64,000 nt of DNA, taken from NCBI GenBank assembly GCA_001657395.1, contig LYSY01000004.1:248001-312000 (forward strand), written 5' to 3'. Shown here one piece after another: positions 1-64,000 of the stretch (within the stretch, counting starts at the first letter, position 1; each line of letters opens with the position of its first letter). The notes below the pieces were generated by a model, which saw only the letters and a program-made list of their open reading frames with translations, was not told the origin of the DNA and made no database searches. The position numbers were made by a program, and so were the translations under genes. Source of the DNA: Rhodospirillales bacterium BBD 1991-14. Lineage in GTDB: Bacteria > Pseudomonadota > Alphaproteobacteria > Kiloniellales > Kiloniellaceae.

Positions 1-609
1 TTTCACCGGATAGGCCACCATGTCGCCTTCGTAGGGCCTCAGGAGCGCCTTGGCGTCGTCCTGGCTGGTCTCTGGCGAGAGCCAAGCGTCGTAGTCCTCC
101 TGCAGCAGGATGACGGGCATCCGGTTGTGGATGGCGCCGGCAACCTCATTGGGCGGACAAGTAATGATGGTGCAGCTTATGACGTCCAGGTCCTTGTTCG
201 TCTCCCATAGTCCAGCGAAGGAGAAGGGGCCTCGGTGGGCGAGGCAAATCCGGTAGGGCTGCTTGGTGCCGTCGGGCAGCTTCTTCCACTCATAGAAGCC
301 GTCCGCGGGGATAAGGCAGCGCCGCCGCTTGAAGGCACTACGAAACGATGGCTTCTCGTCCACCGTCTCGGCCTTGGCGTTGATCATCTTGGAGCCGACC
401 TTCAGGTCCTTGGCCCAGAACGGAACCAGCCCTCAGCGAACCTGCGCAATCTCCCGGCCGGCCTCGCCAAGGCGGCAGATGGGGATGTCCTGGGACGGGG
501 CGACGTTGTAGCGGGGCTTGAGATTCAAGGCCGCCTGGTCGTCCTCGTGGATCCGGTAGAGTTCTACAAGCTCCCTCCAGGTAACCGCATTGGTGAAGCG
601 CCCGCACAT
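1..609 (-). pseudogene. SOS response-associated peptidase (SRAP/YedK/HMCES) with premature stop, 3' end outside window
   Basis: The family protects abasic sites by forming a thiazolidine crosslink through Cys2. Reading from the minus-strand ATG at 609, the product begins MCGRFT with the catalytic Cys2. Later in the same frame come the conserved AKAET, ADGFYEW and HNRMP blocks, which carry the family's Asn/Glu/His active-site neighbourhood. The frame is interrupted at codon 59 by TGA (plus-strand 433-435), exactly where the conserved RWGLVP motif should have its Trp, so the text reads R-stop-GLVP. All downstream codons stay in frame, so one substitution explains the loss. The end runs off the window after ...MVAYPVK. 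It sits downstream of the EF-hand gene on the same strand. It is probably non-functional unless the stop is suppressed. Confidence 0.85.
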
Positions 610-659
610 GCGGACTAGTGAAGCATGTCAACGGTAGGAGCGGAAGACGGAGGTGTCGG

Positions 660-920
660 TCAATCGTTGAAAGTCGCAAGCAAGAAAACGTACCCGATAA
701 ACCAGGCAAAGGCGCTCAACACGCCAGACCCGACGCTTCCGTAAGACTGCGCTCCAAGCTCCATGAAATTGCCAAGAGCGGTGCCCACCAGAAAATAGGC
801 GGTCGTATCCCCAGGAAGGAAGAACAGCCACTTCAACCACAGCCCGACATCGCTGATTGTTATTGCACCATCCGTGTTGAAGTCCCACGCAAAGTGCCAC
901 GGGGCCCAATCAGTCTCCAT
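660..920 (-). CDS. Small membrane protein with an EF-hand-like loop
   Basis: 86 aa. Residues about 13-24 (DFNTDGAITISD) match a calcium-binding EF-hand/dockerin loop with acidic residues at the usual ligand positions. Two hydrophobic segments follow, about 25-50 and 62-82, so the loop probably sits next to the membrane. The start ATG overlaps the last codons of the secreted nuclease gene (910-920), which implies translational coupling. Function is unknown; pairing with a nuclease suggests calcium-dependent membrane or envelope work, but this is inference. Confidence 0.65.
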   Translation of the reverse strand: METDWAPWHFAWDFNTDGAITISDVGLWLKWLFFLPGDTTAYFLVGTALGNFMELGAQSYGSVGSGVLSAFAWFIGYVFLLATFND

Positions 921-1299
921 CGCACCATCCTTCTCGCTTGCCCCCGTGGTACTCCCGCGCCAGCCCTTCGCCTATCAGAATGTCGGCCACGTCTTTCCCA
1001 TCAATGAGCATCACCGTCAGCGTCCGTCCGTATCGGTCGGTCCCGTCCGGGCAGAAACGCACGTCATGCTCGCTGGCAAGCTCCTGGAGGCGCACGGTAG
1101 CCTGCCTCGCAAGCACCGCCTCCGCGTCGCACCTGGCGCGTACTTCCGCCGCATCGAAACCCATGAGTTGGATCTTGTGGCCGCCAGCATGGAGGGTGTC
1201 TCCGTCGGCCACCCCTTCAACCAGCCACTGGTAGCAGGTCTGGGCGTGGGCGGGGAGGGCCAGGAGAAGGGCAGCGAGAGTGATGACGAAGCGGGTCAC
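910..1299 (-). CDS. Secreted thermonuclease-family (SNase-like) protein
   Basis: 129 aa with a clear Sec signal peptide (MTRFVITLAALLLALPAHAQ, cleavage after AHA). The mature part has SNase-fold features in order: DGDTL, IQLMGFDAAEVR, an internal DRYGR segment, and the C-terminal DVADILIGEGLAREY block. Staphylococcal-type nucleases cut DNA and RNA with calcium. The DGDT aspartate and the GFDAAE and DRYGR blocks are present, but the catalytic set cannot be confirmed without alignment. Start and stop overlap the neighbours on both sides (4 bp with the upstream gene, 11 bp with the EF-hand gene), so the three form one operon. Confidence 0.8.
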   Translation of the reverse strand: MTRFVITLAALLLALPAHAQTCYQWLVEGVADGDTLHAGGHKIQLMGFDAAEVRARCDAEAVLARQATVRLQELASEHDVRFCPDGTDRYGRTLTVMLIDGKDVADILIGEGLAREYHGGKREGWCDGD

Positions 1300-1673
1300 T
1301 TGGACTTCTTCATTCTTTGCTCAAATTCCTCCTCCATCTTGCGGCGCCATTCTCGGCGGAGGGGGTCCGTCACCGTGCGCTCGCCGGCCTCTCGCTTTTT
1401 CCGTTCCAAGTCGAGATGGAGGGCCGGCGCCAAAGAGAACTTGTCGTTCTCCACCGCGTCCCAGGCCTCATCTATAAGCTCTTGCTCTTCCTGCATTCTG
1501 GGGTCGATCTCCCTAAGCCACTCCACGACTTCATCGAAATCATCGATGATCCGCTGCTCCCACTTCTCCCGCCGCTTCCGTTCGGCCTGTTGATTAAAGC
1601 CATACATCAGCGCTACGGCGCCAAAGGCATAGGCCCAACCGGGAATGTCTTGAAGCCACGGAAAGAGTTCCAT
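1296..1673 (-). CDS. Membrane-anchored, charged coiled-coil protein
   Basis: 125 aa. One N-terminal hydrophobic segment (about residues 8-27, WAYAFGAVALMYGF) is followed by a very charged helical region rich in E, R and K, consistent with a coiled coil. The frame ends in an ATGA overlap with the nuclease gene. No family is recognised. As the first gene of the short operon 1673 to 660 it may be an accessory to the nuclease. The 80 bp upstream contain no recognisable promoter. Confidence 0.6.
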   Translation of the reverse strand: MELFPWLQDIPGWAYAFGAVALMYGFNQQAERKRREKWEQRIIDDFDEVVEWLREIDPRMQEEQELIDEAWDAVENDKFSLAPALHLDLERKKREAGERTVTDPLRREWRRKMEEEFEQRMKKSK

Positions 1674-1754
1674 GACGCGCCTCCCTTCCTCTCCGCTCAG
1701 GCTGCCAGACTACCACCCAGACGCGCGAGGGAGTAGGGGCAGTCCTACTAAGAG

Positions 1755-1958
1755 TTAAGACGGTGTCGGCAGCAAGGGTGGCATCTTCCCGGACTGATAC
1801 TTGGCTTGGATCTGCGGCCTGACGAAGGAGCCGACGGTCTAGCCGATGGGCCAGACGATATGCGCCAGAAACTCCTCCTCAAACTCGGTGGTGCCGGTTT
1901 CGACGGCCTTGAGCCTGGCCTTGATGACCAGGGCCAGGGACCGCGTGTGTTGCCAGGT
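1755..1958 (-). pseudogene. Remnant of a small conserved phage-island protein
   Basis: The minus-strand reading from about 1958 gives TRSLALVIKARLKAVETG, then FEEEFLAHIVW, then a TAG stop (plus-strand 1839-1841), then in the same frame TVGSFVRPQIQAKY and MPPLLPTPS before the natural stop at 1755-1757. From memory, this layout matches a small protein often found beside integrases in alphaproteobacterial islands. It has no start codon in frame (a TGA lies just upstream) and carries the internal TAG, so it is dead. Confidence 0.55.
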
Positions 1959-2670
1959 TCAATTGGATTAGTCCCTTACGGAAATCGCTCTGAAGAGAGG
2001 TCAAGACGGCGGGCCGCCAACGCTGGGAAGCTTGCTGGCGTGATCGTTGAAGTAGTGCAGCAGCACTTGCTCTATGAGGACTTCGGCGGGCTCGGCTCGG
2101 CTGGGCCGGAATTGCCGGAGGAACCATTCCGTGAGCGCGGTTTTGCGGTCGGAAAGTCTGCCGTGCCAAGGCTGTGATAGCGCGTCTGTCGGGCATCGGA
2201 GTCGTACCAGCAGCGGCACCAGTTGCCGTCGGGCCCGTCGCGGCCGGGCTTCTTGGCGAGCCAGAAGTCCCCGACGGTGAATTCCCGGTCCTTTCCCTTG
2301 GGCATTTGGTGTTCGCCTCCAAAAAGTCGGCTAGGTGCTGCGTGGTGTAGCGCCAGGCCCGGCCGATCTGGATGGCGCCAATCCTGCCTTCCCGGCGCCA
2401 GCGGGCCAAGACTTCCTTTTCAACCCCCAGGTAATCGGCGGCCTCTTTCTCGCTCAACAGGGCAGGGAGCGTGGTCACGTCGCCCATGTTGTTCGTTGTT
2501 CCGATACTGACGGCATGGGTCACCTCAGCTGCACTCGATGCAGCTTGCAACTCGGCATCATGATCTTGGCGAGCGTGGCGACGGGCCATGGACGTTACCA
2601 GCTTCATTATGGCTGCCTCGGCTTCCAGAACCGCGGCGCACTTCTTGTCTTCACCCATCTCGAATCTCAC
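1879..2670 (-). CDS. Helix-turn-helix (excisionase-like) protein with probably spurious C-terminal extension
   Basis: Open frame of 263 codons starting with GTG at 2670, whose TGA overlap couples it to the upstream HTH gene; ATGs at 2658 and 2487 are alternatives. Residues about 68-118 (LLSEKEAADYLGVEKEVL to AWRYTTQHLADFLEA) form a MerR/excisionase-type winged HTH. After this domain the composition becomes Arg/Ser/Ala/Pro-rich and overlaps the integrase and small-protein relics, so the C-terminal 130 residues are probably an accidental run-on after loss of the original stop. Likely role: excision control or DNA binding for an older element. Confidence 0.45.
   Translation of the reverse strand: MRFEMGEDKKCAAVLEAEAAIMKLVTSMARRHARQDHDAELQAASSAAEVTHAVSIGTTNNMGDVTTLPALLSEKEAADYLGVEKEVLARWRREGRIGAIQIGRAWRYTTQHLADFLEANTKCPRERTGNSPSGTSGSPRSPAATGPTATGAAAGTTPMPDRRAITALARQTFRPQNRAHGMVPPAIPAQPSRARRSPHRASAAALLQRSRQQASQRWRPAVLTSLQSDFRKGLIQLNLATHAVPGPGHQGQAQGRRNRHHRV
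2001..2305 (-). pseudogene. Frameshifted N-terminal fragment of a phage integrase-like protein
   Basis: The ATG at 2305 begins MPKGKDREFTVGDFWLAKK, followed by a WCRCWYD segment and RQTRYHSLGTADFPTAK. The logical continuation (TALTEWFLRQFRP, then EVLIEQVLLHYFNDHASKLPS) is in the next frame. The break falls at a short T tract, 2141-2144; one missing base there explains it. This layout is typical of the N-terminal region of some alphaproteobacterial phage integrases. The catalytic C-terminal domain is absent, so this is a truncated and frameshifted relic, separate from the integrase at 16517. Confidence 0.55.
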
Positions 2671-2981
2671 TTCCTCTTCGACCGACAGCTACGCTTCCGC
2701 GAGGCCGGGGTCAGATGTGCCTGTAGTCTCGTAACAACGGATGCCTCGGACGGTCCCGCGGACGTAGTAGGTTTTGCCGCGCTTTTTGAGGGAGAGGGGC
2801 ATTGCATGGCCTCTATCAGCTTCTCGACGTGGCGCTCAGTGAACCGCTTCCGGTTCCCCGCCAGGACATAGTGAGGGTGCAGCTTCAGGAAATCCTGCAG
2901 CCAGCGGCGGGACATACGTAGAAGCGCTGCCACTTCATCCATAGTGAAGCATCGCAACTCATGCTGTCGTTTGTCGATCAT
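2667..2981 (-). CDS. Phage-type helix-turn-helix DNA-binding protein
   Basis: 104 aa. Residues about 12-60 (FTMDEVAALLRMSRRWLQDF, then YVLAGNRKRFTERHVEKLIEA) form a MerR/excisionase-like HTH plus wing. The C-terminal tail is Ser/Lys/Arg-rich and low in structure. It ends in a 4-bp GTGA overlap with the next HTH gene, so both are translated from one message. About 220 bp without a recognised signal lie upstream (2982-3200), probably the divergent promoter shared with the plus-strand gene at 3201. Confidence 0.6.
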   Translation of the reverse strand: MIDKRQHELRCFTMDEVAALLRMSRRWLQDFLKLHPHYVLAGNRKRFTERHVEKLIEAMQCPSPSKSAAKPTTSAGPSEASVVTRLQAHLTPASRKRSCRSKRK

Positions 2982-3200
2982 CCTTCGAGGCTAGCAAAGC
3001 CCCCCCGGAGTCGGCTCTGTGGAAATCCGCAGTAGGGAATTCGTGTTCCTAGAGACTAGTGTCAACCTCCAAGAAACAAATGGATCGCGTGAAGCCCACC
3101 GCTGTGATGACGTTGTCGTCACTGGTCACGCCCAATCCCTCTGCATCGGACCCACCACCCCTGCTGGACGCGCGCAATAGTTGAAGGCAGACTGCGCAAC

Positions 3201-4238
3201 ATGAAAGCAATCATCCCATTGCTGGTCCTTATCACCGGCTCGTCGGTCACGTTGGCGCAAGAGACCGAAGCGCCGGCGACCGAAGTCGCAACGGAAACTC
3301 CGCAGCAAGAGGGCGTAACCGGCGTTGCTCATGCCTTGGACGGCAACACCATCCTTCTGCAAGGGCGTGCATTCTCCCTCTTCGCGATTAGGGTCCCGAC
3401 ACTCAATGAACCCGGCGGCTATGATGCGCGAGCCGTTGTCGATGAAGTACTGACCACGCACGGTAGCGAGGTGACCTGTGTCCCGGTCCGCGCCCAGACG
3501 CGTTCCACGCCTTACGCTCTTTGCAAGTCGAGCGGAGTTGATCTTGGGAAGGCATTGATCAAAGCCGGCTGGGCTAGGGTCGCACGGAGAACGCTTCACG
3601 GCAGTGATGCAGAGCCGGCTGTCGTCGCCAGCTACCGCACCGCCGAAGCGGACGCACGCGCCGCCGGATTGGGTCTCTGGGCCCAACCGGTTGCTCGCTG
3701 GTGGGAGTCCTGGTGGTTCGAGATCGTCAAGACCTTGCTGACCGTCGCCGGCGCGGTCTTCGGCTTCTGGCTGGCCGCCGGCTTCAACTTCCGCCGCAAC
3801 CGCGCGCTGCAGGAACACGCGCGGGAACAGGAAGTCCGGTCCTTGGCGGCAGCCCTTGAGGTCGAGTTTTGCCTGACGTTCGCCAAGATCCAGAGATACA
3901 TAGAGTTTCTTCGAAAAAACCCGCTCGGCAAGCAAGACAGTAGATACTGGCCGACGTTGCGTGCCTTCGATTTCGGCAAACTGGCCTTCCTGGAAGCGAA
4001 CTTCACGCGACTGGACCTCCTGGACGCGGACGTCGTCGTCGCGGTGTTGGGCTGCGCACGACAATATGACAGGTTCCAAGAGACGGCAGCGAAGTTTGCA
4101 AAGGGCGGTCCGTCGCTTCTGGACGGCACCAAGGAAATGATCGGCATCGCAGAAACGGTCACCGAGGCCCTGAGAGAAAGTGTGCGCGACCTCGCCAAAC
4201 TCTCTGGCGTCCCGGAAGAAAACCTTCCCCGAGAATGA
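3201..4238 (+). CDS. Exported protein with degenerate SNase-like domain, TM helix and cytoplasmic-type tail
   Basis: 345 aa. A signal peptide (about residues 1-19) is followed by an SNase-like region of about 105 residues containing DGNTILLQG, FAIRVPTLNEPGG, VDLGKALIKAGWARV and a Leu/Trp-rich end. Typical DGDT has become DGNT and the DRYGR segment is not recognisable, so nuclease activity is doubtful. A Trp-rich TM segment follows (about 171-197), then FRRNRALQEHAREQEVR and a helical C-terminal domain of about 140 residues with no known family. It is transcribed opposite to most neighbours. The topology suggests an envelope sensor or effector, but this is inference. Confidence 0.65.
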   Translation: MKAIIPLLVLITGSSVTLAQETEAPATEVATETPQQEGVTGVAHALDGNTILLQGRAFSLFAIRVPTLNEPGGYDARAVVDEVLTTHGSEVTCVPVRAQTRSTPYALCKSSGVDLGKALIKAGWARVARRTLHGSDAEPAVVASYRTAEADARAAGLGLWAQPVARWWESWWFEIVKTLLTVAGAVFGFWLAAGFNFRRNRALQEHAREQEVRSLAAALEVEFCLTFAKIQRYIEFLRKNPLGKQDSRYWPTLRAFDFGKLAFLEANFTRLDLLDADVVVAVLGCARQYDRFQETAAKFAKGGPSLLDGTKEMIGIAETVTEALRESVRDLAKLSGVPEENLPRE

Positions 4239-4300
4239 AAGTCCCGCCGGGCAGCCGCACAAGCTGTCCGGCGGTAGGCTCTGGGAGGCGTCGCGCACGA

Positions 4301-4703
4301 TTAGGACCATCGGTGTCTGTATCCTTTGGGCGGCATGGGAAAGCTGCGGCTGGGGATCTTCCGCTTCGAGCCCTGCTTGGTAAGTCCCTGCCGCCTGTTC
4401 TGCTTGGCGATGCGATTCTTGTCGCTGCCGGCGGTGGTGGCGGCCGTCCCATTGGTCTTGGTGTTGTGGGCGCCGTCCAGGAGAAGCTGGAGAGCCCTGG
4501 GGTCGTTTGCTGGGGGGGATAGTGTCCTGGGTCGCCGGATCCCATGGACGCAGTGCCAGGCCGGGCTCGTGGTCGAAGTGCCAAACACCCTCGGAAGGCA
4601 GACCCAGGAGCCGGCGCAACCGGCGCACCTCGTCCAGCGCCAGATGGAGCTTCACGCCCAACGGGATCGACTTCCTGCGCTTGGGGCGGGGCTGGTCGGT
4701 CAT
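4301..4703 (-). pseudogene. HNH-like phage/plasmid nuclease, frameshifted in a poly-C tract
   Basis: From ATG 4703 (MTDQPRPKRRKS) the frame gives SEGVWHFDHEPGLALRPW and TQDTIPP, then goes off family. The expected continuation, ANDPRALQLLLDGAHNTKTN followed by TTAGSDKNRIAKQNRR, is in the next frame and ends at 4301. The His/Asp-rich HFDHEPGL...DTIPPANDPRAL layout resembles small HNH-type proteins common in phages of alphaproteobacteria. The shift occurs in a run of seven C (plus-strand G 4512-4518); six would restore a protein of about 134 aa. Phase variation, mutation or a sequencing error are all possible at such a tract. Confidence 0.65.
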
Positions 4704-4831
4704 TGGATAGCACCCCGGCGACGCCTTGCATACGGCGCCGAAGTGAGCCAATCCGCAGAAAGAAAATGATCCCCGTTAATCCATGAAGTAGAATTGGCAC
4801 CTTTGCCGCGACGAAAAAACGGGGGAAGAAG

Positions 4832-6037
4832 TTGGCATACAAGGAGCAACTGGAGCCGCCAATAAGGGCAACGGTTCCCGGATATGGCGCAATCCGCTTT
4901 CGCACCTTCGATGAGGTGCGTAGCTGGGCGCTGAAGGAAAGACAGGCATTCGACGCGCCGCTACGCCAGCTGCCTGTGCTCTTTCGCGACGGGGCTGCCC
5001 GGTATCAACAGCTGTTCCAGCACATCGTATCGACTGCAGACAGCACTACAGATCAAATGAACGATGATCAAATCGCTGGGCAGGTTCGCTCTGTCCAAGA
5101 ACAACTCATCCAAATCGGCGATCGCGGATTCGAAACTAGCAGAACGCCACTTGGTAAGAAGATTATCGAGATCAAGCAAACCGACCAAACCTTGGCGGCA
5201 GCCCTAATGGCGCTTAGGAGTGACGCGCCCCTGCAAGTCGATAAGGGAACTGATGTCAGAGCTCTTGTCCAAGCACAGGACTTGGTGCGCCACTTCGAGC
5301 TCGGGGAGGCTTCGACGGTTGATCTAAGCACAGGAACGCTCGATGACCTCATAGAAGAGTACTCGATCAAGTTCGCCGACCATGCCGAGCTCCTGGATGG
5401 ACACGTGCGAGAGGGAGATGAATCGGCCAAGAAACTGACCGAACTTCTTGAGGATCAGACATCGCAGCATGGACAACTGACACAGCTCCATCGCGACGAA
5501 ATGGACGCAATCCGCACGGAATTCGAAGCCGACAAAGCGGCGCTGATAACCTCGTATAGTGAAGAATTGAAACTCAGGTCCGTATCCAGCTATTGGGCTC
5601 AAAAGGCCAAAACACACCGGATCGGTTTCTGGTTCTGGACTGCCCTTTTCTTTGGCGTTGCTACAGGCGGGACCACCACTCTCGTATACTATGGTACCGC
5701 ATTCGTCTTGGATGTGGCATCTACTTCGGAGGCTATTCCTCTTAGTAACCTTGTCGTTATAACGATCCCGGCACTGATCTTCTTTTGGATAATGCGAATG
5801 CTGTCTCGGTTTGTTGTCAACAACCTGCGTCGAGCCGATGATGCAAACGAGCGCCGCATGATGATCAACACTTACCTTGCCCTTTTGGCCAAGGCCGAGA
5901 CACAGGTCACGGAAGATGAGCGCGTACTCTTGCTGAATGCGATCTTCCGGCCGGGGCCCGGAGACGCGAAAGATGACGGCGAAACCTCGCTACTTACTGA
6001 ACTGCTGCGGAGCCAAAGGGGATCGGCCTCCGGCTAG
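4832..6037 (+). CDS. DUF6161-like membrane protein with long coiled coil
   Basis: 401 aa, probably starting at TTG 4832 behind a purine-rich GGGGGAAGAA stretch. Residues 1-240 are soluble and mostly helical, with strong coiled-coil potential at about 165-245. Two hydrophobic segments follow (about 264-292 and 304-328, ending in IPALIFFWIMRML). The C-terminal domain includes RRADDANERRMMINTYLALL, an acidic TEDERVLLLNAIFRPGPGD segment and the SLLTELL end, which I recall as DUF6161 features. No enzymatic motif is seen. GC is lower than in the operons to the right. It stands alone on the plus strand, so it is likely element cargo. Confidence 0.65.
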   Translation: MAYKEQLEPPIRATVPGYGAIRFRTFDEVRSWALKERQAFDAPLRQLPVLFRDGAARYQQLFQHIVSTADSTTDQMNDDQIAGQVRSVQEQLIQIGDRGFETSRTPLGKKIIEIKQTDQTLAAALMALRSDAPLQVDKGTDVRALVQAQDLVRHFELGEASTVDLSTGTLDDLIEEYSIKFADHAELLDGHVREGDESAKKLTELLEDQTSQHGQLTQLHRDEMDAIRTEFEADKAALITSYSEELKLRSVSSYWAQKAKTHRIGFWFWTALFFGVATGGTTTLVYYGTAFVLDVASTSEAIPLSNLVVITIPALIFFWIMRMLSRFVVNNLRRADDANERRMMINTYLALLAKAETQVTEDERVLLLNAIFRPGPGDAKDDGETSLLTELLRSQRGSASG

Positions 6038-6117
6038 GGCAGATGCCGCTTGGTCGGCCACCGTGGGATAGGCTACGCGGCAGCGGTCATCGGTGGTGCT
6101 GAGATTGCCTGAGTTGG

Positions 6118-6762
6118 TCATGGGGCACCGTCCATGCTTTCCAGATCAGCCAACGCAGAGGCCATCGCTGCGCCGGCCAAATCCTCCAGGTCTTCCATCT
6201 GGTTCGGCGCGTAGCACAGCGCCGCCTTGATCTTCAGGGCGACGCCCTCGGGGGTGGTGGCCTGGGTCTGCATCAGGCGGTCCCAGGCCGCGCTTTCGTC
6301 CCAACCGGCAGAGTCCGCGCCCTTCGATAGCTGCTCTATGCCGCGGTCTTTCCGCATTTGCTCCCAGCGAGCCCATTCGGCCTGCAGCGCCTCTTTCAGC
6401 AGCTTGCGGCGCTTCTCGCCGGCCTCGGGGTAAACGTTGACATGGGCCCGGGTGGCGTCGTCGATCTCGCCCTCGAAGGAGGCGTACAGCGGTTGCTTGT
6501 CGCCTCTGGCATCGCGGTAGACACCGTACTGCACGCGGGGCCAGTCCGAGCCGAACTCCACGGCCATGCGCTTCTCGGCCGCGGTCACTGCGTGGGCCAG
6601 TTCAATTGCTCTGGCGTTGGCCTGCTTCCATGCCTCGTACAGGGCGGGAACTTCATCGGCCCGAGCCGATACCGCCAGCGCCACAGAAGAGGTCAAGGTT
6701 GCGGTCGCGCCCATGCCGGCCAGAACACTGCGGCGGGTGACGTTGCTTTCTTCGGTCTTCAT
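6118..6762 (-). CDS. Tat-exported protein of unknown function, long paralogue
   Basis: 214 aa. The N-terminus contains a twin-arginine signal (NVTRRSVLAGMGA, hydrophobic stretch, cleavage near SARADEV). The mature part is helical, with WKQANARAIELAHAVTAAEK, a YGVYRDARGDKQPLY strand region and a C-terminal helix with ALCYAPNQMEDLED. No family is recognised. It lies 3 bp downstream of a shorter, similar Tat protein and is probably cotranscribed with it and with the 97-aa gene. The two share layout (Tat signal, one helical domain rich in Trp, Glu and Ala), suggesting duplication. Confidence 0.65.
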   Translation of the reverse strand: MKTEESNVTRRSVLAGMGATATLTSSVALAVSARADEVPALYEAWKQANARAIELAHAVTAAEKRMAVEFGSDWPRVQYGVYRDARGDKQPLYASFEGEIDDATRAHVNVYPEAGEKRRKLLKEALQAEWARWEQMRKDRGIEQLSKGADSAGWDESAAWDRLMQTQATTPEGVALKIKAALCYAPNQMEDLEDLAGAAMASALADLESMDGAP

Positions 6763-6765
6763 GGC

Positions 6766-7167
6766 TCAAGCCTCCTTCACGAGCGCTAGGCGGTCGATGT
6801 CCTGCCAGATCGGCGCCAACTCTTCTTCGTCCAAACCGTGTCCCTCCCACTGAATGCGGGCGGCATGTCCCTTCGCGGCGATGTCTTGCAAGCTCAGGGC
6901 GGGCTCCTTGTTCAGGGCCTCCCAGGCATCGCTTGCGGCATGGGCGCATTCGCTGGCGAAGTCGTCGTCTTCACGAGTCCTCGCAGCTTCCAGCGCCTCA
7001 CCATGCGCCAGCCATGCCCGCTGCCAGTCGTGGAACAATTCGCCAATGCGCTTAGAGACGCCTGCCGGGCTCGCAGCAGCCGCTACGGGAGCTGCCGCTA
7101 CCGGCACCACTGCCGCGCCCTTCAGGACGTTGCGGCGACTGAGAGTGCCCTTAATGCTCTTGTGCAT
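6766..7167 (-). CDS. Tat-exported protein of unknown function, short paralogue
   Basis: 133 aa with the Tat motif SRRNVLKGAAVVPVAAAP and an Ala-rich h-region. The mature part has ELFHDWQRAWLAHGEALEAA and EALNKEPALSLQDIAAKG, resembling the first helices of the neighbour at 6118-6762. This is the middle gene of a three-gene minus-strand unit (7473 to 6118). Tat signals on small proteins without an obvious cofactor site are unusual, and no metal- or flavin-binding motif is visible. Similar pairs occur in alphaproteobacterial islands as far as I recall. Confidence 0.65.
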   Translation of the reverse strand: MHKSIKGTLSRRNVLKGAAVVPVAAAPVAAAASPAGVSKRIGELFHDWQRAWLAHGEALEAARTREDDDFASECAHAASDAWEALNKEPALSLQDIAAKGHAARIQWEGHGLDEEELAPIWQDIDRLALVKEA

Positions 7168-7179
7168 CAGATTTACTCC

Positions 7180-7473
7180 TTACCGATCCAACAGGTTCTT
7201 AATGGTGGCGCGGACGGCCATGAGATTGTGCCGCTCTGTTTCGGTCAGAGGCTTGCCCTTGTCGGCGCGCTCCCAAACCGCGTTCCGCAGTTCATGGGTC
7301 AGGCGGGAGACCTTTTCGATCTCTTCCCAGGTCGCGACGGCCTCTTGGTCCACCGCTTCGGCCTGGCGCTTCGCCGTCAGCACGTCCATCAACTCCACGG
7401 CTCGCTCGCAGTCCTGGCGGACTTCCTGCGCCACTTGGGCGAAACGGGCCTTCTGGGTCTGGGTGGTCTGCAT
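7180..7473 (-). CDS. Small helical protein of unknown function
   Basis: 97 aa, predicted almost entirely helical and highly charged; ends NLMAVRATIKNLLDR. No signal peptide or known motif. It is the first gene of the unit leading into the two Tat proteins and starts opposite the XRE repressor across a 114-bp region that contains an inverted repeat and direct repeats, so it is probably controlled by that repressor. Confidence 0.6.
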   Translation of the reverse strand: MQTTQTQKARFAQVAQEVRQDCERAVELMDVLTAKRQAEAVDQEAVATWEEIEKVSRLTHELRNAVWERADKGKPLTETERHNLMAVRATIKNLLDR

Positions 7474-7507
7474 GGGGCCTATCCTTTTGCCGCTTATCGC
7501 TTTATCT

Positions 7508-7587
7508 TTGACACCCTAGATGTAATTCATCACACCTCAGGTTTCAACACCTGAGAGGTAAATTATGACACCCTGGAGGTAAATTCT
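7508..7587. promoter_or_regulatory. Divergent control region with operator-like repeats
   Basis: Two related sequences, TGACACCCTAGATGTAATTC (about 7509-7528) and TGACACCCTGGAGGTAAATT (about 7566-7585), flank a perfect 7-bp inverted repeat CTCAGGT-N6-ACCTGAG (7536-7555). A third related half, ACACCTGAGAGGTAAATT, overlaps the inverted repeat. This spacing and symmetry fit an operator of the XRE repressor starting at 7588, controlling both itself and the minus-strand unit. The GGAGGT that serves as its Shine-Dalgarno lies inside the last repeat, so repressor binding could also block translation start. Confidence 0.6.
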
Positions 7588-7824
7588 GTGCTGACAGGCG
7601 CACAAATGCGAGCCGCAAGGGCCTTGATCAAGATGCGGCAGGTGGACTTGGCAAAGGCGGCCGATCTGTCCGAAGAGACGATAAAGCGATTGGAAAAAGA
7701 CTCGGGGCCGGTCCAGTCCACAGCCAACAATGCTGCCGCCATCCAGAAGGCCCTAGAGGCCGCGGGCGTCGTCTTCCTGCCTGAGAACGGCAACGGGCCG
7801 GGCGTCGCGCTGAGGAAGTCATGA
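7588..7824 (+). CDS. XRE-family transcriptional repressor
   Basis: 78 aa starting with GTG 7588, 7 nt after GGAGGT. A Cro/CI-type HTH covers most of the protein: QMRAARALIKMRQVDLAKAA followed by LSEETIKRLEKDSG. The C-terminal AAIQKALEAAGVVFLPENGN segment is typical of short phage-island XRE proteins that often sit beside toxin or defence genes. Its TGA overlaps the ATG of a 43-aa reading frame. It is the first plus-strand gene of the segment leading to the Abi-alpha module and the likely owner of the repeats at 7508-7587. Confidence 0.75.
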   Translation: MLTGAQMRAARALIKMRQVDLAKAADLSEETIKRLEKDSGPVQSTANNAAAIQKALEAAGVVFLPENGNGPGVALRKS

Positions 7825-7952
7825 GGGGCTTTCTGGCAGCGCTGTGCATTCTGGGCTCCGCCAGCGCGGCACATGCCGACATTATCCGATGGACTGCAAA
7901 GGTACGGCTTCCCGGTTGGGGCGCCGCCTCCGCTTCTTGGGGACACGGATAG
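7821..7952 (+). CDS. Very small secreted peptide or truncated secreted protein
   Basis: 43 codons overlapping the XRE gene by ATGA. The product is a convincing signal peptide (MRGFLAALCILGSASAAHA) followed by DIIRWTAKVRLPGW and a short run to a TAG. The mature part would be only about 24 residues, so this may be the stump of a truncated secreted protein. The overlap with the repressor suggests it was, or is, translated. Confidence 0.35.
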   Translation: MRGFLAALCILGSASAAHADIIRWTAKVRLPGWGAASASWGHG

Positions 7953-7958
7953 TCTGTG

Positions 7959-8807
7959 ATGATCGACGGAAGAATCAAACACCTCGCGCGTATTCGGCTT
8001 CGGGTCGCCTTCGAAGACCGCGACAACATTGTTGCGCGAGACCGTGAGCAGATCATTTTCGATTTTGCGAGGAAAGGAGGTTTGGTTTCCGGTGCGAGCA
8101 TTAAAACGGTCGCCGAACGCTACCAGATGGAGATCAAGATTCGGTTTGAGGTTGCCTGGGCGACTTTGTTGAACGTGTTGAACCATATCGGACTGACCAC
8201 TGCCGACGGGCTGAGCGACAGTGTTGTCAGCTTCCTAGAGCCGCTCTTGCATACCGAAGCCGAGAAGATCTGGGCGTCGATGAAGAACGGCCCGCCGTTC
8301 AAATCGAGCACCGAGCTCCCAGTGTCTCGAACTGCCGGAATCGACGCGAATTACAATCGGACGGTCGAGAACGCGTTCTTGAAGCTGAAGTCCGATGCCG
8401 AACTCTTGGAGGCCAAAGAGAGACGAGCCCGGCCGGCAATGGAACCATCCGGCGGCGGCACGATTTCAGTCACCGGCGACCAGAACGTAATCATCACCGG
8501 TAGCCTGACAAGATCACAGGTGAGTGTCTCAGTCGATCCCTTAGCGATGAGCCAAATCACTGAGGCGCTCGACCAGCTCACGGAAGCGCTTAATGACGTC
8601 CGCGATGACGAGCGCTTGAGCATTGATGAACTGCGCGAGATGATTTCGGATTGTCGAGCGGAGATCGGCAAGGACAAGCCGAATCAGACAAAACTTCAGA
8701 GCCTTCTGGTTGGGATTGCCACGACCATCCAAACATCTGCGGCGCTCCGGCCGGCCTACGAAACTTTGCGAGCTGCTTTGGCCTGCTTTGATGTCATACT
8801 GCCCTGA
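7959..8807 (+). CDS. Unknown protein, partner of the Abi-alpha gene (candidate defence component)
   Basis: 282 aa from ATG 7959 (GTG 7956 possible). N-terminal 140 residues are helical; a Gly/Ser/Thr linker at about 166-190 contains TISVTGDQNVIITGS, a polar beta-type segment of a kind seen in multidomain immune proteins. The C-terminal helical part includes LSIDELREMISDCRAEIGKD, PNQTKLQSLL and a final Leu/Ala-rich helix. No enzyme motif or TM segment is recognised. It is 24 bp upstream of the DUF4393 gene on the same strand, so they form a two-gene unit. Function is inferred only from that context. Confidence 0.6.
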   Translation: MIDGRIKHLARIRLRVAFEDRDNIVARDREQIIFDFARKGGLVSGASIKTVAERYQMEIKIRFEVAWATLLNVLNHIGLTTADGLSDSVVSFLEPLLHTEAEKIWASMKNGPPFKSSTELPVSRTAGIDANYNRTVENAFLKLKSDAELLEAKERRARPAMEPSGGGTISVTGDQNVIITGSLTRSQVSVSVDPLAMSQITEALDQLTEALNDVRDDERLSIDELREMISDCRAEIGKDKPNQTKLQSLLVGIATTIQTSAALRPAYETLRAALACFDVILP

Positions 8808-8831
8808 AATCACCGAGGATTTGTTTGAGGC

Positions 8832-9620
8832 GTGGACGATGAACTAAAGACGGTTCAGCAGGTGGCGAAGGCTGTCGAGGAAACAGCCAAAGCCACCAAC
8901 AAGGGGCTTGAGGTCATCCATGCAGCGGGAAGCTACATTGGAGAAGCTCTGGGCTCGCTCCCGGCCGATGCGGTTGGCCTTGCCGGCGGCGACTGGCTGC
9001 GGGAGGCCCGCCTCCGAAACCTCGAAAAGCTGAGGCATCGTACAGACCAGATCCGAAAGGACCGGGGCGTCGAAGACCAGAGCCCGGAACTTAGTCCGAG
9101 CATCCTCATACCGATAGCTGAAGCTGCCAGCAACGAAAGCCGTGATGATCTTCAAGAGTTGTTTGCACGGCTGCTTGCGAACGCGGCAGACCCTAACCGG
9201 GATAATCGTGTGCGGCGGGAGTTCATCGAGCTTGTGAGCCAACTGGAGCCGCTGGACGCGCGCATGCTGGTGGCATTCGCAGAAGCACCGAACGTCAAAG
9301 AGTTTCAGGAAGGGCTCAAAGCGAGCTTTCCAAAGGCCCAAACACTAAATGTAAACCTGCCCTCTGATGTTCTTAAGTTCATCGGAGACCCACACCTACT
9401 ATTCGGCCAGCCACCGGACTCAATTGATTTGGCGCTCAGTAAGTTGGAGTCTCTTGGTATTGTCCGGATTCGTGACAGGCTTGGCACCCAACAGTGGCTG
9501 GCGAGACTGCGTAGCGAAAATCGCTTGGACGAAGAGGTATCTTCCTTTCTTCCTCAGGCCACAATTGCGGTAACCTTCGAGACTCTTGGGCGTGAGCTAC
9601 TGAGGGCGCTGGAGTTGTAA
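8832..9620 (+). CDS. DUF4393 (Abi-alpha) family protein
   Basis: 262 aa starting with GTG 8832. The order of features fits DUF4393: an N-terminal KAVEETAKATNKGLEVIHAA helix, a Gly-containing amphipathic stretch with LPADAVGLAGGDWLREARLR, the charged NLEKLRHRTDQIRKDRG helix, and the central DLQELFARLLANAADPNRD block followed by REFIELVSQLEPLDARML. The C-terminal part is a wHTH-like region (ALSKLESLGIVRIRD). Some members have been called abortive-infection alpha proteins. Together with the 282-aa gene upstream it is a plausible phage-defence unit carried by the element. Confidence 0.7.
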   Translation: MDDELKTVQQVAKAVEETAKATNKGLEVIHAAGSYIGEALGSLPADAVGLAGGDWLREARLRNLEKLRHRTDQIRKDRGVEDQSPELSPSILIPIAEAASNESRDDLQELFARLLANAADPNRDNRVRREFIELVSQLEPLDARMLVAFAEAPNVKEFQEGLKASFPKAQTLNVNLPSDVLKFIGDPHLLFGQPPDSIDLALSKLESLGIVRIRDRLGTQQWLARLRSENRLDEEVSSFLPQATIAVTFETLGRELLRALEL

Positions 9621-9629
9621 GCTTGCAGC

Positions 9630-10415
9630 ATGAGCGACGCGCCTCCACTCCCAGCATTTCTGGATAGGCGCGGCGGCGTCCCGGACAATTACGATCCCGA
9701 GCAGGGCTTGAAGGCCGCCTCCGTGGCCGAGGCCGCAGAGAAATACTTCGCCCGCGCCAAGGACACCACCAAGCTCTATGAGGCCATCGAGGCCAAGCTC
9801 GGAGAGCAGCGGCGGTTCGTTCTGTGGTGGGACGAGCAGAACAACAAAGGCGGCAATCCAACCCTTACAGGTCTGAAACGGTTGGAAGACTACGGCGTCG
9901 ATAGCGTCACTGTTCACCGCTGGCGCACGCTCTACGACCTGACGCGCCTTGATGACGGTACCTGGGCGATGGCGATGGAGCGCGGTGTCATCCGCCCGGA
10001 TATGGAGCGGAAAGACCTCGCCCCGCTGCTTCAGGAACAGCGCCGGCAGCGCAACCAATCGGAAGCGCCAGTCTCGGTCGACACTTGCACCACAGAGGAC
10101 CTCGATGACCCTGGGTCGCACGTCGACCCAGGGTCTAAACCGATTACGCTTTCTGAGACCGGCCGCGCGCCCCGTCCGTTAGCGCCCGTCGCTCAATGCC
10201 TCATCAATCTCGGAGCGCACGTCGTGCAGTTCCTTCCCATAGACAATAATCTCAAGAAGGCCCGTCTCATCCCCACCCTCTCGATGTCCTTTGTGATGCG
10301 AGATGAAGTGCAGAATCTGCCCCACGAACCCAGCCTCGTAGAGCAACACAGACCGATCCATTTTGACGTCTTGCCAATCTGGTCTAAGGGCCGCTTGATT
10401 GAGGGTAACTCGTAG
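9630..10415 (+). CDS. Phage-island protein, C-terminus overlapping an antisense gene
   Basis: 261 codons. The N-terminal 140 residues look genuine: SVAEAAEKYFARAKDTTKLY, FVLWWDEQNNKGGN, LEDYGVDSVTVHRWRTLYDL and WAMAMERGVIRPDMERKDLA, a pattern I recall from proteins encoded beside phage replication genes, with an HTH-like centre. From about residue 183 it runs antisense through a minus-strand gene (237-bp convergent overlap), which suggests that the original C-terminus was lost when that gene arrived. A 12-bp perfect inverted repeat (10107-10135) lies just before the overlap. Confidence 0.5.
   Translation: MSDAPPLPAFLDRRGGVPDNYDPEQGLKAASVAEAAEKYFARAKDTTKLYEAIEAKLGEQRRFVLWWDEQNNKGGNPTLTGLKRLEDYGVDSVTVHRWRTLYDLTRLDDGTWAMAMERGVIRPDMERKDLAPLLQEQRRQRNQSEAPVSVDTCTTEDLDDPGSHVDPGSKPITLSETGRAPRPLAPVAQCLINLGAHVVQFLPIDNNLKKARLIPTLSMSFVMRDEVQNLPHEPSLVEQHRPIHFDVLPIWSKGRLIEGNS
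10107..10135. repeat. Perfect 12-bp inverted repeat
   Basis: GACCCTGGGTCG, a 5-nt loop CACGT, then CGACCCAGGGTC. As RNA it would form a very stable hairpin. It lies in-frame inside the plus-strand gene at 9630, about 45 bp before the convergent overlap starts. It could be a relic terminator or a recombination site at the boundary of inserted cargo. Confidence 0.8.
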
Positions 10416-10676
10416 TATGGCCTTCGGAACATTGCCGATCTTGTCATGGCAGTAAACTGAAACACCGCTAACAAACTTCGGCTTCTGAAGATCGACCTTG
10501 TAGATGTAAAAGGGTGGCTTGCTTCTTTTGCCACCAATGATCTTGCCGGGGTACTCCCACTCATACCTCCACAAAACCGCGCCCGGAAAATAACGTTCAG
10601 GAGAGAACTCAAATAGGTTTCGGATGATTGCTTCGTCAGATACGAGAGCATCCGGTGCTTCACTGAATCCAGACAT
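10179..10676 (-). CDS. Unknown AT-richer cargo protein
   Basis: 165 aa from ATG 10676, chosen because GGGAGGG lies 7 nt upstream; a longer frame to 10754 lacks such a site. The sequence looks like a compact globular enzyme or binding domain, with RYFPGAVLWRYEWEYPGK, PPFYIYKVDLQKPKFVSG and FVGQILHFISHHKGHREG segments. No family is recognised. Its GC is clearly below that of the replication operon to its right, and it collides with the gene at 9630. It is probably a later-acquired cargo gene. Confidence 0.55.
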   Translation of the reverse strand: MSGFSEAPDALVSDEAIIRNLFEFSPERYFPGAVLWRYEWEYPGKIIGGKRSKPPFYIYKVDLQKPKFVSGVSVYCHDKIGNVPKAILRVTLNQAALRPDWQDVKMDRSVLLYEAGFVGQILHFISHHKGHREGGDETGLLEIIVYGKELHDVRSEIDEALSDGR

Positions 10677-10750
10677 ATCTGCCCTCCCAGATCGACTATT
10701 ATCAATGTTTGATGTGCTGCAACTATACGGCGTAACTCTCATTTCGTCGA

Positions 10751-11293
10751 TCAATTACATACCGCTTCAGTTAGCTCCCACAGCAGCACCACCCCTGGCC
10801 TGGATGCCAGATCCACCCGCCGATAGACCTGCCGGGCATCCTGGTGCCACGCCACCACCAGCGTCACCTCGTCCTCCGTCATGGCGATGACCTGCTTTCT
10901 GGGCAGGAAACCCACCAGTCCGCACATGTCGGTGCGGGCGTAGGGCCGGGCCCTATCGGCGCCGAAGAGGGAATGCGCGTCCCAGCCCATCAGAACGGCC
11001 TGGACGGCCCAGTCGTCGCAGAAGGTGACGGCGCCCAGGCACACATCCTCCCACCAGCGGTCGGGCGCATGGGCCGGCGGGTGGTCCGGATCCAGTAACT
11101 CGACCCTTGCCCTCCATTCCGCCGCGGTCGCCTCTGCGCGTAGCTGACCCAGCACGGCCGGCTTGTGTTCCTTCAGCCGGGCCATCAGGTCTTCGGGCAG
11201 GGGCGCCTTGCCGGACAGGCGCAGGGTGTCGGCATCCGGCACGATCCGCACGCCGTGGCCGCGGACCTGGCGGACGAGATCGGCGGCGATCAT
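10751..11293 (-). CDS. TubC N-terminal-like protein of the replication operon
   Basis: 180 aa from ATG 11293 (ATGA overlap with the DUF3631 gene; an ATG at 11308 is possible). Residues 1-50 (IAADLVRQVRGHGVRIVPDA, LRLSGKAPLPEDLMARLKEH) match the small TubC N-terminal docking-like domain found in phage-island proteins. The rest includes PDRWWEDVCLGAVTFCDDWA and ends in a beta-rich ARPGVVLLWELTEAV-like stretch. It is the last gene of the minus-strand replication operon. It may mediate protein-protein contacts in the replication complex, by inference. Confidence 0.6.
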   Translation of the reverse strand: MIAADLVRQVRGHGVRIVPDADTLRLSGKAPLPEDLMARLKEHKPAVLGQLRAEATAAEWRARVELLDPDHPPAHAPDRWWEDVCLGAVTFCDDWAVQAVLMGWDAHSLFGADRARPYARTDMCGLVGFLPRKQVIAMTEDEVTLVVAWHQDARQVYRRVDLASRPGVVLLWELTEAVCN

Positions 11294-12873
11294 AGGCTGC
11301 TGTCCCATGCACCGGGATCGCCCGTTTCAGGACCGGAGTCCTCACCTGGGGCCGCAACAGTGTGTGCCGCCCCCTTACTCCCGTTTTGAGCCGCAACATC
11401 GCCGCAACCCCCAGAAACCCTGGCATTCTCGAATTTCCGATCCGCAACATCAGGGGTCTGTGTTGCGTTTTGCAAATCGCTGTAACCCGCAGAATTGCTG
11501 GTTTGTGTCGGTGTTGGCCCTTGTTGCGGTAGGTACAGGGCAAACGCTGTCTTCAGCGGACCTTTCAGGCGGTAGCCCTTGGGCGTGCCGTAGCTGGTTC
11601 GGATGGTGCAAGGCGCGATGCTGTAGGACTTCAGCAGTCGAGCAATCTGGACAGGCGTAATCGGCTTCTGGCCGCGGCCGTACTCCGGCCAAGGCGCGTC
11701 CTCTATCTCGTGTAGCTTCTCTGCCAAGTCCTTGGAGGTGATCCGGTCGTCGCCGACGGTCTTGAAGATGTCGCGCATGTCCGACAGTAGCCTGACGCCA
11801 ATGGACTCGTTCTCCATGTTCGCGCCGGCCAGCGACATGGCGGCCAAGCGGGCCAAATCCGGCCATCGGCCGCCAACCGCATCAGCGATGGACAAGAGGG
11901 ACCGCCAATTGTCCGCCGCGCGGTTGTCGATGCCATCGGGCATGGTGGGGTCGCCGTGCTTGAGCCTGCCCTCGTTGTCCTGTGCCCACCGCGCCGCTTT
12001 GCGAGCCGTCTCCCGGAGATGATCGGCACGGTCACTGCGGAAGTTATCGATGAGATCATCTGGCCCGCGTCGATGCAGAACGATGGGAATGCTCCTGTCC
12101 GCCAAGGTGCTCGGCAGCCTACCGATGCCAGCCAATGCTACTGGGCCGAAGGTCTTGAAGCCCTTTAGATCGTGGTTGTCGCCCTGACAACGTAAGTGCC
12201 TTCCGCCCTTAGCGTGGCCTGCATTCAGAGCGCCGCGCAGGTCTTCATTGACGTCTTTGCCGACCAGGAAGGTATCCATCTCGTCCACCAGCAAGGTGGG
12301 CCTGTGCGCGTCCATCAGCCTGAACATGACGGCGGTGGACATGTTCTCGGTCTTCACCGCCCTGGGCGTGAGCATCGACAGCACGTCGAGCAAAGTGGAC
12401 TTGCCGCAGCCCTTCTCGGGGGCGGTGACGCCGAGCCGGGGAGTGTGCTGCCAGCACTCAAAGGTAAAGCAGTGAACCACCCACAGGGCCGTGGCTTCTA
12501 TCGCGTGCGCCGGCATCACCACGTAGCGGCGCAGGCCGGCAGCCACCTCTTCCAGCAGGGCGGCGCCGTCGACTTCTTCCGGCCACGGTTCGGGGTCGAC
12601 AAGCCCCAAACCGCCATCGTCCTGGTCGTCGTCTTTCGGACGCTCGGCCGCCACTAGCTTGTCCAGGATGGTCGGGCGCACCCCCAGACGCTTGCACTCA
12701 TCCTTCCGGGCCAACTCATAGGCTACCTGGCTCAGGCCGGCGAGGCGGGTGATCGTGGCCTCCACCTCCTTCTCGGTAGCCGGACCCGTGCTGGAGTCTT
12801 CGGACTCCGGCGCTGCGGTATCGACATCAACCACATTCTCTGGGCCGAAGGCATCCATGTTCGTCTCTTCCAT
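11290..12873 (-). CDS. DUF3631 P-loop protein (phage/satellite replication ATPase)
   Basis: 527 aa. A short acidic N-terminus leads to HAIEATALWVVHCFTFECW and the Walker A-type motif [15 protein letters not shown] (about residues 149-163). A Walker B-like LLVDEMDTFL follows at about 193-202, then a sensor-like region with TFGPVALAGIG and LADRSIPIVLHRR. The C-terminal DUF3631 region includes DRITSKDLAEKLHEIEDAPW and GYRLKGPL, followed by a disordered Gln/Gly/Thr-rich tail. These ATPases are thought to act as helicase-like replication proteins. Its start overlaps the stop of the primase gene (TGATG). Confidence 0.85.
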   Translation of the reverse strand: MEETNMDAFGPENVVDVDTAAPESEDSSTGPATEKEVEATITRLAGLSQVAYELARKDECKRLGVRPTILDKLVAAERPKDDDQDDGGLGLVDPEPWPEEVDGAALLEEVAAGLRRYVVMPAHAIEATALWVVHCFTFECWQHTPRLGVTAPEKGCGKSTLLDVLSMLTPRAVKTENMSTAVMFRLMDAHRPTLLVDEMDTFLVGKDVNEDLRGALNAGHAKGGRHLRCQGDNHDLKGFKTFGPVALAGIGRLPSTLADRSIPIVLHRRGPDDLIDNFRSDRADHLRETARKAARWAQDNEGRLKHGDPTMPDGIDNRAADNWRSLLSIADAVGGRWPDLARLAAMSLAGANMENESIGVRLLSDMRDIFKTVGDDRITSKDLAEKLHEIEDAPWPEYGRGQKPITPVQIARLLKSYSIAPCTIRTSYGTPKGYRLKGPLKTAFALYLPQQGPTPTQTSNSAGYSDLQNATQTPDVADRKFENARVSGGCGDVAAQNGSKGAAHTVAAPGEDSGPETGDPGAWDSSL

Positions 12874-13790
12874 CAGGCCACACCTCGCAGCAAATCGTTG
12901 AAGTCCTTGCCCGTCTCCTTGGGCATCTTGATCTGCGCCTCGCGGCCCTCGTCGACGAAGCGAGCCTTCGCCTTTTCCGCCGCCTCACGGCCGGGATTGA
13001 ACGTGGTGCCATCAGCCCGCTTGCTCTTGTCGTGGTCCGCGTAGATCACCACGGTCTTGGTGTTGTCAGGCAAGGTCACGTTGATCAGGCCGGAGGTGCT
13101 GAGGCAGGCCCAGGTGGGAATCCCCGTCACTTGCTGGACGCTGAGGCCCGTCTCGATACCCTCGGTGAGCGCCAGGGTTTCGCCGGCACGGGCAAGGCGG
13201 ACGGCACCGCGTCCGGGCGGCCCATAGGTGAGTTTGGACTCGCTCACGGGTGCCGCGCCGCCGGTCATCTTGATGAAGACCCGATGCACCGCGGAGGGCT
13301 CCCGGCTGGGCCAGGCGCAAACCGCAGCCACCAGTGCCGGCAGAAACAGTCCGGTGGGCCCATGCTTCAGACTGTGGTGATAACGCAGCGTCGGCGGCAG
13401 AGCAGTGGTGATGCCGCGGCCCCGCAAGTAGGTCTCCGCCGGGGTTCCGTCGATAGGCTTGGCCTCCTGCCACCAATTGCGGGCCTTGGCTGTCTTTTCC
13501 CGCTGACGGGCTTCCTCGGCTTCCCGGCGCCGACGGATCTCCGCGAGTTCGGCCTCGGTCGGTTCCCAGTTGCCGGCTCGACCCTCCCAGAGCCCGCGGG
13601 CCTTCAGGGCGTCCAGGACAGCCTCCTGAGAGCAGCCGGTGAAGCATCGCAGAAGGGGCCGGCCATTGTCGCCCAGCTTGATCCTGAGAGACGGGTTGCG
13701 GTCTTCGTGCGCCGGGCAGCGGGCCATGCCGTAGTCGCCCTGCCAGCGGCCGTTGAGTGCTTCTGTGAGGGCTCGTGCTTCATCTACCAT
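12873..13790 (-). CDS. Phage-type primase with CHC2-like zinc finger and Toprim domain
   Basis: 305 aa. The N-terminal zinc-finger region has MARCPAHEDRNPSL and LLRCFTGC (CxxH...CxxxC pattern). A linker rich in Glu/Arg follows, then ETYLRGRGIT and a C-terminal Toprim domain: LALTEGIETGLSVQQ (catalytic Glu) and TVVIYADHDKS (DxD). The protein would make primers for element replication. It overlaps the Spo11-like gene upstream by 7 bp and the DUF3631 gene downstream by 1 bp, so all three are coupled. Confidence 0.85.
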   Translation of the reverse strand: MVDEARALTEALNGRWQGDYGMARCPAHEDRNPSLRIKLGDNGRPLLRCFTGCSQEAVLDALKARGLWEGRAGNWEPTEAELAEIRRRREAEEARQREKTAKARNWWQEAKPIDGTPAETYLRGRGITTALPPTLRYHHSLKHGPTGLFLPALVAAVCAWPSREPSAVHRVFIKMTGGAAPVSESKLTYGPPGRGAVRLARAGETLALTEGIETGLSVQQVTGIPTWACLSTSGLINVTLPDNTKTVVIYADHDKSKRADGTTFNPGREAAEKAKARFVDEGREAQIKMPKETGKDFNDLLRGVA

Positions 13791-14788
13791 TGGCCGGCCT
13801 CCATCCTGTCGGCGATCTCGCGCCGAACTTCCTCGCGTGCGTCATCTATGGCGCGCTTGAATTCGATCACCGCGTCCTGGTCGACGTACTTCTCGATGGC
13901 CTCTTCGCAGAGCCGCCGGCCCGCTTCGCGCGCCACCACCAAGGCGTTGGCCTCGCACTTCCTGACGCCGAAGCGCTCCAGGTAGTCTTGGACGTAAGGC
14001 TTGTGGTGATCGTGGTGGGTAGGGTCTGCGAGATCCTTCCCGGACCCGGTGGCTAGGTTGTCGATCCAGGTGAGACCGTTCTCAGCGATGAAGTCGAAGT
14101 TCAGGCCGAAGCGATCGACGACTAGGTTCCTAGGATCCCAGCCGGCCGCCACGGTGTCCTTGATGTTGTCCTTCAGGCGCTCGCCGATCACGAGGCCGGA
14201 CGGATCATGGTCTCCGCAGTAGAGCAGGACACATTGCTTGCCACGCTGTTCCCAGTGCTGAAAGCGCCGGATCATGGCGACCCGCATGTTCAGGTCCCAG
14301 GTGCCGCGGGCATTGGCGATGGGGATGCTGTAGCGCTCGCAGATCGGGGCAAACAGCCCCTTCAAATCAACCTTCTCCGCCAGCAGTTCCAGGTAGCAGT
14401 CTTGGTTCTCCCAGAAGGAGACCGGCTGGTAGTGCAGGTGGGCATAGCTGATGTCCTTGATGATGCCGGCGGCCTCTTCCTCCGGGCTGGTGTCGTCGAC
14501 ATACTCCAGGCCATCCCACTGCCGGGCGGAGTCATCGGCAACGATGTCGAAGGGAAGGAGCCCGAGCTTGCGGCATTCGCAGATCAGGCGCTCGGCTGCA
14601 TCGAAGTCGCCTTTGAGGAGCCCGTCCTTTTCCAGCATGTAGCACCAGCCGCGGGCGGACACATCGAAATCGAGCCTTGCCCTGATTTCCAAGATGCCCT
14701 CGCAGAAGGCCGCAAGTTCCTCCTGGTACTGCGCCTCCCTGGCGGCGGATCGCCGGCCTCTGCCGGCCTTGGGGAGAGTGATCATCAA
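13784..14788 (-). CDS. Spo11/topoisomerase VI subunit A-like Toprim protein
   Basis: 334 aa. The central and C-terminal parts resemble the Toprim domain of TopoVI-A/Spo11: LKGLFAPICERYSIPIANAR, then CVLLYCGDHDPSGLVIGERL (DxD metal site), NLVVDRFGLNFDFI and PYVQDYLERFGVRKCEANAL. The N-terminal 110 residues are helical and include GWCYMLEKDGLL. I see no clear catalytic Tyr-containing winged helix of true Spo11, so DNA cleavage is uncertain. From memory, such proteins recur beside primase and DUF3631 genes in proteobacterial islands, which suggests a part in replication. Confidence 0.7.
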   Translation of the reverse strand: MMITLPKAGRGRRSAAREAQYQEELAAFCEGILEIRARLDFDVSARGWCYMLEKDGLLKGDFDAAERLICECRKLGLLPFDIVADDSARQWDGLEYVDDTSPEEEAAGIIKDISYAHLHYQPVSFWENQDCYLELLAEKVDLKGLFAPICERYSIPIANARGTWDLNMRVAMIRRFQHWEQRGKQCVLLYCGDHDPSGLVIGERLKDNIKDTVAAGWDPRNLVVDRFGLNFDFIAENGLTWIDNLATGSGKDLADPTHHDHHKPYVQDYLERFGVRKCEANALVVAREAGRRLCEEAIEKYVDQDAVIEFKRAIDDAREEVRREIADRMEAGQW

Positions 14789-15042
14789 CCGACCCTCCGA
14801 ACGACGCTGTGGACCGGGTTGGGCGGCATCGCATCACCCCCGGCCTTCTGCACCATCTGCGGTGTCAGACGTCCATATCGGTACAGCAGATCCAGAACCG
14901 CGGTGTTGCAGTCCTCGGCTTCGGCCAGGTCGCTGACCAGTTCGCCGACAGCGCGAGGGCCCAGGCTGTGGAGCCGTTCGATTGCCCGCCGATACGAGAG
15001 GTTCGCCATCAAGCGGCTGTTGGGAGTCGGGATCGCCGTCAT
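14785..15042 (-). CDS. Small protein of the replication operon
   Basis: 85 aa from ATG 15042, which overlaps the stop of the upstream 100-aa gene (TGATG) and is preferred over a longer frame without coupling. The sequence SYRRAIERLHSLGPRAVGEL, then a DLAEAEDC segment and LLYRYGRLTP, looks like a compact helical domain, possibly wHTH. The last codons overlap the ATG of the Spo11-like gene. No known family is assigned. Confidence 0.6.
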   Translation of the reverse strand: MTAIPTPNSRLMANLSYRRAIERLHSLGPRAVGELVSDLAEAEDCNTAVLDLLYRYGRLTPQMVQKAGGDAMPPNPVHSVVRRVG

Positions 15043-15344
15043 CACTGGGCACCTCCCAGCAGGGACCGGAAGTCCATGTCGGCGCCCTGGAGGGCTGTTT
15101 CGGCCTCGTCCAGGCAGTTCAGGTGGTCGGTGGCCTTGCGGGCCTCCTGGGCTGCGGCGAGCCACTGCAGGGCCCGCCTGACGGCTGCGACGGCCTCCGG
15201 GGGATAACTGCCGTCGGCACCGAGCCCGCGCAGGGCATTCACATGCTCACGGCCCGGGCGCAGGAGGGGATAGGGCTCATGCTTCCTGCCGGGGCTGCGG
15301 GGATCCGGGAGATTCGATAGTTCGCTGAGGGAAGAAATATGCAT
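15042..15344 (-). CDS. Small protein, first gene of the replication operon
   Basis: 100 aa from ATG 15344. A Pro/Arg/Gly-rich N-terminus is followed by a helical region (PPEAVAAVRRALQWLAAAQE, then LNCLDEAETALQGADMDF). No motif is recognised. It is first in the coupled series 15344 to 10751 and lies downstream of the palindromic region at 15406-15440, a probable promoter/operator. Confidence 0.55.
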   Translation of the reverse strand: MHISSLSELSNLPDPRSPGRKHEPYPLLRPGREHVNALRGLGADGSYPPEAVAAVRRALQWLAAAQEARKATDHLNCLDEAETALQGADMDFRSLLGGAQ

Positions 15345-15405
15345 TGCGTGGTAGTTCCTCTGTTCTGAGACAGGGACCTACCGGCTTGTCGAAGAAGCGG
15401 AGAAT

Positions 15406-15440
15406 CGCTATATTCGGGGTTGTCCGCACCCGCTATAGCG
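15406..15440. promoter_or_regulatory. Palindromic operator-like sites upstream of the replication operon
   Basis: A perfect 10-bp palindrome CGCTATAGCG (15431-15440) and a half copy CGCTATA (15406-15412) lie 60-95 bp upstream of the first replication gene. Spacing of the two left edges is 25 bp. They could bind the AlpA protein encoded just upstream or another element regulator. Confidence 0.45.
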
Positions 15441-15447
15441 TTTTGTC

Positions 15448-15482
15448 ACACCCCTCGCCGGTCTGTCCCTGGCGGGGGGTGT
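15448..15482 (-). terminator. Hairpin downstream of the AlpA gene
   Basis: ACACCCC-T-CGCC pairs with GGCG-G-GGGGTGT across an 11-nt loop. It starts 2 bp after the AlpA stop codon and is followed on the minus strand by GACAAAA rather than a T run. It probably separates the AlpA message from the replication operon. Confidence 0.55.
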
Positions 15483-15484
15483 TT

Positions 15485-15751
15485 CTATGCGGCCTCTGCG
15501 TTACGGGATGCGCGACGCTCTCTCAGCCATGCCATGACCTCAGCGTAACTGTGGCCCACGGCGCCCTTTGGGCCGGCCGCAGGGTTGATCTTGAAACGCT
15601 GAGGGAAGTGGCCTTCCTGCTCCAACCGCCAGAGCTGCATCCTGGTCATGCTGGTCAGGCGTTCGGTCTCGGGGATGCGCAGGATGCGATCTTCGGGCGG
15701 GTTCTGGGCGACGGGGGCGGCGCCGGCCAGGAGTGCCTCACGGGTTGCCAT
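15485..15751 (-). CDS. AlpA-family phage regulator
   Basis: 88 aa from ATG 15751, chosen because AAAGGAG lies 6-7 nt upstream; the frame is open to 15841. The motif series RILRIPETERLTSMTRMQLW, RLEQEGHFPQRFKI, VGHSYAEVMAWLRER is the AlpA/excisionase HTH. AlpA proteins activate the integrase or excision genes of P4-like elements. It lies between the integrase unit and the replication operon, the usual position. Confidence 0.8.
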   Translation of the reverse strand: MATREALLAGAAPVAQNPPEDRILRIPETERLTSMTRMQLWRLEQEGHFPQRFKINPAAGPKGAVGHSYAEVMAWLRERRASRNAEAA

Positions 15752-15869
15752 TCTTTGCTCCTTTCGGTTGGGCCGCGCGTAACGCGGCGTCACTTCTCGG
15801 AACAAAATGAGCGTTCGGTGTGGCAGGGTAAAAATGGACAAATAAGCGCCGGTTCAGCGCCAATTATGT

Positions 15870-16520
15870 CTATTCCTTGATTGCCCTCTTGGCCGCTTGA
15901 GCGAGCGCATGGTCGGTTAGGCCGGCCAGGTCTGAGGCGGGAGCGACGGCCGCGCGCAGGTAGCGAAAGAAGGGCCCCGATGGATTGCCCGCATCTTGCT
16001 TATCGGTGCTCACAGCAGAGAACCTTGCTGGCTTTCCAGTGGCCGTGGTGAATATGTCAGCCAACTGGCAAAGGACCACCGCGCGTGAGGTCTTGGGCTT
16101 CGGCCCGCGCTTCGGAGGCTGTATGTCGCGCGCCATCGTCTCCGCGGCATGCTGCGCGGCAAGCGCCGTGTCGTCGGGTGCAGGCCATGTAAAGTCTATG
16201 CCCTCACGGGCTAGCGCAGCACGAACATTGAGGTTCATACCCTCCATTGCGCGAGCCAGGGCCATCAAGGTTTCAACATCTCGGACCCGATGGTCGCCGG
16301 CCGGTAACTCGGCCATAGCGGACCTCCTGCCGGCATACGCGCGGACAGCATCATAGGCAGCCTGCACATGGTCGCTATCTGTTTCGACCCCGAGTGTCTT
16401 GGCTATTGCGTCCCACTGGCCTTGAGAGATTGGAAGGCTAGGCTTGTATTTGATTTCGACCGTGACGGTTTCCGCTTGGGGGGCTCTGCCGGCCACGGGT
16501 GGGTCCGCTGGCTTCTTCAT
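15870..16520 (-). CDS. Integrase-associated hypothetical protein
   Basis: 216 aa. N-terminus Pro/Ala-rich, then VTVEIKYKPSLPISQGQWDA, a helical centre (DHVQAAYDAVRAYAGRR) and a C-terminal part with FTTATGKPARFSAVSTDKQD and GPFFRYLRAAV. Similar proteins, with a conserved Phe/Tyr-rich GPFFRYLRA-like segment, commonly follow integrases in alphaproteobacterial islands as far as I recall. Its start overlaps the integrase stop by 4 bp (ATGA), so both are translated together. Function unknown. Confidence 0.6.
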   Translation of the reverse strand: MKKPADPPVAGRAPQAETVTVEIKYKPSLPISQGQWDAIAKTLGVETDSDHVQAAYDAVRAYAGRRSAMAELPAGDHRVRDVETLMALARAMEGMNLNVRAALAREGIDFTWPAPDDTALAAQHAAETMARDIQPPKRGPKPKTSRAVVLCQLADIFTTATGKPARFSAVSTDKQDAGNPSGPFFRYLRAAVAPASDLAGLTDHALAQAAKRAIKE

Positions 16521-17764
16521 GCCGGACGACCCTCCTTTATCGGCCTCACGTTGTCGGCCGGCGGATTCAGGATCCGCTCTATCAGGCCGGCCAGTGCCTT
16601 TAGGGCGTCGCCGCGCTCCTTGGTGTAGTCGTGACGGTCGTATGTTTCGCGGATCGCGTTGCCGGTGTGGCCCGTCACCTTGTCCGCGATCTTGTCGGAA
16701 ACGCCAGCCCGCGCCATCAGCGTCTCAGCGGTGCGCCGCAAGTCGTGAAACCTCCAGCCGGGCAGGCTGTGCTTCTTGGCGTTCACGGCTTCGCCCAGCG
16801 CCTTCGCGCGGGCTGCGGTGATTGCCTCGTCCAGTCGCCGCTTGGCTTTACCAAAGCCCTTGAAGTGGCTCTCGCCGCGGCCGGTAAAGACGTGGGCGTT
16901 ACCCTCTACTTTGCTCTGCTGGCGAATGATGTCGAAAGCCAGAGAGGGCAGGGGAAGGATCGTGCCATTGCCCTTCTCGCGAACCTCGGTTTCGATCCGC
17001 CAGTGGCCGGCGGCATTCACGTCATCCCACTTGATAGAGGCGATCTTCGCGATGCGTTGGCCGGTCAGGAGGCCGAAGCGCACCATTTCGCCGTAGGTGC
17101 CGAAGTCTCCAGCCACCTGCCAAATCAGTCGAATCTCGTCATCGTCCAGAACGCGCGCCCGGCGCCTTTCCACCGGGTCTGTGCGCCGCATCTTGCCCGT
17201 GATGACGCAGGCGTAATCATCGTCTCGGGAAGCCTGCCAACGCATGATGCCCCTGACTGTCGCCAACACCCTGTCTGCCTGCACCGGGCCGTGGTTGTCT
17301 TCGATGTCGTCGAGCAGCTTCGCCACGTCGCTCTTGCGGATCGATACGAAGTCGCGACCCTTCCAGGCCGGCAGGATGTAGATATCGAGTTGGCGCCGTA
17401 GCTCGCCCTCGGATCGCAGGCCCTTGGCCTTCACATGACGGGTCATCCAGTTTTCGGCTACGGCCTCGAAGCTGTCGGGCTGGACAGGCGGTTCCTCGAA
17501 GGGAGCGAGCCCGGCCTTGATGCGCTTGATCGCCGCCTTTGCCTTGTCGCGGGCCTCGTCGACCTTGAGTTCCGTCCCGCCGATGGTAGCCCAGATTTGC
17601 TTGCCGTAGGGGTCGCGCGCCACCGCGGAGAAGGTCTTGGCGCCGGCTGGTGTCACGCGGACGTAGAGCCCAGGCTGGTCTTTGACCCGGACGGCGTACT
17701 TGGCTGCCTCGGCTTTCAGGGCGGTGATCTGGTTATCTGTGTTGACGGCCTTGCGCCGGGCCAT
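16517..17764 (-). CDS. int: Tyrosine recombinase (P4-type integrase)
   Basis: 415 aa from ATG 17764 (MARRKAVNTD); a longer frame to 17833 is possible. The N-terminal DUF4102-type arm-binding domain includes GLYVRVTPAGAKTFSAVARD and GTELKVDEARDKAKAAIKRI. The core-binding helix region contains TWMTRHVKAKGLRSEGEL-like features. Catalytic motifs: the first Arg in TGQRIAKIASIKW, HDLRRT (His-x-x-Arg), GHTGNAIRETYDRHDY with the nucleophilic Tyr. It is transcribed away from the tRNA-derived att site, the usual arrangement for integration into a tRNA 3' end. Confidence 0.9.
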   Translation of the reverse strand: MARRKAVNTDNQITALKAEAAKYAVRVKDQPGLYVRVTPAGAKTFSAVARDPYGKQIWATIGGTELKVDEARDKAKAAIKRIKAGLAPFEEPPVQPDSFEAVAENWMTRHVKAKGLRSEGELRRQLDIYILPAWKGRDFVSIRKSDVAKLLDDIEDNHGPVQADRVLATVRGIMRWQASRDDDYACVITGKMRRTDPVERRRARVLDDDEIRLIWQVAGDFGTYGEMVRFGLLTGQRIAKIASIKWDDVNAAGHWRIETEVREKGNGTILPLPSLAFDIIRQQSKVEGNAHVFTGRGESHFKGFGKAKRRLDEAITAARAKALGEAVNAKKHSLPGWRFHDLRRTAETLMARAGVSDKIADKVTGHTGNAIRETYDRHDYTKERGDALKALAGLIERILNPPADNVRPIKEGRPA

Positions 17765-17907
17765 TTTCGTCTCCGGGCTAACGCTGGACAAACAAATGCC
17801 GATGCAACGGAGTGTAACGCCGCGCTTCCGCATGTCGCATTAAGCCAGGAAACCCGGCATTTTCAAGGATAGCGTTACTCAGCGATATTCTGAGTTACAG
17901 GAGAATA

Positions 17908-17957
17908 GCTGACTCTTAATCAGCGGGTCCTAGGTTCGAGTCCTAGTACGCCCACCA
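17908..17957 (+). other. attR: 3' fragment of tRNA-Lys(CUU)
   Basis: The sequence GCTGA-CTCTTAA-TCAGC is an anticodon arm with loop anticodon CTT. It is followed by the variable region, a complete T arm (CCTAG-TTCGAGT-CCTAG, preceded and followed by the usual Gs) and TACGCCCACCA, that is the 3' acceptor strand, discriminator and CCA. The 5' half (acceptor 5' strand and D arm) is missing upstream. This is what remains on the far side of an element inserted in a tRNA gene. Confidence 0.85.
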
Positions 17958-17983
17958 AAACTCCGCTTTTTTGTATCCGGTTC

Positions 17984-18352
17984 TCAGACCGTCTCATCAC
18001 CGGGGCTGCTTGAAGCAGGGACCGTTGCGCCGCAGGCTGCGCAGAACGTCGCTTGCGGCGTGCGCAGCGGTTTGCCGCAGGCGCCGCACGGCGGCCCGAG
18101 GTCCCGCAGCCTGCGGTGCCAGAGAGCATTCATGTCGGTCTCGCGGAAGCCGGTGATCTGGAAGTAGCGGTCGAGAGCGTCCTGACCGTGCTCGACCTCC
18201 AGTGCCTCGCTTAGCGAGGCACCGTGTTCGGCCCGGTAGTGCTTGATCTGCTCTGTGGCGGCGCGCAGGAGCGGCTCGATCTCCTCCCACTCCTGCTCGT
18301 CCAGCATCGGCACCTCCGTGCGGCTGCGCCAGCAGTACAGCGTCTTGGCCAC
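17984..18352 (-). CDS. Small zinc-ribbon protein
   Basis: 122 aa starting with GTG 18352 (VAKTLYCWRSRTEVPMLDEQ); the frame extends further upstream without a convincing site. The N-terminus has an isolated YCWRSR. The middle has ALDRYFQITGFRETDMNALW, and the C-terminus a typical zinc ribbon CGACGKPLRTPQATFCAACG with two CxxC pairs. It probably belongs to the chromosome just outside the element. Function is unknown. Divergent from the LysR gene at 18501, with about 150 bp between them. Confidence 0.65.
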   Translation of the reverse strand: MAKTLYCWRSRTEVPMLDEQEWEEIEPLLRAATEQIKHYRAEHGASLSEALEVEHGQDALDRYFQITGFRETDMNALWHRRLRDLGPPCGACGKPLRTPQATFCAACGATVPASSSPGDETV

Positions 18353-18500
18353 AGCGCCCTTCCTTTTTTGCCGGTGTCCCAACACGGGACGCATCCTAGG
18401 GAACCGGATGGCACGCATCAATCAAACGTGACCACCGCGTGAGGCGGATCTCGTATAGCCTGCAAATCGCTGGGTGGCGCGCGTGGGAGAGCCCTTCCCG

Positions 18501-19457
18501 ATGCAGAAGATGAACTGGGACGATCTTCGGTTTTTCCTGGCGGTCGCGCGCGAAGGCTCGCTGTCCGCGGCGGCGCGGGCGCTGCGGGTTTCGCAGCCCA
18601 CCGTCGCACGGCGGATCGAGCAGCTTGAGCAGCAGGCAGGCCAGGTCCTCTTCGGGCGGGACTGTCAGGGCGTCTGCCTGAACGAGGCCGGACAGGCGGT
18701 TCTGCGCTTCGTCGAGGGCATGGAGCGCGAGGCCGAGGGCATCGACAACTTCCTGCACAACGCCGCGCGGCTGCCGCGCCCGACGGTGCGGATCGCCACC
18801 ACCTTCAACCTCGCCAACTTCTGGCTCACCGACAAGCTGGCGGGTCTTTCACATCGGGATTCCTCCGTGCGCTATGCCGTACAGGTCGGCATCGAAAAGG
18901 CCGATGTGCAGCGTTACTGCGCCGACATCGCGGTCCGGATGGGCGACCCGGAAGACGAGACCCTGTTCGGCCGCAGGGTCGGCAAGGTGCACTGCGGGCT
19001 CTACGCCAGCGATGCCTATCTGGCCGACCGCGGCCTGCCGCAGAGCCCGGCGGCGCTGGCCGGGCACCGGATCATCGGGGCCGAGGGCGCGGTCGAGAAC
19101 CTGCCCCAATGCACGGCGCTGCGGCAGCTCAGCGGCAGCGACGGCTGCGATTTCTGTGCCGACAACACCAACATTCAGTTGGCCGCGGCGCGCGCGGGGC
19201 TGGGCATCGCCACGCTGCCCTGCTTCGTCGCGGAAAGTGAGAAAACCCTGCAGCGCATCCTGCCGGAGGACTTCGATATTCCCGTCGACCTCTGGGTTCT
19301 CGTCAACCACGACCTGAAGGAAAGCGGGCCGGTGCGCCGGACCTACGACTTCATCCTGAATGAGGCGCTGCGCGACTCCGCCCTTTTCAAAGGCGCCGCC
19401 GCGGGGCCGGAAGGCACAAGCGACGGCAAGGTGGTTTCCCTCTCCGCCGCGCAGTAG
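18501..19457 (+). CDS. LysR-family transcriptional regulator
   Basis: 318 aa from ATG 18501 (MQKMNWDDLRFF); ATG 18510 and an upstream GTG are possible. The N-terminal HTH is standard: FFLAVAREGSLSAAARALRV then SQPTVARRIEQLEQQAG. The effector domain continues with VRIATTFNLANFW, DIAVRMGDPEDETLFGRR and ARAGLGIATLPCF. The protein ends in a low-complexity KGAAAGPEGTSDG tail. No target gene is adjacent except the zinc-ribbon gene, so its regulon is unclear. Confidence 0.85.
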   Translation: MQKMNWDDLRFFLAVAREGSLSAAARALRVSQPTVARRIEQLEQQAGQVLFGRDCQGVCLNEAGQAVLRFVEGMEREAEGIDNFLHNAARLPRPTVRIATTFNLANFWLTDKLAGLSHRDSSVRYAVQVGIEKADVQRYCADIAVRMGDPEDETLFGRRVGKVHCGLYASDAYLADRGLPQSPAALAGHRIIGAEGAVENLPQCTALRQLSGSDGCDFCADNTNIQLAAARAGLGIATLPCFVAESEKTLQRILPEDFDIPVDLWVLVNHDLKESGPVRRTYDFILNEALRDSALFKGAAAGPEGTSDGKVVSLSAAQ

Positions 19458-19512
19458 GCCGCCCGCTCAATCCTCCGCCCGTCCGAGGGCCTAGCCCAGG
19501 GACCCCGATTTT

Positions 19513-19593
19513 GGGGGCGCGCGCGTTGCTTAGTTGGTCGAGCGGCTGATCATAATCAGCGGGTCCCAGGTTCGAGTCCTAGTACGCCCACCA
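19513..19593 (+). pseudogene. Degenerate tRNA-like sequence (second att-like copy)
   Basis: This looks like a tRNA but fails several checks. The acceptor pair GGGCGCG/TACGCCC has a C-A mismatch. Four or so extra bases sit before the D stem (GCTT/GAGC). The anticodon loop between GCTGA and TCAGC has only 6 nt (TCATAA), and the T stem has a C-A mismatch. The 41 bases 19553-19593 match attR 17917-17957 with a single T/C difference. It is best explained as a decayed tRNA or att relic, not a working gene. Confidence 0.7.
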
Positions 19594-19929
19594 ATCATCT
19601 CAGAAACTTAGAGGCCGTCCTGCGGAACTTGCCCAACTCTGCCCAATGCGCCGAGAGTTGGGCAGCCTAGCTTTCGTTGCTCGGGCGTTCAGCTCTTGGG
19701 CTTGCGGTCTGGCTGCCAGCGGAAGCGGAACCCGCCGAACTAGTCCTCATCCTCCTGCATGGCGAGCGGCAAGGCGCCGATTGAATTATAGGTGGCATTG
19801 CTTCATTCTGGGATCAGCTAGAAGTAGTTGGGAGAGTAGGCTTGTCTGCGTCTTGAGAGTTGGTGCATTCCCCGTTTGTCAACGCGGAAACTGCCAGATG
19901 GCTCGGATACGGAATGGAGGGGAGTTATT
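19594..19929. other. Gene-poor stretch after the tRNA-like copy
   Basis: 336 bp with falling GC. I see no convincing reading frame or RNA. An early part has paired GTTGGGCA-like words (TGCCCAAC and GTTGGGCAG around 19628-19670). The last 20 bp contain a strong GGAGGGGAG Shine-Dalgarno for the next gene. Confidence 0.5.
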
Positions 19930-20901
19930 ATGCTTGGAAAGCTGGTTGGTCGACGGCTTGTTACGCTTCTCTTCTCAGCACCGGTATTTCTGCCTCTACC
20001 TAGTTTTGCGGTGGATTGCGAAAGGTTAGATCCAAAGTACCAAAGTACACTCAAAGAAGAGTTTCAAGGAAAGGCAAAGGCTGCAGTTAAGGGATTCCTT
20101 GGAAGATTGGTTGAGGCAGATGCCGATATCGATGGTCAATTCAGGTTGTTCTATTCAGAAACCGGCAAGGAGTTTGGAGACAAAAATTACCAAGCGTACA
20201 TTTTCGGTCTGATGATTTTCTTTAGATGCGAGCAGCTCAATGAGTCCGAATATGATGACGATAGGAAATCTGAAGAATTCTATAAGCTTTTTGATCGTTT
20301 GATAATTGGCCCGCCCGAAGTTGATACTGAAGAAATTGGAGGTGAGACTGTCATTCCAGGTGTTTTCAGAATCAGCTTCCAAGATACGATTTCAGATATT
20401 GAGGCTAAGGCGACTGCGCTTGGGATGAGCTATCAAGTGACGAACCGCCCGGACGGCAAGCGTTGGGCAGTCATTACCTTGCCGACATACCTCGGGCTAG
20501 TTGTACCAGGCGAGGCCGATCCATTTGTTGCAATGTTCGGTTTTGGCGAAGACGGAACGCTAAGTCAGTTTGAGTTGCACAATTTCCAAGAGAATACATT
20601 TGATGATTGGTGCGCCAAATCAAGCGGCGGCGATATAAGCAGCAGGTTTTTGTATGTAATTGATCGCTATAGAGCGTATTTTGATGAAGTTGCTGGAAAT
20701 CCTAAACAAAGAATTACGAGCGACCTCAATCTCGAGAGATTTCTTGACATTGATGATTTCTACTTCGAAGACTCAACTGGCAGAGAACTTCGAGTATCTT
20801 GTGCGCGACTGACCTCAGGTGGAACGGACCACCATGGAGAGTTCATAAAGGCCAGTGTCTTTGTAGACTACCCACCAATCCCAGGCTCGCGGCCATTCTA
20901 G
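19930..20901 (+). CDS. AT-rich secreted protein of unknown function
   Basis: 323 aa from ATG 19930, chosen for the GGAGGGGAG upstream; a frame open to 19876 is less likely. A signal peptide covers residues 1-25 (LVTLLFSAPVFLPLPSFAV). The mature part is acidic, with YQSTLKEEFQGKAKAAVKGF, a FGLMIFFRCEQL segment, a SDIEAKATALGMSYQVTNRP region and a C-terminal LDIDDFYFEDSTGRELRVSC domain with several Cys. No family is recognised. Its GC and codon use (many AT-ending codons) differ sharply from both sides, so it was probably acquired horizontally. Confidence 0.65.
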   Translation: MLGKLVGRRLVTLLFSAPVFLPLPSFAVDCERLDPKYQSTLKEEFQGKAKAAVKGFLGRLVEADADIDGQFRLFYSETGKEFGDKNYQAYIFGLMIFFRCEQLNESEYDDDRKSEEFYKLFDRLIIGPPEVDTEEIGGETVIPGVFRISFQDTISDIEAKATALGMSYQVTNRPDGKRWAVITLPTYLGLVVPGEADPFVAMFGFGEDGTLSQFELHNFQENTFDDWCAKSSGGDISSRFLYVIDRYRAYFDEVAGNPKQRITSDLNLERFLDIDDFYFEDSTGRELRVSCARLTSGGTDHHGEFIKASVFVDYPPIPGSRPF

Positions 20902-21130
20902 CAGATAGGTTGCAATCCACTCTTTGCGATGATCCCAGTCTAGCCAATAGTTCGACAGCGCGTCCGTTGCAACTGGCCCAAGCAGAGAAGCTTGTGCGAA
21001 GGTCTCCAGGAATAGAACGACGGCTTGGCTCTGAGCCTTGTTGAACAGGGCGAACTTCGAAATCTGGAAGGCCCGTTGCTGCGTCTACGGCTTTGCGATC
21101 TGCTGCCGCTGCCACTCCTGATCTCACCGC

Positions 21131-22252
21131 TCAGTCCTGCAGCACCGCCAGGCGGCTGATATCCCAGGTGACCCAGACCCGGTCTTCGGCGATGCGCTCG
21201 GCGGCGCCGGCGTCCATGTAGGCGCGCAGCACGGCGCTGCCGTGCTCGCCGACCCGGATGTCGAGGGTGGTGCGGCTGCCTTTGAAGAGCTTGCTGACGA
21301 CGCGCCCAGGCAGGGCGTCTCCTTCGGCCGGTGGCGCCGGGTGGCAGGCCAGGCTCTCCAGGCGCAGGGAGGCGGTGATGGGGCTGCCCGCTGCGGGAAT
21401 CGCTCCCGGTACGGCGCCCTTCAGGTCGAGGCCGTTCCAGTCGATCACGACGCTGCCGTTCTCGGCGCCCTTCACCCGCCCTTCGATCAGATTGGTCTCG
21501 CCGATGAACTCGGCGACGAAGCGGCTGCGCGGGCGGAAGTAGAGGTCCTCCGGCGTACCGTCCTGCTCCACGCGCCCCGCGTTCATCACCACGATGCGGT
21601 CGGACATGGTCAGCGCCTCCTCCTGGTCGTGGGTGACGAAGAAGAAGGTCTTGCCCGTGCGCTTCTGGATCTGCTTCAGCTCGACCTGCACCTGGCCGCG
21701 CAGCTTGGCGTCGAGCGCACCCAGCGGCTCGTCCAGCAGCAGCAGCTTGGGGTCCGGCGCGAGGGCGCGGGCGAGGGCGACACGCTGGCGCTGGCCGCCG
21801 GAGAGCTGGTCGGGCATGCGGTCCCTGAGCGCCGAGAGCTGCAGGAAGTCCATCAGGTCGTCGCTCTGGCGGGCGATCTCCGCCCGGGTCCGCCCTTTCA
21901 ACTCCAGGCCGAAGGCGATGTTCCGCGCCACGCTCATGTGCGGGAAGAGGGCGTAGTCCTGGAACACCATGTTGACGTCGCGGCGGTTGGGCGGCAGGGC
22001 TGTCACGTCCTCGCCGTCGATCACCACGCGGCCCTGTGTGGGTGTCTCGAAGCCGCCGAGCATGCGCAGGGTTGTCGACTTGCCGCAGCCCGAGGGGCCG
22101 AGAAAGGTGATGAACTCCCCGGCGCCGATGCGCATGTCGAGGTCGTCGACGGCGGTCACCGCGCCGAAGCGCTTGGTGATCCCGTCCAGGTGGACGATGG
22201 CCCTGCCTGAATCGGTGTTTGGGCTCATGTCGATACTTGGGGCAGCACTCAT
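21131..22252 (-). CDS. ABC transporter ATP-binding protein, spermidine/putrescine type (PotA-like)
   Basis: 373 aa from ATG 22252. Walker [10 protein letters not shown] (about 52-60), Q-loop QDYALFPHM, signature [15 protein letters not shown], Walker B LLLLDEPLGALDAK and H-loop VTHDQEEAL are intact. The C-terminal TOBE/regulatory part begins at about 260 with RFVAEFIGETNLIEGRV. It energises import of a polyamine-like or other organic cation. It is the last gene of the minus-strand operon that begins with the flavoprotein at 29127. Confidence 0.9.
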   Translation of the reverse strand: MSAAPSIDMSPNTDSGRAIVHLDGITKRFGAVTAVDDLDMRIGAGEFITFLGPSGCGKSTTLRMLGGFETPTQGRVVIDGEDVTALPPNRRDVNMVFQDYALFPHMSVARNIAFGLELKGRTRAEIARQSDDLMDFLQLSALRDRMPDQLSGGQRQRVALARALAPDPKLLLLDEPLGALDAKLRGQVQVELKQIQKRTGKTFFFVTHDQEEALTMSDRIVVMNAGRVEQDGTPEDLYFRPRSRFVAEFIGETNLIEGRVKGAENGSVVIDWNGLDLKGAVPGAIPAAGSPITASLRLESLACHPAPPAEGDALPGRVVSKLFKGSRTTLDIRVGEHGSAVLRAYMDAGAAERIAEDRVWVTWDISRLAVLQD

Positions 22253-22254
22253 CC

Positions 22255-23040
22255 TCAGGAACCTTTGTTCAGCCGCCGCATGGAGCGCTCGGCCCAGAGG
22301 CCGAGGATCGCGGTCAGCACCAGGACGACAGCGGAGATCGCATTGATCTCCGGCGACATGCCGGTGCGCAGCATCGCGAAGATCAGCACCGGCAGGGTGG
22401 GCTCGTAGCTGCCCAGGAAGAAGGAGCGCACGAAGTCGTCGAAGCTCAGCAGCATGCAGAAGACCCCGGCGCCCACCAGGGCCGGCACCAGATAGGGCAG
22501 GGTGACGCGGAAGAAGGCGACGATGGCGTCGGCCCCCAGGTCGCGCGCCGCCTCGATATGGCTGGGCGGCAGGGTCGAGAGGCGCGCCATGACCACCAGG
22601 GCGACGAAGGGCACGTTGTGCACCGTGTGGCCCAGGATAATGGCCAGCATGCCGGGCTCGATCTCCAGGCCGCGGGCGAAGATGCGCAGCGAAATCGCTG
22701 AGATGATGCCCGGCACCACCGCCGGCAGGCAGGTCAGCGCAAAGACGATCAGCTTGCCGCGGAACTTGTGGGGGCCCAGGAAGCAGGCGACCCAGGTGCC
22801 GATGCTGAGCGACAGGACGGTGCTGGCAATTGCAATCGCCATCGAGTAGCCGAAGACGCCCAGCACCTCGGCATCCTGGAAGATGCCGGTGTACCACTCC
22901 AGCGTCCAGCCGCGGATCGGAAAGCCGATGAACTTCGAATCCTTGAAGCCCATCATCACCATCAGCACCAGCGGCACGAAGAGATAGACGATGAAGGCCC
23001 AGTAGATGACCGACATCAGGATGCGGGTATGGCGCGTCAT
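22255..23040 (-). CDS. ABC transporter permease, PotC type
   Basis: 261 aa, six predicted TM segments, beginning MTRHTRILMSVIYWAFIVYL. The EAA loop (HIEAARDLGADAIVAFFRVT) contacts the ATPase. Highly similar in design to spermidine/putrescine PotC. Its stop lies 2 bp before the ATG of the ATPase gene, and a short 17-bp tandem duplication separates it from the upstream permease gene. Confidence 0.88.
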   Translation of the reverse strand: MTRHTRILMSVIYWAFIVYLFVPLVLMVMMGFKDSKFIGFPIRGWTLEWYTGIFQDAEVLGVFGYSMAIAIASTVLSLSIGTWVACFLGPHKFRGKLIVFALTCLPAVVPGIISAISLRIFARGLEIEPGMLAIILGHTVHNVPFVALVVMARLSTLPPSHIEAARDLGADAIVAFFRVTLPYLVPALVGAGVFCMLLSFDDFVRSFFLGSYEPTLPVLIFAMLRTGMSPEINAISAVVLVLTAILGLWAERSMRRLNKGS

Positions 23041-23051
23041 TCCGTCATCCC

Positions 23052-23085
23052 CCTCATTGCATCATGCCCCTCATTGCATCATGCC
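23052..23085. repeat. Perfect 17-bp tandem duplication at the end of a permease gene
   Basis: The 17-bp unit CCTCATTGCATCATGCC occurs twice (23052-23068 and 23069-23085). On the minus strand each unit encodes the last codons MMQ and a TGA stop, so the stop region of the upstream permease is duplicated, and GGGG sequences resembling a Shine-Dalgarno are repeated before the next gene. A recent slippage event is likely. Confidence 0.9.
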
Positions 23086-24057
23086 GCGGCCACTGCGGCC
23101 CATGATCTTCAGGAAGATGGCCGCTGCCGTGAGGGTGGTAATCAGCATGATGGAGGCAAAAGCCGCGCCCACCGGCCACTGGTCGCCGGCGACGTGGAAG
23201 AAGCCGGCGATGGTCTCGGCAAAGACGGTGGTACTCGGCCCGCCCAGCAGCACCGGCGTGGCGTAATAACCGGTGGAGATCAGGAACACCAGAGTGCAGC
23301 CGGAGGCGATGCCCTCCTTCGAGAGCGGCAGGGTCACCCGCCAGAACCGGGTCCAGGAGCCGGCGCCCAGATCGGCGGCAGCCTCAAGATAGGTGTTCGG
23401 GATCTTCTCCAGCGCCGAATAGAGCGGCAGCAGCATGTAGAGCGAGGTCAGGTAGATGATGCCGACCCCCAGGGAGAAGCTGGTGTACATGAAGGGGATC
23501 GGCCGGTCGATGAGGCCGAGGAACTTCAGGATCAGGTTCACGGCGCCGTTGTTGCCCAGCAGGATCATGATGGCATAGGTGCGCACGATCTCCCCGACCC
23601 AGAAGGGGATCAGGAGGATGAGCAGAAAAAGCATCTGGCGGTTGCGACGGACATGTTTTGCGAGGAAGTAGGCGACGGGGTAGGTGAGGACCAGGGTCGA
23701 GAGCGTCAGCACGAAGGCGAAGCCCAGCGTGCGGAAGTAGGGCATGACGAAGATCGCGTCCTCGAAGAACTTGCCCCAGTTGGCCAAGGTGAGCTGCGGC
23801 ACCGCGCCGGCGGTGGGCGGATAGGAATCGAGGAAGCTGATCCAGAACATGCGCAGGATCGGCCCGAGGTGGGCAAAGACCACCCAGAACAGCGGGAAGC
23901 TGGCCAGCAGCCAGAACCGCCGCCGCTGGGTCTTGAACAGCACCGCGGAGACAGCCTGGTAGAGGTCGCTGGTCAGCAGCCGGCCCCAGAGGCTGCGGCC
24001 ATTGCCGGCCGCTCCCGCGCGCGTGACGCCGGCGAGTTTCGAATCGCTTTGTGCCAT
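23071..24057 (-). CDS. ABC transporter permease, PotB type
   Basis: 328 aa from ATG 24057 (MAQSDSKLAGV). A soluble N-terminus of about 45 residues precedes six TM segments, the first WLLASFPLFWVVFAHLGPIL. The EAA loop is YLEAAADLGAGSWTRFWRVT. It pairs with the PotC-type permease downstream. The stop codon lies in a 17-bp tandem repeat. Upstream, a strong hairpin separates it from the binding-protein gene, which probably lowers its expression relative to the binding protein. Confidence 0.88.
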   Translation of the reverse strand: MAQSDSKLAGVTRAGAAGNGRSLWGRLLTSDLYQAVSAVLFKTQRRRFWLLASFPLFWVVFAHLGPILRMFWISFLDSYPPTAGAVPQLTLANWGKFFEDAIFVMPYFRTLGFAFVLTLSTLVLTYPVAYFLAKHVRRNRQMLFLLILLIPFWVGEIVRTYAIMILLGNNGAVNLILKFLGLIDRPIPFMYTSFSLGVGIIYLTSLYMLLPLYSALEKIPNTYLEAAADLGAGSWTRFWRVTLPLSKEGIASGCTLVFLISTGYYATPVLLGGPSTTVFAETIAGFFHVAGDQWPVGAAFASIMLITTLTAAAIFLKIMGRSGRGMMQ

Positions 24058-24095
24058 ACGGCCTTTCCCGCTGCCTGTGACGTGGCGGTGAAGAA

Positions 24096-24118
24096 GGGGC
24101 GTCCGCTCCGGACGCCCC
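24096..24118 (-). terminator. Intra-operon hairpin after binding-protein gene
   Basis: GGGGCGTCCG-CTC-CGGACGCCCC: 10-bp perfect stem, 3-nt loop, between the binding-protein stop (24140) and the permease start (24057). No T run follows on the minus strand, so partial termination or protection of the upstream mRNA is more likely than full termination. Confidence 0.7.
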
Positions 24119-24139
24119 CGCCTCACAGGGCCCGGCGCC

Positions 24140-25246
24140 TCAGGCGGCCTTGATCTGTTCGACCGCCGGGTCGATCAGCTCGTACTTCATCTTGTTGGCC
24201 TCGGCGCGAAAGAAGCGCAGGCCCTCAAGCTCTTCCTCGGTGAAGGAGGCTGCCTTCTTCTCCAGCTCGCTCAGGTGTGCGTCGGCGCCTTTGAAGGTTG
24301 AGATGAAGCCGGAGGCCTTGGTCATCTCCGCGCCGACCTGGGAGGAAGCGAGCAGCGCGTCGAGCAGCTTGTAGGCGTTGTCCGAATTTGGACCGTTGTT
24401 GGCGACGTTCAAGGTGTAGACGAAACCGTAGGAGCCTTCCTTCGGAATGGTCATGCGCACCGGGAAGCCGTCCATGATCAGTTTGGAGATCGGGCCGTTC
24501 CAGGCATGGGCGAGGACGACGTCCTGGTTGATGAACATCTGCTGGATTTCGGCGCCGGAGTCGTAGAACTTGCGCACCTTGTCCTTGTGGGAAATTAGGA
24601 AGTCGCGCACCTCCTCGACGATCGAGGCGGCCTGGGCGGGGTTGTCCATGTACTCGATCATGTTGCCGTCATAGCCTTTGGCCAGAATCATCACCGACAT
24701 CATGTCCTGAATGATGTAGGCGGTGCGGCCGGCGTACTTGTCATCGAACATGATGTCCCAGGACCTGGCTTCCTCCGGCGTTACCTCTTCGCTGTTATAG
24801 GCCATGATCTCGGCACCCGAGAGAATCGGCGCGCCCCACTTGTTGCCGTTGATGGTGGCCCAGTCGCTCTCCGAATAAACCGGGTTGATGGTGCCCCAGT
24901 TCTTCAGACGGCCGGTGTCCATGGGCGCCAGGAGCTTGGAATCGATGAACTGCAGGAAGCGGTGGCCGGCCACCGTCACCACGTCGGCGGTGGGATTGGG
25001 GGCCTCGGCGGCCAGCAGGTTGAACTGCTTGCCCTGGTCGTCGACGAGGCGGATGCGGACCTCGATGCCGGTTTCCTTCTCGAACTCGGCCTTGAAGTCG
25101 TCGGGGATGAAGTTGGCATAGGTCCAGACGTTGACCACGCCGGAGGCCCGCGCCGAACTGCGCCAGACGGCCGGCGCGGCAAGCACGGCAGCGCCCGCCG
25201 CGGCGCCCTTGATGAAACGGCGTCTGTTTGTCGTAATCTTGCTCAT
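24140..25246 (-). CDS. ABC transporter substrate-binding protein, PotD type, Tat-exported
   Basis: 368 aa from ATG 25246. It carries a Tat signal (NRRRFIKGAAAGAAVLAAPA). The mature protein begins GVVNVWTYANFIPDDFKAEF and follows the PotD/PotF fold (type 2 periplasmic binding), with VDDQGKQFNLLAAEAPNPT and a C-terminal ELIDPAVEQIKAA. A polyamine-like or betaine-like cargo is possible; the neighbouring opine-dehydrogenase-family gene suggests an amino-acid-derived compound. Cargo cannot be fixed from sequence. Confidence 0.88.
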   Translation of the reverse strand: MSKITTNRRRFIKGAAAGAAVLAAPAVWRSSARASGVVNVWTYANFIPDDFKAEFEKETGIEVRIRLVDDQGKQFNLLAAEAPNPTADVVTVAGHRFLQFIDSKLLAPMDTGRLKNWGTINPVYSESDWATINGNKWGAPILSGAEIMAYNSEEVTPEEARSWDIMFDDKYAGRTAYIIQDMMSVMILAKGYDGNMIEYMDNPAQAASIVEEVRDFLISHKDKVRKFYDSGAEIQQMFINQDVVLAHAWNGPISKLIMDGFPVRMTIPKEGSYGFVYTLNVANNGPNSDNAYKLLDALLASSQVGAEMTKASGFISTFKGADAHLSELEKKAASFTEEELEGLRFFRAEANKMKYELIDPAVEQIKAA

Positions 25247-25304
25247 CTCTCTTTCCCCTCTTTCTTGGTTTTCACTGATTGCCGAACGTTTCGGGTGCGC
25301 GGTG

Positions 25305-26459
25305 TCATCCCGCGCTTTGCGGGCGGGCCTGCGGCCGGTCTTCCGCCAGCCTTGTCTCACCCGTCGGGTAACCGTCCCTGGCGAGCCGTTTGAGCGCCTC
25401 CAGGGACATATCGTCGAGCGCCAGCGCCTCGAGCAGCCGGTTCTCGTGGAAGAAATCGCGTCCGTAGAGCGCGGAAAAAATCTCGATCCCCGCACGGTGC
25501 AGGGTGGCCGGGCGGCCTGCCAGTTCGCCGAGCTTGACGGTCATCAGGAGGCCGTAGGGCGCGTCCTCGGTCACGTAGCGGCTGTCCGCCGTCGCCGGGC
25601 CGGTGCCGCCGCGGCCCTCGCGGTGCATCTCCTGGTTCATCGCCGAGACACTGTCCAGGGGCACGTGGAAGGAGAGGTGGAAGTGCTCGAAGATGGTGCG
25701 CACGGAAAGGCCGAGCGCCTCGCAGATCGCCAGGCGCTCGCGGTCCAGCGCCTCCAGCAGGCGCCCGACGTTGGGTGTCACGTTGAGGCCCTGGCCCCAG
25801 GCTTCGCCGTGTTCCATGCGCGTCATGTTGCAGAGTGCGATGCCCATGTGGTTCTGCGGGTTGAGGTTGCTGAGGGTGATGGCCAGCAGGCCGTCGCGTT
25901 CGACGAAGCGGTCGCCGAACAGCGCCTGGCAGCAGGCCAGTCCCTCCGCGCTCAAGGATTCCGGCAGGGTGCAGATGTCGACCTTGCTGCGGATCGTGTT
26001 GACCTGCGCTTCCACCAGGCTCGGCTGCCGGCCCGAGGTGACGGTAGTGCCCCAGGCGACGATGGGCAGCACAAGCCCGCGTGCGGCCAGCAGCCTGGAG
26101 AGATAGAGCGCGCCGAGGGAGGCGTGGGAGGAAATCAGAACCGTCTGACCGGCGCGCAGATGGGGCGCCAGGGCATCGAACACGGCCTTGTGTCCATAGC
26201 CGGGCAGGGCGATCAGGATCACCTCCGCCTTGTCGGCGAGATCGGCGGCGGAGGCCGCGACGCGGGGATGGAACGCGCCTTCGACCGCGCCCGTGGCTGC
26301 CAGCGCCTCGCCGGCCGCCAGGCGCTCGGTGCGCGCGCCAGAAGGGGACCAGAGCGCTGCCTTGTGGCCGCTCTGTTCCAGCAGGGCGGCGGCACCGAAG
26401 GCGATGGCACCGGCGCCGGCGATGCCGACGGAGAGACTGTGCGGCGCTTCGGCCATCAC
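25305..26459 (-). CDS. Opine/octopine-dehydrogenase family oxidoreductase
   Basis: 384 aa. The N-terminal Rossmann fold has GIAGAGAIAFGAAALLEQSG (GxGxxA/G type). The octopine dehydrogenase C-terminal domain contains SNLNPQNHMGIALCNMTRME, the helix HFHLSFHVPLDSVSAMNQEM and a TEDAPYGLLMTVKLGELAGR stretch; His in NPQNH and Asp nearby fit the family's catalytic region. These enzymes reductively condense, or oxidatively split, an amino acid and a keto acid. Start and stop overlap the peroxidase-like gene (ATGA). In this import operon, degradation of an opine-like substrate is plausible. Confidence 0.8.
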   Translation of the reverse strand: MMAEAPHSLSVGIAGAGAIAFGAAALLEQSGHKAALWSPSGARTERLAAGEALAATGAVEGAFHPRVAASAADLADKAEVILIALPGYGHKAVFDALAPHLRAGQTVLISSHASLGALYLSRLLAARGLVLPIVAWGTTVTSGRQPSLVEAQVNTIRSKVDICTLPESLSAEGLACCQALFGDRFVERDGLLAITLSNLNPQNHMGIALCNMTRMEHGEAWGQGLNVTPNVGRLLEALDRERLAICEALGLSVRTIFEHFHLSFHVPLDSVSAMNQEMHREGRGGTGPATADSRYVTEDAPYGLLMTVKLGELAGRPATLHRAGIEIFSALYGRDFFHENRLLEALALDDMSLEALKRLARDGYPTGETRLAEDRPQARPQSAG

Positions 26460-27079
26460 GCCTCCCCTGCCTGTTTGGTGACGGGTTGCGTGGCCACCGG
26501 GTCGCCCAGCAGGTGCATCAACCGGTTGGCCCAGCCGAAGAGGGCGGTGGAGAGAACGAGGTCGAGGATCTCGGCCTCCTCCAGGCCGGCCTCGCGCAGC
26601 GCCAAAACATCGGCCTCTGTCGCTTCGCTGGGGGTCTTGGAGAGCTTCACGGCGAAGGCGAAGATGGCCGCTTCGCGCGGCGGCAGCGACGCAGCCTCAC
26701 CGGCAGCGAAGATCTGCTCCATCTGCCGGGAGTCCTTGGTCAACTGGTTGTAGCGGCTGGCGTGGACGGCGGCGCAGTAGACGCAGCGATTGACGACGGA
26801 GGCGCCGACGGCGCCCAGCTCCCGCCCGGTTCGGCCAAGACCGCCGCGGTTGTACATGATGGCGTTGAACAAGGGCGTGCGCGCTTTCAGCGTCTCCACG
26901 TCGTTGGCCAGCACCAGCACGTAGTCGGAGACCTTGGTGTTGGAAGGCGTGACCTTCAGGGCGTCGCGCTGCGCCGGCGTCGCCTCGGCAAGGTCGATGG
27001 GCTGCACGCGGGGGCGCCACTGCGGCACCTTCACGGTGAAGTCATGAATCACCTCGGGGTCTGAGAGCGCCGTGCTCAT
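26456..27079 (-). CDS. Peroxidase-related / alkylhydroperoxidase AhpD-like protein
   Basis: 207 aa. The CMD-like core includes FNAIMYNRGGLGRTGRELGA and VNRCVYCAAVHASRYNQL (CxxC plus His, the AhpD redox site). The C-terminus has LREAGLEEAEILDLVLSTAL. The pattern agrees with what I recall as the Avi_7169 family. Overlaps both neighbours by ATGA. Likely role: peroxide or quinone-type chemistry supporting the flavoprotein in the operon, but this is inference. Confidence 0.75.
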   Translation of the reverse strand: MSTALSDPEVIHDFTVKVPQWRPRVQPIDLAEATPAQRDALKVTPSNTKVSDYVLVLANDVETLKARTPLFNAIMYNRGGLGRTGRELGAVGASVVNRCVYCAAVHASRYNQLTKDSRQMEQIFAAGEAASLPPREAAIFAFAVKLSKTPSEATEADVLALREAGLEEAEILDLVLSTALFGWANRLMHLLGDPVATQPVTKQAGEA

Positions 27080-27618
27080 GCCGTTGCCTGCATCAGCTTC
27101 AGCCCGGCGACGACGCGGAGCTGGTAGGCGAGGAAGGCCGTCAGTTCGGCCAGGCGGACGATGTCGGCGTCGGTGATACCGGCGGCCTTCAGGGCTTCGA
27201 TATCGTCCGCCGTCGCATCCTTGGGCGACAGCGAGGCGAGGTCCGTATAGGCGCTAAAAGCGGCGAGGCGGGCATCGGCGAAGTCCTGCGTGGCAGGATC
27301 GGCGAGAGCCACCAACGCGCCGTCGGCGCCGGCCGCCTTCAGCAGACCGCTGTAGTGGTCGGCCAGGGACTCTTCTTCGTGCAGAAGGGTGGCCCGCAGC
27401 GCCAGAGCGGCGCGCAGAGCGTGGGAGAGGCCGCCCGGCTCCTCCGGAACGAGGGCGGCATCGTGCGCCTGCTGGGTCATCGCCAGGATGTCGGCACGGC
27501 CCTCCAGGGCCGCCTGCAGCGGGCTGTCGGGCGGCAGGGCTGCCGCATGCCGCACCACGTCGGTCTGCTCCGGCGTTTCTGCCGTTGTGGAGTCTGCCGT
27601 CTTGGATTCTGGCGCCAT
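27076..27618 (-). CDS. CMD-domain protein (Avi_7170-like)
   Basis: 180 aa. An acidic N-terminus (residues 1-35) is followed by a CMD-type helical domain with GGLSHALRAALALRATLLHE, LADHYSGLLKAAGAD and ALKAAGITDADIVRLAELTA. The catalytic CxxC of AhpD is not seen, so it is probably a non-redox partner of the adjacent peroxidase-like protein. From memory, such pairs co-occur with ABC importers and flavin monooxygenases. It is 3 bp downstream of the flavoprotein gene and overlaps the next gene. Confidence 0.7.
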   Translation of the reverse strand: MAPESKTADSTTAETPEQTDVVRHAAALPPDSPLQAALEGRADILAMTQQAHDAALVPEEPGGLSHALRAALALRATLLHEEESLADHYSGLLKAAGADGALVALADPATQDFADARLAAFSAYTDLASLSPKDATADDIEALKAAGITDADIVRLAELTAFLAYQLRVVAGLKLMQATA

Positions 27619-27621
27619 GGA

Positions 27622-29127
27622 TCAGCCCCCCACCTTGCTGAGGGGCGCCACGGCTTCGGTGTCGATTTCGCTGGCGGTCCACTCGTCGCCCTGAAGCTCC
27701 GGCTTGTCGTAGTCGATCATGCCCTGGAAGTAGGCGGCGACATCTTCCTGGTAGAGGGTTGCGGCCATCTCGCGCGCCAGCCACGAAGCGCCCTCGCTGA
27801 TCCCCGGGATGTCGCCGCTGACCTTGCCGAGGCTGGCGGAGGCGCCGTAGTTGAAGCAGTAGATGTGCTTCAGCCAGGGCGCTTCACCGGTCTTGCGCTC
27901 GCGGAAGGTGAAGTCCGTATTGAGGTAGGGGAACCTGGCGAGATCGTCGTTCTGCTCGTTGGCCGGCGGTGTGTAGCGGTCGCGCCAGAGCTCGATCTTG
28001 TCGGCGTAGCCGTCAAGCTCTGTGCGGGCCATGGGGTCGGTGGTGAAGCCGGTGGCGAGTATCATGTAGTCGGTCGCCAGGCGCAGGCCGTCGACCGTGT
28101 CGATCACCAGCTCTCCGCCGTCGGGCCGCACCCCTGCGATCCCCTTCCCGAAGTGGAAATAGACGTTCTCGTTGCGGCTGGCCCGCAAGGTGGAGCCGCG
28201 CGGCGCCGGTGTCTGGGTGGCGAAGGAGTACTGCATGAAGCGCCAGCGCCATTCGTCCGGCAGGTCCGCGAAGCCGGCGGTGAAGCCGAAGGAGCCAATG
28301 CCCATCATCTTGTTGACGGTCGGCATTTCGCGGCGGCGGATCAGGTGACGCACTTCCTTGGCGCCGTGCTCTGCGGCCTCGGCGGCATTCTCAACGGCGG
28401 AGGCGCCGGCGCCGATCACGACAACGCGCTTGCCTTTCAACGCGGCGAAGTCGATGTCCTCGGAGGTGTGTGCCCAGTGGCTGCGCGGCAGGTCGCCGAT
28501 GAAGGCGGGGATCTGCGGGTGCCCGGTGCCCTCGCGGCCGGTGGCCATGATGCACTTGCGGGTCAGAAGGCTTTGCTCCGCCGCGGCGCCGGCCAGTTCG
28601 AGGCGCAGGTAGTCGCCCTCCGGCAGGATGCGCTTCACTTCCACACCGTTCTCGACCGGGATGTCCAGCACCTTGCGGTACCACTTCAGATAGTCCATCC
28701 ACATCGGACGGGGGATCTTGTCCAGTTCCTCCCAGGCGGCCTCGCCGTACTGCGCGGTGTACCAGGCGCGGAAGGTGAGGGCGCCGTAGCCATAGGCCGG
28801 GCCGGTGAGCTGCTTGGGCGAGCGCAGGGTCTCCATGCGGGCATAGGTCATCCAGGGGCCTTCCAGACCCTCGGGGCTGCGGTCGAGAATGCGGATGTTG
28901 CGCATGCCGCCGCTGGTCAGCGCGAACCAGACGAGCTGCCCGCACATGCCGCCGCCGATGATGACGGCATCCAGCACGCGCTGCCCGTTATGGTCATGCG
29001 GCAGCACCCAGTTCTCCGGCGGACGGCAGAGATACTGCTGGTCCTGGCGGACCCGCGCCTCAAGCGCGGCCAGGGATCCTGCCGCACCCTCTTCTGCTTT
29101 CCCCTCTTTCTGCATCTGCGGTCCCAT
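27622..29127 (-). CDS. FMO-like FAD/NAD(P)-binding monooxygenase
   Basis: 501 aa. First dinucleotide fold DAVIIGGGMCGQLVWFAL (GGGMCG, about residues 53-70). A second Rossmann motif RVVVIGAGASAVENAAEAAE at about 233-253. ATG motifs IMATGREGTG and MILATGFTTD are typical of flavin-containing monooxygenases and their relatives. The C-terminal part includes KHIYCFNYGASASLGKVSGD. It probably hydroxylates or oxidises the imported compound. It is first in the eight-gene operon that ends with the PotA-like ATPase, with only 48 bp to the MFS gene upstream. Confidence 0.85.
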   Translation of the reverse strand: MGPQMQKEGKAEEGAAGSLAALEARVRQDQQYLCRPPENWVLPHDHNGQRVLDAVIIGGGMCGQLVWFALTSGGMRNIRILDRSPEGLEGPWMTYARMETLRSPKQLTGPAYGYGALTFRAWYTAQYGEAAWEELDKIPRPMWMDYLKWYRKVLDIPVENGVEVKRILPEGDYLRLELAGAAAEQSLLTRKCIMATGREGTGHPQIPAFIGDLPRSHWAHTSEDIDFAALKGKRVVVIGAGASAVENAAEAAEHGAKEVRHLIRRREMPTVNKMMGIGSFGFTAGFADLPDEWRWRFMQYSFATQTPAPRGSTLRASRNENVYFHFGKGIAGVRPDGGELVIDTVDGLRLATDYMILATGFTTDPMARTELDGYADKIELWRDRYTPPANEQNDDLARFPYLNTDFTFRERKTGEAPWLKHIYCFNYGASASLGKVSGDIPGISEGASWLAREMAATLYQEDVAAYFQGMIDYDKPELQGDEWTASEIDTEAVAPLSKVGG

Positions 29128-29175
29128 CTCCTAAGGCTCTGGGTATCGGCTGGTGTCCGGTTTCACCGGCTTTTC

Positions 29176-30546
29176 CTACATCGACCAGACCGGATGGTGA
29201 TCGTCGATCAAGTACACATGGCGATGGCCGTGGCTGGCATGGCGGTGCGGATGGCTGTGGGGTTCCGGCCCCTCCCAACCCTCGTGGTCGTGCTGGTGAT
29301 GCTCGTCGTGGACGTGCATGTGCTCGTGGTCCAAGGCGGGGTGGACATGGTAGCGCTCGGCCTCGTCCGTCGCCGGCCAGAGCATCCAGGCCGCGCCGGC
29401 CGCCGCCAGCGCGCCGCAGGCCATGACCACGAAAGACAGCTCCAGGCCCAGGCGCAGCCCCAGCCAGCCGGCCAGCGGGTAGGTGATGAGCCAGCCGGCA
29501 TGGGACAGGGAGAATTGTGTGGCGAAGAGCGCAGGCCGGTCCGCGGGGCGGGCCGAGCGCTTCAGCAGCAGACCAGCGGGGGTCATCACCGATGCGGTCG
29601 CGGCGCCGAGGGCAAACCACATCATCAGGCTGGCCGTAAAGCCGGGCGCCGTGAGGATCGCCAGAGGGGCCAGCCCCAGCAGCAGACCGCCGCCGACCAT
29701 GACAACGCGGGGGGCGAGCCGGTGCAGCACGCGCGGCAGGCTGAGGGCGACCAGCATCGACCCGGCACCGAAGGCCATCAGCAGCGCGGTATAGCTGCGG
29801 TCGCTGCCGCCCAGGGTCTCGTGGGCGTAGACCACTGAATTCACCAGCACCCAGGCGCCACTGCAGGCGACGGTAAGGCTGAGCGCAAAGAGCGCCCGCA
29901 GGCGCGGCGTGCGGCCATAGATGGCAAAGCCCTTGGTCAGCCGCTGCCGGAACGACTCTTCGCTCAGGGCGCGCGAGCGCTCGGGCAGCCGCGCCAACAC
30001 CACCAGGGCGGCGGAACCGGCGAGCCCCAGTGCCGTACCGAAGAACAGCAGCCCGGGATCGATCACAGTCAGAAGCAGGCCGACCAGGAGCGGGCTCAAC
30101 AGCGTCTCCACATCGTAGGCAAAGCGGGAGAGAGAAAGCGCCGCGGTATAATCCTCCTCCTCCGGCAGAACCTCGGGGATCAGGCTCTGGAAGGCCGGCG
30201 TGAAAGCCGCAGAGCAGAGCTGGATCACGAAGACGACAAGGTAGATCTGCCAGACCTGATCGATGAACGGCAGGGCCAGAACAAGGGCCACGCGCAGCAG
30301 GTCGAGCGCGACCAGCAGAGGCTTGATGGGCAGGCGCTGAACCAGCGCGCTGGCCAGGGGCGCAAAGCCCACATAGGCGATCATCTTCAGCGCCAGGATC
30401 GTGCCGACGACAATCCCGGCACTGGCGCCGGAAAGATCGTAGGCGAGGATCGCCAGGGCCAGAGTCATGAGGCCCGTGCCAACGAGGGAAAGGACCTGGG
30501 CGGAGAACAACCGCCGATAGGTCTTGTGGCGCAGAATTGCTAGCAT
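29176..30546 (-). CDS. MFS exporter with His-rich cytoplasmic tail (NreB-like)
   Basis: 456 aa with 12 predicted TM segments, beginning MLAILRHKTYRRLFSAQVLS. The final 60 residues are extraordinarily His-rich (DHEHMHVHDEHHQHDHEG, then PHSHPHRHASHGHRH) and end VWSM. His-rich C-termini on MFS proteins are known from the nickel-resistance exporter NreB, so Ni/Co/Zn export is the best guess. No metal-responsive regulator is adjacent. It lies between the flavoprotein operon and the HisD-like gene, on the same strand; a shared transcript is possible. Confidence 0.75.
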   Translation of the reverse strand: MLAILRHKTYRRLFSAQVLSLVGTGLMTLALAILAYDLSGASAGIVVGTILALKMIAYVGFAPLASALVQRLPIKPLLVALDLLRVALVLALPFIDQVWQIYLVVFVIQLCSAAFTPAFQSLIPEVLPEEEDYTAALSLSRFAYDVETLLSPLLVGLLLTVIDPGLLFFGTALGLAGSAALVVLARLPERSRALSEESFRQRLTKGFAIYGRTPRLRALFALSLTVACSGAWVLVNSVVYAHETLGGSDRSYTALLMAFGAGSMLVALSLPRVLHRLAPRVVMVGGGLLLGLAPLAILTAPGFTASLMMWFALGAATASVMTPAGLLLKRSARPADRPALFATQFSLSHAGWLITYPLAGWLGLRLGLELSFVVMACGALAAAGAAWMLWPATDEAERYHVHPALDHEHMHVHDEHHQHDHEGWEGPEPHSHPHRHASHGHRHVYLIDDHHPVWSM

Positions 30547-30635
30547 TCTCTTCCGTTCTTGTCGGATGCCATTATGAGCATCTCCGCAAGCCGGAGTCGA
30601 ATGCCAAGCGTGTCTATTGCTTCAGGCGACATTTT

Positions 30636-31973
30636 TCAGGTCGACCGACCCGCGGCGAAGGCCTGGCTGCGCATCTCGGACAGCGCGTTTCCGTGCGCAT
30701 CGAAGCCTTCGTAGCGGGCAAACTTGAGTGCATAGGGTGCGAGTTGGTCGTAGCCCTTCTTTGTGACGTGGCCGACGGAGATCCGCTTGGTGAAGTCGAA
30801 GACGCTGAGCGGCGAACAGGTGCGCGCGGCGGCGTTGGTCGGCAGCACGGCGTTGGGGCCGAGCACGAAGTTGCCGATGGAGACCGGCGTGTGTTCGCCC
30901 ATCAGGATCTCGCCAGCGTTGCGGATCATGCCGAGGTACTGGTGCGGGTCCTTGGCCTGGATCTCCAGGTGCTCCGGCGCATAGTCGTTCACGAAAGCAA
31001 TTGCGTCGTCCATGGTCTCCGCCAGGACGATGCCGCCGCGCGGTCCGCAGAGCACGTCGGAGGAGAAGCCGACCCGCTGCTCCCCCATCTCCTGCCAGAA
31101 GTCCGGAATCGCGGCTCGCGCCGCCTCCGCCACCGCGGCGGAATCCGTCACCAGATAGGCGGAACTGTCGGAGCCGTGTTCCGCCTCGATCAACAGGTCG
31201 AGCGCGCAGACCCGGCCGTTGGCGGTGCTGTCGGCCAGGATGATGGCCTCGCTGGGCCCCGCGGGAACGCCGGGGTCGATCCGCCCGGCAAGCAGGCGCT
31301 TGGCGGCCACCACCCAGGGGCTCCCGGGGCCGACGATTTTCAGGCAGCGCGGCACGGTTTCGGTGCCGAAGGCCACCGCCGCCACCCCCTGGGCGCCGCC
31401 GCATTTGTAGACGCGCTCGATTCCCGCCAGGCGTGCGGTGACGAGGGTGGCGGCGTCGACCTTGCCGTCGGGGCCGGGCGGCGTGATGATCACCGCCTCC
31501 GGCACGCCGGCCACCACCGCCGGAATGGCGGTCATCATCACTACGCTGGGAAAGGCGCCTTTGCCGCGAGGCACGTAGCAGGCGACGCTGTCGATAGGGA
31601 CGATGCGGTCGCCGGCGAAGACGCCCGGATGCATCTCCTTCATCCACATCTCTTCGGGCATCTGTGCCTCGTGAAAGCGGCGCACGTTGTCGCATGCGAA
31701 GGTGAGCACCTCGATCATGTCCGGATCGAGCGCGTCGAAGGCTTCGTCGAAGTCACGCGCGCTGGCGGCGATGGCATCGGGCGCCACCGGGCTGTTGTCG
31801 AATTCCTGCGCGAAGCGGGCGAGGGCGGCGTCGCCCTCGGCCTCGACCGCGGCGATGATCGGCCCGACTTTCTCGAGATAGGGATCGAGGTTGCCCTCCG
31901 TGCGCTGCAGCAGCGCGGCGCGCGCTTCGGCGGTGAGGTCGGAGAGCTTGTGAAAACTGATATCTCTGGGCAA
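30636..31973 (-). CDS. HisD-superfamily dehydrogenase with altered metal/substrate site
   Basis: 445 aa, the length of HisD. Family blocks include DSVACYVPRGKGAFPSVVMM, YKCGGAQGVAAVAFGTETVP, KIVGPGSPWVVAAKRL and YAPEHLEI (general base Glu-His pair kept). Compared with E. coli HisD, the zinc-ligand Gln of SQAEH is Glu (IEAEH), the ligand Asp of the GDY segment is Asn (SIGNF) and the substrate His of TNHVLPT is Ala (GPNAVLPT); the distal His (FDAH) is kept. So it is not biosynthetic HisD, and it also differs from HpsN as I remember it. The ABC genes beside it suggest catabolism of an imported alcohol or aldehyde. Confidence 0.8.
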   Translation of the reverse strand: MPRDISFHKLSDLTAEARAALLQRTEGNLDPYLEKVGPIIAAVEAEGDAALARFAQEFDNSPVAPDAIAASARDFDEAFDALDPDMIEVLTFACDNVRRFHEAQMPEEMWMKEMHPGVFAGDRIVPIDSVACYVPRGKGAFPSVVMMTAIPAVVAGVPEAVIITPPGPDGKVDAATLVTARLAGIERVYKCGGAQGVAAVAFGTETVPRCLKIVGPGSPWVVAAKRLLAGRIDPGVPAGPSEAIILADSTANGRVCALDLLIEAEHGSDSSAYLVTDSAAVAEAARAAIPDFWQEMGEQRVGFSSDVLCGPRGGIVLAETMDDAIAFVNDYAPEHLEIQAKDPHQYLGMIRNAGEILMGEHTPVSIGNFVLGPNAVLPTNAAARTCSPLSVFDFTKRISVGHVTKKGYDQLAPYALKFARYEGFDAHGNALSEMRSQAFAAGRST

Positions 31974-31990
31974 GGGGTCTTACTCCGGGT

Positions 31991-32791
31991 TCACTTTGAG
32001 CGCAGGAAAATCTCGAGCCCGACGAGGCGGTCCAGCAGCCAGACCGCCAGCACGGCGATCAGGATATAGACGACGGAGACCGCCGCGAGGTCGGGGGTGA
32101 TGACGCTGCGGATGGAATTGTAGATCTGCACCGGCAGGGTGACGATCCGCGAGTCGACGAGGAAGAGGCTGACCAGGAACTCGTTGAAGGCGAGGATGAA
32201 CATCAGCAGGGCGCCGGTGATCACCCCGGGCATGACGGCCGGCAGCGTGACGGTGAAGAAGACCACCACCGGGGGCGCGCCGCAGTTGGCCGCCGCGTTC
32301 TCCAGTTCGGCATCCAGGGCGTTGGCCGAGGCGCTGACCGCCCAGATCATGAAGGGCAGGTTGATGACGCAGAGCGCCACGCCGACCGGCCAGAGCGAGC
32401 CCAGGATGCGAAGCTCGCCGAAGAAGATCAGCATGCCGAGGCCGGAGACCACCAGCGGGATGGTGAAAGGCAGCAGCAGGTAGACCTGGAGGCTGCGGCG
32501 GAAGCGGATGCGGTAGCGCAGGATGCCGAGGGCCGCCAGGGTGCCGGCGGGGATCGACACCAGGGTGCAGACGATGGAGACATAGAAGGTGCGCAGGAGC
32601 GCGTCCTTGAAGCTGTCGAGCTGCCAGAGCCGCTCGTACCAGCGGAGGGAGAAGCCCTCCGGCGGAAAGCGGATGATGTCGCCCGATGTGAAGGAGGCGC
32701 CGATGATGATCAGAGTCGGAAAGCTCAAAAGGATAAGGCTGAAGACCGTCAGCCCCCAGAGTACCGCCGCCTTGGAGAACCCTCCGCTCAT
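31991..32791 (-). CDS. ABC transporter permease, PotC type (second system)
   Basis: 266 aa with six TM segments (FSLILLSFPTLIIIGASF is the first) and the EAA-type loop ALDAELENAAANCGAPPVVV with FFTVTLPAVMPGV after it. Start overlaps the upstream permease stop by ATGA. Together with 32788-36053 it forms the second spermidine/putrescine-type importer. Confidence 0.88.
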   Translation of the reverse strand: MSGGFSKAAVLWGLTVFSLILLSFPTLIIIGASFTSGDIIRFPPEGFSLRWYERLWQLDSFKDALLRTFYVSIVCTLVSIPAGTLAALGILRYRIRFRRSLQVYLLLPFTIPLVVSGLGMLIFFGELRILGSLWPVGVALCVINLPFMIWAVSASANALDAELENAAANCGAPPVVVFFTVTLPAVMPGVITGALLMFILAFNEFLVSLFLVDSRIVTLPVQIYNSIRSVITPDLAAVSVVYILIAVLAVWLLDRLVGLEIFLRSK

Positions 32792-33735
32792 GACTTCCGC
32801 TCCGCGAAGCCCAGCGTGCCGGTGCCGGCGATCATCAGCATCAGGGCGACCAGCGCGCTGCCCACCAGGGTCAGCACGATGGAGAGCGCCGAGCCGAGCC
32901 CGATGTTGGAGATCTGGAAGTAGCTGTCGTAGATCGCATTGGCGATGAAGTCGGAGGTGCCGCCGCCGAGAATCTCCGGCATGGCGAAGTCCGTCAGGGT
33001 CAGGGTGAAGACGACGATGCCGGCGCCGATGATCCCGGGCTTGGCCATGGGTATGACCACATGGCGGAAGGTGCCGATCCAGGTGGCGCCCAGGCTTTCG
33101 GAGGCCAGTTCGATGTCTTCGCCGATCGCGGCCACGGCGGGCGTGAGCAGCAGCACGGCGAAGGGCAGCATGTACTGCACCAGGCCCAGGATCACCGCCG
33201 GATAGTTGTAGATCAGGTCCAAAGGCGGCAGGCCGATGCCGGTGACGATGCTGTTCAGCAGTCCTTCCTTGCCGAGAATGATCAGCCAGCCGTAAGCGCG
33301 CACCACCTGGCCGATGAAAAACGGCAGAAAGAGCGCCACCAGAAGAAACTTACGCGTCGCGGCGGAGGCGGTGCGGACCATCAGGTAGGCGTAGGGGAAT
33401 GCCAGAACGAGGGTGATCAGGGTGACGATGGCGGCGGCCAGCAGGCTGCGCCAGAGCACGCGGAGATAGACGGGCCGCTCGAAGAAGGTCTGATAGTTGG
33501 TGAGGCTGTAGGCCTCTTTCAGGCGATAGGTGGCGAGGTCCAGCTCATGCAGACTGAACTCGAGCATGTAGCCGAGGCCGATCACCAGAATGAAGACCAG
33601 TGCGACCGCGGGGAGCAGGAAGAGATAGCCGTTCATGCCATGCAGGCCGCGCGGCCAGGCGGCGGCGACCAGGCGGTCGACACCGTCGATCAGGCGCCAT
33701 GACAGCGGTTTGCCACCCGCGGCGGTCTCGGCCAT
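32788..33735 (-). CDS. ABC transporter permease, PotB type (second system)
   Basis: 315 aa from ATG 33735 (MAETAAGGKPLSW). Six TM segments, the first GYLFLLPAVALVFILVIGLG, then the long periplasmic loop with YSLTNYQTFFERPVYLRVLW. EAA loop IELASESLGATWIGTFRHVV. The gap to the upstream binding-protein gene holds a long hairpin. Confidence 0.88.
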   Translation of the reverse strand: MAETAAGGKPLSWRLIDGVDRLVAAAWPRGLHGMNGYLFLLPAVALVFILVIGLGYMLEFSLHELDLATYRLKEAYSLTNYQTFFERPVYLRVLWRSLLAAAIVTLITLVLAFPYAYLMVRTASAATRKFLLVALFLPFFIGQVVRAYGWLIILGKEGLLNSIVTGIGLPPLDLIYNYPAVILGLVQYMLPFAVLLLTPAVAAIGEDIELASESLGATWIGTFRHVVIPMAKPGIIGAGIVVFTLTLTDFAMPEILGGGTSDFIANAIYDSYFQISNIGLGSALSIVLTLVGSALVALMLMIAGTGTLGFAERKS

Positions 33736-33762
33736 TTCTCGCTCTGCTCTCCCCGGAGGTTT

Positions 33763-33800
33763 GCGCGACCGGCGCGGGACGGAGTCCCGGCCGATCGCGC
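33763..33800 (-). terminator. Intra-operon hairpin after binding-protein gene (second system)
   Basis: GCGCGACCGG pairs with CCGATCGCGC (one mismatch), with an inner GGGAC/GTCCC stem. It sits 9 bp after the binding-protein stop codon (33809) and before the permease start. Same position as hairpins at 24096, 55969 and 62543. Confidence 0.65.
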
Positions 33801-33808
33801 CATAGGCG

Positions 33809-34912
33809 TCAGCCCTGCATGATCTCGCTGAACTTGGAGAACCAGATGGGCTGGTTCTCCACCAGGACCGGCGAGGGCACGCTGACAAGCTTCTCGAAGT
33901 CGGCTGGAGCCGTCGGATAGGACGGATCGCCGGCCAGGTCGGCCGGCGGTTCCAGGCCCGGATAGACCGGCGGCAGGCCCAACAGCGAACACCACTTCTC
34001 CTGCGCTTCGCGGGTGATCGCGAATTCGATGAAGCGCTTGGACCAGTACTCTTCGTTTGCCGGCAGGCCTTTGGGAATCCACAGCCCGTCGGTGTCGACC
34101 TTGCAGCCTTCCTTGGGCACGGTCCACTCGACGTTGATGCCCTTCTGCTTGGCCGCGCGGGCGTTCACCGAGATGGTGCAGGCAACGTCGATCTCACCGT
34201 TCTGGAACCAGGTGGTGAAGTCGGCATCCTCGCCCAGCAGCGGCTCGTTCTTCTTGAGGTCGCGGTAGAACTGATAGCCCGGCTCCATGTTGTCGGGAAT
34301 GTCCGCGGCGGTGCCTCCGCCGGCGATGACGGCGATGGGGTTGAAGCCGATGCCGTCGTCGTAGAGGGCCACGCGGCCCTTGAACTTCGGATCCAGCATC
34401 ACACGCCAGGACTCCGGCGGGCCGTCCGGAAAGGCTTCCGGCCGGTAGGCGCAGACATAGACGTATGAGTAGGTGTTGACCAGCGGCCAGCCGTCGATAC
34501 CGGTCGGCTTGGCGATGGACAGCAGGCCGTCCAGACCCTTGAGGTCGCCGAGATCGACGGTGACGCCGCGCAGCGCCGAGATGGTGGCGTTGGTCGTCGT
34601 GTCCCAGTTGACGTGGATCGGCGGCACGCGGCCCTGATCGACGGCAGCCCAGATCTTGGGCTTGATCTCGTTGTCCTCCGTGAAGTCGAGCCTGACCGGA
34701 ATGCCGGTCGCCTCGGTGAAGGGGTCGGCAACGCCGGCCTGCAGGGATTCGCCCCAGGCGCCGCCCCAGGCGCGAACGATGAGTTCGCCGGGCTTTTTCG
34801 TGTGGCCGTCCGCGAATGCGAACTGCGGCAACGCCAGGGCGCCGGTGGCAAGGGCCGAGCCCTTGAGAAAGCGCCGGCGGTTCAGCCTGAATGGGTCACG
34901 GTTATCCGACAT
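33809..34912 (-). CDS. ABC transporter substrate-binding protein, Tat-exported (second system)
   Basis: 367 aa from ATG 34912. Tat signal NRRRFLKGSALATGALALPQ. Mature sequence starts near ELIVRAWGGAWGESLQAGVA, a PotD-type fold with WDTTTNATISALRGVTVDLG and GFNPIAVIAGGG; ends WFSKFSEIMQG. The substrate is unknown. The HisD-like gene in the same operon hints at an alcohol-bearing compound. Confidence 0.88.
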   Translation of the reverse strand: MSDNRDPFRLNRRRFLKGSALATGALALPQFAFADGHTKKPGELIVRAWGGAWGESLQAGVADPFTEATGIPVRLDFTEDNEIKPKIWAAVDQGRVPPIHVNWDTTTNATISALRGVTVDLGDLKGLDGLLSIAKPTGIDGWPLVNTYSYVYVCAYRPEAFPDGPPESWRVMLDPKFKGRVALYDDGIGFNPIAVIAGGGTAADIPDNMEPGYQFYRDLKKNEPLLGEDADFTTWFQNGEIDVACTISVNARAAKQKGINVEWTVPKEGCKVDTDGLWIPKGLPANEEYWSKRFIEFAITREAQEKWCSLLGLPPVYPGLEPPADLAGDPSYPTAPADFEKLVSVPSPVLVENQPIWFSKFSEIMQG

Positions 34913-34958
34913 GAGAGCCTCCTTCTTCTTGTTCACTCCGTTTTGGTTGACCAGGCGA

Positions 34959-36053
34959 TCAGGGTCGATCGCTGGGAAAGGCAAAGAAATCGCGGGCGTT
35001 CCAGCCGAGCTTCACCTGGCTCTGCGGTCTGTGCTCGGCGTGGTGCAGGGGGTCGTGGTCGAAGGCGAAGAGCACCGCATCGGCCAGGGCCGGCACGGAG
35101 ATCTCGTAGACCATGCGGTCGCCTTCGAAGATCCGCTGGCGCACCTCCCCGGTTACCACGTTCTCGAAGGCGGTTGCATCGCCGTTCGGAGCGTCGCCGA
35201 GGATGCGCACCTGTTCGGCCCGGAGCGCACAGTCGACCGTGGTGCCCATGCCCAGCGCTCCCTGCGCGCGGGCCTTCAGCGCGGTATCACCGACGCGCAC
35301 CAGGATGCCGCCGTCGCCGCTGGCCTCCACCGCCCCTGTGAACATGGCGGTGAGGCCGATGAAATTGGCGACGAAGCGGTTGGAGGGTGCGCGGTAGACC
35401 GCCTCCGGGCTGTCGGACTGCTGAATGCGGCCCTCGCTCATCACCACGATCTGGTCCGACATCACAAGCGCTTCGCGCTGGTCGTGGGTGACGTTGATGG
35501 TGGTGACGCCGAGTTCCTGCTGGATGCGGCGGAACTCCAGCTGCATCTCCTCGCGCAGTTTCTTGTCGAGTGCGGAAAGCGGCTCGTCGAGCAGCAGCAG
35601 GTCGGGGCGGAAGGACAGCGCCCGGGCGATGGCAACGCGTTGCTGCTGGCCGCCGCTGAGTTCCTGCGGGCGGCGCTTCTCGAAGCCGTCCAGCCGCACC
35701 AGCCGGAGGTATTCGGACACACGGTCGGGAATCGTCGCCGGATCGAAGCCGCGCATCTTCAGCGGGTAGGCGACGTTCTGTGCCGCGGTCATATGGGGAA
35801 ACAGCGCGAGGCGCTGAAAGACCATGCCGATGGAACGGCGGTAGGGCGGCACGTTGTCGACGGCGGCGCCGTTGATCAGGATTTCGCCGGCGTTCGGCCG
35901 GATGAATCCGGCGATCATGCGCAGCAGCGTGGTCTTGCCGCAGCCGCTCGGCCCGAGGATGGTGAGGAACTCGCCTTTGGGCAGCGTCAGGGAAGCGTCG
36001 TCGACGGCAAGGACGTCACCGAAGGTTTTCGAGACGTCACGGATCTCGACCAT
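34959..36053 (-). CDS. ABC transporter ATP-binding protein, PotA type (second system)
   Basis: 364 aa from ATG 36053 (an upstream GTG at 36071 is possible). Walker A GPSGCGKTT (about 34-42), Q-loop QRLALFPHM, signature LSGGQQQRVAIARAL, Walker B LLLLDEPLSALDKK, H-loop VTHDQREAL. C-terminal TOBE domain from about residue 245, with VEASGDGGILVRVGDTA. First gene of the operon 36053 to 30636; a TTGTATATACAA-type operator lies about 90 bp upstream. Confidence 0.9.
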   Translation of the reverse strand: MVEIRDVSKTFGDVLAVDDASLTLPKGEFLTILGPSGCGKTTLLRMIAGFIRPNAGEILINGAAVDNVPPYRRSIGMVFQRLALFPHMTAAQNVAYPLKMRGFDPATIPDRVSEYLRLVRLDGFEKRRPQELSGGQQQRVAIARALSFRPDLLLLDEPLSALDKKLREEMQLEFRRIQQELGVTTINVTHDQREALVMSDQIVVMSEGRIQQSDSPEAVYRAPSNRFVANFIGLTAMFTGAVEASGDGGILVRVGDTALKARAQGALGMGTTVDCALRAEQVRILGDAPNGDATAFENVVTGEVRQRIFEGDRMVYEISVPALADAVLFAFDHDPLHHAEHRPQSQVKLGWNARDFFAFPSDRP

Positions 36054-36143
36054 GCAGGCTTGTGCGGCCACTTCCCTGCCTTCCAGAAGCTCACTTTTTC
36101 GCGAGAGGCAAAACCGTTGCAGCCACCCCTTCGGCTGTCAAGT

Positions 36144-36157
36144 GTTGTATATACAAC
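36144..36157. promoter_or_regulatory. GntR-type operator palindrome
   Basis: GTTGTATATACAAC is a perfect 14-bp palindrome in the AT-rich gap upstream of the second ABC operon. TTGTATATACAA-like sites are typical operators of FadR/FCD-type GntR regulators. No GntR gene is in the window, so the regulator must be encoded elsewhere. Confidence 0.6.
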
Positions 36158-36302
36158 TTGCGCCCTCTTGCGCGCCGGTTGTTTTCAGGCGAACAAGCTG
36201 TGGCGGGAAATCACTGCGTAAAGTTGTGCGGCCGACATCGCTATCGCCCCAGGGAAGCGACGCGTCCCAACTCAGCGAAGACGCAGTCAGATCACATCCA
36301 AA

Positions 36303-37067
36303 TCAGATCGACGCCAGATAGCCGCCGTCGACGAAGACCAGTTGTCCGGTGACGTAGGCCGAGGCCGGCGAAGTCAGGAAAACGCAGGCGCCCACCAGGT
36401 CGTCCAGCTCGCCGAAGCGCCCCATGGGGATCTTCGCCAGCATGGCCGTGCGCCAGCCATCGTCCTGATAAAACACCTCCGTGAGCTCGGTGCGGAAGTA
36501 GCCGGGGCCGATGCCGTTGACGCGGATACCCTTGGGCGACCACTCGCTGCTGAGGGCCCGGGTCATGCCCAGCAGCCCGGTCTTCGAAGCGGTGTAGGGC
36601 ACGGCGGTCGGGACGCCGACGGCCGAGGTGAGCGAACAGGTGTTGACGATGGCGCCCGGAAGGCCGGCCGTCAGCAGGCGCTCCGCGAAGTGCCGCGCGA
36701 CAAAGAAGGCGCCCTTCAGATTGGTGTCGAGGATGCGGTCCCAGAGTGCCTCGTCGACATCGACGGAGGCCCGCACCTCTTCCATGCCGGCGTTGTTGAT
36801 CAGGACATCGGCCCGCAGGCCGGCGTCATCCATGTGCCCGAAGAGTGCGCCGATGCTTTCGGGGTCCGAGACATCCGCCGTGAAGACATGCGCCTGGCGG
36901 CCGTAGGCGCGTACCGCAGCGGCTGTGTCCTGCAAGGCCTCTTCCGAGCGGGCGGCAAGGATCAGGTCGGCACCGGCTTCCGCCAGGCCAGCGGCCAGGG
37001 CCCGGCCGATACCGCGGCTGGCCCCGGTGACCAGGGCTGTGCGGCCCTCAAGGCTGAACAAAGACAT
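36303..37067 (-). CDS. SDR-family dehydrogenase (gluconate 5-dehydrogenase-like)
   Basis: 254 aa from ATG 37067. Cofactor motif TGASRGIGRA (about 15-24), NNAG at about 91-94, catalytic Ser in NTCSLTSAVG, and Tyr/Lys in VPYTASKTG. Acidic-to-Arg sequence around ARSEE suggests NADP preference. It could interconvert a sugar acid or polyol. It is convergent with nothing; 86 bp separate it from the LacI gene on the same strand, so it is probably cotranscribed downstream of LacI. Confidence 0.85.
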   Translation of the reverse strand: MSLFSLEGRTALVTGASRGIGRALAAGLAEAGADLILAARSEEALQDTAAAVRAYGRQAHVFTADVSDPESIGALFGHMDDAGLRADVLINNAGMEEVRASVDVDEALWDRILDTNLKGAFFVARHFAERLLTAGLPGAIVNTCSLTSAVGVPTAVPYTASKTGLLGMTRALSSEWSPKGIRVNGIGPGYFRTELTEVFYQDDGWRTAMLAKIPMGRFGELDDLVGACVFLTSPASAYVTGQLVFVDGGYLASI

Positions 37068-37152
37068 TGCGCATCTGCTCCCCAGCTCCCCGTCCACGCA
37101 CTTCAGGCCGCGATCATAGCCGCTGGGGTGATGCAGGCCAGCCTTTCTCCGG

Positions 37153-38208
37153 CTAGAGACCGGCGGCGGCCAGCGATGCCGGCGCGGGGCCGGTGGACTC
37201 GCGGACGATCAGGGAGGTCTCGATCTCCACCGCCCGCGGTGTGTCCTCGCCGCCGAGACGCGCAAGGAGCATATCGGCGGCGCGGCACCACATCTCCTGC
37301 GTCGGGACGCGGATGGTGGTGAGCGAGGGCTTCAGGTGTCGGGAGAGCACGAGGTCGTCGAAGCCGACCACGGAGACCTGCTCGGGGATGCGAACGCCGC
37401 TGTGCTGGGCTTCCAGGATCGCGCCGAAGCCCTGCACGTCGTTGCCGCAGATGATCGCCGTCGGCGGCTCCGCCAGCGACATCAGGTCGCGAAAGGCGGC
37501 GCGGCTTTCGGCAATGTCATAGCGGCGCTCCAGCACCCGGTCGTCCGGGAGGGTCAGGCCGGCATTGGCCAGCTCCGCGCGCACGCCGCGGACGCGTCCG
37601 ATGGCACGGTCGTTGTCGGCGGTGATGCCGGCGATCATGGCGAATCGCCGGTGGCCGAGTTGCAGCAGGTAGCGCACCGCCTTGGTCGCAACGCCGGCAT
37701 TGTCGAAGCCCACGCAATGATAGGGCCGCTCGGGCGAGTAGACGCCGGTGTTGACGAAGGGCGTGCCGTGGCGTGCCAGCACGGCGAGGCAGTCGCGGGT
37801 ATGGGTCTCGCCCATCATGATGATCCCGGCTGCCCTCTGCTCCAGGAAGCTGCGGACGACCTGGTGCTCTTCTTCCGGGTCGTAGTTGCTCGATCCGATC
37901 AGCAGATGGTAGCCGCGGTCGTTCAGGTGGGCCTGCAGGGCCTCCACGCCGGCGGCGAAGATCGAGTTGTCGATGGAGGGGATGATGGCCCCGATAATGC
38001 GGCTGGAGCGGCTCGACAGCGAGCGGGCGGCGCCGTGGGGGATATAGCCCAGGGTGGCGATCGCCTCCTCGACGGCGCGGCGGGTTTCCGGTTTCACGTA
38101 GTCCGCCTTGTTCAGAACCCGCGAAACGGTGGCGGTCGAGACCTGTGCCGCCGCCGCCACCTCGGCAACGCTCACGCGCGCCCCGCGGTTCTGTAATCGT
38201 TTACGCAT
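37153..38208 (-). CDS. LacI/GalR-family regulator of the sugar-catabolic locus
   Basis: 351 aa. The N-terminal HTH and hinge include VSVAEVAAAAQVSTATVSRV and GYIPHGAARSLSSRSSRIIG. The periplasmic-binding-like domain follows, with HHLLIGSSNYDPEEEH-type motifs, NTGVYSPERPYHCVGFDNAG and VSVVGFDDLVLSRHLKPSLT. It is divergent from the SDR/TRAP operon. One LacI-like palindrome overlaps its own start codon and a second lies upstream of the SDR gene, so it probably controls itself and the catabolic operon. Confidence 0.88.
   Translation of the reverse strand: MRKRLQNRGARVSVAEVAAAAQVSTATVSRVLNKADYVKPETRRAVEEAIATLGYIPHGAARSLSSRSSRIIGAIIPSIDNSIFAAGVEALQAHLNDRGYHLLIGSSNYDPEEEHQVVRSFLEQRAAGIIMMGETHTRDCLAVLARHGTPFVNTGVYSPERPYHCVGFDNAGVATKAVRYLLQLGHRRFAMIAGITADNDRAIGRVRGVRAELANAGLTLPDDRVLERRYDIAESRAAFRDLMSLAEPPTAIICGNDVQGFGAILEAQHSGVRIPEQVSVVGFDDLVLSRHLKPSLTTIRVPTQEMWCRAADMLLARLGGEDTPRAVEIETSLIVRESTGPAPASLAAAGL
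38192..38205. promoter_or_regulatory. LacI-type operator overlapping the regulator start codon
   Basis: The plus-strand TGTAATCGTTTACG (minus strand CGTAAACGATTACA) matches the TGTAAACG-TTTACA style of LacI operators. It covers codons 2-5 of the LacI gene, consistent with autoregulation by a roadblock. Partly constrained by coding, so moderate confidence. Confidence 0.5.
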
Positions 38209-38294
38209 ATCGATCCGAAGTTCAGGCCGCGATCTGAAAACATACCGTGAAAGTCGAGTTTACAGGCAAATTCCTGCTTGCGGCAAGGCCGGTC

Positions 38295-38314
38295 TTATGT
38301 AAAGGCTTACATAA
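38295..38314. promoter_or_regulatory. Inverted-repeat operator upstream of the catabolic operon
   Basis: TTATGTAA-AGGC-TTACATAA: perfect 8-bp half-sites with 4-bp spacing, about 58 bp upstream of the SDR start at 38373. It shares the GTAA/TTAC core with the site at 38192-38205. Probable binding site of the divergent LacI protein. Confidence 0.65.
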
Positions 38315-38372
38315 AGGGCGGCGGCATTTGTACACGAAGCGTCTTGCAGCAGGCGCCAGGGGGTGTGCCTCG

Positions 38373-39089
38373 ATGGCCGGATTGGAAGGGACCATAGCGA
38401 TTACCGGGGCCGCCGGGGGCATCGGCCAGGCGCTCTGCACACTGCTGTCCGAAGCGGGCTGCCGTCTCCATCTGATCGACCGGGAGGACTGCGGCCTGCA
38501 GGACCTCGCCGGGCGGTTGGGGGCAACCGCCGGCGTCCAGACGACGGACGACGCTGCGGGCGCGCGGGCTGCACTGGCGGCCGCCGAAGGGCCACTCCAC
38601 GGTTTCGTCCATCTCGCCGGCTCCATGGAGGACGACCCCGACCTGGGCGACGACCCGGCGGTGTGGGACCGCACCATGACCAATAACCTGCGCAATGCCT
38701 ACGATTTTGCCACGGCTGTTGAAGAACGACTGCCGGAGGGAACCATGGGACGCCTGGTTTTCACCTCCTCCCTCGCGTTTCGCCGCGGTGCGGTGGATGC
38801 GGTGGCCTACTCCGCCGCCAAGGCGGGGCTGGTGGGCATCACCCGGGCGCTGGCCCGCCGGTTCAAGACGCGGGCCACGGTCAACGCCATTGCTCCCGGC
38901 ATCATTCTCACCCGCATGCCGGAAAAGGTGATTGAGCGCCGCGGGGACCTTCTCCTGAAGGAAATCCCGCTCGGCCGCTTCGGAGCACCACGGGAGGTTG
39001 CAACCGTGATACGGTTTCTGCTGAGCGAAGACGCCAGCTACATCACCGGCCAATGCATCAACGTCGACGGCGGCCAGGTGATGAACTGA
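38373..39089 (+). CDS. SDR-family oxidoreductase, first gene of the TRAP operon
   Basis: 238 aa from ATG 38373; the frame is open upstream to 38247 but that part contains the operator. Motifs: TGAAGGIGQA (about 11-20), VHLAGS in the NNAG position, catalytic Ser in VFTSSLAFR and Tyr/Lys in VAYSAAKAGL, then INVDGGQVMN at the end. The NNAG Asn is replaced (VHLAGS), which is unusual but tolerated in the superfamily. Followed after 48 bp by the TRAP genes. It may oxidise a hydroxyl of the imported substrate. Confidence 0.82.
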   Translation: MAGLEGTIAITGAAGGIGQALCTLLSEAGCRLHLIDREDCGLQDLAGRLGATAGVQTTDDAAGARAALAAAEGPLHGFVHLAGSMEDDPDLGDDPAVWDRTMTNNLRNAYDFATAVEERLPEGTMGRLVFTSSLAFRRGAVDAVAYSAAKAGLVGITRALARRFKTRATVNAIAPGIILTRMPEKVIERRGDLLLKEIPLGRFGAPREVATVIRFLLSEDASYITGQCINVDGGQVMN

Positions 39090-39137
39090 ACGGCTAGGGG
39101 TGCCGCGCCGGGAGAAGCGCGGGCCGGGAGGAAGTGA

Positions 39138-39770
39138 ATGGTTGTCATGCTGTCTCGTGCGATCGCCCTGCTGCGCCTCATAAACCGCGGCTTTGAAGCG
39201 ATGCTGCGCCCGATCATCATCGTCACCGTGATCGCCATGCTGGCCACCGTCGTCTGGACGGTGGTGGCGCGTCTGTCCGGAATCAGCGCGCCCTGGACGG
39301 AAAAGGTGATGCTGATCCTGCTGCCGACCCTGGCTTTTATCGTGGCGCCGATCGCTTATCGCCGCGCGTCCAACGTGGCGCTCGACATGCTGCACGACGT
39401 GCTGCCGCACTTTCTCCAGCGGGTGCATTCGCTGCTGCTCCACGTGCTCATCCTCGGTCTCCTGTTAATCGCCCTCGATCTGACCCTGCGCAAGATCGGC
39501 CTGAAGTGGGACGGCCTGACCCTCGTTCTCGACGGCATCTTCGGCCTCGACCTCAACTCCATCCGGCCCTTCAAGGCCAAGATGCGTATCCCCGTTCTGG
39601 GATTGGAGTGGCGCTATGTCTTCATGGTGATGCCGGCGGCCATCACCCTGATGATCATCGTCAATGTGGAGATGCTGCTGCGCTACACGCTGGGCCTCTT
39701 CGATCCCGACAACCGCCTCGTGCGCCCTGTGCGTTCCTTCGAGGACGTCGCGGCGAACGTGGAGGAGTAG
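39138..39770 (+). CDS. TRAP transporter small membrane subunit (DctQ type)
   Basis: 210 aa behind a GGGAGGAAG site. Four predicted TM helices: PIIIVTVIAMLATVVWTVVA, VMLILLPTLAFIVAPIAY, LLLHVLILGLLLIALDLTL and VFMVMPAAITLMIIVNVEML. There is a longer-than-usual loop between helices 3 and 4 (IGLKWDGLTLVLDGIFGLDL). It partners the DctM and DctP proteins encoded next for Na+-driven uptake of an acidic compound. Confidence 0.85.
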   Translation: MVVMLSRAIALLRLINRGFEAMLRPIIIVTVIAMLATVVWTVVARLSGISAPWTEKVMLILLPTLAFIVAPIAYRRASNVALDMLHDVLPHFLQRVHSLLLHVLILGLLLIALDLTLRKIGLKWDGLTLVLDGIFGLDLNSIRPFKAKMRIPVLGLEWRYVFMVMPAAITLMIIVNVEMLLRYTLGLFDPDNRLVRPVRSFEDVAANVEE

Positions 39771-39774
39771 GCCG

Positions 39775-41079
39775 ATGCAGACCGCTTTTCTCTGGCTCTT
39801 CCTCGCCTCGCTTGCGCTTTCGATCCCTGTGATCTTCGGCCTGCTGGGGGCCTCCGGCATCGTGGTCGCCAACGATCTGGGCGCCGAGTTCGATCCCCGC
39901 GATCTCAACTCCCTGCTCAGCCAGGTCTTCTCCGGCATGTCGTCGGTGCCGCTGATGGCGCTGCCGATGTTCATCCTGGCCGGCGAACTGATGAACGCCG
40001 GCGGCATCACCGAACGCCTGGTGCGCTTCAGCCAGTCACTGATCGGCCATCTGCGCGGCGGTCTCGCGCAGGTGAACATCCTGAGTTCGATCCTCTTTGC
40101 CGGGCTCTCCGGTTCGGCGGTGGCCGACACCTCGGCGCTGGGCTCCATGCTGATCCCGGCGATGGAAAAGCAGGGCTACACCCGGCGCTTCGCGGCAGCC
40201 GTGACGGCGGCCTCCAGCGTCATCGGGCCGATCATTCCGCCGTCGGGCATCATGATCATCTACGCCTTCATTATGGGCGTGAGCCCTGCCGCCCTCTTCG
40301 CCGGGGGCATCGTTCCCGGGCTGATGATCGGCAGCGGGCTGATGTTCGTCACCTGGCGCCTGGCCAAGAAGTACGACTTCCCGGTTGCCAGCCGCCGCGC
40401 TTCGGCCCGCGAGGTCGTGGCCGCGGGGCGCGAGACCTTCTGGCCGTTGCTGACGCCGATCATCCTGTTGGGCGGCATCCTGACCGGCTTCTTCACGCCG
40501 ACGGAAGCCGCGGGGGTCGCCGCCTTCTACGCGCTGGTCGTTTCGGTCTTTGTGATCCGCGCGCTCAGGATCGGCGACCTGCCGGCGACCTTCTACCGCG
40601 CCGCTGTGGCCTCGGGCATCATCCTCATGCTGATCGGTGCCTCGAAGTCGTTCTCCTGGGTCGCCGATCAGGTTGGCGCGGCGCAGATGCTGGCCGACTT
40701 CGTGCTGTCGCTGACCGACAACCCCTATCTGCTGCTGATCCTGCTCAACCTGATGCTCTTCGTCGTCGGCATGTTCCTCGATGCCGGCCCGGCGATCCTG
40801 ATCCTGGGCCCGATCCTGTCAAAGGTCTTCGTCGGGATCATCGGCCTCGACCCCGTCCACTTCGCCATCATCATGTGCGTCAACGTGACAGTCGGCCTGG
40901 CGACGCCACCCATGGGGCTTGTGCTTTTCGTCGCGTCGTCGATTTCACGCGAGCGCGTCGAGGCGATCACCAAGGCGATTCTGCCGTTCCTGGCCGTCGA
41001 GGCCGGCGTGATCTTCTTGATCACCTTTTTCGAGGACCTGGTGCTGTTCCTGCCCCGTGTGATGGGGCTTCATTCGTGA
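39775..41079 (+). CDS. TRAP transporter large permease (DctM type)
   Basis: 434 aa from ATG 39775, 4 bp after the DctQ stop. About 12 TM segments; family motifs SGSAVADTSALGSMLIPAME, SVIGPIIPPSGIMIIYAF and the C-terminal VGLATPPMGLVLFVASSISR are all present and typical of DctM. It forms the transport channel. Substrates of the family are mostly carboxylates and sulfonates. Confidence 0.92.
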   Translation: MQTAFLWLFLASLALSIPVIFGLLGASGIVVANDLGAEFDPRDLNSLLSQVFSGMSSVPLMALPMFILAGELMNAGGITERLVRFSQSLIGHLRGGLAQVNILSSILFAGLSGSAVADTSALGSMLIPAMEKQGYTRRFAAAVTAASSVIGPIIPPSGIMIIYAFIMGVSPAALFAGGIVPGLMIGSGLMFVTWRLAKKYDFPVASRRASAREVVAAGRETFWPLLTPIILLGGILTGFFTPTEAAGVAAFYALVVSVFVIRALRIGDLPATFYRAAVASGIILMLIGASKSFSWVADQVGAAQMLADFVLSLTDNPYLLLILLNLMLFVVGMFLDAGPAILILGPILSKVFVGIIGLDPVHFAIIMCVNVTVGLATPPMGLVLFVASSISRERVEAITKAILPFLAVEAGVIFLITFFEDLVLFLPRVMGLHS

Positions 41080-41120
41080 GACATCCAAAGCCGAAGAATA
41101 ACGCGAACTAGGAGGAAAGA

Positions 41121-42170
41121 ATGAGCTTATGGAAAACCCTGGCGGCCGGTGCCGCCGCCTTTTCCCTGACGATGGGAACAGGTGCCGCGCTGGCAGCCGA
41201 CACCACGCTGAAGATCGCCTTCCTGGGATCCGAGGACGACGAGGACTTCGATGGCTCGCTGGTGTTCAAGAACTACGTCGAAGCCACGTCGAACGGAGCC
41301 CTGGCGGTGGACATCTTCCCCAACGGGCGTTTCTGCTCCAATGCGGACGAATGCTCCGAGGCGCTGCTTGACGGCCGGCTCGACATCTACATCACCACCA
41401 ACGGCGGCCTTGCCGGCTGGTATCCGCCGGCCCAGTTCCTCGACCTGCCCTATCTCTTCCCCAACGACCGCGTGGCCGAGTGCGTCTTCGACGGACCGCT
41501 CACCGCGAAAATCCGCGAGGCAGTGCTGCAGGATGTCGGGGCAGCGCGCCTGATGGCGATCTCCAACACCGGCGGCTGGCGCAACATCGCCACCACCAGC
41601 AAGCAGGTGAAGAGCCCCGAGGACGTCGAGGGCCTGAAGCTGCGCACCATCGGCGCCGACATTCAGATCGAGCTGGTGAAGGCGCTTGGCGGTTCGCCGA
41701 CGCCGATCGCCTGGCCTGAGGTTTACACCTCGCTCGGCACCGGCGTTGTCGAGGGCACCAAGAACGGCATCACCGACATCGTCAACATGAAGTTCCAGGA
41801 TCACCTGAAATACATCTCGCTGGACGGCCACGCCTACATGGGCGCGCTCTGGTGGATGAACGAGGATGTCTTTCAGGGCCTGCCGGACGACCAGAAGCGG
41901 ATCGTCTATGATGGTTTCCAGGAGCTGAAGATGACCGCCCGGGTGCTGCCCAAGCGCAAGGCCGTTGATGCCTTCCAGGCCTTTGTCGATGCCGGCGGCA
42001 CGATCTACACACCCACGGCGGAGCAGAAGGCCGCTTTCCAGGCTGCCGCCAAGCCGGTTTGGGATTGGTACGAGGAGAACTTCGGCCGCGAATGGATCGA
42101 CGCGGCCCAGGGGGCGGTGTCCGCCTGCGAGGCCTCGCTCGAGGCGGAGTTCGAGGCGGCTTCGCAATAG
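41121..42170 (+). CDS. TRAP transporter substrate-binding protein (DctP type)
   Basis: 349 aa with a Sec signal peptide (AAGAAAFSLTMGTGAALA). Core features: KIAFLGSEDDEDFDGSLVFK, DIFPNGRFCSNADECSEALL (two Cys, probable disulfide), and GLKLRTIGADIQIELVKALG, where the Arg of LRT normally grips the ligand carboxylate (or sulfonate). GVVEGTKNGITDIVNMKFQD follows. Placed last in the TRAP unit. The conserved Arg indicates an acidic ligand. Confidence 0.9.
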   Translation: MSLWKTLAAGAAAFSLTMGTGAALAADTTLKIAFLGSEDDEDFDGSLVFKNYVEATSNGALAVDIFPNGRFCSNADECSEALLDGRLDIYITTNGGLAGWYPPAQFLDLPYLFPNDRVAECVFDGPLTAKIREAVLQDVGAARLMAISNTGGWRNIATTSKQVKSPEDVEGLKLRTIGADIQIELVKALGGSPTPIAWPEVYTSLGTGVVEGTKNGITDIVNMKFQDHLKYISLDGHAYMGALWWMNEDVFQGLPDDQKRIVYDGFQELKMTARVLPKRKAVDAFQAFVDAGGTIYTPTAEQKAAFQAAAKPVWDWYEENFGREWIDAAQGAVSACEASLEAEFEAASQ

Positions 42171-42191
42171 CCGTCTTGTAAGACCGTGTTC

Positions 42192-42261
42192 GGGACCGGC
42201 CCTGCGCCGGTCCCGCGGCGACCGATCCGGGCGCCCCAGGTCCGATCCTGGGGGCGCCCGG
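42192..42261 (+). terminator. Two strong hairpins after the TRAP genes
   Basis: First: GGGACCGG-N7-CCGGTCCC (42192-42214). Second: CCGGGCGCCCCAGG-TCCGAT-CCTGGGGGCGCCCGG with one bulged G (42227-42261). Neither has a T run. They separate the TRAP unit from the catabolic enzymes that follow, and probably act as attenuators or mRNA stabilisers. Confidence 0.6.
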
Positions 42262-42335
42262 ACTGCGCCGAGACTACTGCGCCGGAACCACAGCGCCAGG
42301 ACCGTTAAAACCTTTTGGAGTGAAGTAAGGAGCCT

Positions 42336-43256
42336 ATGCCGCAGCCTGTTGTCGTTGTCTCCGAGTTCATGGCCGAGGCGGCCGTGGCCCGCATGGCGCA
42401 GAGCCGCCAGACCTTCTACGACCCGACCCTGGTCGACCGCCCCGCGGATCTGCAGGCGCTGCTGGTTACCGCCGAGGCGCTGGTGGTGCGCAACCGCACC
42501 CAGGTGACGCTGGATCTTCTCGCCGCGGCGCCGGCCCTGCGGGTCGTCGGGCGGCTGGGCGTCGGCCTGGACAACATCGATCTGGCGGCCTGCGAGGCGC
42601 GCGGCGTTGCGGTTCGTCCCGCGCGCGGCGCGAATGCCGATGCGGTGGCCGAATACGTCATCTCGGCGGCGCTGCAACTGCTGCGCGGCAGAGCCTTTTT
42701 CGCGACCGAGGACCTGCGTGCCGGCGGCTGGCCGCGCGCCGCCTGCCAGGGCCGGGAGATGGCTGGGCGCAGCCTGGGCCTTCTCGGCTTCGGCGACATC
42801 GCCCGGCGTACGGCGCGGCGCGCGCAGGCGCTCGGGATGACGGTGGTGGCGCATGATCCCCTGGTGGAGACGGCGGAGGGCGTGGACCTGGTCCCGCTGG
42901 ACGCGCTGCTGGAGAGGGCCGACATCCTCAGCCTCCACGTGCCGCTGACGGAGACGACCCGCGGGCTCTTCGATGCCGCCGCTTTGGGCCGTATGAAGCC
43001 CAATGCGGTCCTGATCAACACCGCCCGCGGCGGCATCGTCGACGAAGCCGCCCTGGCCGAGGCCCTGAAGGCCGGGCGGCTGGGCGGCGCCGCGCTCGAC
43101 GTCTTTACTAAAGAGCCTCTGGATGAGACCTCTGCGGCGGTGTTTCGCGACGTCCCCAACCTGATCCTGACGCCGCATATCGCCGGGGTCACCGAAGAGT
43201 CCAACGAGCGCGTCAGCGAGATGATCGCCGACAGCGTGCTGGAGGAACTGGCGTGA
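42336..43256 (+). CDS. D-2-hydroxyacid dehydrogenase, SerA/SlcC-like
   Basis: 306 aa. Catalytic domain start VVVVSEFMAEAAVARMAQ. Rossmann motif LGLLGFGDIARRTARRA (about 145-161). Catalytic Arg in LINTARGGIVDEAAL, Glu in TKEPLDE context, His in LTPHIAGVTEES. The protein has the length and family of (S)-sulfolactate dehydrogenase SlcC as well as of phosphoglycerate and glyoxylate reductases. Distinguishing them needs a phylogeny. It overlaps the kinase gene by GTGA. It may oxidise or reduce the three-carbon product of the aldolase. Confidence 0.85.
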   Translation: MPQPVVVVSEFMAEAAVARMAQSRQTFYDPTLVDRPADLQALLVTAEALVVRNRTQVTLDLLAAAPALRVVGRLGVGLDNIDLAACEARGVAVRPARGANADAVAEYVISAALQLLRGRAFFATEDLRAGGWPRAACQGREMAGRSLGLLGFGDIARRTARRAQALGMTVVAHDPLVETAEGVDLVPLDALLERADILSLHVPLTETTRGLFDAAALGRMKPNAVLINTARGGIVDEAALAEALKAGRLGGAALDVFTKEPLDETSAAVFRDVPNLILTPHIAGVTEESNERVSEMIADSVLEELA

Positions 43257-44146
43257 CCCTGCGTGTCGTCTGTGCCGGCATCGCCGTGCTCGATCAGGTT
43301 TTCCAGGTTGAGCGCCTGCCCGTCGATGCCACGAAGTATGCCGCGGTCTCGCGCCGCGAAGTGGCCGGCGGGATCGCTGCCAACGCCGCCATGGCGGTGG
43401 CCCGGCTCGGTGGCGCGGCCCGGCTGGTCAGCCGGGTGGGTGCGGATGCCGCCGGTGAAAGCCTGCGCGCCGTGCTCGCCGCCGCCGGGGTGGATTGTGC
43501 GGGACTGCAAACGCCGCAGGAAGGCGTCACCGCGACCTCGGCCGTTTTCATCGATCCGCGCGGGGAGCGCATGCTGATCAATCACAAGGATCCGGCGTTG
43601 TTCCGGGGCGCACCGGACAGCGCCGCCTTTGCCGGGGCCGATGCGGTGATGTGCGACCTGCGCTGGCCCGAAGCGGCGCGCATGGGTCTGCAGGCGGCAG
43701 GCCTGGCCGGCGTTCCCGGCGTGCTCGACTACGACACGGCCCCGGAAGAGGCTCGCGGTCTGATGGCCCGGGCGAGCCACGTCATTTTCAGTGCCGCCGG
43801 CCTCGAGAGCCTGCAGCCGGGGGAACGTCAGGCCGCGCTTGCGGCCGTCGCGGAAGGCCATCCCGGGGTTGCTTTCGCCGTCACCGCGGGGGCCGAGGGC
43901 GCCTTCTGGATCGAAGCCGGGCGGAGCGGGCAAGTGCCGGCGGTGCCGGTGCAGGCCGTCGATACGCTGGGCGCCGGCGATGTCTATCACGGCGCCGCGG
44001 CGCTTGCGCTGGCGGAGGGCAAGGCCTTCCCCGAGGCGCTGCGCTTTGCCTCTGCGGCGGCGGCCTTGAAGGTTGCCCAGCCCAGCGGCCCCGGCGCCTT
44101 TCCGACGCGACAGGAAGTGACAAGCTTGTTGGAGACCAGACTATGA
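43253..44146 (+). CDS. PfkB-family sugar kinase, YihV-like
   Basis: 297 aa starting with GTG 43253. PfkB signature 1 in VAGGIAANAAMAVARLGGAA, signature 2 with catalytic Asp in VDTLGAGDVYHGAAALALAE. The opening VVCAGIAVLDQVFQVERLPV and the VMCDLRWPEAARMGLQAAGL region resemble, from memory, sulfofructose kinase YihV more than ribokinase or fructokinase. It should phosphorylate a ketose made by the downstream isomerase. Coupled by overlaps to both neighbours. Confidence 0.85.
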   Translation: MTLRVVCAGIAVLDQVFQVERLPVDATKYAAVSRREVAGGIAANAAMAVARLGGAARLVSRVGADAAGESLRAVLAAAGVDCAGLQTPQEGVTATSAVFIDPRGERMLINHKDPALFRGAPDSAAFAGADAVMCDLRWPEAARMGLQAAGLAGVPGVLDYDTAPEEARGLMARASHVIFSAAGLESLQPGERQAALAAVAEGHPGVAFAVTAGAEGAFWIEAGRSGQVPAVPVQAVDTLGAGDVYHGAAALALAEGKAFPEALRFASAAAALKVAQPSGPGAFPTRQEVTSLLETRL

Positions 44147-45249
44147 ATGCCCCCCAATCCGCCCCATCTCAGGCCATCCCGTCTCAGGCCGTTCAGACCC
44201 CGGTCTTGAGTCCCGGCAAGTTCTGGGGCCTGCGCCGCATGGCCGACGGCGGCGGCCGCTTCAAGATGCTGGCCGTGGATCAGCGCCCGCCCATCAAGAC
44301 CCGGGTCGCCGAGGCCCGCGGCGAGGAGGGCCCGCGCTACGGCGATGTACGGGCGGTGAAGCGCGCCTTGATGGAGGCGCTGGCGCCGCACGCCTCGGCG
44401 GTGCTGGCCGATCCCACCTATGCGCTGAGTGATGCCATGACCGTCCTTGCGCCGCACCACGGTCTCGTCGTCACCCTGGAGGACTCGGTTTTCGGCGAGG
44501 GCAGGGATGGCCGCCTCTCCAAGGCCATCGACGACTGGTCGGTTTCCAAGATCAAGCGGGCCGGCGGCGACGCGGTCAAAGTGCTGACCTGGTATCACCC
44601 GGACCAGGATGCTGCCTCGGGCCAGGCGCAGCGCGACTTCACCAAGCGGGTGGGCGAGGCTTGCGCGCGCTACGACATCCCCTTTCTGCTGGAGATGCTG
44701 CTCTATCCGCTGGCGGGCGATACCGGGCAGACCAAGGACTATGTGGAGCAGGCCGGCAAGCGGGCCGACCACGTGCTGAAGACGGTGGAGACCTTCGCCG
44801 CGCCGGACTACGGCGTCGATGTCTTCAAGCTGGAAAGCCCGGTCCCCGCCAAGGACGTGCCGCCGCCGGGAGATGGGGCCACGGCCGCACTCTTCGCGGA
44901 GATGGGTCGTCTCGCCGGGCGGCCCTGGGTCATGCTTTCCGCCGGCGCCAGCCAGGCGGCCTTCCGCAACGTCCTTCATTATGCCTTTGAAGCCGGCGCC
45001 AGCGGCTTCCTAGCGGGCCGGGCGATCTGGTGGGATGCGTTCCAGCACTTTCCGGATATGGCGGCGATGGAGACGGCGTTGTCCGGTCCGGCGGCCGACT
45101 ATATGAAAGAGCTGAACGCCCTCGCCGACGCCCAGGCGCGCCCCTGGACCGCTTGGTTCGACGAAGGAGCAGAGGGCCTGCCGCGGCCGGCGGGGTGGGA
45201 GAGCGAGTGGATGCAAGGGGCCTACGCCGACCTGGAAGGGAGACTCTGA
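44143..45249 (+). CDS. Class I sugar-phosphate aldolase, LacD/YihT-like
   Basis: 368 aa from ATG 44143 (ATGA overlap). An Ala/Pro/Gln-rich N-terminal extension (PQSAPSQAIPSQAVQTP) precedes the barrel. The barrel has FKMLAVDQRPPIKTRVAEA, GDAVKVLTWYHPD, PFLLEMLLYPL, the Schiff-base Lys in VDVFKLESPVP, then PWVMLSAGASQAAFRNVLHY and ASGFLAGRAIWW. This is the LacD/YihT family, splitting tagatose-bisphosphate- or sulfofructose-phosphate-like substrates to DHAP plus a three-carbon aldehyde. The length exceeds both LacD and YihT by about 50-75 residues, mainly in the middle and at the C-terminus. Confidence 0.85.
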   Translation: MNAPQSAPSQAIPSQAVQTPVLSPGKFWGLRRMADGGGRFKMLAVDQRPPIKTRVAEARGEEGPRYGDVRAVKRALMEALAPHASAVLADPTYALSDAMTVLAPHHGLVVTLEDSVFGEGRDGRLSKAIDDWSVSKIKRAGGDAVKVLTWYHPDQDAASGQAQRDFTKRVGEACARYDIPFLLEMLLYPLAGDTGQTKDYVEQAGKRADHVLKTVETFAAPDYGVDVFKLESPVPAKDVPPPGDGATAALFAEMGRLAGRPWVMLSAGASQAAFRNVLHYAFEAGASGFLAGRAIWWDAFQHFPDMAAMETALSGPAADYMKELNALADAQARPWTAWFDEGAEGLPRPAGWESEWMQGAYADLEGRL

Positions 45250-46607
45250 TGCGGATCGCGGTCTTTTGTCTGGCACGCCCGACCTTCGATGTGGCGCTGG
45301 CGTCGCAGACGGCCGAGACGGCCGTAGCCTCGCTGGCGTCGAGCGGTGCAGAGGTTCTGGGCGCTGCCGACCTGCTGATGGATGCGCCGGCCGTCGAAGC
45401 GCGCCTGAACGCCGTAAAGGACCAGCGGCCGGACGGCGTCCTGATCATCCAGGCCACCTTCTGCGATGCGGCGATGACGTCTGCCATCGGCGCCACGCTT
45501 GCGGCGCCGGTCGTGATCTGGGCGTTTCCGGAGCCGCGCGACGGCGGGCGTCTGCGGCTGAACTCCTTCTGTGGCCTGAGCCTCGCCTCCCACGCCCTCG
45601 GTAAGATCGGCCGGCGCTGCGGCTGGCTGCATGCACCGGCGACGGCAAAGCCGGATCTCGCCGCACTCTTTGCCGATACCGGAGCAGCACCGGCGCCGCG
45701 GGCGGCCCGGCCCGGGGCGGCACCGGATCTGGCCTGCCGGGTCGGGCTGGTCGGCGAACACCCGGCGGGCTTCGACACCTGCGGTTTCGACGAGACCGAG
45801 CTGACCTCCCGCTTCGGCGTGGATGTTGAGCGGATTGATCTGGAGACGCTGTTCGCCGCGGCCAAGGCCGCCGACGGCGCGCGGATCGGCGCGCTCAAGA
45901 GCCAGGCCGCCAAGCGCCTGGAAGGCGTCGAAACCCTCGATGGCGAACAGGTCGAGCGCTCGTTGCGCTGCTACAGCGCCCTGCGCGATATGGCCGAGGA
46001 GCGCCAGCTCGACGGCTTCGCCGTGCGCTGCTGGCCGGAAACCTTCACCGAGTACGGCTGCGCGGTCTGTGGCGCTATGGCGACCCTCAACGGCGAGCGC
46101 ATCCCCGCCTCCTGCGAGGCGGACATGCTGGGGACGGTGGGCTCGCGCCTGCTGCAGACCCTGGCTGACGGACCGGCCATGCTGACCGACATCGTCGACT
46201 TCGATTCCGACGACGACACCGCGGTGCTCTGGCACTGCGGCCTCGCGCCGCTCGATTTCTGTGACCCCGACTTCACGCCGCGGGCCACTATCCACACCAA
46301 CCGGCGCATGCCGCTGCTGCACGAGTTTCCCCTGAAGCCGGGCCGCGTCACCGTGGCGCGGATCAGCCAGGCGAAGTCCGAACTGAAGATGGTGGTCGGG
46401 CGCGGCGAGATCCTGCGCCGGCCCATGTCCTTCACCGGGACGTCCGGGGTCATCCGCTTCGACTGCGGCGCGGAGGCGGCGCGGCGCGCCCTCATCGATG
46501 CCCAGTTGGAGCATCACGTCTCCATCACCTATGGCGACGTGAAGGCGGGGGTCGAGGCGGCAGCCGCGGCGGCCGACCTCCCGCTTCTGGACCTCGACGC
46601 CCTGTGA
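45249..46607 (+). CDS. L-fucose/arabinose isomerase-superfamily protein
   Basis: 452 aa from ATG 45249 (TGATG overlap). The N-terminal Rossmann-like part includes MRIAVFCLARPTFDVALASQ. The C-terminal isomerase fold has FAVRCWPETFTEYGCAVCGA, then IPASCEADMLGTVGSRLL (metal-site Glu and Asp), WHCGLAPLDFCDPDF and KSELKMVVGRGEILRRPMSF. Expected activity is aldose-ketose isomerisation feeding the kinase. A relative has, as I recall, been reported as the sulfoquinovose isomerase of the Firmicutes transaldolase route. Substrate is unproven. Confidence 0.8.
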   Translation: MRIAVFCLARPTFDVALASQTAETAVASLASSGAEVLGAADLLMDAPAVEARLNAVKDQRPDGVLIIQATFCDAAMTSAIGATLAAPVVIWAFPEPRDGGRLRLNSFCGLSLASHALGKIGRRCGWLHAPATAKPDLAALFADTGAAPAPRAARPGAAPDLACRVGLVGEHPAGFDTCGFDETELTSRFGVDVERIDLETLFAAAKAADGARIGALKSQAAKRLEGVETLDGEQVERSLRCYSALRDMAEERQLDGFAVRCWPETFTEYGCAVCGAMATLNGERIPASCEADMLGTVGSRLLQTLADGPAMLTDIVDFDSDDDTAVLWHCGLAPLDFCDPDFTPRATIHTNRRMPLLHEFPLKPGRVTVARISQAKSELKMVVGRGEILRRPMSFTGTSGVIRFDCGAEAARRALIDAQLEHHVSITYGDVKAGVEAAAAAADLPLLDLDAL

Positions 46608-47695
46608 CGGCCACGCAGACCCTGCGCTACGGTGTCATCGGCGGCGGCATGATGGCGCGCGAGCATATCGCCAACCTGGCGCTGATCCCCGGCTCGGCGG
46701 TGACCGCCATTGCCGACCCGGACAGCGGCCAGCAGGCGCTCAATGCCGAGGCGGCCCCCGATGCCGCGCTGCTGGAGGATGCGGCGGCGCTGGTCGGGCG
46801 GGACGACGTCGACGCGGTCATTGTCGCCAGTCCAAACCACACCCACCTGGACGTTTTGGAGCAGGTCTTCGCCGGGCCGCCGCGCCCGGTGCTGGTGGAG
46901 AAGCCGGTGGTCACCACCCCCTGTCTCGGGGAGCGCCTGACTGCGCTGGCGGCGTCCTGGCGGGCGCCGCTCTGGGTCGCCATGGAGTACCGCTACATGC
47001 CGCCCATCGCCGCCCTCCTGGAGGAACTGCGCAAGGGCGTGGCTGGCCCCTTGAAGATGCTGACCATCCGCGAGCACCGCTATCCTTTTCTCGAGAAGGT
47101 CGGCCACTGGAACCGCTTCAACGTCAACACCGGCGGCACCATGGTGGAGAAGTGCTGCCACTTCTTCGATCTCATGCGCCTTATTCTCGAGGACGAACCG
47201 CGGCGCATCTACGCTTCCGGCGGGGCCGACGTGAACCACCGGGAGGAGCGTTACGGCGGCCGCTGCCCGGACATCATCGACAATGCCTATGCGGTGGTCG
47301 ACTTCGCCGGCGGTGCGCGGGCGATGCTGGAACTCTGCATGTTCGCCGAGGGCGCCTGGTTTCAGGAGGAGATCACCGCGACCGGCGCGAAGGGCCGCGT
47401 CGCCTGCAGCATTCCCGGCCCGGAGCGGCGGGTCGGCGGGCATGCCCGCGAGGCGATGCTGGAAATCTCCCCCCGCGCGCCGATCGATCCCCGGCGCCTG
47501 CCGGTGCCGGTCGATCCAGCGGTACTTGGCGCCGGCGAACATCACGGCTCCACCTATTACCAGCACCTGCGCTTCCGCGAGGCAGCGCTGGGGCGTGGCG
47601 CCGTGGAGGTTACCCTCGCCGACGGCTTAAAGGCCGTTGCCATCGGCGCGGCTGCGGAACGCTCCATTGCCGAGGGCGTTCCTGTCGATCTTTAG
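46604..47695 (+). CDS. Gfo/Idh/MocA-family oxidoreductase
   Basis: 363 aa starting with GTG 46604 in a GTGA overlap. Rossmann motif YGVIGGGMMAREHIANLALI; the EKPVVTTPCLGERL motif carries the family's Lys. The C-terminal part has GHWNRFNVNTGGTMVEKCCH with catalytic-region His. Substrates are sugars or inositols with NAD(P). Last gene of the plus-strand operon; it may provide epimerisation or entry of an alternative stereoisomer. A short inverted repeat AGAGC...GCTCT follows at about 47693-47708. Confidence 0.85.
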   Translation: MTATQTLRYGVIGGGMMAREHIANLALIPGSAVTAIADPDSGQQALNAEAAPDAALLEDAAALVGRDDVDAVIVASPNHTHLDVLEQVFAGPPRPVLVEKPVVTTPCLGERLTALAASWRAPLWVAMEYRYMPPIAALLEELRKGVAGPLKMLTIREHRYPFLEKVGHWNRFNVNTGGTMVEKCCHFFDLMRLILEDEPRRIYASGGADVNHREERYGGRCPDIIDNAYAVVDFAGGARAMLELCMFAEGAWFQEEITATGAKGRVACSIPGPERRVGGHAREAMLEISPRAPIDPRRLPVPVDPAVLGAGEHHGSTYYQHLRFREAALGRGAVEVTLADGLKAVAIGAAAERSIAEGVPVDL

Positions 47696-47725
47696 AGCAG
47701 ATCCGCTCTGGGTGACCCTAAGGTC

Positions 47726-48643
47726 CTAACCCCGTACTTCCTTGCGGTAGCGTCCCGGAGTGACGCCGATCTTCTGGCGGAAGACATCGGTCATGTGGCT
47801 CTGGGAGGCGAAGCCGCAGGCATAGGCAATCTCGACGATCGGCATGTCGCTGGCGGCGAGCAGTTCCTGGGCACGGCTGATACGGCGGGCGAGAACGTAC
47901 TGATGCGGGGTGCGCCCGGTCGCGGCCTTGAACGCGCGCGTAAAGCGCAACTGCGGCAGGCACGCCAGACTGGAGAGGTCCGTGTTGGAGAGGTTCTTGC
48001 TCAGGTTCGCCTCTATGAAGCTGTCGATCTCCTGCAGCGTCCGCGAGGGCATCGGGCTGGCGGAGCTGTTTTCCGCGACTGACTGCCGCTCAGCCAGGCT
48101 CGACAGGATGGCGATCATGCTGACGAGAACGCCTTCGACGAAGAGGTTGCCGTTCGGGTTGCCTGCCTCGCTCTCGCGCCACAGGCTCATGCAGAGTTGT
48201 TCCAGAAAGACATCCCGGAAGGGCTGGGCGTGAAGGCGGCCGAAGTCGCCGTTAAAGCCCGGCCGCCGTTCATCCAGCACCTCGCGCACGGCCTCGATCG
48301 GCAGGATGAAGTCGATCAGCTCGTGACTGCCTTCCGCGACGATATGATTGGCCACCCCCGGGCCCTGCAGGTCGAAGTCGCCTTTGCGAAAGCGGTGGCG
48401 CACGCGGCCGGCGCCGAGATCGCGGACGGTATGGCCTTCGGAACGCAGGGCCTTGTAGAGAATGACGTCGGGCTGCGCGGGATCGGAGAAGTCACCCGCC
48501 GGCTGCGCCGTGCGCAGCATGCGGATCGGGCGGCGTCCGACCGAGCGTCTTTCAACGACGAACTGCGCGTAAGGCCCCCGTGACAGAAAGTCAAAGTGGT
48601 CGGCGTAGTCTCCGCTCACCGGCAGTTCTCCCTGCGATGACAT
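47726..48643 (-). CDS. AraC-family transcriptional regulator
   Basis: 305 aa. N-terminal AraC_binding-like part (LRTAQPAGDFSDPAQPDVIL, KGDFDLQGPGVANHIVAEGS). C-terminal double HTH: LQEIDSFIEANLSKNLSNTD, SSLACLPQLRFTRAFKAATG, then AQELLAASDMPIVEIAYACG and FASQSHMTDVFRQKIGVTP. Convergent with the sugar operon, so it may be its activator, although the LacI protein is the better candidate. Confidence 0.88.
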   Translation of the reverse strand: MSSQGELPVSGDYADHFDFLSRGPYAQFVVERRSVGRRPIRMLRTAQPAGDFSDPAQPDVILYKALRSEGHTVRDLGAGRVRHRFRKGDFDLQGPGVANHIVAEGSHELIDFILPIEAVREVLDERRPGFNGDFGRLHAQPFRDVFLEQLCMSLWRESEAGNPNGNLFVEGVLVSMIAILSSLAERQSVAENSSASPMPSRTLQEIDSFIEANLSKNLSNTDLSSLACLPQLRFTRAFKAATGRTPHQYVLARRISRAQELLAASDMPIVEIAYACGFASQSHMTDVFRQKIGVTPGRYRKEVRG

Positions 48644-49047
48644 CGCGTTGCGTTTCCTTCGACCGCTGCGGCTGAACCCTTCTGCATCCGGCAGCCTCTT
48701 CGAAGGTCGATGGGCGCTTGAGACAAGCGCTTCCCGAAACGCCTCTGCCGATGCAAAGAGGGACTGGAGAATGCGGTCCGGAGGGTCCGAATTCGGCTGC
48801 AGAAGACAAGGCCGTTGCCGGCGTTGGCGAGCCTCCCCGAGTGCTCAAGTTGTTTTGGCCTTGCAAATAGTGACAGAGTCGGCCTAAGTCCAGAGCAAAC
48901 GGCTATAGTTCTGCAACTATAGGAAGTGCCGATGGTTCGACAAAGAACCCCGATGAATGCTCAGCCTATACTCGATAGTTGCTACAGATTTTTGGCGCAG
49001 TGCTGGCGCTGTTGGCTCGTACACTGACCACGGCGGCTTGCGGCCCG
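48644..49047. other. Intergenic region between AraC and LysR genes
   Basis: 404 bp without a convincing gene. It contains the probable AraC promoter and a perfect inverted repeat CTATAGTT-CTGC-AACTATAG (48903-48922). A related CTAT...ATAG pair lies at 48966-48978. The LysR gene ends just to the right. Confidence 0.5.
48903..48922. promoter_or_regulatory. ATAG/CTAT inverted repeat, possible regulator site
   Basis: CTATAGTT-CTGC-AACTATAG, perfect 8-bp half-sites. ATAG and CTAT words are components of OxyR-type sites, and the neighbouring LysR protein is OxyR-like. The spacing between ATAG and CTAT (8 nt) is one longer than the OxyR consensus, so this is only suggestive. Confidence 0.4.
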
Positions 49048-49992
49048 CTAGCTGAGCACAGTCACTTCCGGCACGCCGCTCTTGACGATACCCCGCATCA
49101 CGCCGGCCAGGGCGGCGAACTCGTCGCTGCGGGCCGAATGGCGACGCCAGACGAGGCCGATGCTGCGGCTCGGCGCCCGGCTGCGTAGCGGGCGGACGAC
49201 CACTTCGTCGTCCTTGGGAATCTCAGAGCGCACATAGAGTGCCGGCAGGAAAGTGAGGCCCATGCCCATGCCGACCATCTGGCGCAGGGTGTCGAGGCTC
49301 GTACCCTCATAGTCCAGCGACAGCCGGGCGCCGTAAAGTTCGCAGAGCTCACGCACCTGGGCATGAAGGTGGTAGCCACGCTCCAGGCCCAGAACGGTTT
49401 CGCCCTTCAGGTCCGCGCGCTCGGCGAAGTCTTTGGCGGCAAGTCCATGATCGCTCGATGCCGCGATCAGCAGAGGTTCGCGGAACAGCCGCGCTACCTT
49501 CAGGTCCGCGCCCTTCACCGGCAGCGCAAAGATCAACAGATCGAGACGCCCTTCATCGAGGTCCTGCAGCAGCGCCGTGGGGGAGCCTTCGCGGATGTAG
49601 AGCTTCAGCTGCGGATAGCTGAGATGCAGTTCCGGCAGGATGTGGCGCAACAGATAGGGCCCGAGGGTCGGCAATACGCCCAGGCGCAGGGTGCCGCCAA
49701 GGACCCCCTTGTCCTGCTCGGCAAGCTCGACAAGATCCTGCACGTGGCGCAGCACGACACGGGCGCGGGCCGCTATCTCCTTGCCGATGGGGGTGAGGAC
49801 CACCTTGGCGCGGCTGCGCTCGACCAGTTGTACGCCGAGGCGCTGCTCCAGTTCCCGCAGCTGGCCGCTGAGGGTCGGCTGGCTGACATGGCTCAACTCT
49901 GCAGCCCGCCGGAAATGGAGGGTATCGGCAATCGCCACCAGATAGCGCAGCTGCTTCAGCGAGGGAATCACGAGGCCGGCGTCCTTTCCCAA
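49048..49992 (-). CDS. OxyR-like LysR regulator lacking the peroxidatic cysteine
   Basis: 314 aa. HTH: LKQLRYLVAIADTLHFRRAA and SQPTLSGQLRELEQRLG. The effector domain is OxyR-like over its length (LGVLPTLGPYLLRHILPELH, LPVKGADLKVARLFREPLLI, then GETVLGLERGYHLHAQVREL). Where E. coli OxyR has Cys199 in GHCLRD, this protein has His (GYHLHA); Cys208 is kept (RELCEL). A C199-C208 disulfide switch is therefore impossible. It is divergent from the coiled-coil gene at 50209 and may regulate it. Confidence 0.8.
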   Translation of the reverse strand: MGKDAGLVIPSLKQLRYLVAIADTLHFRRAAELSHVSQPTLSGQLRELEQRLGVQLVERSRAKVVLTPIGKEIAARARVVLRHVQDLVELAEQDKGVLGGTLRLGVLPTLGPYLLRHILPELHLSYPQLKLYIREGSPTALLQDLDEGRLDLLIFALPVKGADLKVARLFREPLLIAASSDHGLAAKDFAERADLKGETVLGLERGYHLHAQVRELCELYGARLSLDYEGTSLDTLRQMVGMGMGLTFLPALYVRSEIPKDDEVVVRPLRSRAPSRSIGLVWRRHSARSDEFAALAGVMRGIVKSGVPEVTVLS

Positions 49993-50061
49993 AGGAAGGC
50001 TGATTGGAATGAACTATCAAAGGTGGCGTTTATATCGTGCCTTACGATGGGGCTTTCAACC

Positions 50062-50156
50062 GCCGATCTGCGCCGATTTATGGCCGATCTTCGGGGTAGA
50101 TCGGGAATTCCTATCAATGACACTCCGAGGGCCGATTGGATCATCAGCTGGCCGAT
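50062..50156. promoter_or_regulatory. Phased GCCGAT repeats in the divergent LysR promoter
   Basis: GCCGAT begins at 50062, 50072, 50083, 50131 and 50151: the first three are 10-11 bp apart and the last two 20 bp apart, so all lie roughly on the same helix face. The region sits between the OxyR-like gene and the coiled-coil gene at 50209. LysR tetramers often bind such phased elements. Confidence 0.45.
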
Positions 50157-50208
50157 CCCCAATTACTCCTGTGATGAAGGCTGGAGTCCGGGACGGAGGA
50201 GACAGAGG

Positions 50209-51009
50209 ATGGTGTGGCGCTTTCTGAAGCACTTCGGCATGAACAAGGCCAGCGGGGTCTTGGAGGACTTTACCGCGGCTGTTGTGGCCTTCGATCCGGA
50301 GACTGCAAGCCGCGCGCAGATCGACATGATGCAGGCCGAATTGCACAAGCTGGGCCGCCGCCTCGCGGACGCCGAAGCCGAAGTGCGCCGCGAGCACGAG
50401 GAAACCGCTGCGCTGCGCCGGACTTACGAGGAGTACCTTAAGGCCGCCCAGATGCTTGAGGCCAAGTTGAGGGAAGAAGAGAGCGGCCAGACGAGGGCCG
50501 AGATCGAGGTCAGCCTCACCAAGGTGATCACGAAGCTCGAAGAACTGAAGCCCGAGATCGAGCGGGAAGAGCAGGAGGACCAGGAAGTGGAGGCCTGGCG
50601 CGCCGAGCTGCGCCGTTCCTTCGAGGCGCTTGGCGAGAAGCTGCGGCAGTCGCAGAGCGAACTGACGGCGGCGAAGCGCCAGTTGGAAATGGCCCGCCTG
50701 CGTAAGGAGCGCCCCGAGGTGCAGGACCGGAGGGCCCAGGAGGCAGCGGGCGTCACTGGTTCGATCTCGGCTCTCAGTGTGGCTCTCGATGCAATGAACC
50801 AGCAGACCGCGAAGTTGCGGGCGGAATCGGAAACGCTGCAGCTGAAGACGGGGCTCTTTCAGACCGAGCAGTTGGAGAGCGATCCGCATTTCGCGGCCGC
50901 GCTCACAGCCGCGCGCGGCACAGCCGGAAAAGAGAAGAAGAGCCTGTCCGAGCGCTTGGCGGCGTTGAACGGTCGGTCGGCGCCTCACCACCTGAGCGCC
51001 GCCGAGTAG
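50209..51009 (+). CDS. Coiled-coil protein of unknown function
   Basis: 266 aa from ATG 50209, with GGAGGA 9-14 nt upstream; the frame is open far upstream but that part is antisense to LysR. Nearly the whole protein is long charged helix: AQIDMMQAELHKLGRRLADA, EETAALRRTYEEYLKAAQML, SEALGEKLRQSQSELTAAK-like heptads. It ends SLSERLAALNG. The overall shape recalls PspA/IM30-type proteins, but I cannot assign it. It is probably under control of the divergent OxyR-like regulator. Confidence 0.65.
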   Translation: MVWRFLKHFGMNKASGVLEDFTAAVVAFDPETASRAQIDMMQAELHKLGRRLADAEAEVRREHEETAALRRTYEEYLKAAQMLEAKLREEESGQTRAEIEVSLTKVITKLEELKPEIEREEQEDQEVEAWRAELRRSFEALGEKLRQSQSELTAAKRQLEMARLRKERPEVQDRRAQEAAGVTGSISALSVALDAMNQQTAKLRAESETLQLKTGLFQTEQLESDPHFAAALTAARGTAGKEKKSLSERLAALNGRSAPHHLSAAE

Positions 51010-51175
51010 CGTTCCGGTTCCCCCGCCGGGCCTGTCGGGACCTGCAGCATCCACGGCACGTGCTGCGGGCCCGGCAGGCCCGGCAAAAGACAGGCGGGAC
51101 GGTTGGCGGCTTTTCGAGCCGTAAGTGCCCCGACCTGCAGTTGCCCTGATCAGTAACCTATGGGAGACCTGCCCA

Positions 51176-51442
51176 ATGCGCGTAACTCAAGCCAGCAAAG
51201 CCAGGACCCGCCCGGGTTCCGGGATCGCCAGCCGCTACCGGGCGCTGCTGATGACGCACCGGAGCCTGGATGAAAAGCTTGAGGCCGAGTTGAAGCGGCC
51301 GATGCCCGATACGGCGATCGTACGGCGGATAAAGCGGCGCAAGCTCAGCATCAAGGACGAGTTGGGATCCATGCAGCGGCTGTTCGAGGCGATGGGGACC
51401 AAGATCGAGCCGGCGACGGCGAAAGCGGGCGCGCTGTCCTGA
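51176..51442 (+). CDS. DUF465 (YdcH) family small protein
   Basis: 88 aa from ATG 51176. The C-terminal 55 residues match DUF465: SRYRALLMTHRSLDEKLEAE, PMPDTAIVRRIKRRKLSIKD (Leu-Lys rich, KLxxKDE motif), then an extended end. Function unknown; these small helical proteins are common in proteobacteria. It is convergent with the GH13 gene, whose stop lies 9 bp away. Confidence 0.7.
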   Translation: MRVTQASKARTRPGSGIASRYRALLMTHRSLDEKLEAELKRPMPDTAIVRRIKRRKLSIKDELGSMQRLFEAMGTKIEPATAKAGALS

Positions 51443-51451
51443 CGGCCGGCT

Positions 51452-53236
51452 TCAGTCGGCCGCGATCCAGACCGCCTGGTAGGGGCGAAGTTCGAAGCGG
51501 ATGGTTTCTTCGCCTGGTCGCGCGACGGTCTGCGAGCCGATGAGATCAAGCAGTCTGTCCGCCTTGGGAAAGCCCAGCGTCATGCGGTTGGCTTGGATCT
51601 GTTGCGGTGCGCCCGATACATTGACGGCCACCCAGAGTCTGTCGCCCGCGCCGCAGCGCAGAATGCTGAACACCGACGGAGCGGCCGGCACGACGGTCTG
51701 ATCTGCGTTCGGATGAAAGGCCGGGCGCGTCCGCCGCAGGCGGAGGAGCGCCAGGTGGCCGTCCAGGATGAGTCGCCGCAAGCTCCCTGGATCCGCAAGG
51801 TCCCCCGCCACAGTGGCGCGATCCAGCTTGGCCCGGTTGATCGAACGGTTGCGCCCGGTCCTGGTCACACCGTCCAGGTCGTTGCGCGAACCCAGCAGGC
51901 TGTGAATATAGATCGCCGGCACGCCGATGACGGAGAGGAGAACAGCCTCCGCCGCCAGGAACTTGGCAGCGCGTGTTGCGTCGTCATCATCGGGTGCGGA
52001 AACCGCGTCAACGAATGAGATGTTGAACTCGTAGGGGGCCGTGCCGCCGCCGGGCAGCGCCCTCATGGAGACCAGGCCGCCGGCGGCCTCGACCTTCTCC
52101 GCCATCCCTGCGATCTGGTCCGGGCTCAAAAGGCCTTCTGCCGGCCGCACGCCGATGCCGTCGTGGGAGGCGAGGAAGTTGAAGAACGTGGTGCCGGGCG
52201 CCGGCGGTTCCAGTGCCGCGGCCCAGTCCGAAAGCGGTTGCGCATCGCCGGTCTGAAACGCATAGAGCGTCAGCGGCGGCAGCGGGAACTGATAGACCAT
52301 ATGGGCTTCGTTGCCGCCGTCACCAAAGTAGCCAATGTTGTCGGTGTGGGGCACGTTCGTTTCTGTGATCAGCAGACAGCCGGGCGCCGCTGTGTCGACC
52401 ACCAGACGCATGATCTGGATGAGGGCATGGGTCTCCGGCAGGTGCATGCAACTCGTGCCCAGTTTCTTCCAAAGAAAACCGATCGCATCCAGGCGGATGA
52501 AGCGCGCGCCCCTGTCGGCATAGAACAGGAGCAGGTCGAGGATCTCAAGGAGGACCTCCGGCGTCGCGTAGTTCAGGTCGATCTGGTCGTCGCTGAACGT
52601 GGTCCAGACGTGCGCGCCGCCTTCGGCGGTTTCGACTTCGGTCAGCAGCGGCAGGGCCCGGGGCCGGATGACCTGGCTGTAGTCGGCCCGCGGGTCGCAG
52701 CGATGGAAGAAGCCGCGCCGCGCCGGATCGCCGGCGACAAAGGCCTCGAACCAGGCGCTCTGCCGCGAGACGTGATTGATCACCGCATCGAGCATGATGT
52801 CGAAGTGTTGCGCCAGGCGGGCTATGTCATCCCAGCCGCCGAATGACGGATTGACGGCACGATAGTCGATGACCGAAAAGCCGTCGTCCGAACTCGCAGG
52901 ATAGCAAGGCAGAAGATGCACCGCTGAGACGGCGCCGCTGAGGTGCTCGGCGAGAAAGGCTTCGAGCGCCGCGAGCGGCGCCGTGTCGCCATCGCGGATG
53001 CTGTCGGCGTAGCTGATGAGCACGACGTCGCCATGATCGACCCAGCGTGCGCCGCCATCTCTGCCCCGCTGCGCGACCAGCGCCGCGATCTGTTCCGTAA
53101 GCCGCTCAGTCTGGTCGCTTGCGTAGATGGTCAGCAGCAGAGCCCGCAGCGCGGACTCGAAGGTGGCGCCGGAGCAGCCCGGCAAGATCCCCTGTCCGGC
53201 CGGATCGGACGCTTGTTGACGCCCCGAATGGCTCAT
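51452..53236 (-). CDS. GH13 subfamily 18 sugar phosphorylase (glucosylglycerate/sucrose phosphorylase type)
   Basis: 594 aa. The (beta/alpha)8 motifs are present: HLLPCYPASSDDGFSVIDYR, DAVINHVSRQSAWFEAFVAG, the nucleophile Asp in GARFIRLDAIGFLWKKLGTS, the acid/base Glu in LLITETNVPHTDNIGYF, the third acid in FLASHDGIGVRPAEGLL. The FGDGGNEAHMVYQFPLPPL block is typical of GH13_18. The length (about 590) fits glucosylglycerate phosphorylase (YcjM-like) better than classical sucrose phosphorylase (about 490-505). It would release glucose-1-phosphate from the imported glucoside in the cytoplasm. Divergent from the LacI gene. Confidence 0.85.
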   Translation of the reverse strand: MSHSGRQQASDPAGQGILPGCSGATFESALRALLLTIYASDQTERLTEQIAALVAQRGRDGGARWVDHGDVVLISYADSIRDGDTAPLAALEAFLAEHLSGAVSAVHLLPCYPASSDDGFSVIDYRAVNPSFGGWDDIARLAQHFDIMLDAVINHVSRQSAWFEAFVAGDPARRGFFHRCDPRADYSQVIRPRALPLLTEVETAEGGAHVWTTFSDDQIDLNYATPEVLLEILDLLLFYADRGARFIRLDAIGFLWKKLGTSCMHLPETHALIQIMRLVVDTAAPGCLLITETNVPHTDNIGYFGDGGNEAHMVYQFPLPPLTLYAFQTGDAQPLSDWAAALEPPAPGTTFFNFLASHDGIGVRPAEGLLSPDQIAGMAEKVEAAGGLVSMRALPGGGTAPYEFNISFVDAVSAPDDDDATRAAKFLAAEAVLLSVIGVPAIYIHSLLGSRNDLDGVTRTGRNRSINRAKLDRATVAGDLADPGSLRRLILDGHLALLRLRRTRPAFHPNADQTVVPAAPSVFSILRCGAGDRLWVAVNVSGAPQQIQANRMTLGFPKADRLLDLIGSQTVARPGEETIRFELRPYQAVWIAAD

Positions 53237-53384
53237 TCTTGTCCGTTTCTCTTTTGGCCGTTTCGTGCTGTTCCCTTATCGGCACGGGTCTTCCCAAAAG
53301 CAGGGTCGGCCGTGCCAAGGCGACGACTTTGCTGCTCGAGTATGTACTGATCAATTCGGATAAATGGTAGCGAATTCGGTTTCG

Positions 53385-53393
53385 GAAAGTTTC
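53385..53393. promoter_or_regulatory. Possible LacI operator between phosphorylase and regulator genes
   Basis: GAAAGTTTC is an odd-centred palindrome in the 228-bp divergent region 53237-53464, inside CGGAAAGTTTCG. GAAA/TTTC cores are common in LacI operators. A second GGTTTCGG-like half lies just upstream. Confidence 0.35.
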
Positions 53394-53464
53394 GTTGCAA
53401 TTGGTTCCGATGTGGGACTACGGTTGTGCAAATAAGAAAAACTCAGGGAGGAACCGCGGAGGCC

Positions 53465-54550
53465 ATGGGCTCGCGCGGAAAAGTGACGATCGACGCGCTT
53501 GCGCGCGAACTCGATCTGGCCAAGAGCACCGTCTCGCGGGCCCTGAACGGCTATCCCGACATTGCCGAAACCACGCGGGCGCGGGTGCAGGCGGCCGCTT
53601 TGGCCTCCGGCTATGCGGCGTCCAGCATGGCGCGCAATCTCAAGCGCGGGCGGGTCGACACGGTTGGTGTCGTGCTGCCCGGCGAACAGCTCGATATCTC
53701 CAGTCCTTTCCTCGTGCAGTTCCTGCGCGGCGCCACCCGCGTTCTGGAAACCCGCGGGATCGACCTGCTGGTCGCCAGCGCCCCGGCGCCCGAGAAGTGG
53801 CGCGAGACCTATGACCGCCTGATCGTGACACGCAAGGTTGACGGCTTCATTCTGACCCGCACGCTCTCCGAAGACCCGCGCGTCGCCTACCTGCGCGAGA
53901 AGGCCGTGCCCTTTGTCGCTTTCGGCCGCACGGCCACATCCGAGAACTTCGCCTGGCTGGATGTGGACTGCGGCGCGGCGGCGGCGGAAGCAGTCGCCCA
54001 TCTGGTCGCCCTCGGGCATCGCCGGATCGCCCACATCACCGCTTCGCCGAACGTCAATTTTGCGCGCATCCGGCGTGAAGCGATTTGCGAGAAGCTGCTG
54101 TCCCTCGGCTTCTACGATCCCGCACTGGTGGTGGAGGTCGGGCTGACCGCCGACGGCGGACGCCGTGCCACCTATGAGCTGATGCGCGGCGAACAGCCGC
54201 CCACGGCGCTGATCTGCGATCTCGATCTTCTGGCCTTCGGCGCCATGGGCGCATTGCGCGATCTCGGCCTGGATGTGGGCAGGGACGTCTCCGTCCTGGG
54301 ATACGGTGACGTGCCGATGGCCCCTGTGCATTCACCACCGCTTAGCACCTGGTCGCAGGACGCCGACAGCGCCGGGGCCTGGGTGGCTGAGATGCTCCTT
54401 GCGCTGATCAGTGGGACGGCGCCGGAGATCCTTCAGAGAGTCAGGCCTGCCGGTTTCGTGCGCCGTGCTTCGGATGGCGCGCCGGCATTGGATACCGCGG
54501 CATTGCGGCAGCGCCTGGCCGAGGTGCCGGCCACCGCTTTCCCGCCATAG
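53465..54550 (+). CDS. LacI-family regulator of the glycoside locus
   Basis: 361 aa from ATG 53465 (AGGGAGGAA upstream). HTH VTIDALARELDLAKSTVSRA with LNGYPDIAETTRARVQAAAL, hinge MARNLKRGRVDTVGVVLPG. Effector domain FLRGATRVLETRGIDLLVAS, AVAHLVALGHRRIAHITASP and VSVLGYGDVPMAPVHSPPLS. It lies between the phosphorylase and the importer and probably represses both until the glycoside or a derivative is bound. Confidence 0.88.
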   Translation: MGSRGKVTIDALARELDLAKSTVSRALNGYPDIAETTRARVQAAALASGYAASSMARNLKRGRVDTVGVVLPGEQLDISSPFLVQFLRGATRVLETRGIDLLVASAPAPEKWRETYDRLIVTRKVDGFILTRTLSEDPRVAYLREKAVPFVAFGRTATSENFAWLDVDCGAAAAEAVAHLVALGHRRIAHITASPNVNFARIRREAICEKLLSLGFYDPALVVEVGLTADGGRRATYELMRGEQPPTALICDLDLLAFGAMGALRDLGLDVGRDVSVLGYGDVPMAPVHSPPLSTWSQDADSAGAWVAEMLLALISGTAPEILQRVRPAGFVRRASDGAPALDTAALRQRLAEVPATAFPP

Positions 54551-54611
54551 GCCAGTTGAGAATAGGCCAGTCGAGAAAGAAGAACACCACAACACGGAAG
54601 GGAGCCCAGTT

Positions 54612-55955
54612 ATGTCGATTCTCAGACCTCTCGGCCTGATGACCGCGGCGGCGATGATCTTCGCCGCGCAGACAGCCGCGGCCGAGACGATCCGCTTCTG
54701 GACCACCGAAGAACAGCCCGAACGTCTTGCCAAGCAGCAGGCCCTGGCGCAGGAGTTCGAGTCCAAGACCGGCGTGACCGTGGAGGTCATCCCCGTCTCG
54801 GAAACCGACCTCGGCAAGCGCGCGACCGCTGCCTTTGCGGCGAACGACCTGCCGGATGTCATCTATCACACCCTGCAGTACGTGCAGCCTTGGGCCGAGG
54901 CCGGCATCCTGGACATCGACGCCAACACCGAGGCTGTCGAGGAACTCGGTCTCGATACCTTCGCGCCGGGCGCTCTCGCCATGGCAGACGTGGACGGCGA
55001 CACCGCCGCGGTTCCGGTCGACGGCTGGACCCAGATGGTGGTCTATCGCAAGGATCTCTTCGAGGCCGCAGGGCTCTCCGCGCCGGACAGCTATGCCGAC
55101 ATCGTCGCGGCGGTGGAGAAGCTGCACAACCCGCCGGAAGTCTATGGTTTCGTCGCGGCGACCAAGATCGACGAGAACTTCATGAGCCAGGTGCTGGAAC
55201 ACGTTCTGCTGGCCAACGGCGCGACCCCGATGTCGGCGGACGGCATCGCCGGCTTCGAGGAGCAGAGGCTGGTCGAGGCGCTGGAGTTCTACAAGACCAT
55301 CGCCAAGGCTTCGCCGCCCGGAGAGCTGTTCTGGAAGCAGTCGCGCGAGCTCTATTTCGCCGGCAAGGCGGCCATGATCATCTGGTCGCCCTTCATCCTG
55401 GACGAGCTGGCAGGCCTGCGCGATTCGGCGCCGCCCACCATCAACGACGACCCGACCTCGACCGAGCTTGCCTCCAAGACCGGGGTGGTCACCACCTTTG
55501 CCGGGCCCTCCAACCCCGACGGTGCGGCCTGGGCGGACATCCGCTACTTCGGCGTCACCAGTTCCGCCGACACCGACAACGCCATCGAGTTCGTGAAGTT
55601 CTCCATGACCGAGGGCTATGGCCAGACCCTCTCCATCGCGCCGGAAGGCAAGTTTCCGGTGCGCCGGGGCGATGACGGAAATCCCGACAAGTATGTCGAG
55701 CTCTGGTCGACGCTGCCGGTGGGTGTCGACCGCAAGGCGCCGCTGACCGAACTCTATCCGCCAGAGGTGATCGACTCGATCGTGACCGGGCTTGACTCGG
55801 CACAGCGCTGGGGCGTCGAGGAAGGCCAGTTGTCGGCCGCCTCCAAGGTGGTCAACAGCCAGGTCATCAATCAGATCACGCGACGCTTCATCGATGATGA
55901 GATCTCGGCGGCCGAAGCCGCCAAGGCGATCAACGAGGAACTCGGCAAGCTCTGA
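54612..55955 (+). CDS. Sugar ABC transporter substrate-binding protein (family 1)
   Basis: 447 aa from ATG 54612; signal peptide MSILRPLGLMTAAAMIFAAQ with cleavage near AAAE. The mature start ETIRFWTTEEQPERLAKQQA and GVTVEVIPVSETDLGKR are typical of MalE/UgpB-like proteins. FWKQSRELYFAGKAAMIIWS and GYGQTLSIAPEGKFPVRRGD follow. It would bind a glucoside such as glucosylglycerate. A strong hairpin lies 14 bp after its stop. Confidence 0.88.
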   Translation: MSILRPLGLMTAAAMIFAAQTAAAETIRFWTTEEQPERLAKQQALAQEFESKTGVTVEVIPVSETDLGKRATAAFAANDLPDVIYHTLQYVQPWAEAGILDIDANTEAVEELGLDTFAPGALAMADVDGDTAAVPVDGWTQMVVYRKDLFEAAGLSAPDSYADIVAAVEKLHNPPEVYGFVAATKIDENFMSQVLEHVLLANGATPMSADGIAGFEEQRLVEALEFYKTIAKASPPGELFWKQSRELYFAGKAAMIIWSPFILDELAGLRDSAPPTINDDPTSTELASKTGVVTTFAGPSNPDGAAWADIRYFGVTSSADTDNAIEFVKFSMTEGYGQTLSIAPEGKFPVRRGDDGNPDKYVELWSTLPVGVDRKAPLTELYPPEVIDSIVTGLDSAQRWGVEEGQLSAASKVVNSQVINQITRRFIDDEISAAEAAKAINEELGKL

Positions 55956-55968
55956 TCCCTATCCCCGT

Positions 55969-55991
55969 GCGGACCGGTGCCGCCGGTCCGC
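55969..55991 (+). terminator. Intra-operon hairpin after binding-protein gene (glycoside system)
   Basis: GCGGACCGG-TGCCG-CCGGTCCGC: perfect 9-bp stem and 5-nt loop, 14 bp after the binding-protein stop and before the first permease. No T run. Confidence 0.7.
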
Positions 55992-56052
55992 GCGAGGGGG
56001 CGGATCGGAGTAGCGAAGATCCGAAGAAGGGGGACTGGGGGAGGAAGGCGAA

Positions 56053-57372
56053 ATGGCAGAAGTTGCGCAAAGCGGCGTCGCCCGGCACGAGGCGGAAACG
56101 GCAGCCCCACCGCAGGGTGTCGGCCCCCTGCAGAGGCGCGAGGCGCGGCTGGCCTGGACGATGCTGGCGCCGACCTTCCTGATCGTCGCCTTGATCGTCG
56201 CTCTCCCCCTTGTCGCCAACTTCTGGATTTCCGCCAAGCCGATCCAACTCGCCGATCTGCGCGCGCCCGAGGCCACCATCAACGAAAGGGTGAGCGGCGA
56301 GGCCGTGGCCGCGGGCGAGACCTTCCGCGTCACCTATACACTGCGCAATTCCTCGCCCAACCTTCCGGTGCGCGGTGCGGCCTTTACCGACACCCTGCCC
56401 GAAGGCGTCGATCTCGCCGTTGACGACGAGCGTTGCGTTCTGTCCGGCCGCAACCTCACCTGCACTTTCGGCGATCTTGAACCGCGCGGCAGGGAGCGGC
56501 TGCACTTCGAGGCGACGGCGCAAACGGATATCGCCAATGTCGAGTCCCTGCTCGAGGGCACGGCGGCCGTTGCCCAGGGCAGGGGTGAGAACGCGCTGAC
56601 CAGCCTGTCCTTCACGGGGGAGAACTTCCGCAAGGTCTTCAATGCCACCGAGTTCTGGGACGTTCTCTGGACGTCGATCCTCTATACCGTCTTCGGCACC
56701 GGCGGCGCCCTGATCCTGGGCCTCTTCGCCGCCTTGCTGCTGGATCAGGCCTTCCGCGGACGGGCCTTCCTGCGCGGTCTCTTCCTCTTTCCCTATGTCG
56801 CGCCCGTCATTGCCGTTGCCTATACCTGGGTGACCCTGCTGGACCCGAACTCAGGGGCGCTCAACGCCATCCTCATGCAGATCGGCGCGACGGAGGGGCC
56901 GATCAATTTCCTGGGCCAGCGCGCCGCGGGCGAGATCAGCCTCTTCGGCCTGACCGTCGAGTTTCCGCTGGCCCTGACGACGGTCATCATTTTCGAGGCC
57001 TGGCGCTACTTCCCGCTCTCCTTCCTCTTCATCCTGGCGCGCATGCAGTCGATCAACACCGACATGTACGAAGCGGCGGAGATCGACGGAGCGACGCCCT
57101 TTCAGCAGTTCTGGCACTTATCGCTGCCGCAGCTGGCAACCATCCTGGCAATCCTCTTCCTGCTGCGCTTCATCTGGACCTTCAACAAGTTCGACGACAT
57201 CTTCCTCTTGACCGGCGGCGCGGCGGGCACACGCACGCTGACGGTGAATGTCTACGAGCAGGCGATTGCGCTTTCGAACATCGGCGCCGGTGCAGCGGTT
57301 GCCGTGGTGGTGTTCTTCGTGCTGCTGGCCTTCGCCCTGGTGTTCTTCCGCTTCTCGCCGAAGGAGGATTGA
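56053..57372 (+). CDS. Sugar ABC transporter permease (MalF-like) with inserted DUF11-like domain
   Basis: 439 aa. The first TM helix is at about 37-58 (MLAPTFLIVALIVALPLVAN). It is followed not by a short loop but by an extracytoplasmic domain of about 100 residues (about 72-175): AGETFRVTYTLRNSSPNLPV, GAAFTDTLPEGVDLAVDD, CVLSGRNLTCTFGDLEPRGR. This is a DUF11/conserved-repeat-type Ig-like fold with two Cys (128 and 137). The MalF-type core with the remaining helices follows, and the EAA loop YEAAEIDGATPFQQFWHLSL. The insertion may contact the binding protein or the substrate. Confidence 0.85.
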   Translation: MAEVAQSGVARHEAETAAPPQGVGPLQRREARLAWTMLAPTFLIVALIVALPLVANFWISAKPIQLADLRAPEATINERVSGEAVAAGETFRVTYTLRNSSPNLPVRGAAFTDTLPEGVDLAVDDERCVLSGRNLTCTFGDLEPRGRERLHFEATAQTDIANVESLLEGTAAVAQGRGENALTSLSFTGENFRKVFNATEFWDVLWTSILYTVFGTGGALILGLFAALLLDQAFRGRAFLRGLFLFPYVAPVIAVAYTWVTLLDPNSGALNAILMQIGATEGPINFLGQRAAGEISLFGLTVEFPLALTTVIIFEAWRYFPLSFLFILARMQSINTDMYEAAEIDGATPFQQFWHLSLPQLATILAILFLLRFIWTFNKFDDIFLLTGGAAGTRTLTVNVYEQAIALSNIGAGAAVAVVVFFVLLAFALVFFRFSPKED

Positions 57373-57373
57373 G

Positions 57374-58624
57374 ATGGCTGCGCTGACCCAGACCGGCGGA
57401 TACGGCCTGCGTTCGGGCCTTGCGGTTGCGGCGCTCGCCGGCCTTTCCTTCGGCCTTGTCTTCATGATCGTCGTGGGCGTGACACTGGCTCTGGTGACCG
57501 GCCTGCCGGCGCGCCCGCCGGTTGGCGCTGCGGCCCTGGCCGGCCTGGCCGCGGCCCTCTTCGTTGCCTTTACGCCGGTCGAAAGGCGCAGCAACCGCAC
57601 GCGCAGCTACGCCGCTTCGATCATGTTTCTGGTTCTTGTGATCTTCTCCCTCGGCCAGGTCTTCGGCCTCCCGCTTAGCGAGGGCAGCATCTGGCAGCTC
57701 ATCGGCCTTGCTGTCTTCATCGGCGTCACCGTGCAGTCGATCTGGCTCTGTGTCGGCGACGCACCGGCCGGAACGGTGCGGCGCTACGATTTTGAGAAGC
57801 TGGTGATCCGCGTACTCAAAGGCCAGGGCTACATCTTCTTCACCGTCTTCGTGGTGCTGCCCTTCTATGTGATGGTGATGACGAGCTTCAAGAGCCAGGC
57901 GGAACTTCTGGCCAATCCGCTCGACTTCTCCATTGACCTGGGCAAGGCGAACCTCTTCGGGAGCTACACCGAACTCTTCACCAAGTTCAACTTCGGCACC
58001 TATATCCTCAACTCTGCCTTTGTCTCGGTCTGCACCGTGCTGGTGACCCTGCTGATCGCGGTGCCGGGGGCCTATGCCGTCGCGCGCCTGCGCTTTCGCG
58101 GCCGCGATGCCTTCGCCCGCTCGATCCTGCTGATCTACATGGTGCCGGCCATCGTTCTGGTGCTGCCGCTCTATGCCGTCTTCAGTCAGCTGGAATTGCG
58201 TAACACGATCCTCGGCCTGCTGATCGTCTATCCGGCCACCACCATCCCCGTCGCGCTCTACATGCTGCAGGGCTACTTCCGCGGCCTGCCGGCAGAGATG
58301 GAGGAGGCCGGTCTGATGGACGGCCTCACGCGCATCGGTGTGATCATCAAGATCACCCTGCCGCTCAGTCTGCCGGCGCTGGCCTCCGTCGGGCTCTATG
58401 TGTTCATGATCGCCTGGAACGAATTTCTCTTCGCCTTCATGTTCCTGGACGATCCGGCCATCTTCACCCTGCCGCGCGGCGTCGCCTCGCTGAACTCCTC
58501 GGAGCTGCCGCGCGAACTGATGATGGGCGGTGCCGTCATCGCCACCGTGCCGATCATGGCGATCTTCCTCTGGCTCGAACGCTTCATGGTTCAGGGCCTC
58601 TCCGCCGGTGCCGTGAAGGGCTGA
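57374..58624 (+). CDS. Sugar ABC transporter permease (MalG-like) with extra N-terminal membrane region
   Basis: 416 aa from ATG 57374, 1 bp after the preceding stop and behind AAGGAGG; longer upstream frames are antisense artefacts of the first permease. Residues 1-135 form about four extra TM segments (LAGLSFGLVFMIVVGVTLAL, AALAGLAAALFVAF, IMFLVLVIFSLGQVFGLPL, LIGLAVFIGVTVQSIWLCVG), absent from standard MalG. The MalG core starts near FEKLVIRVLKGQGYIFFTVF and has EEAGLMDGLTRIGVIIKITL as EAA loop. The extension's purpose is unknown. Confidence 0.82.
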   Translation: MAALTQTGGYGLRSGLAVAALAGLSFGLVFMIVVGVTLALVTGLPARPPVGAAALAGLAAALFVAFTPVERRSNRTRSYAASIMFLVLVIFSLGQVFGLPLSEGSIWQLIGLAVFIGVTVQSIWLCVGDAPAGTVRRYDFEKLVIRVLKGQGYIFFTVFVVLPFYVMVMTSFKSQAELLANPLDFSIDLGKANLFGSYTELFTKFNFGTYILNSAFVSVCTVLVTLLIAVPGAYAVARLRFRGRDAFARSILLIYMVPAIVLVLPLYAVFSQLELRNTILGLLIVYPATTIPVALYMLQGYFRGLPAEMEEAGLMDGLTRIGVIIKITLPLSLPALASVGLYVFMIAWNEFLFAFMFLDDPAIFTLPRGVASLNSSELPRELMMGGAVIATVPIMAIFLWLERFMVQGLSAGAVKG

Positions 58625-58629
58625 GCAGA

Positions 58630-59916
58630 GTGAGCGATCTCGACAAAGCGGCCGAGGCGGTGCTGCGGGCCAATGACCGCGGGGGCTATACCGTTCCCAC
58701 GGCGGGGCTCTATCCCTACCAATGGAACTGGGATTCCGCCTTCGCGGCTTTGGGCTTCGCCGAGTTCGACATCGACCGCGCCTGGCGCGAGCTTGAGACG
58801 CTTGCCGAGGGCGCCTGGCCGAACGGCATGTGGCCGCACATCCTGTTCCGCGCCGATGATCCCGATTACTTCCCCGGGCCGTCGGTCTGGGGCGCCGGGG
58901 CGAGTGTCGGTGCCCCGATTGCCTCTTCCGGGGTATCCCAGCCGCCGGTGGCTGCCACGGTGGCGCGCATCCTCTACGAGCGCGATCCGGAAGTGGGGCT
59001 GGCGCGTCTGCGCGCGCTCTTTCCCAAGCTGCTGGCCTGGCGCGACTGGTTCCACCGCGACCGCCGGGGCCGGAGCGGTACCATCCTGGTCACCCACCCC
59101 TGGGAGTCCGGCCGCGACAACTCGCCGGACTGGGACGGCGCCATGGCCCGGGTTCCCATCCGGGACCTCGGCCCTTTCCAGCGCCGCGATACCGGCCATG
59201 TCGATCCCGCCATGCGGCCCACCAAGGAGGACTACGACCGCTATCTGTCGCTGGTCGCCTGGGGGCGCGAAGCGGGCTGGGACACCCACCGCATCGCCGC
59301 CGAGGGGCCCTTTGCGGTCGCCGATCCGACCATGACCTTCATTCTATTGCGCGCCGACCGCGATCTCCGGGTCCTGGCCGAGGGTCTTGGGGAGACCGAG
59401 GCCGCGGCCCGTCTGGGCGCCGACTGCGAGGCGGGCGCCGAAGCCGCCGCGGCGCTGTGGTCCGAGGACCTGGGCGCCTACGCTGCCCGTGACGAGCGCA
59501 GCGGGGCCTTTGCCGACGGTGTCTCCTCGGCGGCCCTGCTGGCCTGGTACGCCGGCCTGCGCGATCCGGTCCATGAGCAACGCCTGCTCGCCACCTTGCA
59601 TGACCTTCTCGATGCCGCGCCGCTGGCCGTACCCAGCTTCGACCCGCGCCACCCGAAGTTCGACGCGCGGCGCTACTGGCGTGGCCCGGTCTGGGCGGTG
59701 GTGAACTGGATGGTGGCGCGCGGTCTCCACGAGGCGGGCCACACTTCCGAGGCGGAACGGCTGCGCGGCGATACCCGGCGCCTGATCGAGGGAGCCGGCT
59801 TCTACGAGTACTTCGACCCGTGCGACGGCTCCGGCGCCGGCGGGCCGGATTTCACCTGGACCGCTGCGATCTGGCTCGCCTGGGCGAGCCCAACGAAGAA
59901 AGAGGGATGGAACTGA
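58630..59916 (+). CDS. GH63-type glucosylglycerate/mannosylglycerate hydrolase-like protein
   Basis: 428 aa starting with GTG 58630. Family blocks in order: [80 protein letters not shown] and a C-terminal [20 protein letters not shown] with NWMVARGL. In GH63 proteins the Asp of the WDSAF-like block and a Glu/Asp late in the sequence are catalytic. Related enzymes split glucosylglycerate or mannosylglycerate to glycerate plus the hexose. In the same operon as the importer, so the glycoside can be cleaved in the cytoplasm by hydrolysis or by the GH13 phosphorylase. Confidence 0.8.
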
Positions 59917-60974
59917 TGGGCGCTATCAGACTGCAGGCCGTCGAGAAGTGGTTCGGCGACGCGCAGGTGATCAAGGGGGTGGACCTCGACATCGCCGACG
60001 GTGAGTTCGTCATCTTCGTCGGCCCTTCGGGCTGCGGCAAGTCGACGCTCTTGAGGCTGGTCTCCGGATTGGAAGAGATCAGCCGCGGCAGCCTTTTCAT
60101 TGACGACCGCGATGTGACCGCGGAGCCGCCCTCGGGCCGCGGCCTCGCCATGGTGTTTCAGTCCTACGCGCTCTATCCCCACATGACGGTGGGCGAGAAC
60201 ATGGGGTTCGGTCTCAAGACCGCCGGGGCGCCGAAGACGGAGATCGAGAGCAAGGTGGCCGAGGCCTCGCGGGTCTTGAAGCTGGATGCGCTGCTGGACC
60301 GGCGGCCCAAGGATCTCTCCGGCGGCCAGCGCCAGCGCGTTGCCATCGGGCGCTCGATCGTGCGCGAGCCCACGGCCTTTCTGTTCGACGAGCCGCTCTC
60401 AAACCTCGATGCAGCGCTGCGCGTGGAGATGCGGTTCGAGATCGCCAAGCTGCACCAGTCGCTGGGCGCCACCATGATCTACGTGACCCATGATCAGGTG
60501 GAGGCTATGACCCTGGCCGACAAGATCGTGGTCCTGCAGGCCGGGCGGATCGAGCAGGTGGGCAGCCCGCGCACGCTCTACGAACGGCCGGACAACCTCT
60601 TCGTTGCCCAGTTCATCGGCAGCCCGAAGATGAACGTGGTGCCCGGCGGCGTGACCGACAGCCGCTTCGCCTTGCAGGGGCAGGGCGGCGGCCCGGCCCC
60701 CGCCTCCGCGGGCGGCGCCAACCGGGTCGGCATCCGCCCGGAGCATATCGCGCTCACCAATCCCGGCGAGGGGCATTGCAACGGCAAGGTGGAGGTCGCC
60801 GAGTATCTCGGCGCCGACGTGATGCTGTTCGTCGACTGCGATCCCCTGGGGGTCATGACCGTGCGCCATGTCGGGGATACCGCCGTCAAGCCCGGTGAGC
60901 AGGTGGGCCTGCGCTTCGACGAGCAGCGCGTCCACTTCTTCGACGGCGACGGGCTGGCGGTGGGGCGCGCCTGA
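59916..60974 (+). CDS. Sugar ABC transporter ATP-binding protein (MsmK/UgpC type)
   Basis: 352 aa from ATG 59916 (TGATG overlap; ATG 59907 is possible). Walker [10 protein letters not shown] (about 36-44), Q-loop QSYALYPHM, signature [15 protein letters not shown], Walker [18 protein letters not shown]-loop [15 protein letters not shown] regulatory tail with [12 protein letters not shown]. Last gene of the glycoside import operon, convergent with the next cluster across 12 bp. Confidence 0.9.
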
Positions 60975-60986
60975 CGGCGTAAAGCC

Positions 60987-61748
60987 TCAGGCCGTTTCCG
61001 CGCCGCGGAAGGCCCAGCCGACGAAGCGGCGCTCGACCAGGGCGAAGATCGCGTACATGCCCACGCCCATGACCGCGATCACCAGCAGCCCGGCAAAGAC
61101 CAGGGGCACGCGGAAGCTGGAGGAAGCGGTCAGCATCAGGTGGCCCATGCCGGCGTTGCCGGCCACGGTTTCCGAAATCACGGTGCCGACGAAGGCCAGG
61201 GTCACCGCAACCTTCAGCGAAGCGAAGAAGTAAGGCATAGAGCGGGGGACCCCCACCTTCAGCAGGATGTCGATCTTGCGTGCCCCGAGGGAGCGCAGCA
61301 CATCGCGCAGCTCCGGCTCCAGGGTCGCCAAGCCGGTGGCGACGTTCACCACGATGGGAAAGAAGGAGATGGTGAAGGCGGTGAGGATGGCCGGGATGGT
61401 GCCGATGCCGAACCACACCACCAGGACCGGCACGATGGCCACCTTGGGAATGCTGTTGAAGCCCACCAGCATGGGATAGAGCGCGGCATAGGTCAGGGCC
61501 GAGGCCCCGGTGACCAAGCCCAACGCGAGGCCGAAGACCACCGCCATGCCGAAGCCCACGAGGGTCACCCAGAAGGTGTAGAAGGCGTTCTGCCAGATCG
61601 CCGGCCAGTATTGGATCAGGGCCGCCATCGCCTGGCTGGGGGCGGGCAGCACGAATTCGGGAATCGCGAAGAGGTGGACCGCGCCCTCCCAGAAGACGAA
61701 GAGGCCGATGGTGGCGAGCCAGGGGGCGAGCTTGGTGGAGGAGATCAT
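60987..61748 (-). CDS. ABC transporter permease, SsuC/ThiX type
   Basis: 253 aa with about six TM segments. Family pattern PEFVLPAPSQAMAALIQYWP, LYPMLVGFNSIPKVAIVPVL, VWFGIGTIPAILTAF, and the EAA-like LRDVLRSLGARKIDILLKVG. The taurine/nitrate/alkanesulfonate/thiamine-precursor family. Start overlaps the ATPase stop (ATGA). Confidence 0.88.
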   Translation of the reverse strand: MISSTKLAPWLATIGLFVFWEGAVHLFAIPEFVLPAPSQAMAALIQYWPAIWQNAFYTFWVTLVGFGMAVVFGLALGLVTGASALTYAALYPMLVGFNSIPKVAIVPVLVVWFGIGTIPAILTAFTISFFPIVVNVATGLATLEPELRDVLRSLGARKIDILLKVGVPRSMPYFFASLKVAVTLAFVGTVISETVAGNAGMGHLMLTASSSFRVPLVFAGLLVIAVMGVGMYAIFALVERRFVGWAFRGAETA

Positions 61749-62533
61749 GCGGCCCGCACCTCGCCGATGTGGTCGCGCAGACCATGCACCAGGTCGACGA
61801 AATCCTGATCGAAGGTGGATTCCAGGGTGCGCGGCCGCGGCAGGGTGATGGGGCGCTCGTAGACGATGCGCCCCGGGCGCTTGCTCACCACGTAGACACG
61901 GTCCGCGAGATAGACGGATTCGCGGAGGTCGTGGGTGACCAGAATCACGGTGAACTTGCGTTGCATCCAGAGGTCCTGCAGGACGCCCCAGAGCTCCTCG
62001 CGGGTAAAGGCGTCCAGGGCCGCGAAGGGCTCGTCCAGCAGCAGCAGGTCGGGCGCGTGGATCAGCGCCCGGCAGAGCGAGGCGCGCTGCTGCATGCCGC
62101 CGGAGAGCTCGTGCGGGGCATGGTTCTCGTAGCCCTCCAGGCCGACGATCCGCAGCAGTTCGTGGGCCGTCTCTATGTGCTCGGCCTTCTTGCGACGGAA
62201 GCTGCCGCGGTGGCTGCGGCTCACCTCCAGCGGTAGCAGGACGTTTTCCAGCGTGGTGCGCCAGGGCAGCAGCGTGGCGTTCTGAAAGGCCATGCCGACC
62301 ATGGTGAGCGGGCCGGAGACGGTTTCTCCGGCGACCCGGGCGATCCCTGAATCGACCGGCATGAGGCCGGAGACGATCTTCAGGATCGAGGACTTTCCGC
62401 AGCCGGACGGGCCGACCATGGCGACGAACTCGCCGCGGCGGATTTCCAGCGACGCATCCGCGACGGCCGGCGGGCCGTTGCCGGCGCCGCCGTAGGTCAT
62501 GGTCACCTGATCGAGCTCAACGAAGGCTGTCAC
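61745..62533 (-). CDS. ABC transporter ATP-binding protein, SsuB/ThiZ type
   Basis: 262 aa. Walker [10 protein letters not shown] (about 39-47), signature LSGGMQQRASLCRAL, Walker B LLLLDEPFAALDAF, H-loop VTHDLRESV. No TOBE extension, as usual for this family. Acts with the permease at 60987 and the binding protein at 62575. Confidence 0.88.
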   Translation of the reverse strand: MTAFVELDQVTMTYGGAGNGPPAVADASLEIRRGEFVAMVGPSGCGKSSILKIVSGLMPVDSGIARVAGETVSGPLTMVGMAFQNATLLPWRTTLENVLLPLEVSRSHRGSFRRKKAEHIETAHELLRIVGLEGYENHAPHELSGGMQQRASLCRALIHAPDLLLLDEPFAALDAFTREELWGVLQDLWMQRKFTVILVTHDLRESVYLADRVYVVSKRPGRIVYERPITLPRPRTLESTFDQDFVDLVHGLRDHIGEVRAA

Positions 62534-62542
62534 GACTGCAAA

Positions 62543-62573
62543 CGCAATCCTTTAGTACTGAAACAGGATTGCG
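62543..62573 (-). terminator. Intra-operon hairpin after binding-protein gene (SsuABC/NMT1 system)
   Basis: CGCAATCC and GGATTGCG form an 8-bp stem; the loop itself contains TTTAGTACTGAAA, which can fold further. Starts 1-2 bp after the binding-protein stop (62575), before the ATPase ATG. Confidence 0.65.
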
Positions 62574-62574
62574 G

Positions 62575-63609
62575 TCAGGGGGCCAGCATCCGCTCCCCGG
62601 CCGGCGGCAGGAACTCGGACGTCCAGACGGCGGCCGGCTCCGGCGTCGAGGAGAGGTCGTAGGCAATGGCAAGCTGGGCGATGGAATTGCGCAGCCGTGC
62701 CTCGTCGACATCGCCGATGCCGTTGGCCTTCACGTGGTCGGTCAGCACGTTGACGTCGAGGGCCAACTGCAGGCGCTCCAGTTCCAGCCCCTTGTCGATC
62801 AGCGGGTCGCTCTTGGCGACGACGTCGATGGCGCCTTCGGGATCGGCGATGATGTCCTTCCAGCCGCGGATGGTGGCGCGGATGAAGCCGGCCACGGCCT
62901 CGGGGTTGTTCTCGATGAAGTCGCCCGAGGCAATCACCGCGTTGCCGTAAAAGTCCATGCCGAAGTCGGCATAGAGGAAGTACTTGATCTCGTCTTCCGC
63001 GACGCCCTTGGACTTCAGGTCCAGCATGGACGAGAAGTAGTGGCCGGAGATGAAGTCCACCTGGCCCTGGACCAGCATGGTCTCGCGCAGCGCCGGGTCC
63101 ATGTTCACCCGTTCGACCGCGGCCTCGTCGATGCCGGTCTCATGGGCGAAGGCGGGGAAGAGCTTGTAGGAGGCATCGAAAACCGGCGCCCCCAGCTTGC
63201 GGCCCACCAGGTCTTCGGCCTTTTCGATGTTGTTCTTCTTCAGGGTGAAGAGCGAGAAGGGCGGCGCGTCGTAGGCCATCATCACGGCCTTTACCGACTG
63301 GCCGGGGTTCTGGACATTGAAGTCGACCAGCGCGTTGATGTCGGCAAAGCCCATCTGGTAGGCGCCGCCCGCGACCCGGGTGACGGCCCCGGCCGAGCCG
63401 TTGCCGCTGTCGATGGAGACGTCCAGGCCTTCTTCGGCGTAGTAGCCCTTGTCGTTGGCGACGAGGAAGGCGGCCGTGGGGCCCTGGAACTTCCAGTCCA
63501 GAGTAAACTTGATATCCACCTCGGCCTGGGCCGGGGCGGCAGCCAGGGTGAGCGTCAGCGCACAGGCGCCGGCCAGCAGCGCGGGGTGTAGAGCCTTGGA
63601 TTTGAACAT
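62575..63609 (-). CDS. ABC transporter substrate-binding protein, NMT1/SsuA-like
   Basis: 344 aa. Signal peptide LLAGACALTLTLAAAPAQA. Mature start EVDIKFTLDWKFQGPTAAFL, then DKGYYAEEGLDVSIDSGNGS, AGAVTRVAGGAYQMGFADIN: the NMT1/THI5-like pattern that binds pyrimidine thiamine precursors, aromatic or sulfonated compounds. The C-terminal part includes FIENNPEAVAGFIRATIRGW. The substrate is not resolvable from sequence; no thi gene or TPP riboswitch is recognisable in the 317 bp upstream. Confidence 0.85.
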   Translation of the reverse strand: MFKSKALHPALLAGACALTLTLAAAPAQAEVDIKFTLDWKFQGPTAAFLVANDKGYYAEEGLDVSIDSGNGSAGAVTRVAGGAYQMGFADINALVDFNVQNPGQSVKAVMMAYDAPPFSLFTLKKNNIEKAEDLVGRKLGAPVFDASYKLFPAFAHETGIDEAAVERVNMDPALRETMLVQGQVDFISGHYFSSMLDLKSKGVAEDEIKYFLYADFGMDFYGNAVIASGDFIENNPEAVAGFIRATIRGWKDIIADPEGAIDVVAKSDPLIDKGLELERLQLALDVNVLTDHVKANGIGDVDEARLRNSIAQLAIAYDLSSTPEPAAVWTSEFLPPAGERMLAP

Positions 63610-63926
63610 GCCTCTTAATCTCCCTGTTCTTTTTGGGCGAACCCACAGTCGCCAAAAGCAGCAATTCCCATGCCAGCCCCTCCGTCGGCGGTTCTCCGCC
63701 TGTTCTCTTCCCGCACCCGCTTTCCGCGCCGGGGCCGCAGACCAGAAATTAGGCAGTCTGCGTGCCGCGTGATCACGAGCGCCTGCGATTACAAGCGCCT
63801 TAGACGACAGGCGCCGGGCGTTGATCGGCGAGGAATGGGCCGGCGCGCGGCCAGCACTTCAAGCCTAGAGCATGTTCCGGGTCTTGGAAACTCCCCGGCG
63901 CCCGCCCCTGTCGCCGGGCCGCCGGT
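63610..63926. other. Upstream region of the SsuABC/NMT1-type operon
   Basis: 317 bp without a gene. It should contain the promoter of the binding-protein gene. I see no riboswitch or terminator that I can defend. A TAGAGCATG-N-TCC-type word near 63866 resembles a short dispersed intergenic motif of some alphaproteobacteria. Confidence 0.45.
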
Positions 63927-64000
63927 TCAGGCGAGCAGGCTGCCGGCCGTGACTTCGTCGGTGATGAAGACCGTGGGCTCCAGCAGGCGTATGGCCCCTT
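63927..64000 (-). CDS. C-terminal end of a gene continuing beyond the window
   Basis: The minus-strand frame ending at TGA 63927-63929 reads AIRLLEPTVFITDEVTAGSL followed by LA and a stop. The composition fits a real C-terminus, but 23 residues are too few for a family assignment. The gene is upstream of and codirectional with the SsuABC/NMT1-type cluster and could belong to the same metabolic locus. Confidence 0.4.
   Translation of the reverse strand, partial: GAIRLLEPTVFITDEVTAGSLLA

Follow-up and report, generated by a model that had tools for sequence, protein, structure and literature searches.

The analysed stretch of DNA (the window, 64,000 nucleotides) carried on its minus strand a HisD-family dehydrogenase gene at 30636-31973, identified from its open reading frame, profile matches, alignment and a tree. 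It belonged to a group marked by Glu263 and Asn368, hereafter the clade. The gene encoded 445 amino acids from a TTG start, with GGAG a few nucleotides 5' of the TTG, which lay 17 nt past the stop codon of the upstream permease gene. The profile search gave a full-length PF00815 match of 464.1 bits (cut-off 27), and TIGR00069 was matched at 444 bits against a cut-off of 243.8. The top solved match of a structure model (pLDDT 91.2) was HisD, with a Z score of 42.5 over 374 residues at 1.8 Å. As the earlier note had stated, the gene lay in an operon with an ABC importer. The order on the minus strand was SDR, PotA-like ATPase, PotD-type binding protein, two permeases and, last, the HisD-like gene. 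The importer consisted of a PotA-like ATPase (34959-36071; TIGR01187 368.9 bits, cut-off 355.6), a PotD-type periplasmic solute-binding protein (33809-34984; profile match), a PotB-like permease (32788-33888; open reading frame list and profile match) and a PotC-like permease (31991-32791; profile match and homologues in clade loci). The listed TTG start of the PotB-like permease was probably too far upstream, because its reading frame overlapped that of the binding protein. The solved relatives closest to the PotD-type protein were agropine- and mannopine-binding proteins, which were matched weakly (39.5 and 36.2 bits).

The short-chain dehydrogenase (SDR; 36303-37097, minus strand, profile match) was KduD/gluconate 5-dehydrogenase-like and proved to be a conserved partner, with a relative of at least 45% identity in 68 of 91 clade loci. 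A LacI-family regulator (37153-38208, minus strand, profile match) stood at the head of the cluster, and of the 20 HpsN-type control loci, 11 had a homologue of it (44-46% identity) nearby. Many other clade operons had HutC-like regulators in contrast to LacI at the window, and an exchange of regulators is possible. The operon was limited to a core of importer, SDR and HisD-like gene. No kinase, MDR, 2-hydroxy-acid oxidase or HisC-like gene lay near the window gene among those examined, and the locus had no hut gene. The APH-like kinase of other clade loci, described below, was not found in the window's genome. Downstream on the same strand (25305-30546) were an MFS protein, an FMO-like FAD/NAD(P)-binding oxidoreductase, two CMD/peroxidase-related proteins and an octopine-dehydrogenase-domain protein. 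Two genomes alone, the window's own and that of its 98% relative, were found to have this set as a block. Opine catabolism, hinted at by the opine-dehydrogenase-like gene, was set aside because such genes were found in just these two genomes, yet the closest solved relatives of the binding protein were opine binders. A TRAP-importer operon on the plus strand (38247-42170; divergent SDR, DctQ, DctM and DctP) adjoined the ABC operon, and a phage-type integrase with an Arm-DNA-binding domain was located at 16517-17833 on the minus strand.

Residue numbering was compared by alignment to E. coli HisD from MG1655. The catalytic Glu326-His327 pair of HisD was present as E334-H335, and H262, E414 and H419 were kept as H266, E422 and H427. 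However, Q259, D360, Y361 and H367 were replaced by E263, N368, F369 and A375. The zinc site of both HisD and HpsN is described as two His, one Asp and one Gln (PMC11382572). The HisD ligand set of Gln259, His262, Asp360 and His419 was not matched in the window protein, which had E263, H266, N368 and H427. The earlier note had reported a kept Glu-His pair and a change of the zinc-ligand Gln and Asp to Glu and Asn, and both held on the alignment. Among 175 distinct family cores, 111 had Glu and Asn, 44 were of the HisD type (Gln, Asp, Tyr, His) and 20 of the HpsN type (Gln, Asp, Lys, His), with no mixed Gln/Asn or Glu/Asp core among them. Since both residues were found in 111 of 111 clade sequences, and Gln and Asp in 64 of 64 HisD and HpsN types, Glu263 and Asn368 were not a product of chance. 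The exchange was reciprocal, Gln to Glu and Asp to Asn, and left the formal charge of the ligand set unchanged. The joint change of both metal ligands (111 to 0) provides a clean natural test of acid/amide swapping in a HisD-type metal site. In the case of the substrate His, which the earlier note had read as Ala, A375 was real in the window protein but did not define the group. Position 375 was Ala in 97 of the 111 clade sequences, His in 11, Cys in two and Asn in one. Ala375 is therefore not diagnostic of the clade, and the diagnostic pair is Glu/Asn. The H367 equivalent in HpsN by alignment offset is His359, whose contact is described as running via the backbone carbonyl (PMC11382572).

A maximum-likelihood tree was built from 54 rows of 168, namely 31 clade, seven HpsN-type and 16 HisD rows. 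The clade rows formed one side of a branch with support of 100/99, with the HisD rows outside, and the HpsN-type rows formed one side of another branch (100/100). The 16 HisD rows needed two changes and did not form one branch side; E. coli HisD was a long branch adjoining the clade, and the program warned of long branches meeting. The Glu/Asn proteins form a distinct and widespread variant within the HisD family, which agreed with the proposal of a separate HisD subfamily. An HpsN-type sulfopropanediol dehydrogenase, misread in the earlier note, would be of the same family and have a similar SDR partner. However, the HpsN motif G-R-Y-A/S-H was absent from the window protein, which had GKGAF, and His126, Asp352 and Lys353 of HpsN corresponded to Phe141, Asn368 and Phe369. 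His126 and Lys353 are described as additional residues of HpsN that serve the sulfonate, His126 binding both zinc and sulfonate in CpHpsN (PMC11382572). The two groups were also separate clades, and the genome had its own HpsN-SDR-MDR trio. The motif, the residues and the tree ruled out an HpsN identity of the window gene, to which we give next to no probability.

The window's genome had four PF00815 genes, which ruled out the window gene as its sole hisD. The separate, normal hisD that the earlier note had wanted checked was present on contig C13 (599 bits to Brucella HisD). The note was right that the window protein fits neither HisD nor HpsN; the protein belongs to a separate clade and is probably not the biosynthetic HisD of the genome. 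The genes on contigs C16 and C1 were of the HpsN type and matched solved HpsN at 587 and 545 bits, respectively. On C16 (L035:10248-13331), the HpsN-type gene was followed directly by SDR and MDR genes, an hps-like trio. The second HpsN-type gene, on C1, adjoined a LacI regulator. The genome's own hutH and hutU were on C11, a different contig from that of the window operon.

Clade members were found in Alpha-, Beta- and Gammaproteobacteria and in one Desulfobacteraceae bin. The named relative closest to the window protein was that of a Pelagibius bin (98%), and the firmicute Monoglobus had a 43% relative. Clade genes were carried on plasmids of Sinorhizobium, Rhizobium, Shinella, Klebsiella and Pantoea. 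For the cassette on Klebsiella plasmids (L059, L067) and a Pantoea plasmid (L058), two of the three plasmids were typed as conjugative, and one cassette was near arsenic-resistance genes. Two peptide patterns, VN[DAQ]YAPEH and [LC]YVPRGKG[SA], and a DNA pattern encoding YVPRGKG were used to retrieve the clade loci. In loci retrieved in this way, the YVPRGKG motif is circular; Glu263 and Asn368 were no direct target of selection, though they were in the alignment behind the choice of patterns. Of 398 genomes sampled from the phylum, 21 had the DNA pattern; one of these (G066) encoded YVPSGKG and was no clade member. The 91 clade loci were counted by locus and not by independent event, and included near-copies from Klebsiella (two), Pseudooceanicola (two) and Komagataeibacter (three). 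Left out of the 91 were the window itself and L148, which duplicates the Pelagibius bin locus already included as L068. Within the open-licence PMC papers searched, no characterisation of the Glu/Asn clade was found, and the branch is apparently uncharacterised. Nearly every annotated clade member examined was named histidinol dehydrogenase or hisD, as was the curated NCBI model. This label probably places many clade genes wrongly in biosynthesis.

We then considered the neighbours of the clade genes. The 91 loci contained an SDR in 68, an APH-like kinase in 49, an MDR in 42, a 2-hydroxy-acid oxidase of the FMN type in 25, a HisC-like aminotransferase in 24 and a HutC-like regulator in 24. HisC-like and 2-hydroxy-acid oxidase genes occurred together in 18 loci. 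Atypical loci without the cassette (e.g. L100, L105, L126 and L140) had no consistent partner gene. The APH-like kinase was a family of 430 amino acids (L062:15174-16466 and 48 other clade loci) with invariant HGD.H..N and FDPA. The members tested had no Pfam match above the gathering cut-off, and the one tested had no NCBIfam match. By sequence, the family profile gave nothing below E = 0.19 against solved structures. The kinase model (pLDDT 90.7) was closest to PsiK (8zic, Z = 21.0, 4.5 Å over 322 residues), and methylthioribose kinase (2pup) was matched at Z = 18.1.

Of the 91 clade loci, 17 had hut genes no more than about 9 kb away, compared to none of 40 control loci. The controls were 20 canonical HisD and 20 HpsN-type loci from the window's order, and not from the clade's own genomes, with similar flanks, some of them cut by contig ends. 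The other 74 clade loci had no hut gene in the stretch examined. In Komagataeibacter, hutF-hutG-MDR-SDR-HisD-like-kinase lay on one strand. In Enterobacterales, co-directional hutH-hutU-HisC-oxidase genes adjoined the cassette. Acidocella had HisD-like-HisC-SDR-kinase, then HutC-hutF and hutI-hutH-hutG, and several Rhodobacterales had blocks like those of Acidocella and Komagataeibacter. The S. meliloti aminotransferase scored 648 against a cut-off of 540 for PRK05166 (HisC), and the regulator 257.5 against the HutC cut-off of 220. A Paracoccus plasmid described as holding HUT, a HisC gene and D-lactate dehydrogenase (PMC4447125) fitted the hut link by this described content alone. Urocanase did not discriminate, as all 11 carriers of this type of operon had it, and so did all 16 relatives without the operon.

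The S. meliloti operon corresponded to SMa0387-SMa0402, with hisD2 as SMa0398; these tags were equated with the L062 operon by gene order and product names only, without comparison to the strain 1021 sequence. In a tolC mutant, SMa0387, 0391, 0392, 0394, 0396, 0398 and 0402 are reported to be down approximately 8- to 24-fold; expression of hutU, hutG, ntrB, ntrC and genes for nitrate uptake falls as well, and the authors describe the function of the SMa0387-SMa0402 transporter as unknown (PMC2912261). This expression is consistent with nitrogen scavenging. The portions available of an sRNA study (PMC8844928) and a PHB-regulator study (PMC12542648) gave no substrate for the operon.

The importers fell into two types, as 32 of the 91 loci had a PotD-type and 31 an SsuA/NMT1-type binding protein, and none had both. 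These binding proteins alone are no pointer to imidazole compounds. The enzyme might instead oxidise a polyol, amino alcohol or sulfonate that has no imidazole group, with the hut neighbours reflecting only shared nitrogen control. The agropine and mannopine binders closest to the PotD-type protein would agree with such a substrate, as would the SsuA-type proteins in the other third of the loci and the resemblance of SDR and MDR to polyol and DHPS pathway enzymes. However, the hut linkage was repeated in unrelated lineages, often in one transcription unit and with HisC-like and HutC-like genes, and for a sulfonate the residues His126, Lys353 and Asp352 of HpsN were Phe141, Phe369 and Asn368 in the window protein. 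We considered a non-imidazole substrate unlikely.

A sister case was found in the genus g130. The clade-type gene was the only PF00815 gene in seven of seven g130 genomes (84-100% complete), in which full-length hisA/hisF-type genes were present and urocanase was found in none of the seven. In the sister genus g143, a canonical gene lay in a hisD-hisB-hisH-hisA block in three of three genomes. The clade-type protein of g130 is probably a working histidinol dehydrogenase that makes histidine, because it was the only PF00815 gene alongside hisA/hisF-type genes. This case therefore indicates that the Glu/Asn site can probably do histidinol chemistry. In six of the seven g130 genomes (loci L183, L184 and L192-L200), only weak matches to the IGPD domain were seen, three as two stretches in one long frame, and none was found in the seventh; the sister genus had a canonical hisB there. 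HisB of g130 was seemingly replaced by a divergent protein. The clade-type gene of Monoglobus adjoined an IGPD gene. The role of the g130 and Monoglobus proteins need not carry over to the window protein, because their sequences were outside the operon clade in the tree.

These cases bear on another explanation, in which the window protein would be a second, scavenging HisD that converts importer-fed L-histidinol to L-histidine for nitrogen, the changed ligands being a neutral alternative metal site. It would account for the g130 genomes, with their sole PF00815 gene and no urocanase, and for the IGPD neighbour in Monoglobus. The Glu414 and His419 equivalents were kept, and the structures nearest to the model were those of HisD with bound histidinol or histidine (5vld and 5vlc, Z = 42.5; 1kae, 41.6). 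However, 2-hydroxy-acid oxidase, aminotransferase and kinase, which were frequent neighbours, would be superfluous for histidinol, and the window's genome already had a canonical HisD. We hold this explanation to be improbable.

These results suggested that the window protein may be a catabolic HisD relative that oxidises an imported imidazole alcohol and feeds it into histidine degradation, a reading to which we assign a probability of roughly 0.55. The earlier note had proposed that a different alcohol is oxidised. The neighbours did point to alcohol import and oxidation; however, a rebuilt site is compatible with a histidinol-like substrate, and the alcohol probably resembles histidinol more than the note had assumed. 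An imidazole compound related to histidinol is the most likely choice, because clade genes lay inside or beside hut operons elsewhere and the clade-type gene stood alone in g130. Overall, an imidazole-linked substrate is fairly likely. If the substrate is imidazole-linked, a route through imidazole-lactate is conceivable though still tentative, and direct conversion of histidinol to histidine is rather doubtful.

We infer the substrate and all of the reactions that follow, and the enzyme mechanism was drawn by analogy with HisD and HpsN (PMC11382572). The dedicated importer would take up a small imidazole alcohol with a histidinol-like C3 side chain, or its 2-hydroxy analogue imidazolyl-propanediol. 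Using two NAD+, the HisD-like enzyme would convert the primary alcohol into the acid. The metal would be held by Glu263, His266 and Asn368 and by His427 of the partner subunit. His335 may act as the general base that deprotonates the primary alcohol, with hydride passing to NAD+, and Glu334 may activate water for attack on the aldehyde, a second hydride transfer giving the acid. The SDR, with the MDR in many relatives, would serve for the other enantiomer or oxidation state, in the way that HpsO and HpsP handle DHPS. Should imidazole-lactate be the product, the FMN 2-hydroxy-acid oxidase and HisC-like aminotransferase of many relatives would lead through imidazolepyruvate to histidine, which HutH and HutU would then degrade. 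The simplest chain would run from imidazole diol through imidazole-lactate, imidazolepyruvate and histidine to urocanate. The kinase would have no clear step in it. As a broader and more speculative proposal, the clade may represent an undescribed peripheral branch of histidine catabolism, on chromosomes and mobile plasmids of Alpha-, Beta- and Gammaproteobacteria. In this branch, imidazole alcohols would be converted to histidine, the substrate of Hut, by the importer and the triad of SDR, MDR and Glu/Asn HisD-like enzyme, together with a 2-hydroxy-acid oxidase, a HisC-like aminotransferase and a novel family of APH-like kinases. The HisD-like member carries the reciprocal Gln/Glu and Asp/Asn exchange, which leaves the net charge of the site unchanged, and in at least one genus the biosynthetic HisD would have given way to close outgroup members with the same exchange. 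Provided that the hut linkage holds, S. meliloti offers a direct test of a nutrient path by which soil, root and marine bacteria would use imidazole alcohols.

We compared the window protein and the clade cassette with known systems. HisD of E. coli, Brucella and Medicago (TIGR00069) shares with the window protein the fold (model Z of approximately 39-42.5 to solved HisD), the catalytic Glu-His pair, the two metal His and the Glu414 and His419 equivalents, at approximately 34-41% identity. It differs in that Gln259 and Asp360 are Glu and Asn in the window protein, Tyr361 is Phe and His367 is Ala, and in that the window gene lies in an importer operon rather than a his operon, with canonical HisD elsewhere in the genome. 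The Hut pathway is linked to the clade by the position of clade genes, which in several lineages adjoin hut operons or form part of them and are accompanied by HutC-like regulators. However, no HisD-type step is named for Hut in the material available to us, and the clade enzyme would be a peripheral feeder. HpsN is likewise of the HisD family and belongs to a catabolic operon with a transporter and an SDR, joined by an MDR in many clade relatives. In contrast to HpsN, the window protein lacks G-R-Y-A/S-H, His126 and Lys353, has Glu and Asn for the Gln and Asp ligands and is only approximately 30-35% identical. In the hps operon, the SDR (HpsO), the MDR (HpsP) and HpsN are described as working on two enantiomers of one diol (PMC11131964), and the clade genes also form a trio of SDR, MDR and HisD-family enzyme. 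The window locus had an SDR and a transporter, with no MDR among the genes examined, and an MDR was present in 42 of 91 clade loci. By this analogy, the clade cassette is best read as a putative imidazole counterpart of the hps sulfonate operon.

Follow-up and report, generated by a model that had tools for sequence, protein, structure and literature searches.

We found that a sugar permease encoded in the window, the 64,000-nucleotide stretch of DNA analysed here, carries a DUF11-type domain with a predicted Ig-like fold between its first two transmembrane helices, and that this domain fills the same periplasmic inter-helix loop as the P2 domain of Escherichia coli MalF. The permease (positions 56053-57372; all coordinates are on the forward strand unless stated otherwise) belongs to an importer of known type, on which the extra domain is a real and conserved variation. 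The insert is probably an independent counterpart of P2.

The 439-amino acid protein was identified as a MalF/UgpA-type permease from its Pfam BPD_transp_1 domain (residues 220-430, E 4e-14), NCBIfam UgpA/MalF alignments, and PDB matches to SugA and MalF. It possesses both the BPD_transp_1 core and the EAA motif of a CUT1 MalF-type subunit, and the MalG-type partner, binding protein, and MalK-type ATPase of a CUT1 operon are all encoded beside it. Relatives were collected by scanning 84,980 species genomes, which yielded 399 candidates at E ≤ 1e-3; the best 80 of these 399 were kept, all of which are at least 54% identical to the permease, and 72 orthologues were aligned. In a global profile alignment of the 72 permeases with 17 MalF proteins, the cytoplasmic EAA coupling loop (YEAAEIDGATP, 57058-57102; conserved columns E340, A341, A342, D345, G346, and A347) pairs with YEASAMDGA of MalF. 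TM1 (56125-56232; model helix residues 25-60, hydrophobic core 37-55) was located using an AF2 model, hydropathy, and the same profile alignment, in which it is the equivalent of MalF TM3. TM2 (56647-56745; residues 199-231) was placed by AF2, and likeness to ordinary permeases restarts from about residue 187, just ahead of it. Since basic residues precede TM1 and the EAA loop is cytoplasmic, the insert lies on the periplasmic side.

Approximately 115 extra residues sit between TM1 and TM2, and the entire loop joining the two helices covers roughly residues 61-198 in the AF2 models. SugA and other solved relatives align at TM1 (residues 27-68) and then again from residue 191, and because these structures skip from 68 to 191, the residues in between are extra. 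The permease therefore shares the six-helix core and EAA loop of SugA/UgpA-type CUT1 permeases, but differs from them in that their TM1-TM2 loop has no domain. A preliminary description of this DNA had allowed ordinary permeases only a few residues at this point; the loop in paralogues is instead about 40 residues long. The distance from the start of TM1 to the start of TM2 is 59-79 residues in the same-genome paralogues that were measured, compared with 175 in the permease at 56053-57372.

Searched with the whole protein, residues 76-163 match DUF11 (PF01345) at 24.6 bits, which equals the Pfam gathering score, and the isolated insert scores 27.7-27.9 bits against the same cut-off. When 59 orthologous inserts were searched alone, 50 matched DUF11 at E ≤ 0.1. 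No credible match to the insert was found by sequence in the PDB. Together with the confident Ig-like model described below, these scores bear out the earlier proposal of an extracytoplasmic DUF11-like Ig domain between TM1 and TM2 of a MalF-type permease. Its suggested limits (56266-56578, residues 72-175) nearly coincide with the folded domain, which we place at residues 74-178 (56272-56586) on the basis of Pfam, the AF2 strands, the model of the domain alone, and Foldseek/VIA neighbours. In the sequence motif that had been quoted, 11 residues, rather than 10, separate the Asn from FTDTLPEGV. The insert resembles the DUF11 domains of surface proteins and adhesins in reaching the HMM gathering score, in its N-x-S/G and D-x-LP signatures, and in a Cys pair found in part of the family; it is unlike them in being a single copy in a membrane transporter, whereas they are repeats in long secreted proteins.

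The AF2 model of the full permease, based on the 72-row alignment, has a mean pLDDT of 74.2 and a pTM of 0.52, with parts of the membrane core poor, yet the insert block is mostly above a pLDDT of 90. Modelled alone, the insert reached a pLDDT of 85.8 and a pTM of 0.76 with strands at the same positions as in the full model, which points to a separate fold. That fold is predicted to be an Ig-like beta-sandwich of eight strands. The neighbours identified by Foldseek/VIA are Ig-like sandwiches and include the CLIPPER domain of a fibrillar adhesin (E 1.7e-5), CBM2 modules, the alpha-2-macroglobulin receptor domain, and calf domains of integrins, for which VIA gave a Z of 9.8 at an rmsd of 3.5 over 110 residues.

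A beta-hairpin within the sandwich (56434-56463) contains Cys128 and Cys137, a pair already remarked upon in the preliminary description and here found to be invariant in all 72 aligned orthologues. As strands 128-131 and 134-142 put the two cysteines symmetrically about the turn, we infer a cross-strand disulphide, which would stabilise the sandwich. Downstream of their D-x-LP signature, some canonical DUF11 domains, such as one in L166, carry a comparable pair; the cysteines thus fit DUF11 membership and are not peculiar to the permease.

MalF has eight helices rather than six, the third and fourth being joined by a 180-residue loop (PMC2246101). Its P2 domain comprises residues 91-271 (PMC3150292) and, according to Daus et al. 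(2009, as cited in PMC3150292), interacts with MalE over the whole of the catalytic cycle. In the global profile alignment, residues 33-62 of our permease pair with MalF residues 61-92 (TM3), and residues 189 onward pair with MalF 261 onward. A structure alignment joins residues 25-430 of the model to MalF 57-510, and the alignments to 9bcr_H and 9nxc_H agree. Thus, TM1 here aligns with TM3 of MalF, whose TM1 and TM2 are N-terminal extras that our permease is without, and the insert is located in the very loop that holds P2 in MalF. The preliminary description had located P2 elsewhere, between TM3 and TM4, and in this respect it was mistaken. It was right, however, that P2 is of a different sequence type; profile-profile comparison (hhalign) of the insert with P2 detected no homology (probability 0.3%). 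P2 has been described as partly Ig-like; our literature search turned up no published account of its fold. MalF is missing among the matches listed by Foldseek/VIA for the isolated domain, which excludes nothing, and where the whole model was aligned, the region is covered at high rmsd. In addition to sharing a loop, a permease family, and a periplasmic location, the two domains have the same ratio of divergence to their cores, with a mean pairwise identity of 41% for the insert and 74% for its core compared with 44% for P2 and 75% for its core, in sets that differ in taxonomic breadth. They differ in size (181 residues in P2 and about 125 in the insert).

Given that the insert is P2-like in both conservation and position, our leading hypothesis is that its role is also P2-like, a reading to which we give an even chance. 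The MalF-like half of a CUT1 importer would have had its TM1-TM2 periplasmic loop replaced by a DUF11-type sandwich, stabilised by the putative hairpin disulphide and exposed to the periplasm where MalF has P2. There it may contact the soluble binding protein, assist it in reaching and settling on the permease pair, and relay the docking state to the transporter. The DUF11 module would have been acquired once, independently of P2. In the 80 loci, the insert nearly always has the same set of neighbours, namely the binding protein, partner permease, and ATPase. Counting against a docking role are the lack of sequence homology to P2 and the fact that 17 other permeases in the same genome manage without such a domain. 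Co-divergence was considered as a sign of contact with the binding protein and was rejected: the partial mirror-tree correlation between insert and binding protein (r 0.30) is lower than that between insert and ATPase (0.43), and so does not discriminate.

In most CUT1 permeases, the binding protein docks although the TM1-TM2 loop holds no domain, which makes it puzzling that MalF needs P2. An unrelated domain at the P2 site would offer an independent replicate of the P2 case, through which a general function of the loop becomes testable. In our literature search, none of the papers listed was relevant to DUF11 in permeases, and no published description of a transporter bearing this insert was found. 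A reported parallel is that of the Thermotogales MalG1 and MalG2, which are also maltose-type permeases and in which TM1 and TM2 are separated by a large hydrophilic insert, but there the insert is about 500 amino acids long, is found in MalG, and has no reported similarity to known proteins (PMC2246101).

The domain might instead be a structural or assembly module, packing against the partner permease at its periplasmic side to stabilise the complex while making no contact with the binding protein. The MalG-type partner (57374-58624) is extended at its N-terminus by about 140 residues (57374-57793) that are predicted to contain four extra transmembrane helices, and the co-occurrence of this extension with the insert favours packing, as does their partial correlation (r 0.29), which is about as strong as that between insert and binding protein. 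Ig-like domains are also often rigid spacers. We nevertheless consider such a module unlikely, as the insert is located where P2 makes its known contact with the binding protein. Furthermore, the insert and the extension both diverge quickly (with a mean identity of 28% in the extension), which does not suggest a single tight, constant interface. The extension has no match in Pfam, and the length of the partner is retained in its orthologues (mostly 401-424 amino acids). Under the P2-like reading, recruitment of a surface-protein DUF11 domain to the P2 position may have given maltose-type importers a second docking module of independent origin which, together with the partner helices, would define a distinct scheme of docking and coupling in marine osmolyte-sugar importers, although we rate this combined scheme at somewhat below an even chance.

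No specific evidence favours docking to the cell envelope, and it is quite improbable that the domain anchors the importer by binding peptidoglycan, an outer-membrane protein, or a glycan. DUF11 domains do occur mostly in long surface proteins (long frames), and CBM2 and an adhesin domain are among the fold neighbours, but a fold match shows no function, and no conserved ligand-like patch was recognised in the inserts. The inserts lack the aromatic surface expected of a CBM2, most of them being devoid of Trp, and CBM-like sugar binding was rejected on these grounds. A direct part in binding or relaying the substrate is similarly doubtful, as is the idea that the domain is a neutral relic. R96 and R98, each present in 69 of the 72 orthologues, would match an acidic osmolyte like glucosylglycerate, yet the permease at 56053-57372 itself has Thr at position 96. 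A neutral relic is at odds with the purifying selection under which we find the insert: every computed pair has a dN/dS below 0.5, and most values are 0.06-0.4 (compared with ~0.02-0.15 for the core).

Conservation of the insert is evident across the sampled relatives. It is present in all 72 aligned orthologues, in contrast to the absence from all relatives that would have suggested an assembly error, and the loop from residue 63 to 187 spans 121-131 residues. Besides the two cysteines, L66, L69, and P116 are invariant, and E78, Y95, R98, N99, S100, S101, D113, and R147 are nearly so. Another species of the same genus has a 97% identical copy, and the gene is missing from six other sampled congeners. 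Nearly all of the 17 other permeases of the same genome match only the core, from about residue 177-207 onward. Among 398 genomes of the phylum, we found 16 full-length orthologues including that of the window, the others being 57-64% identical; the next matches are at most 39% identical and start at about residue 177-191, and no intermediates between the insert clade and insert-less permeases bridge the gap from 57% to 39%. When an insert profile was run against 289 genomes of the class, the domain was found in 8, always in a frame of 423-452 amino acids, with one additional weak match in a 3,202-amino acid frame. The insert is thus the mark of a single orthologous clade, whose importer is common in marine alphaproteobacteria; gammaproteobacterial members were also found (L021 and L071). 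On five plasmids, the gene is annotated merely as "sugar ABC transporter permease". An assembly or frame artefact has a vanishingly small probability, and we regard assembly error as excluded, given the congeneric copy, the conserved insert, its low dN/dS, and orthologues on 80 contigs (from the best 80 of 399 candidates) and five plasmids.

A LacI-family regulator (53426-54550, Pfam) lies upstream of the transport genes, as it does in most of the 80 loci. It is followed by a periplasmic solute-binding protein with a signal peptide (SBP_bac_1, 54612-55955), which adjoins the permease in nearly all loci, the permease and its partner, a GH63/MGH1-like hydrolase (58630-59916; MGH1-like_GH, 1.6e-111), and a MalK/UgpC-type ATPase (59904-60974; Pfam and NCBIfam). 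In most of the 80 loci, the genes from binding protein to ATPase form an uninterrupted block. The hydrolase scores 320.5 bits against glucosylglycerate hydrolase (NF047898), under the curated cut-off of 550, and is therefore a relative only. A divergent gene on the minus strand (51452-53236) encodes a GH13_18-like phosphorylase with TETN and PYEFN motifs, close to the TETN/PYELN motifs of glucosylglycerate phosphorylase (PMC10608839). Based on this gene content, the operon likely imports glucosylglycerate or a related osmolyte or glucoside, and the insert would serve as a recognisable marker of a marine alphaproteobacterial importer clade, probably for glucosylglycerate-like osmolytes. The phosphorylase and the GH63 enzyme that flank the importer possibly represent two alternative ways of splitting one glucoside. 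At a Paroceanicella plasmid locus (L148), the operon has no GH63 gene and an alpha-amylase-family GH13 gene occupies the same place. In Thalassospira marina the gene in the usual GH63 place between partner permease and ATPase (L149:9523-10824) is annotated only as a hypothetical protein. A second ABC importer, of the NMT1/Ssu type by eye, is encoded on the minus strand at 60987-63609 and consists of a binding protein (62575-63609), an ATPase (61745-62533), and a permease (60987-61748).
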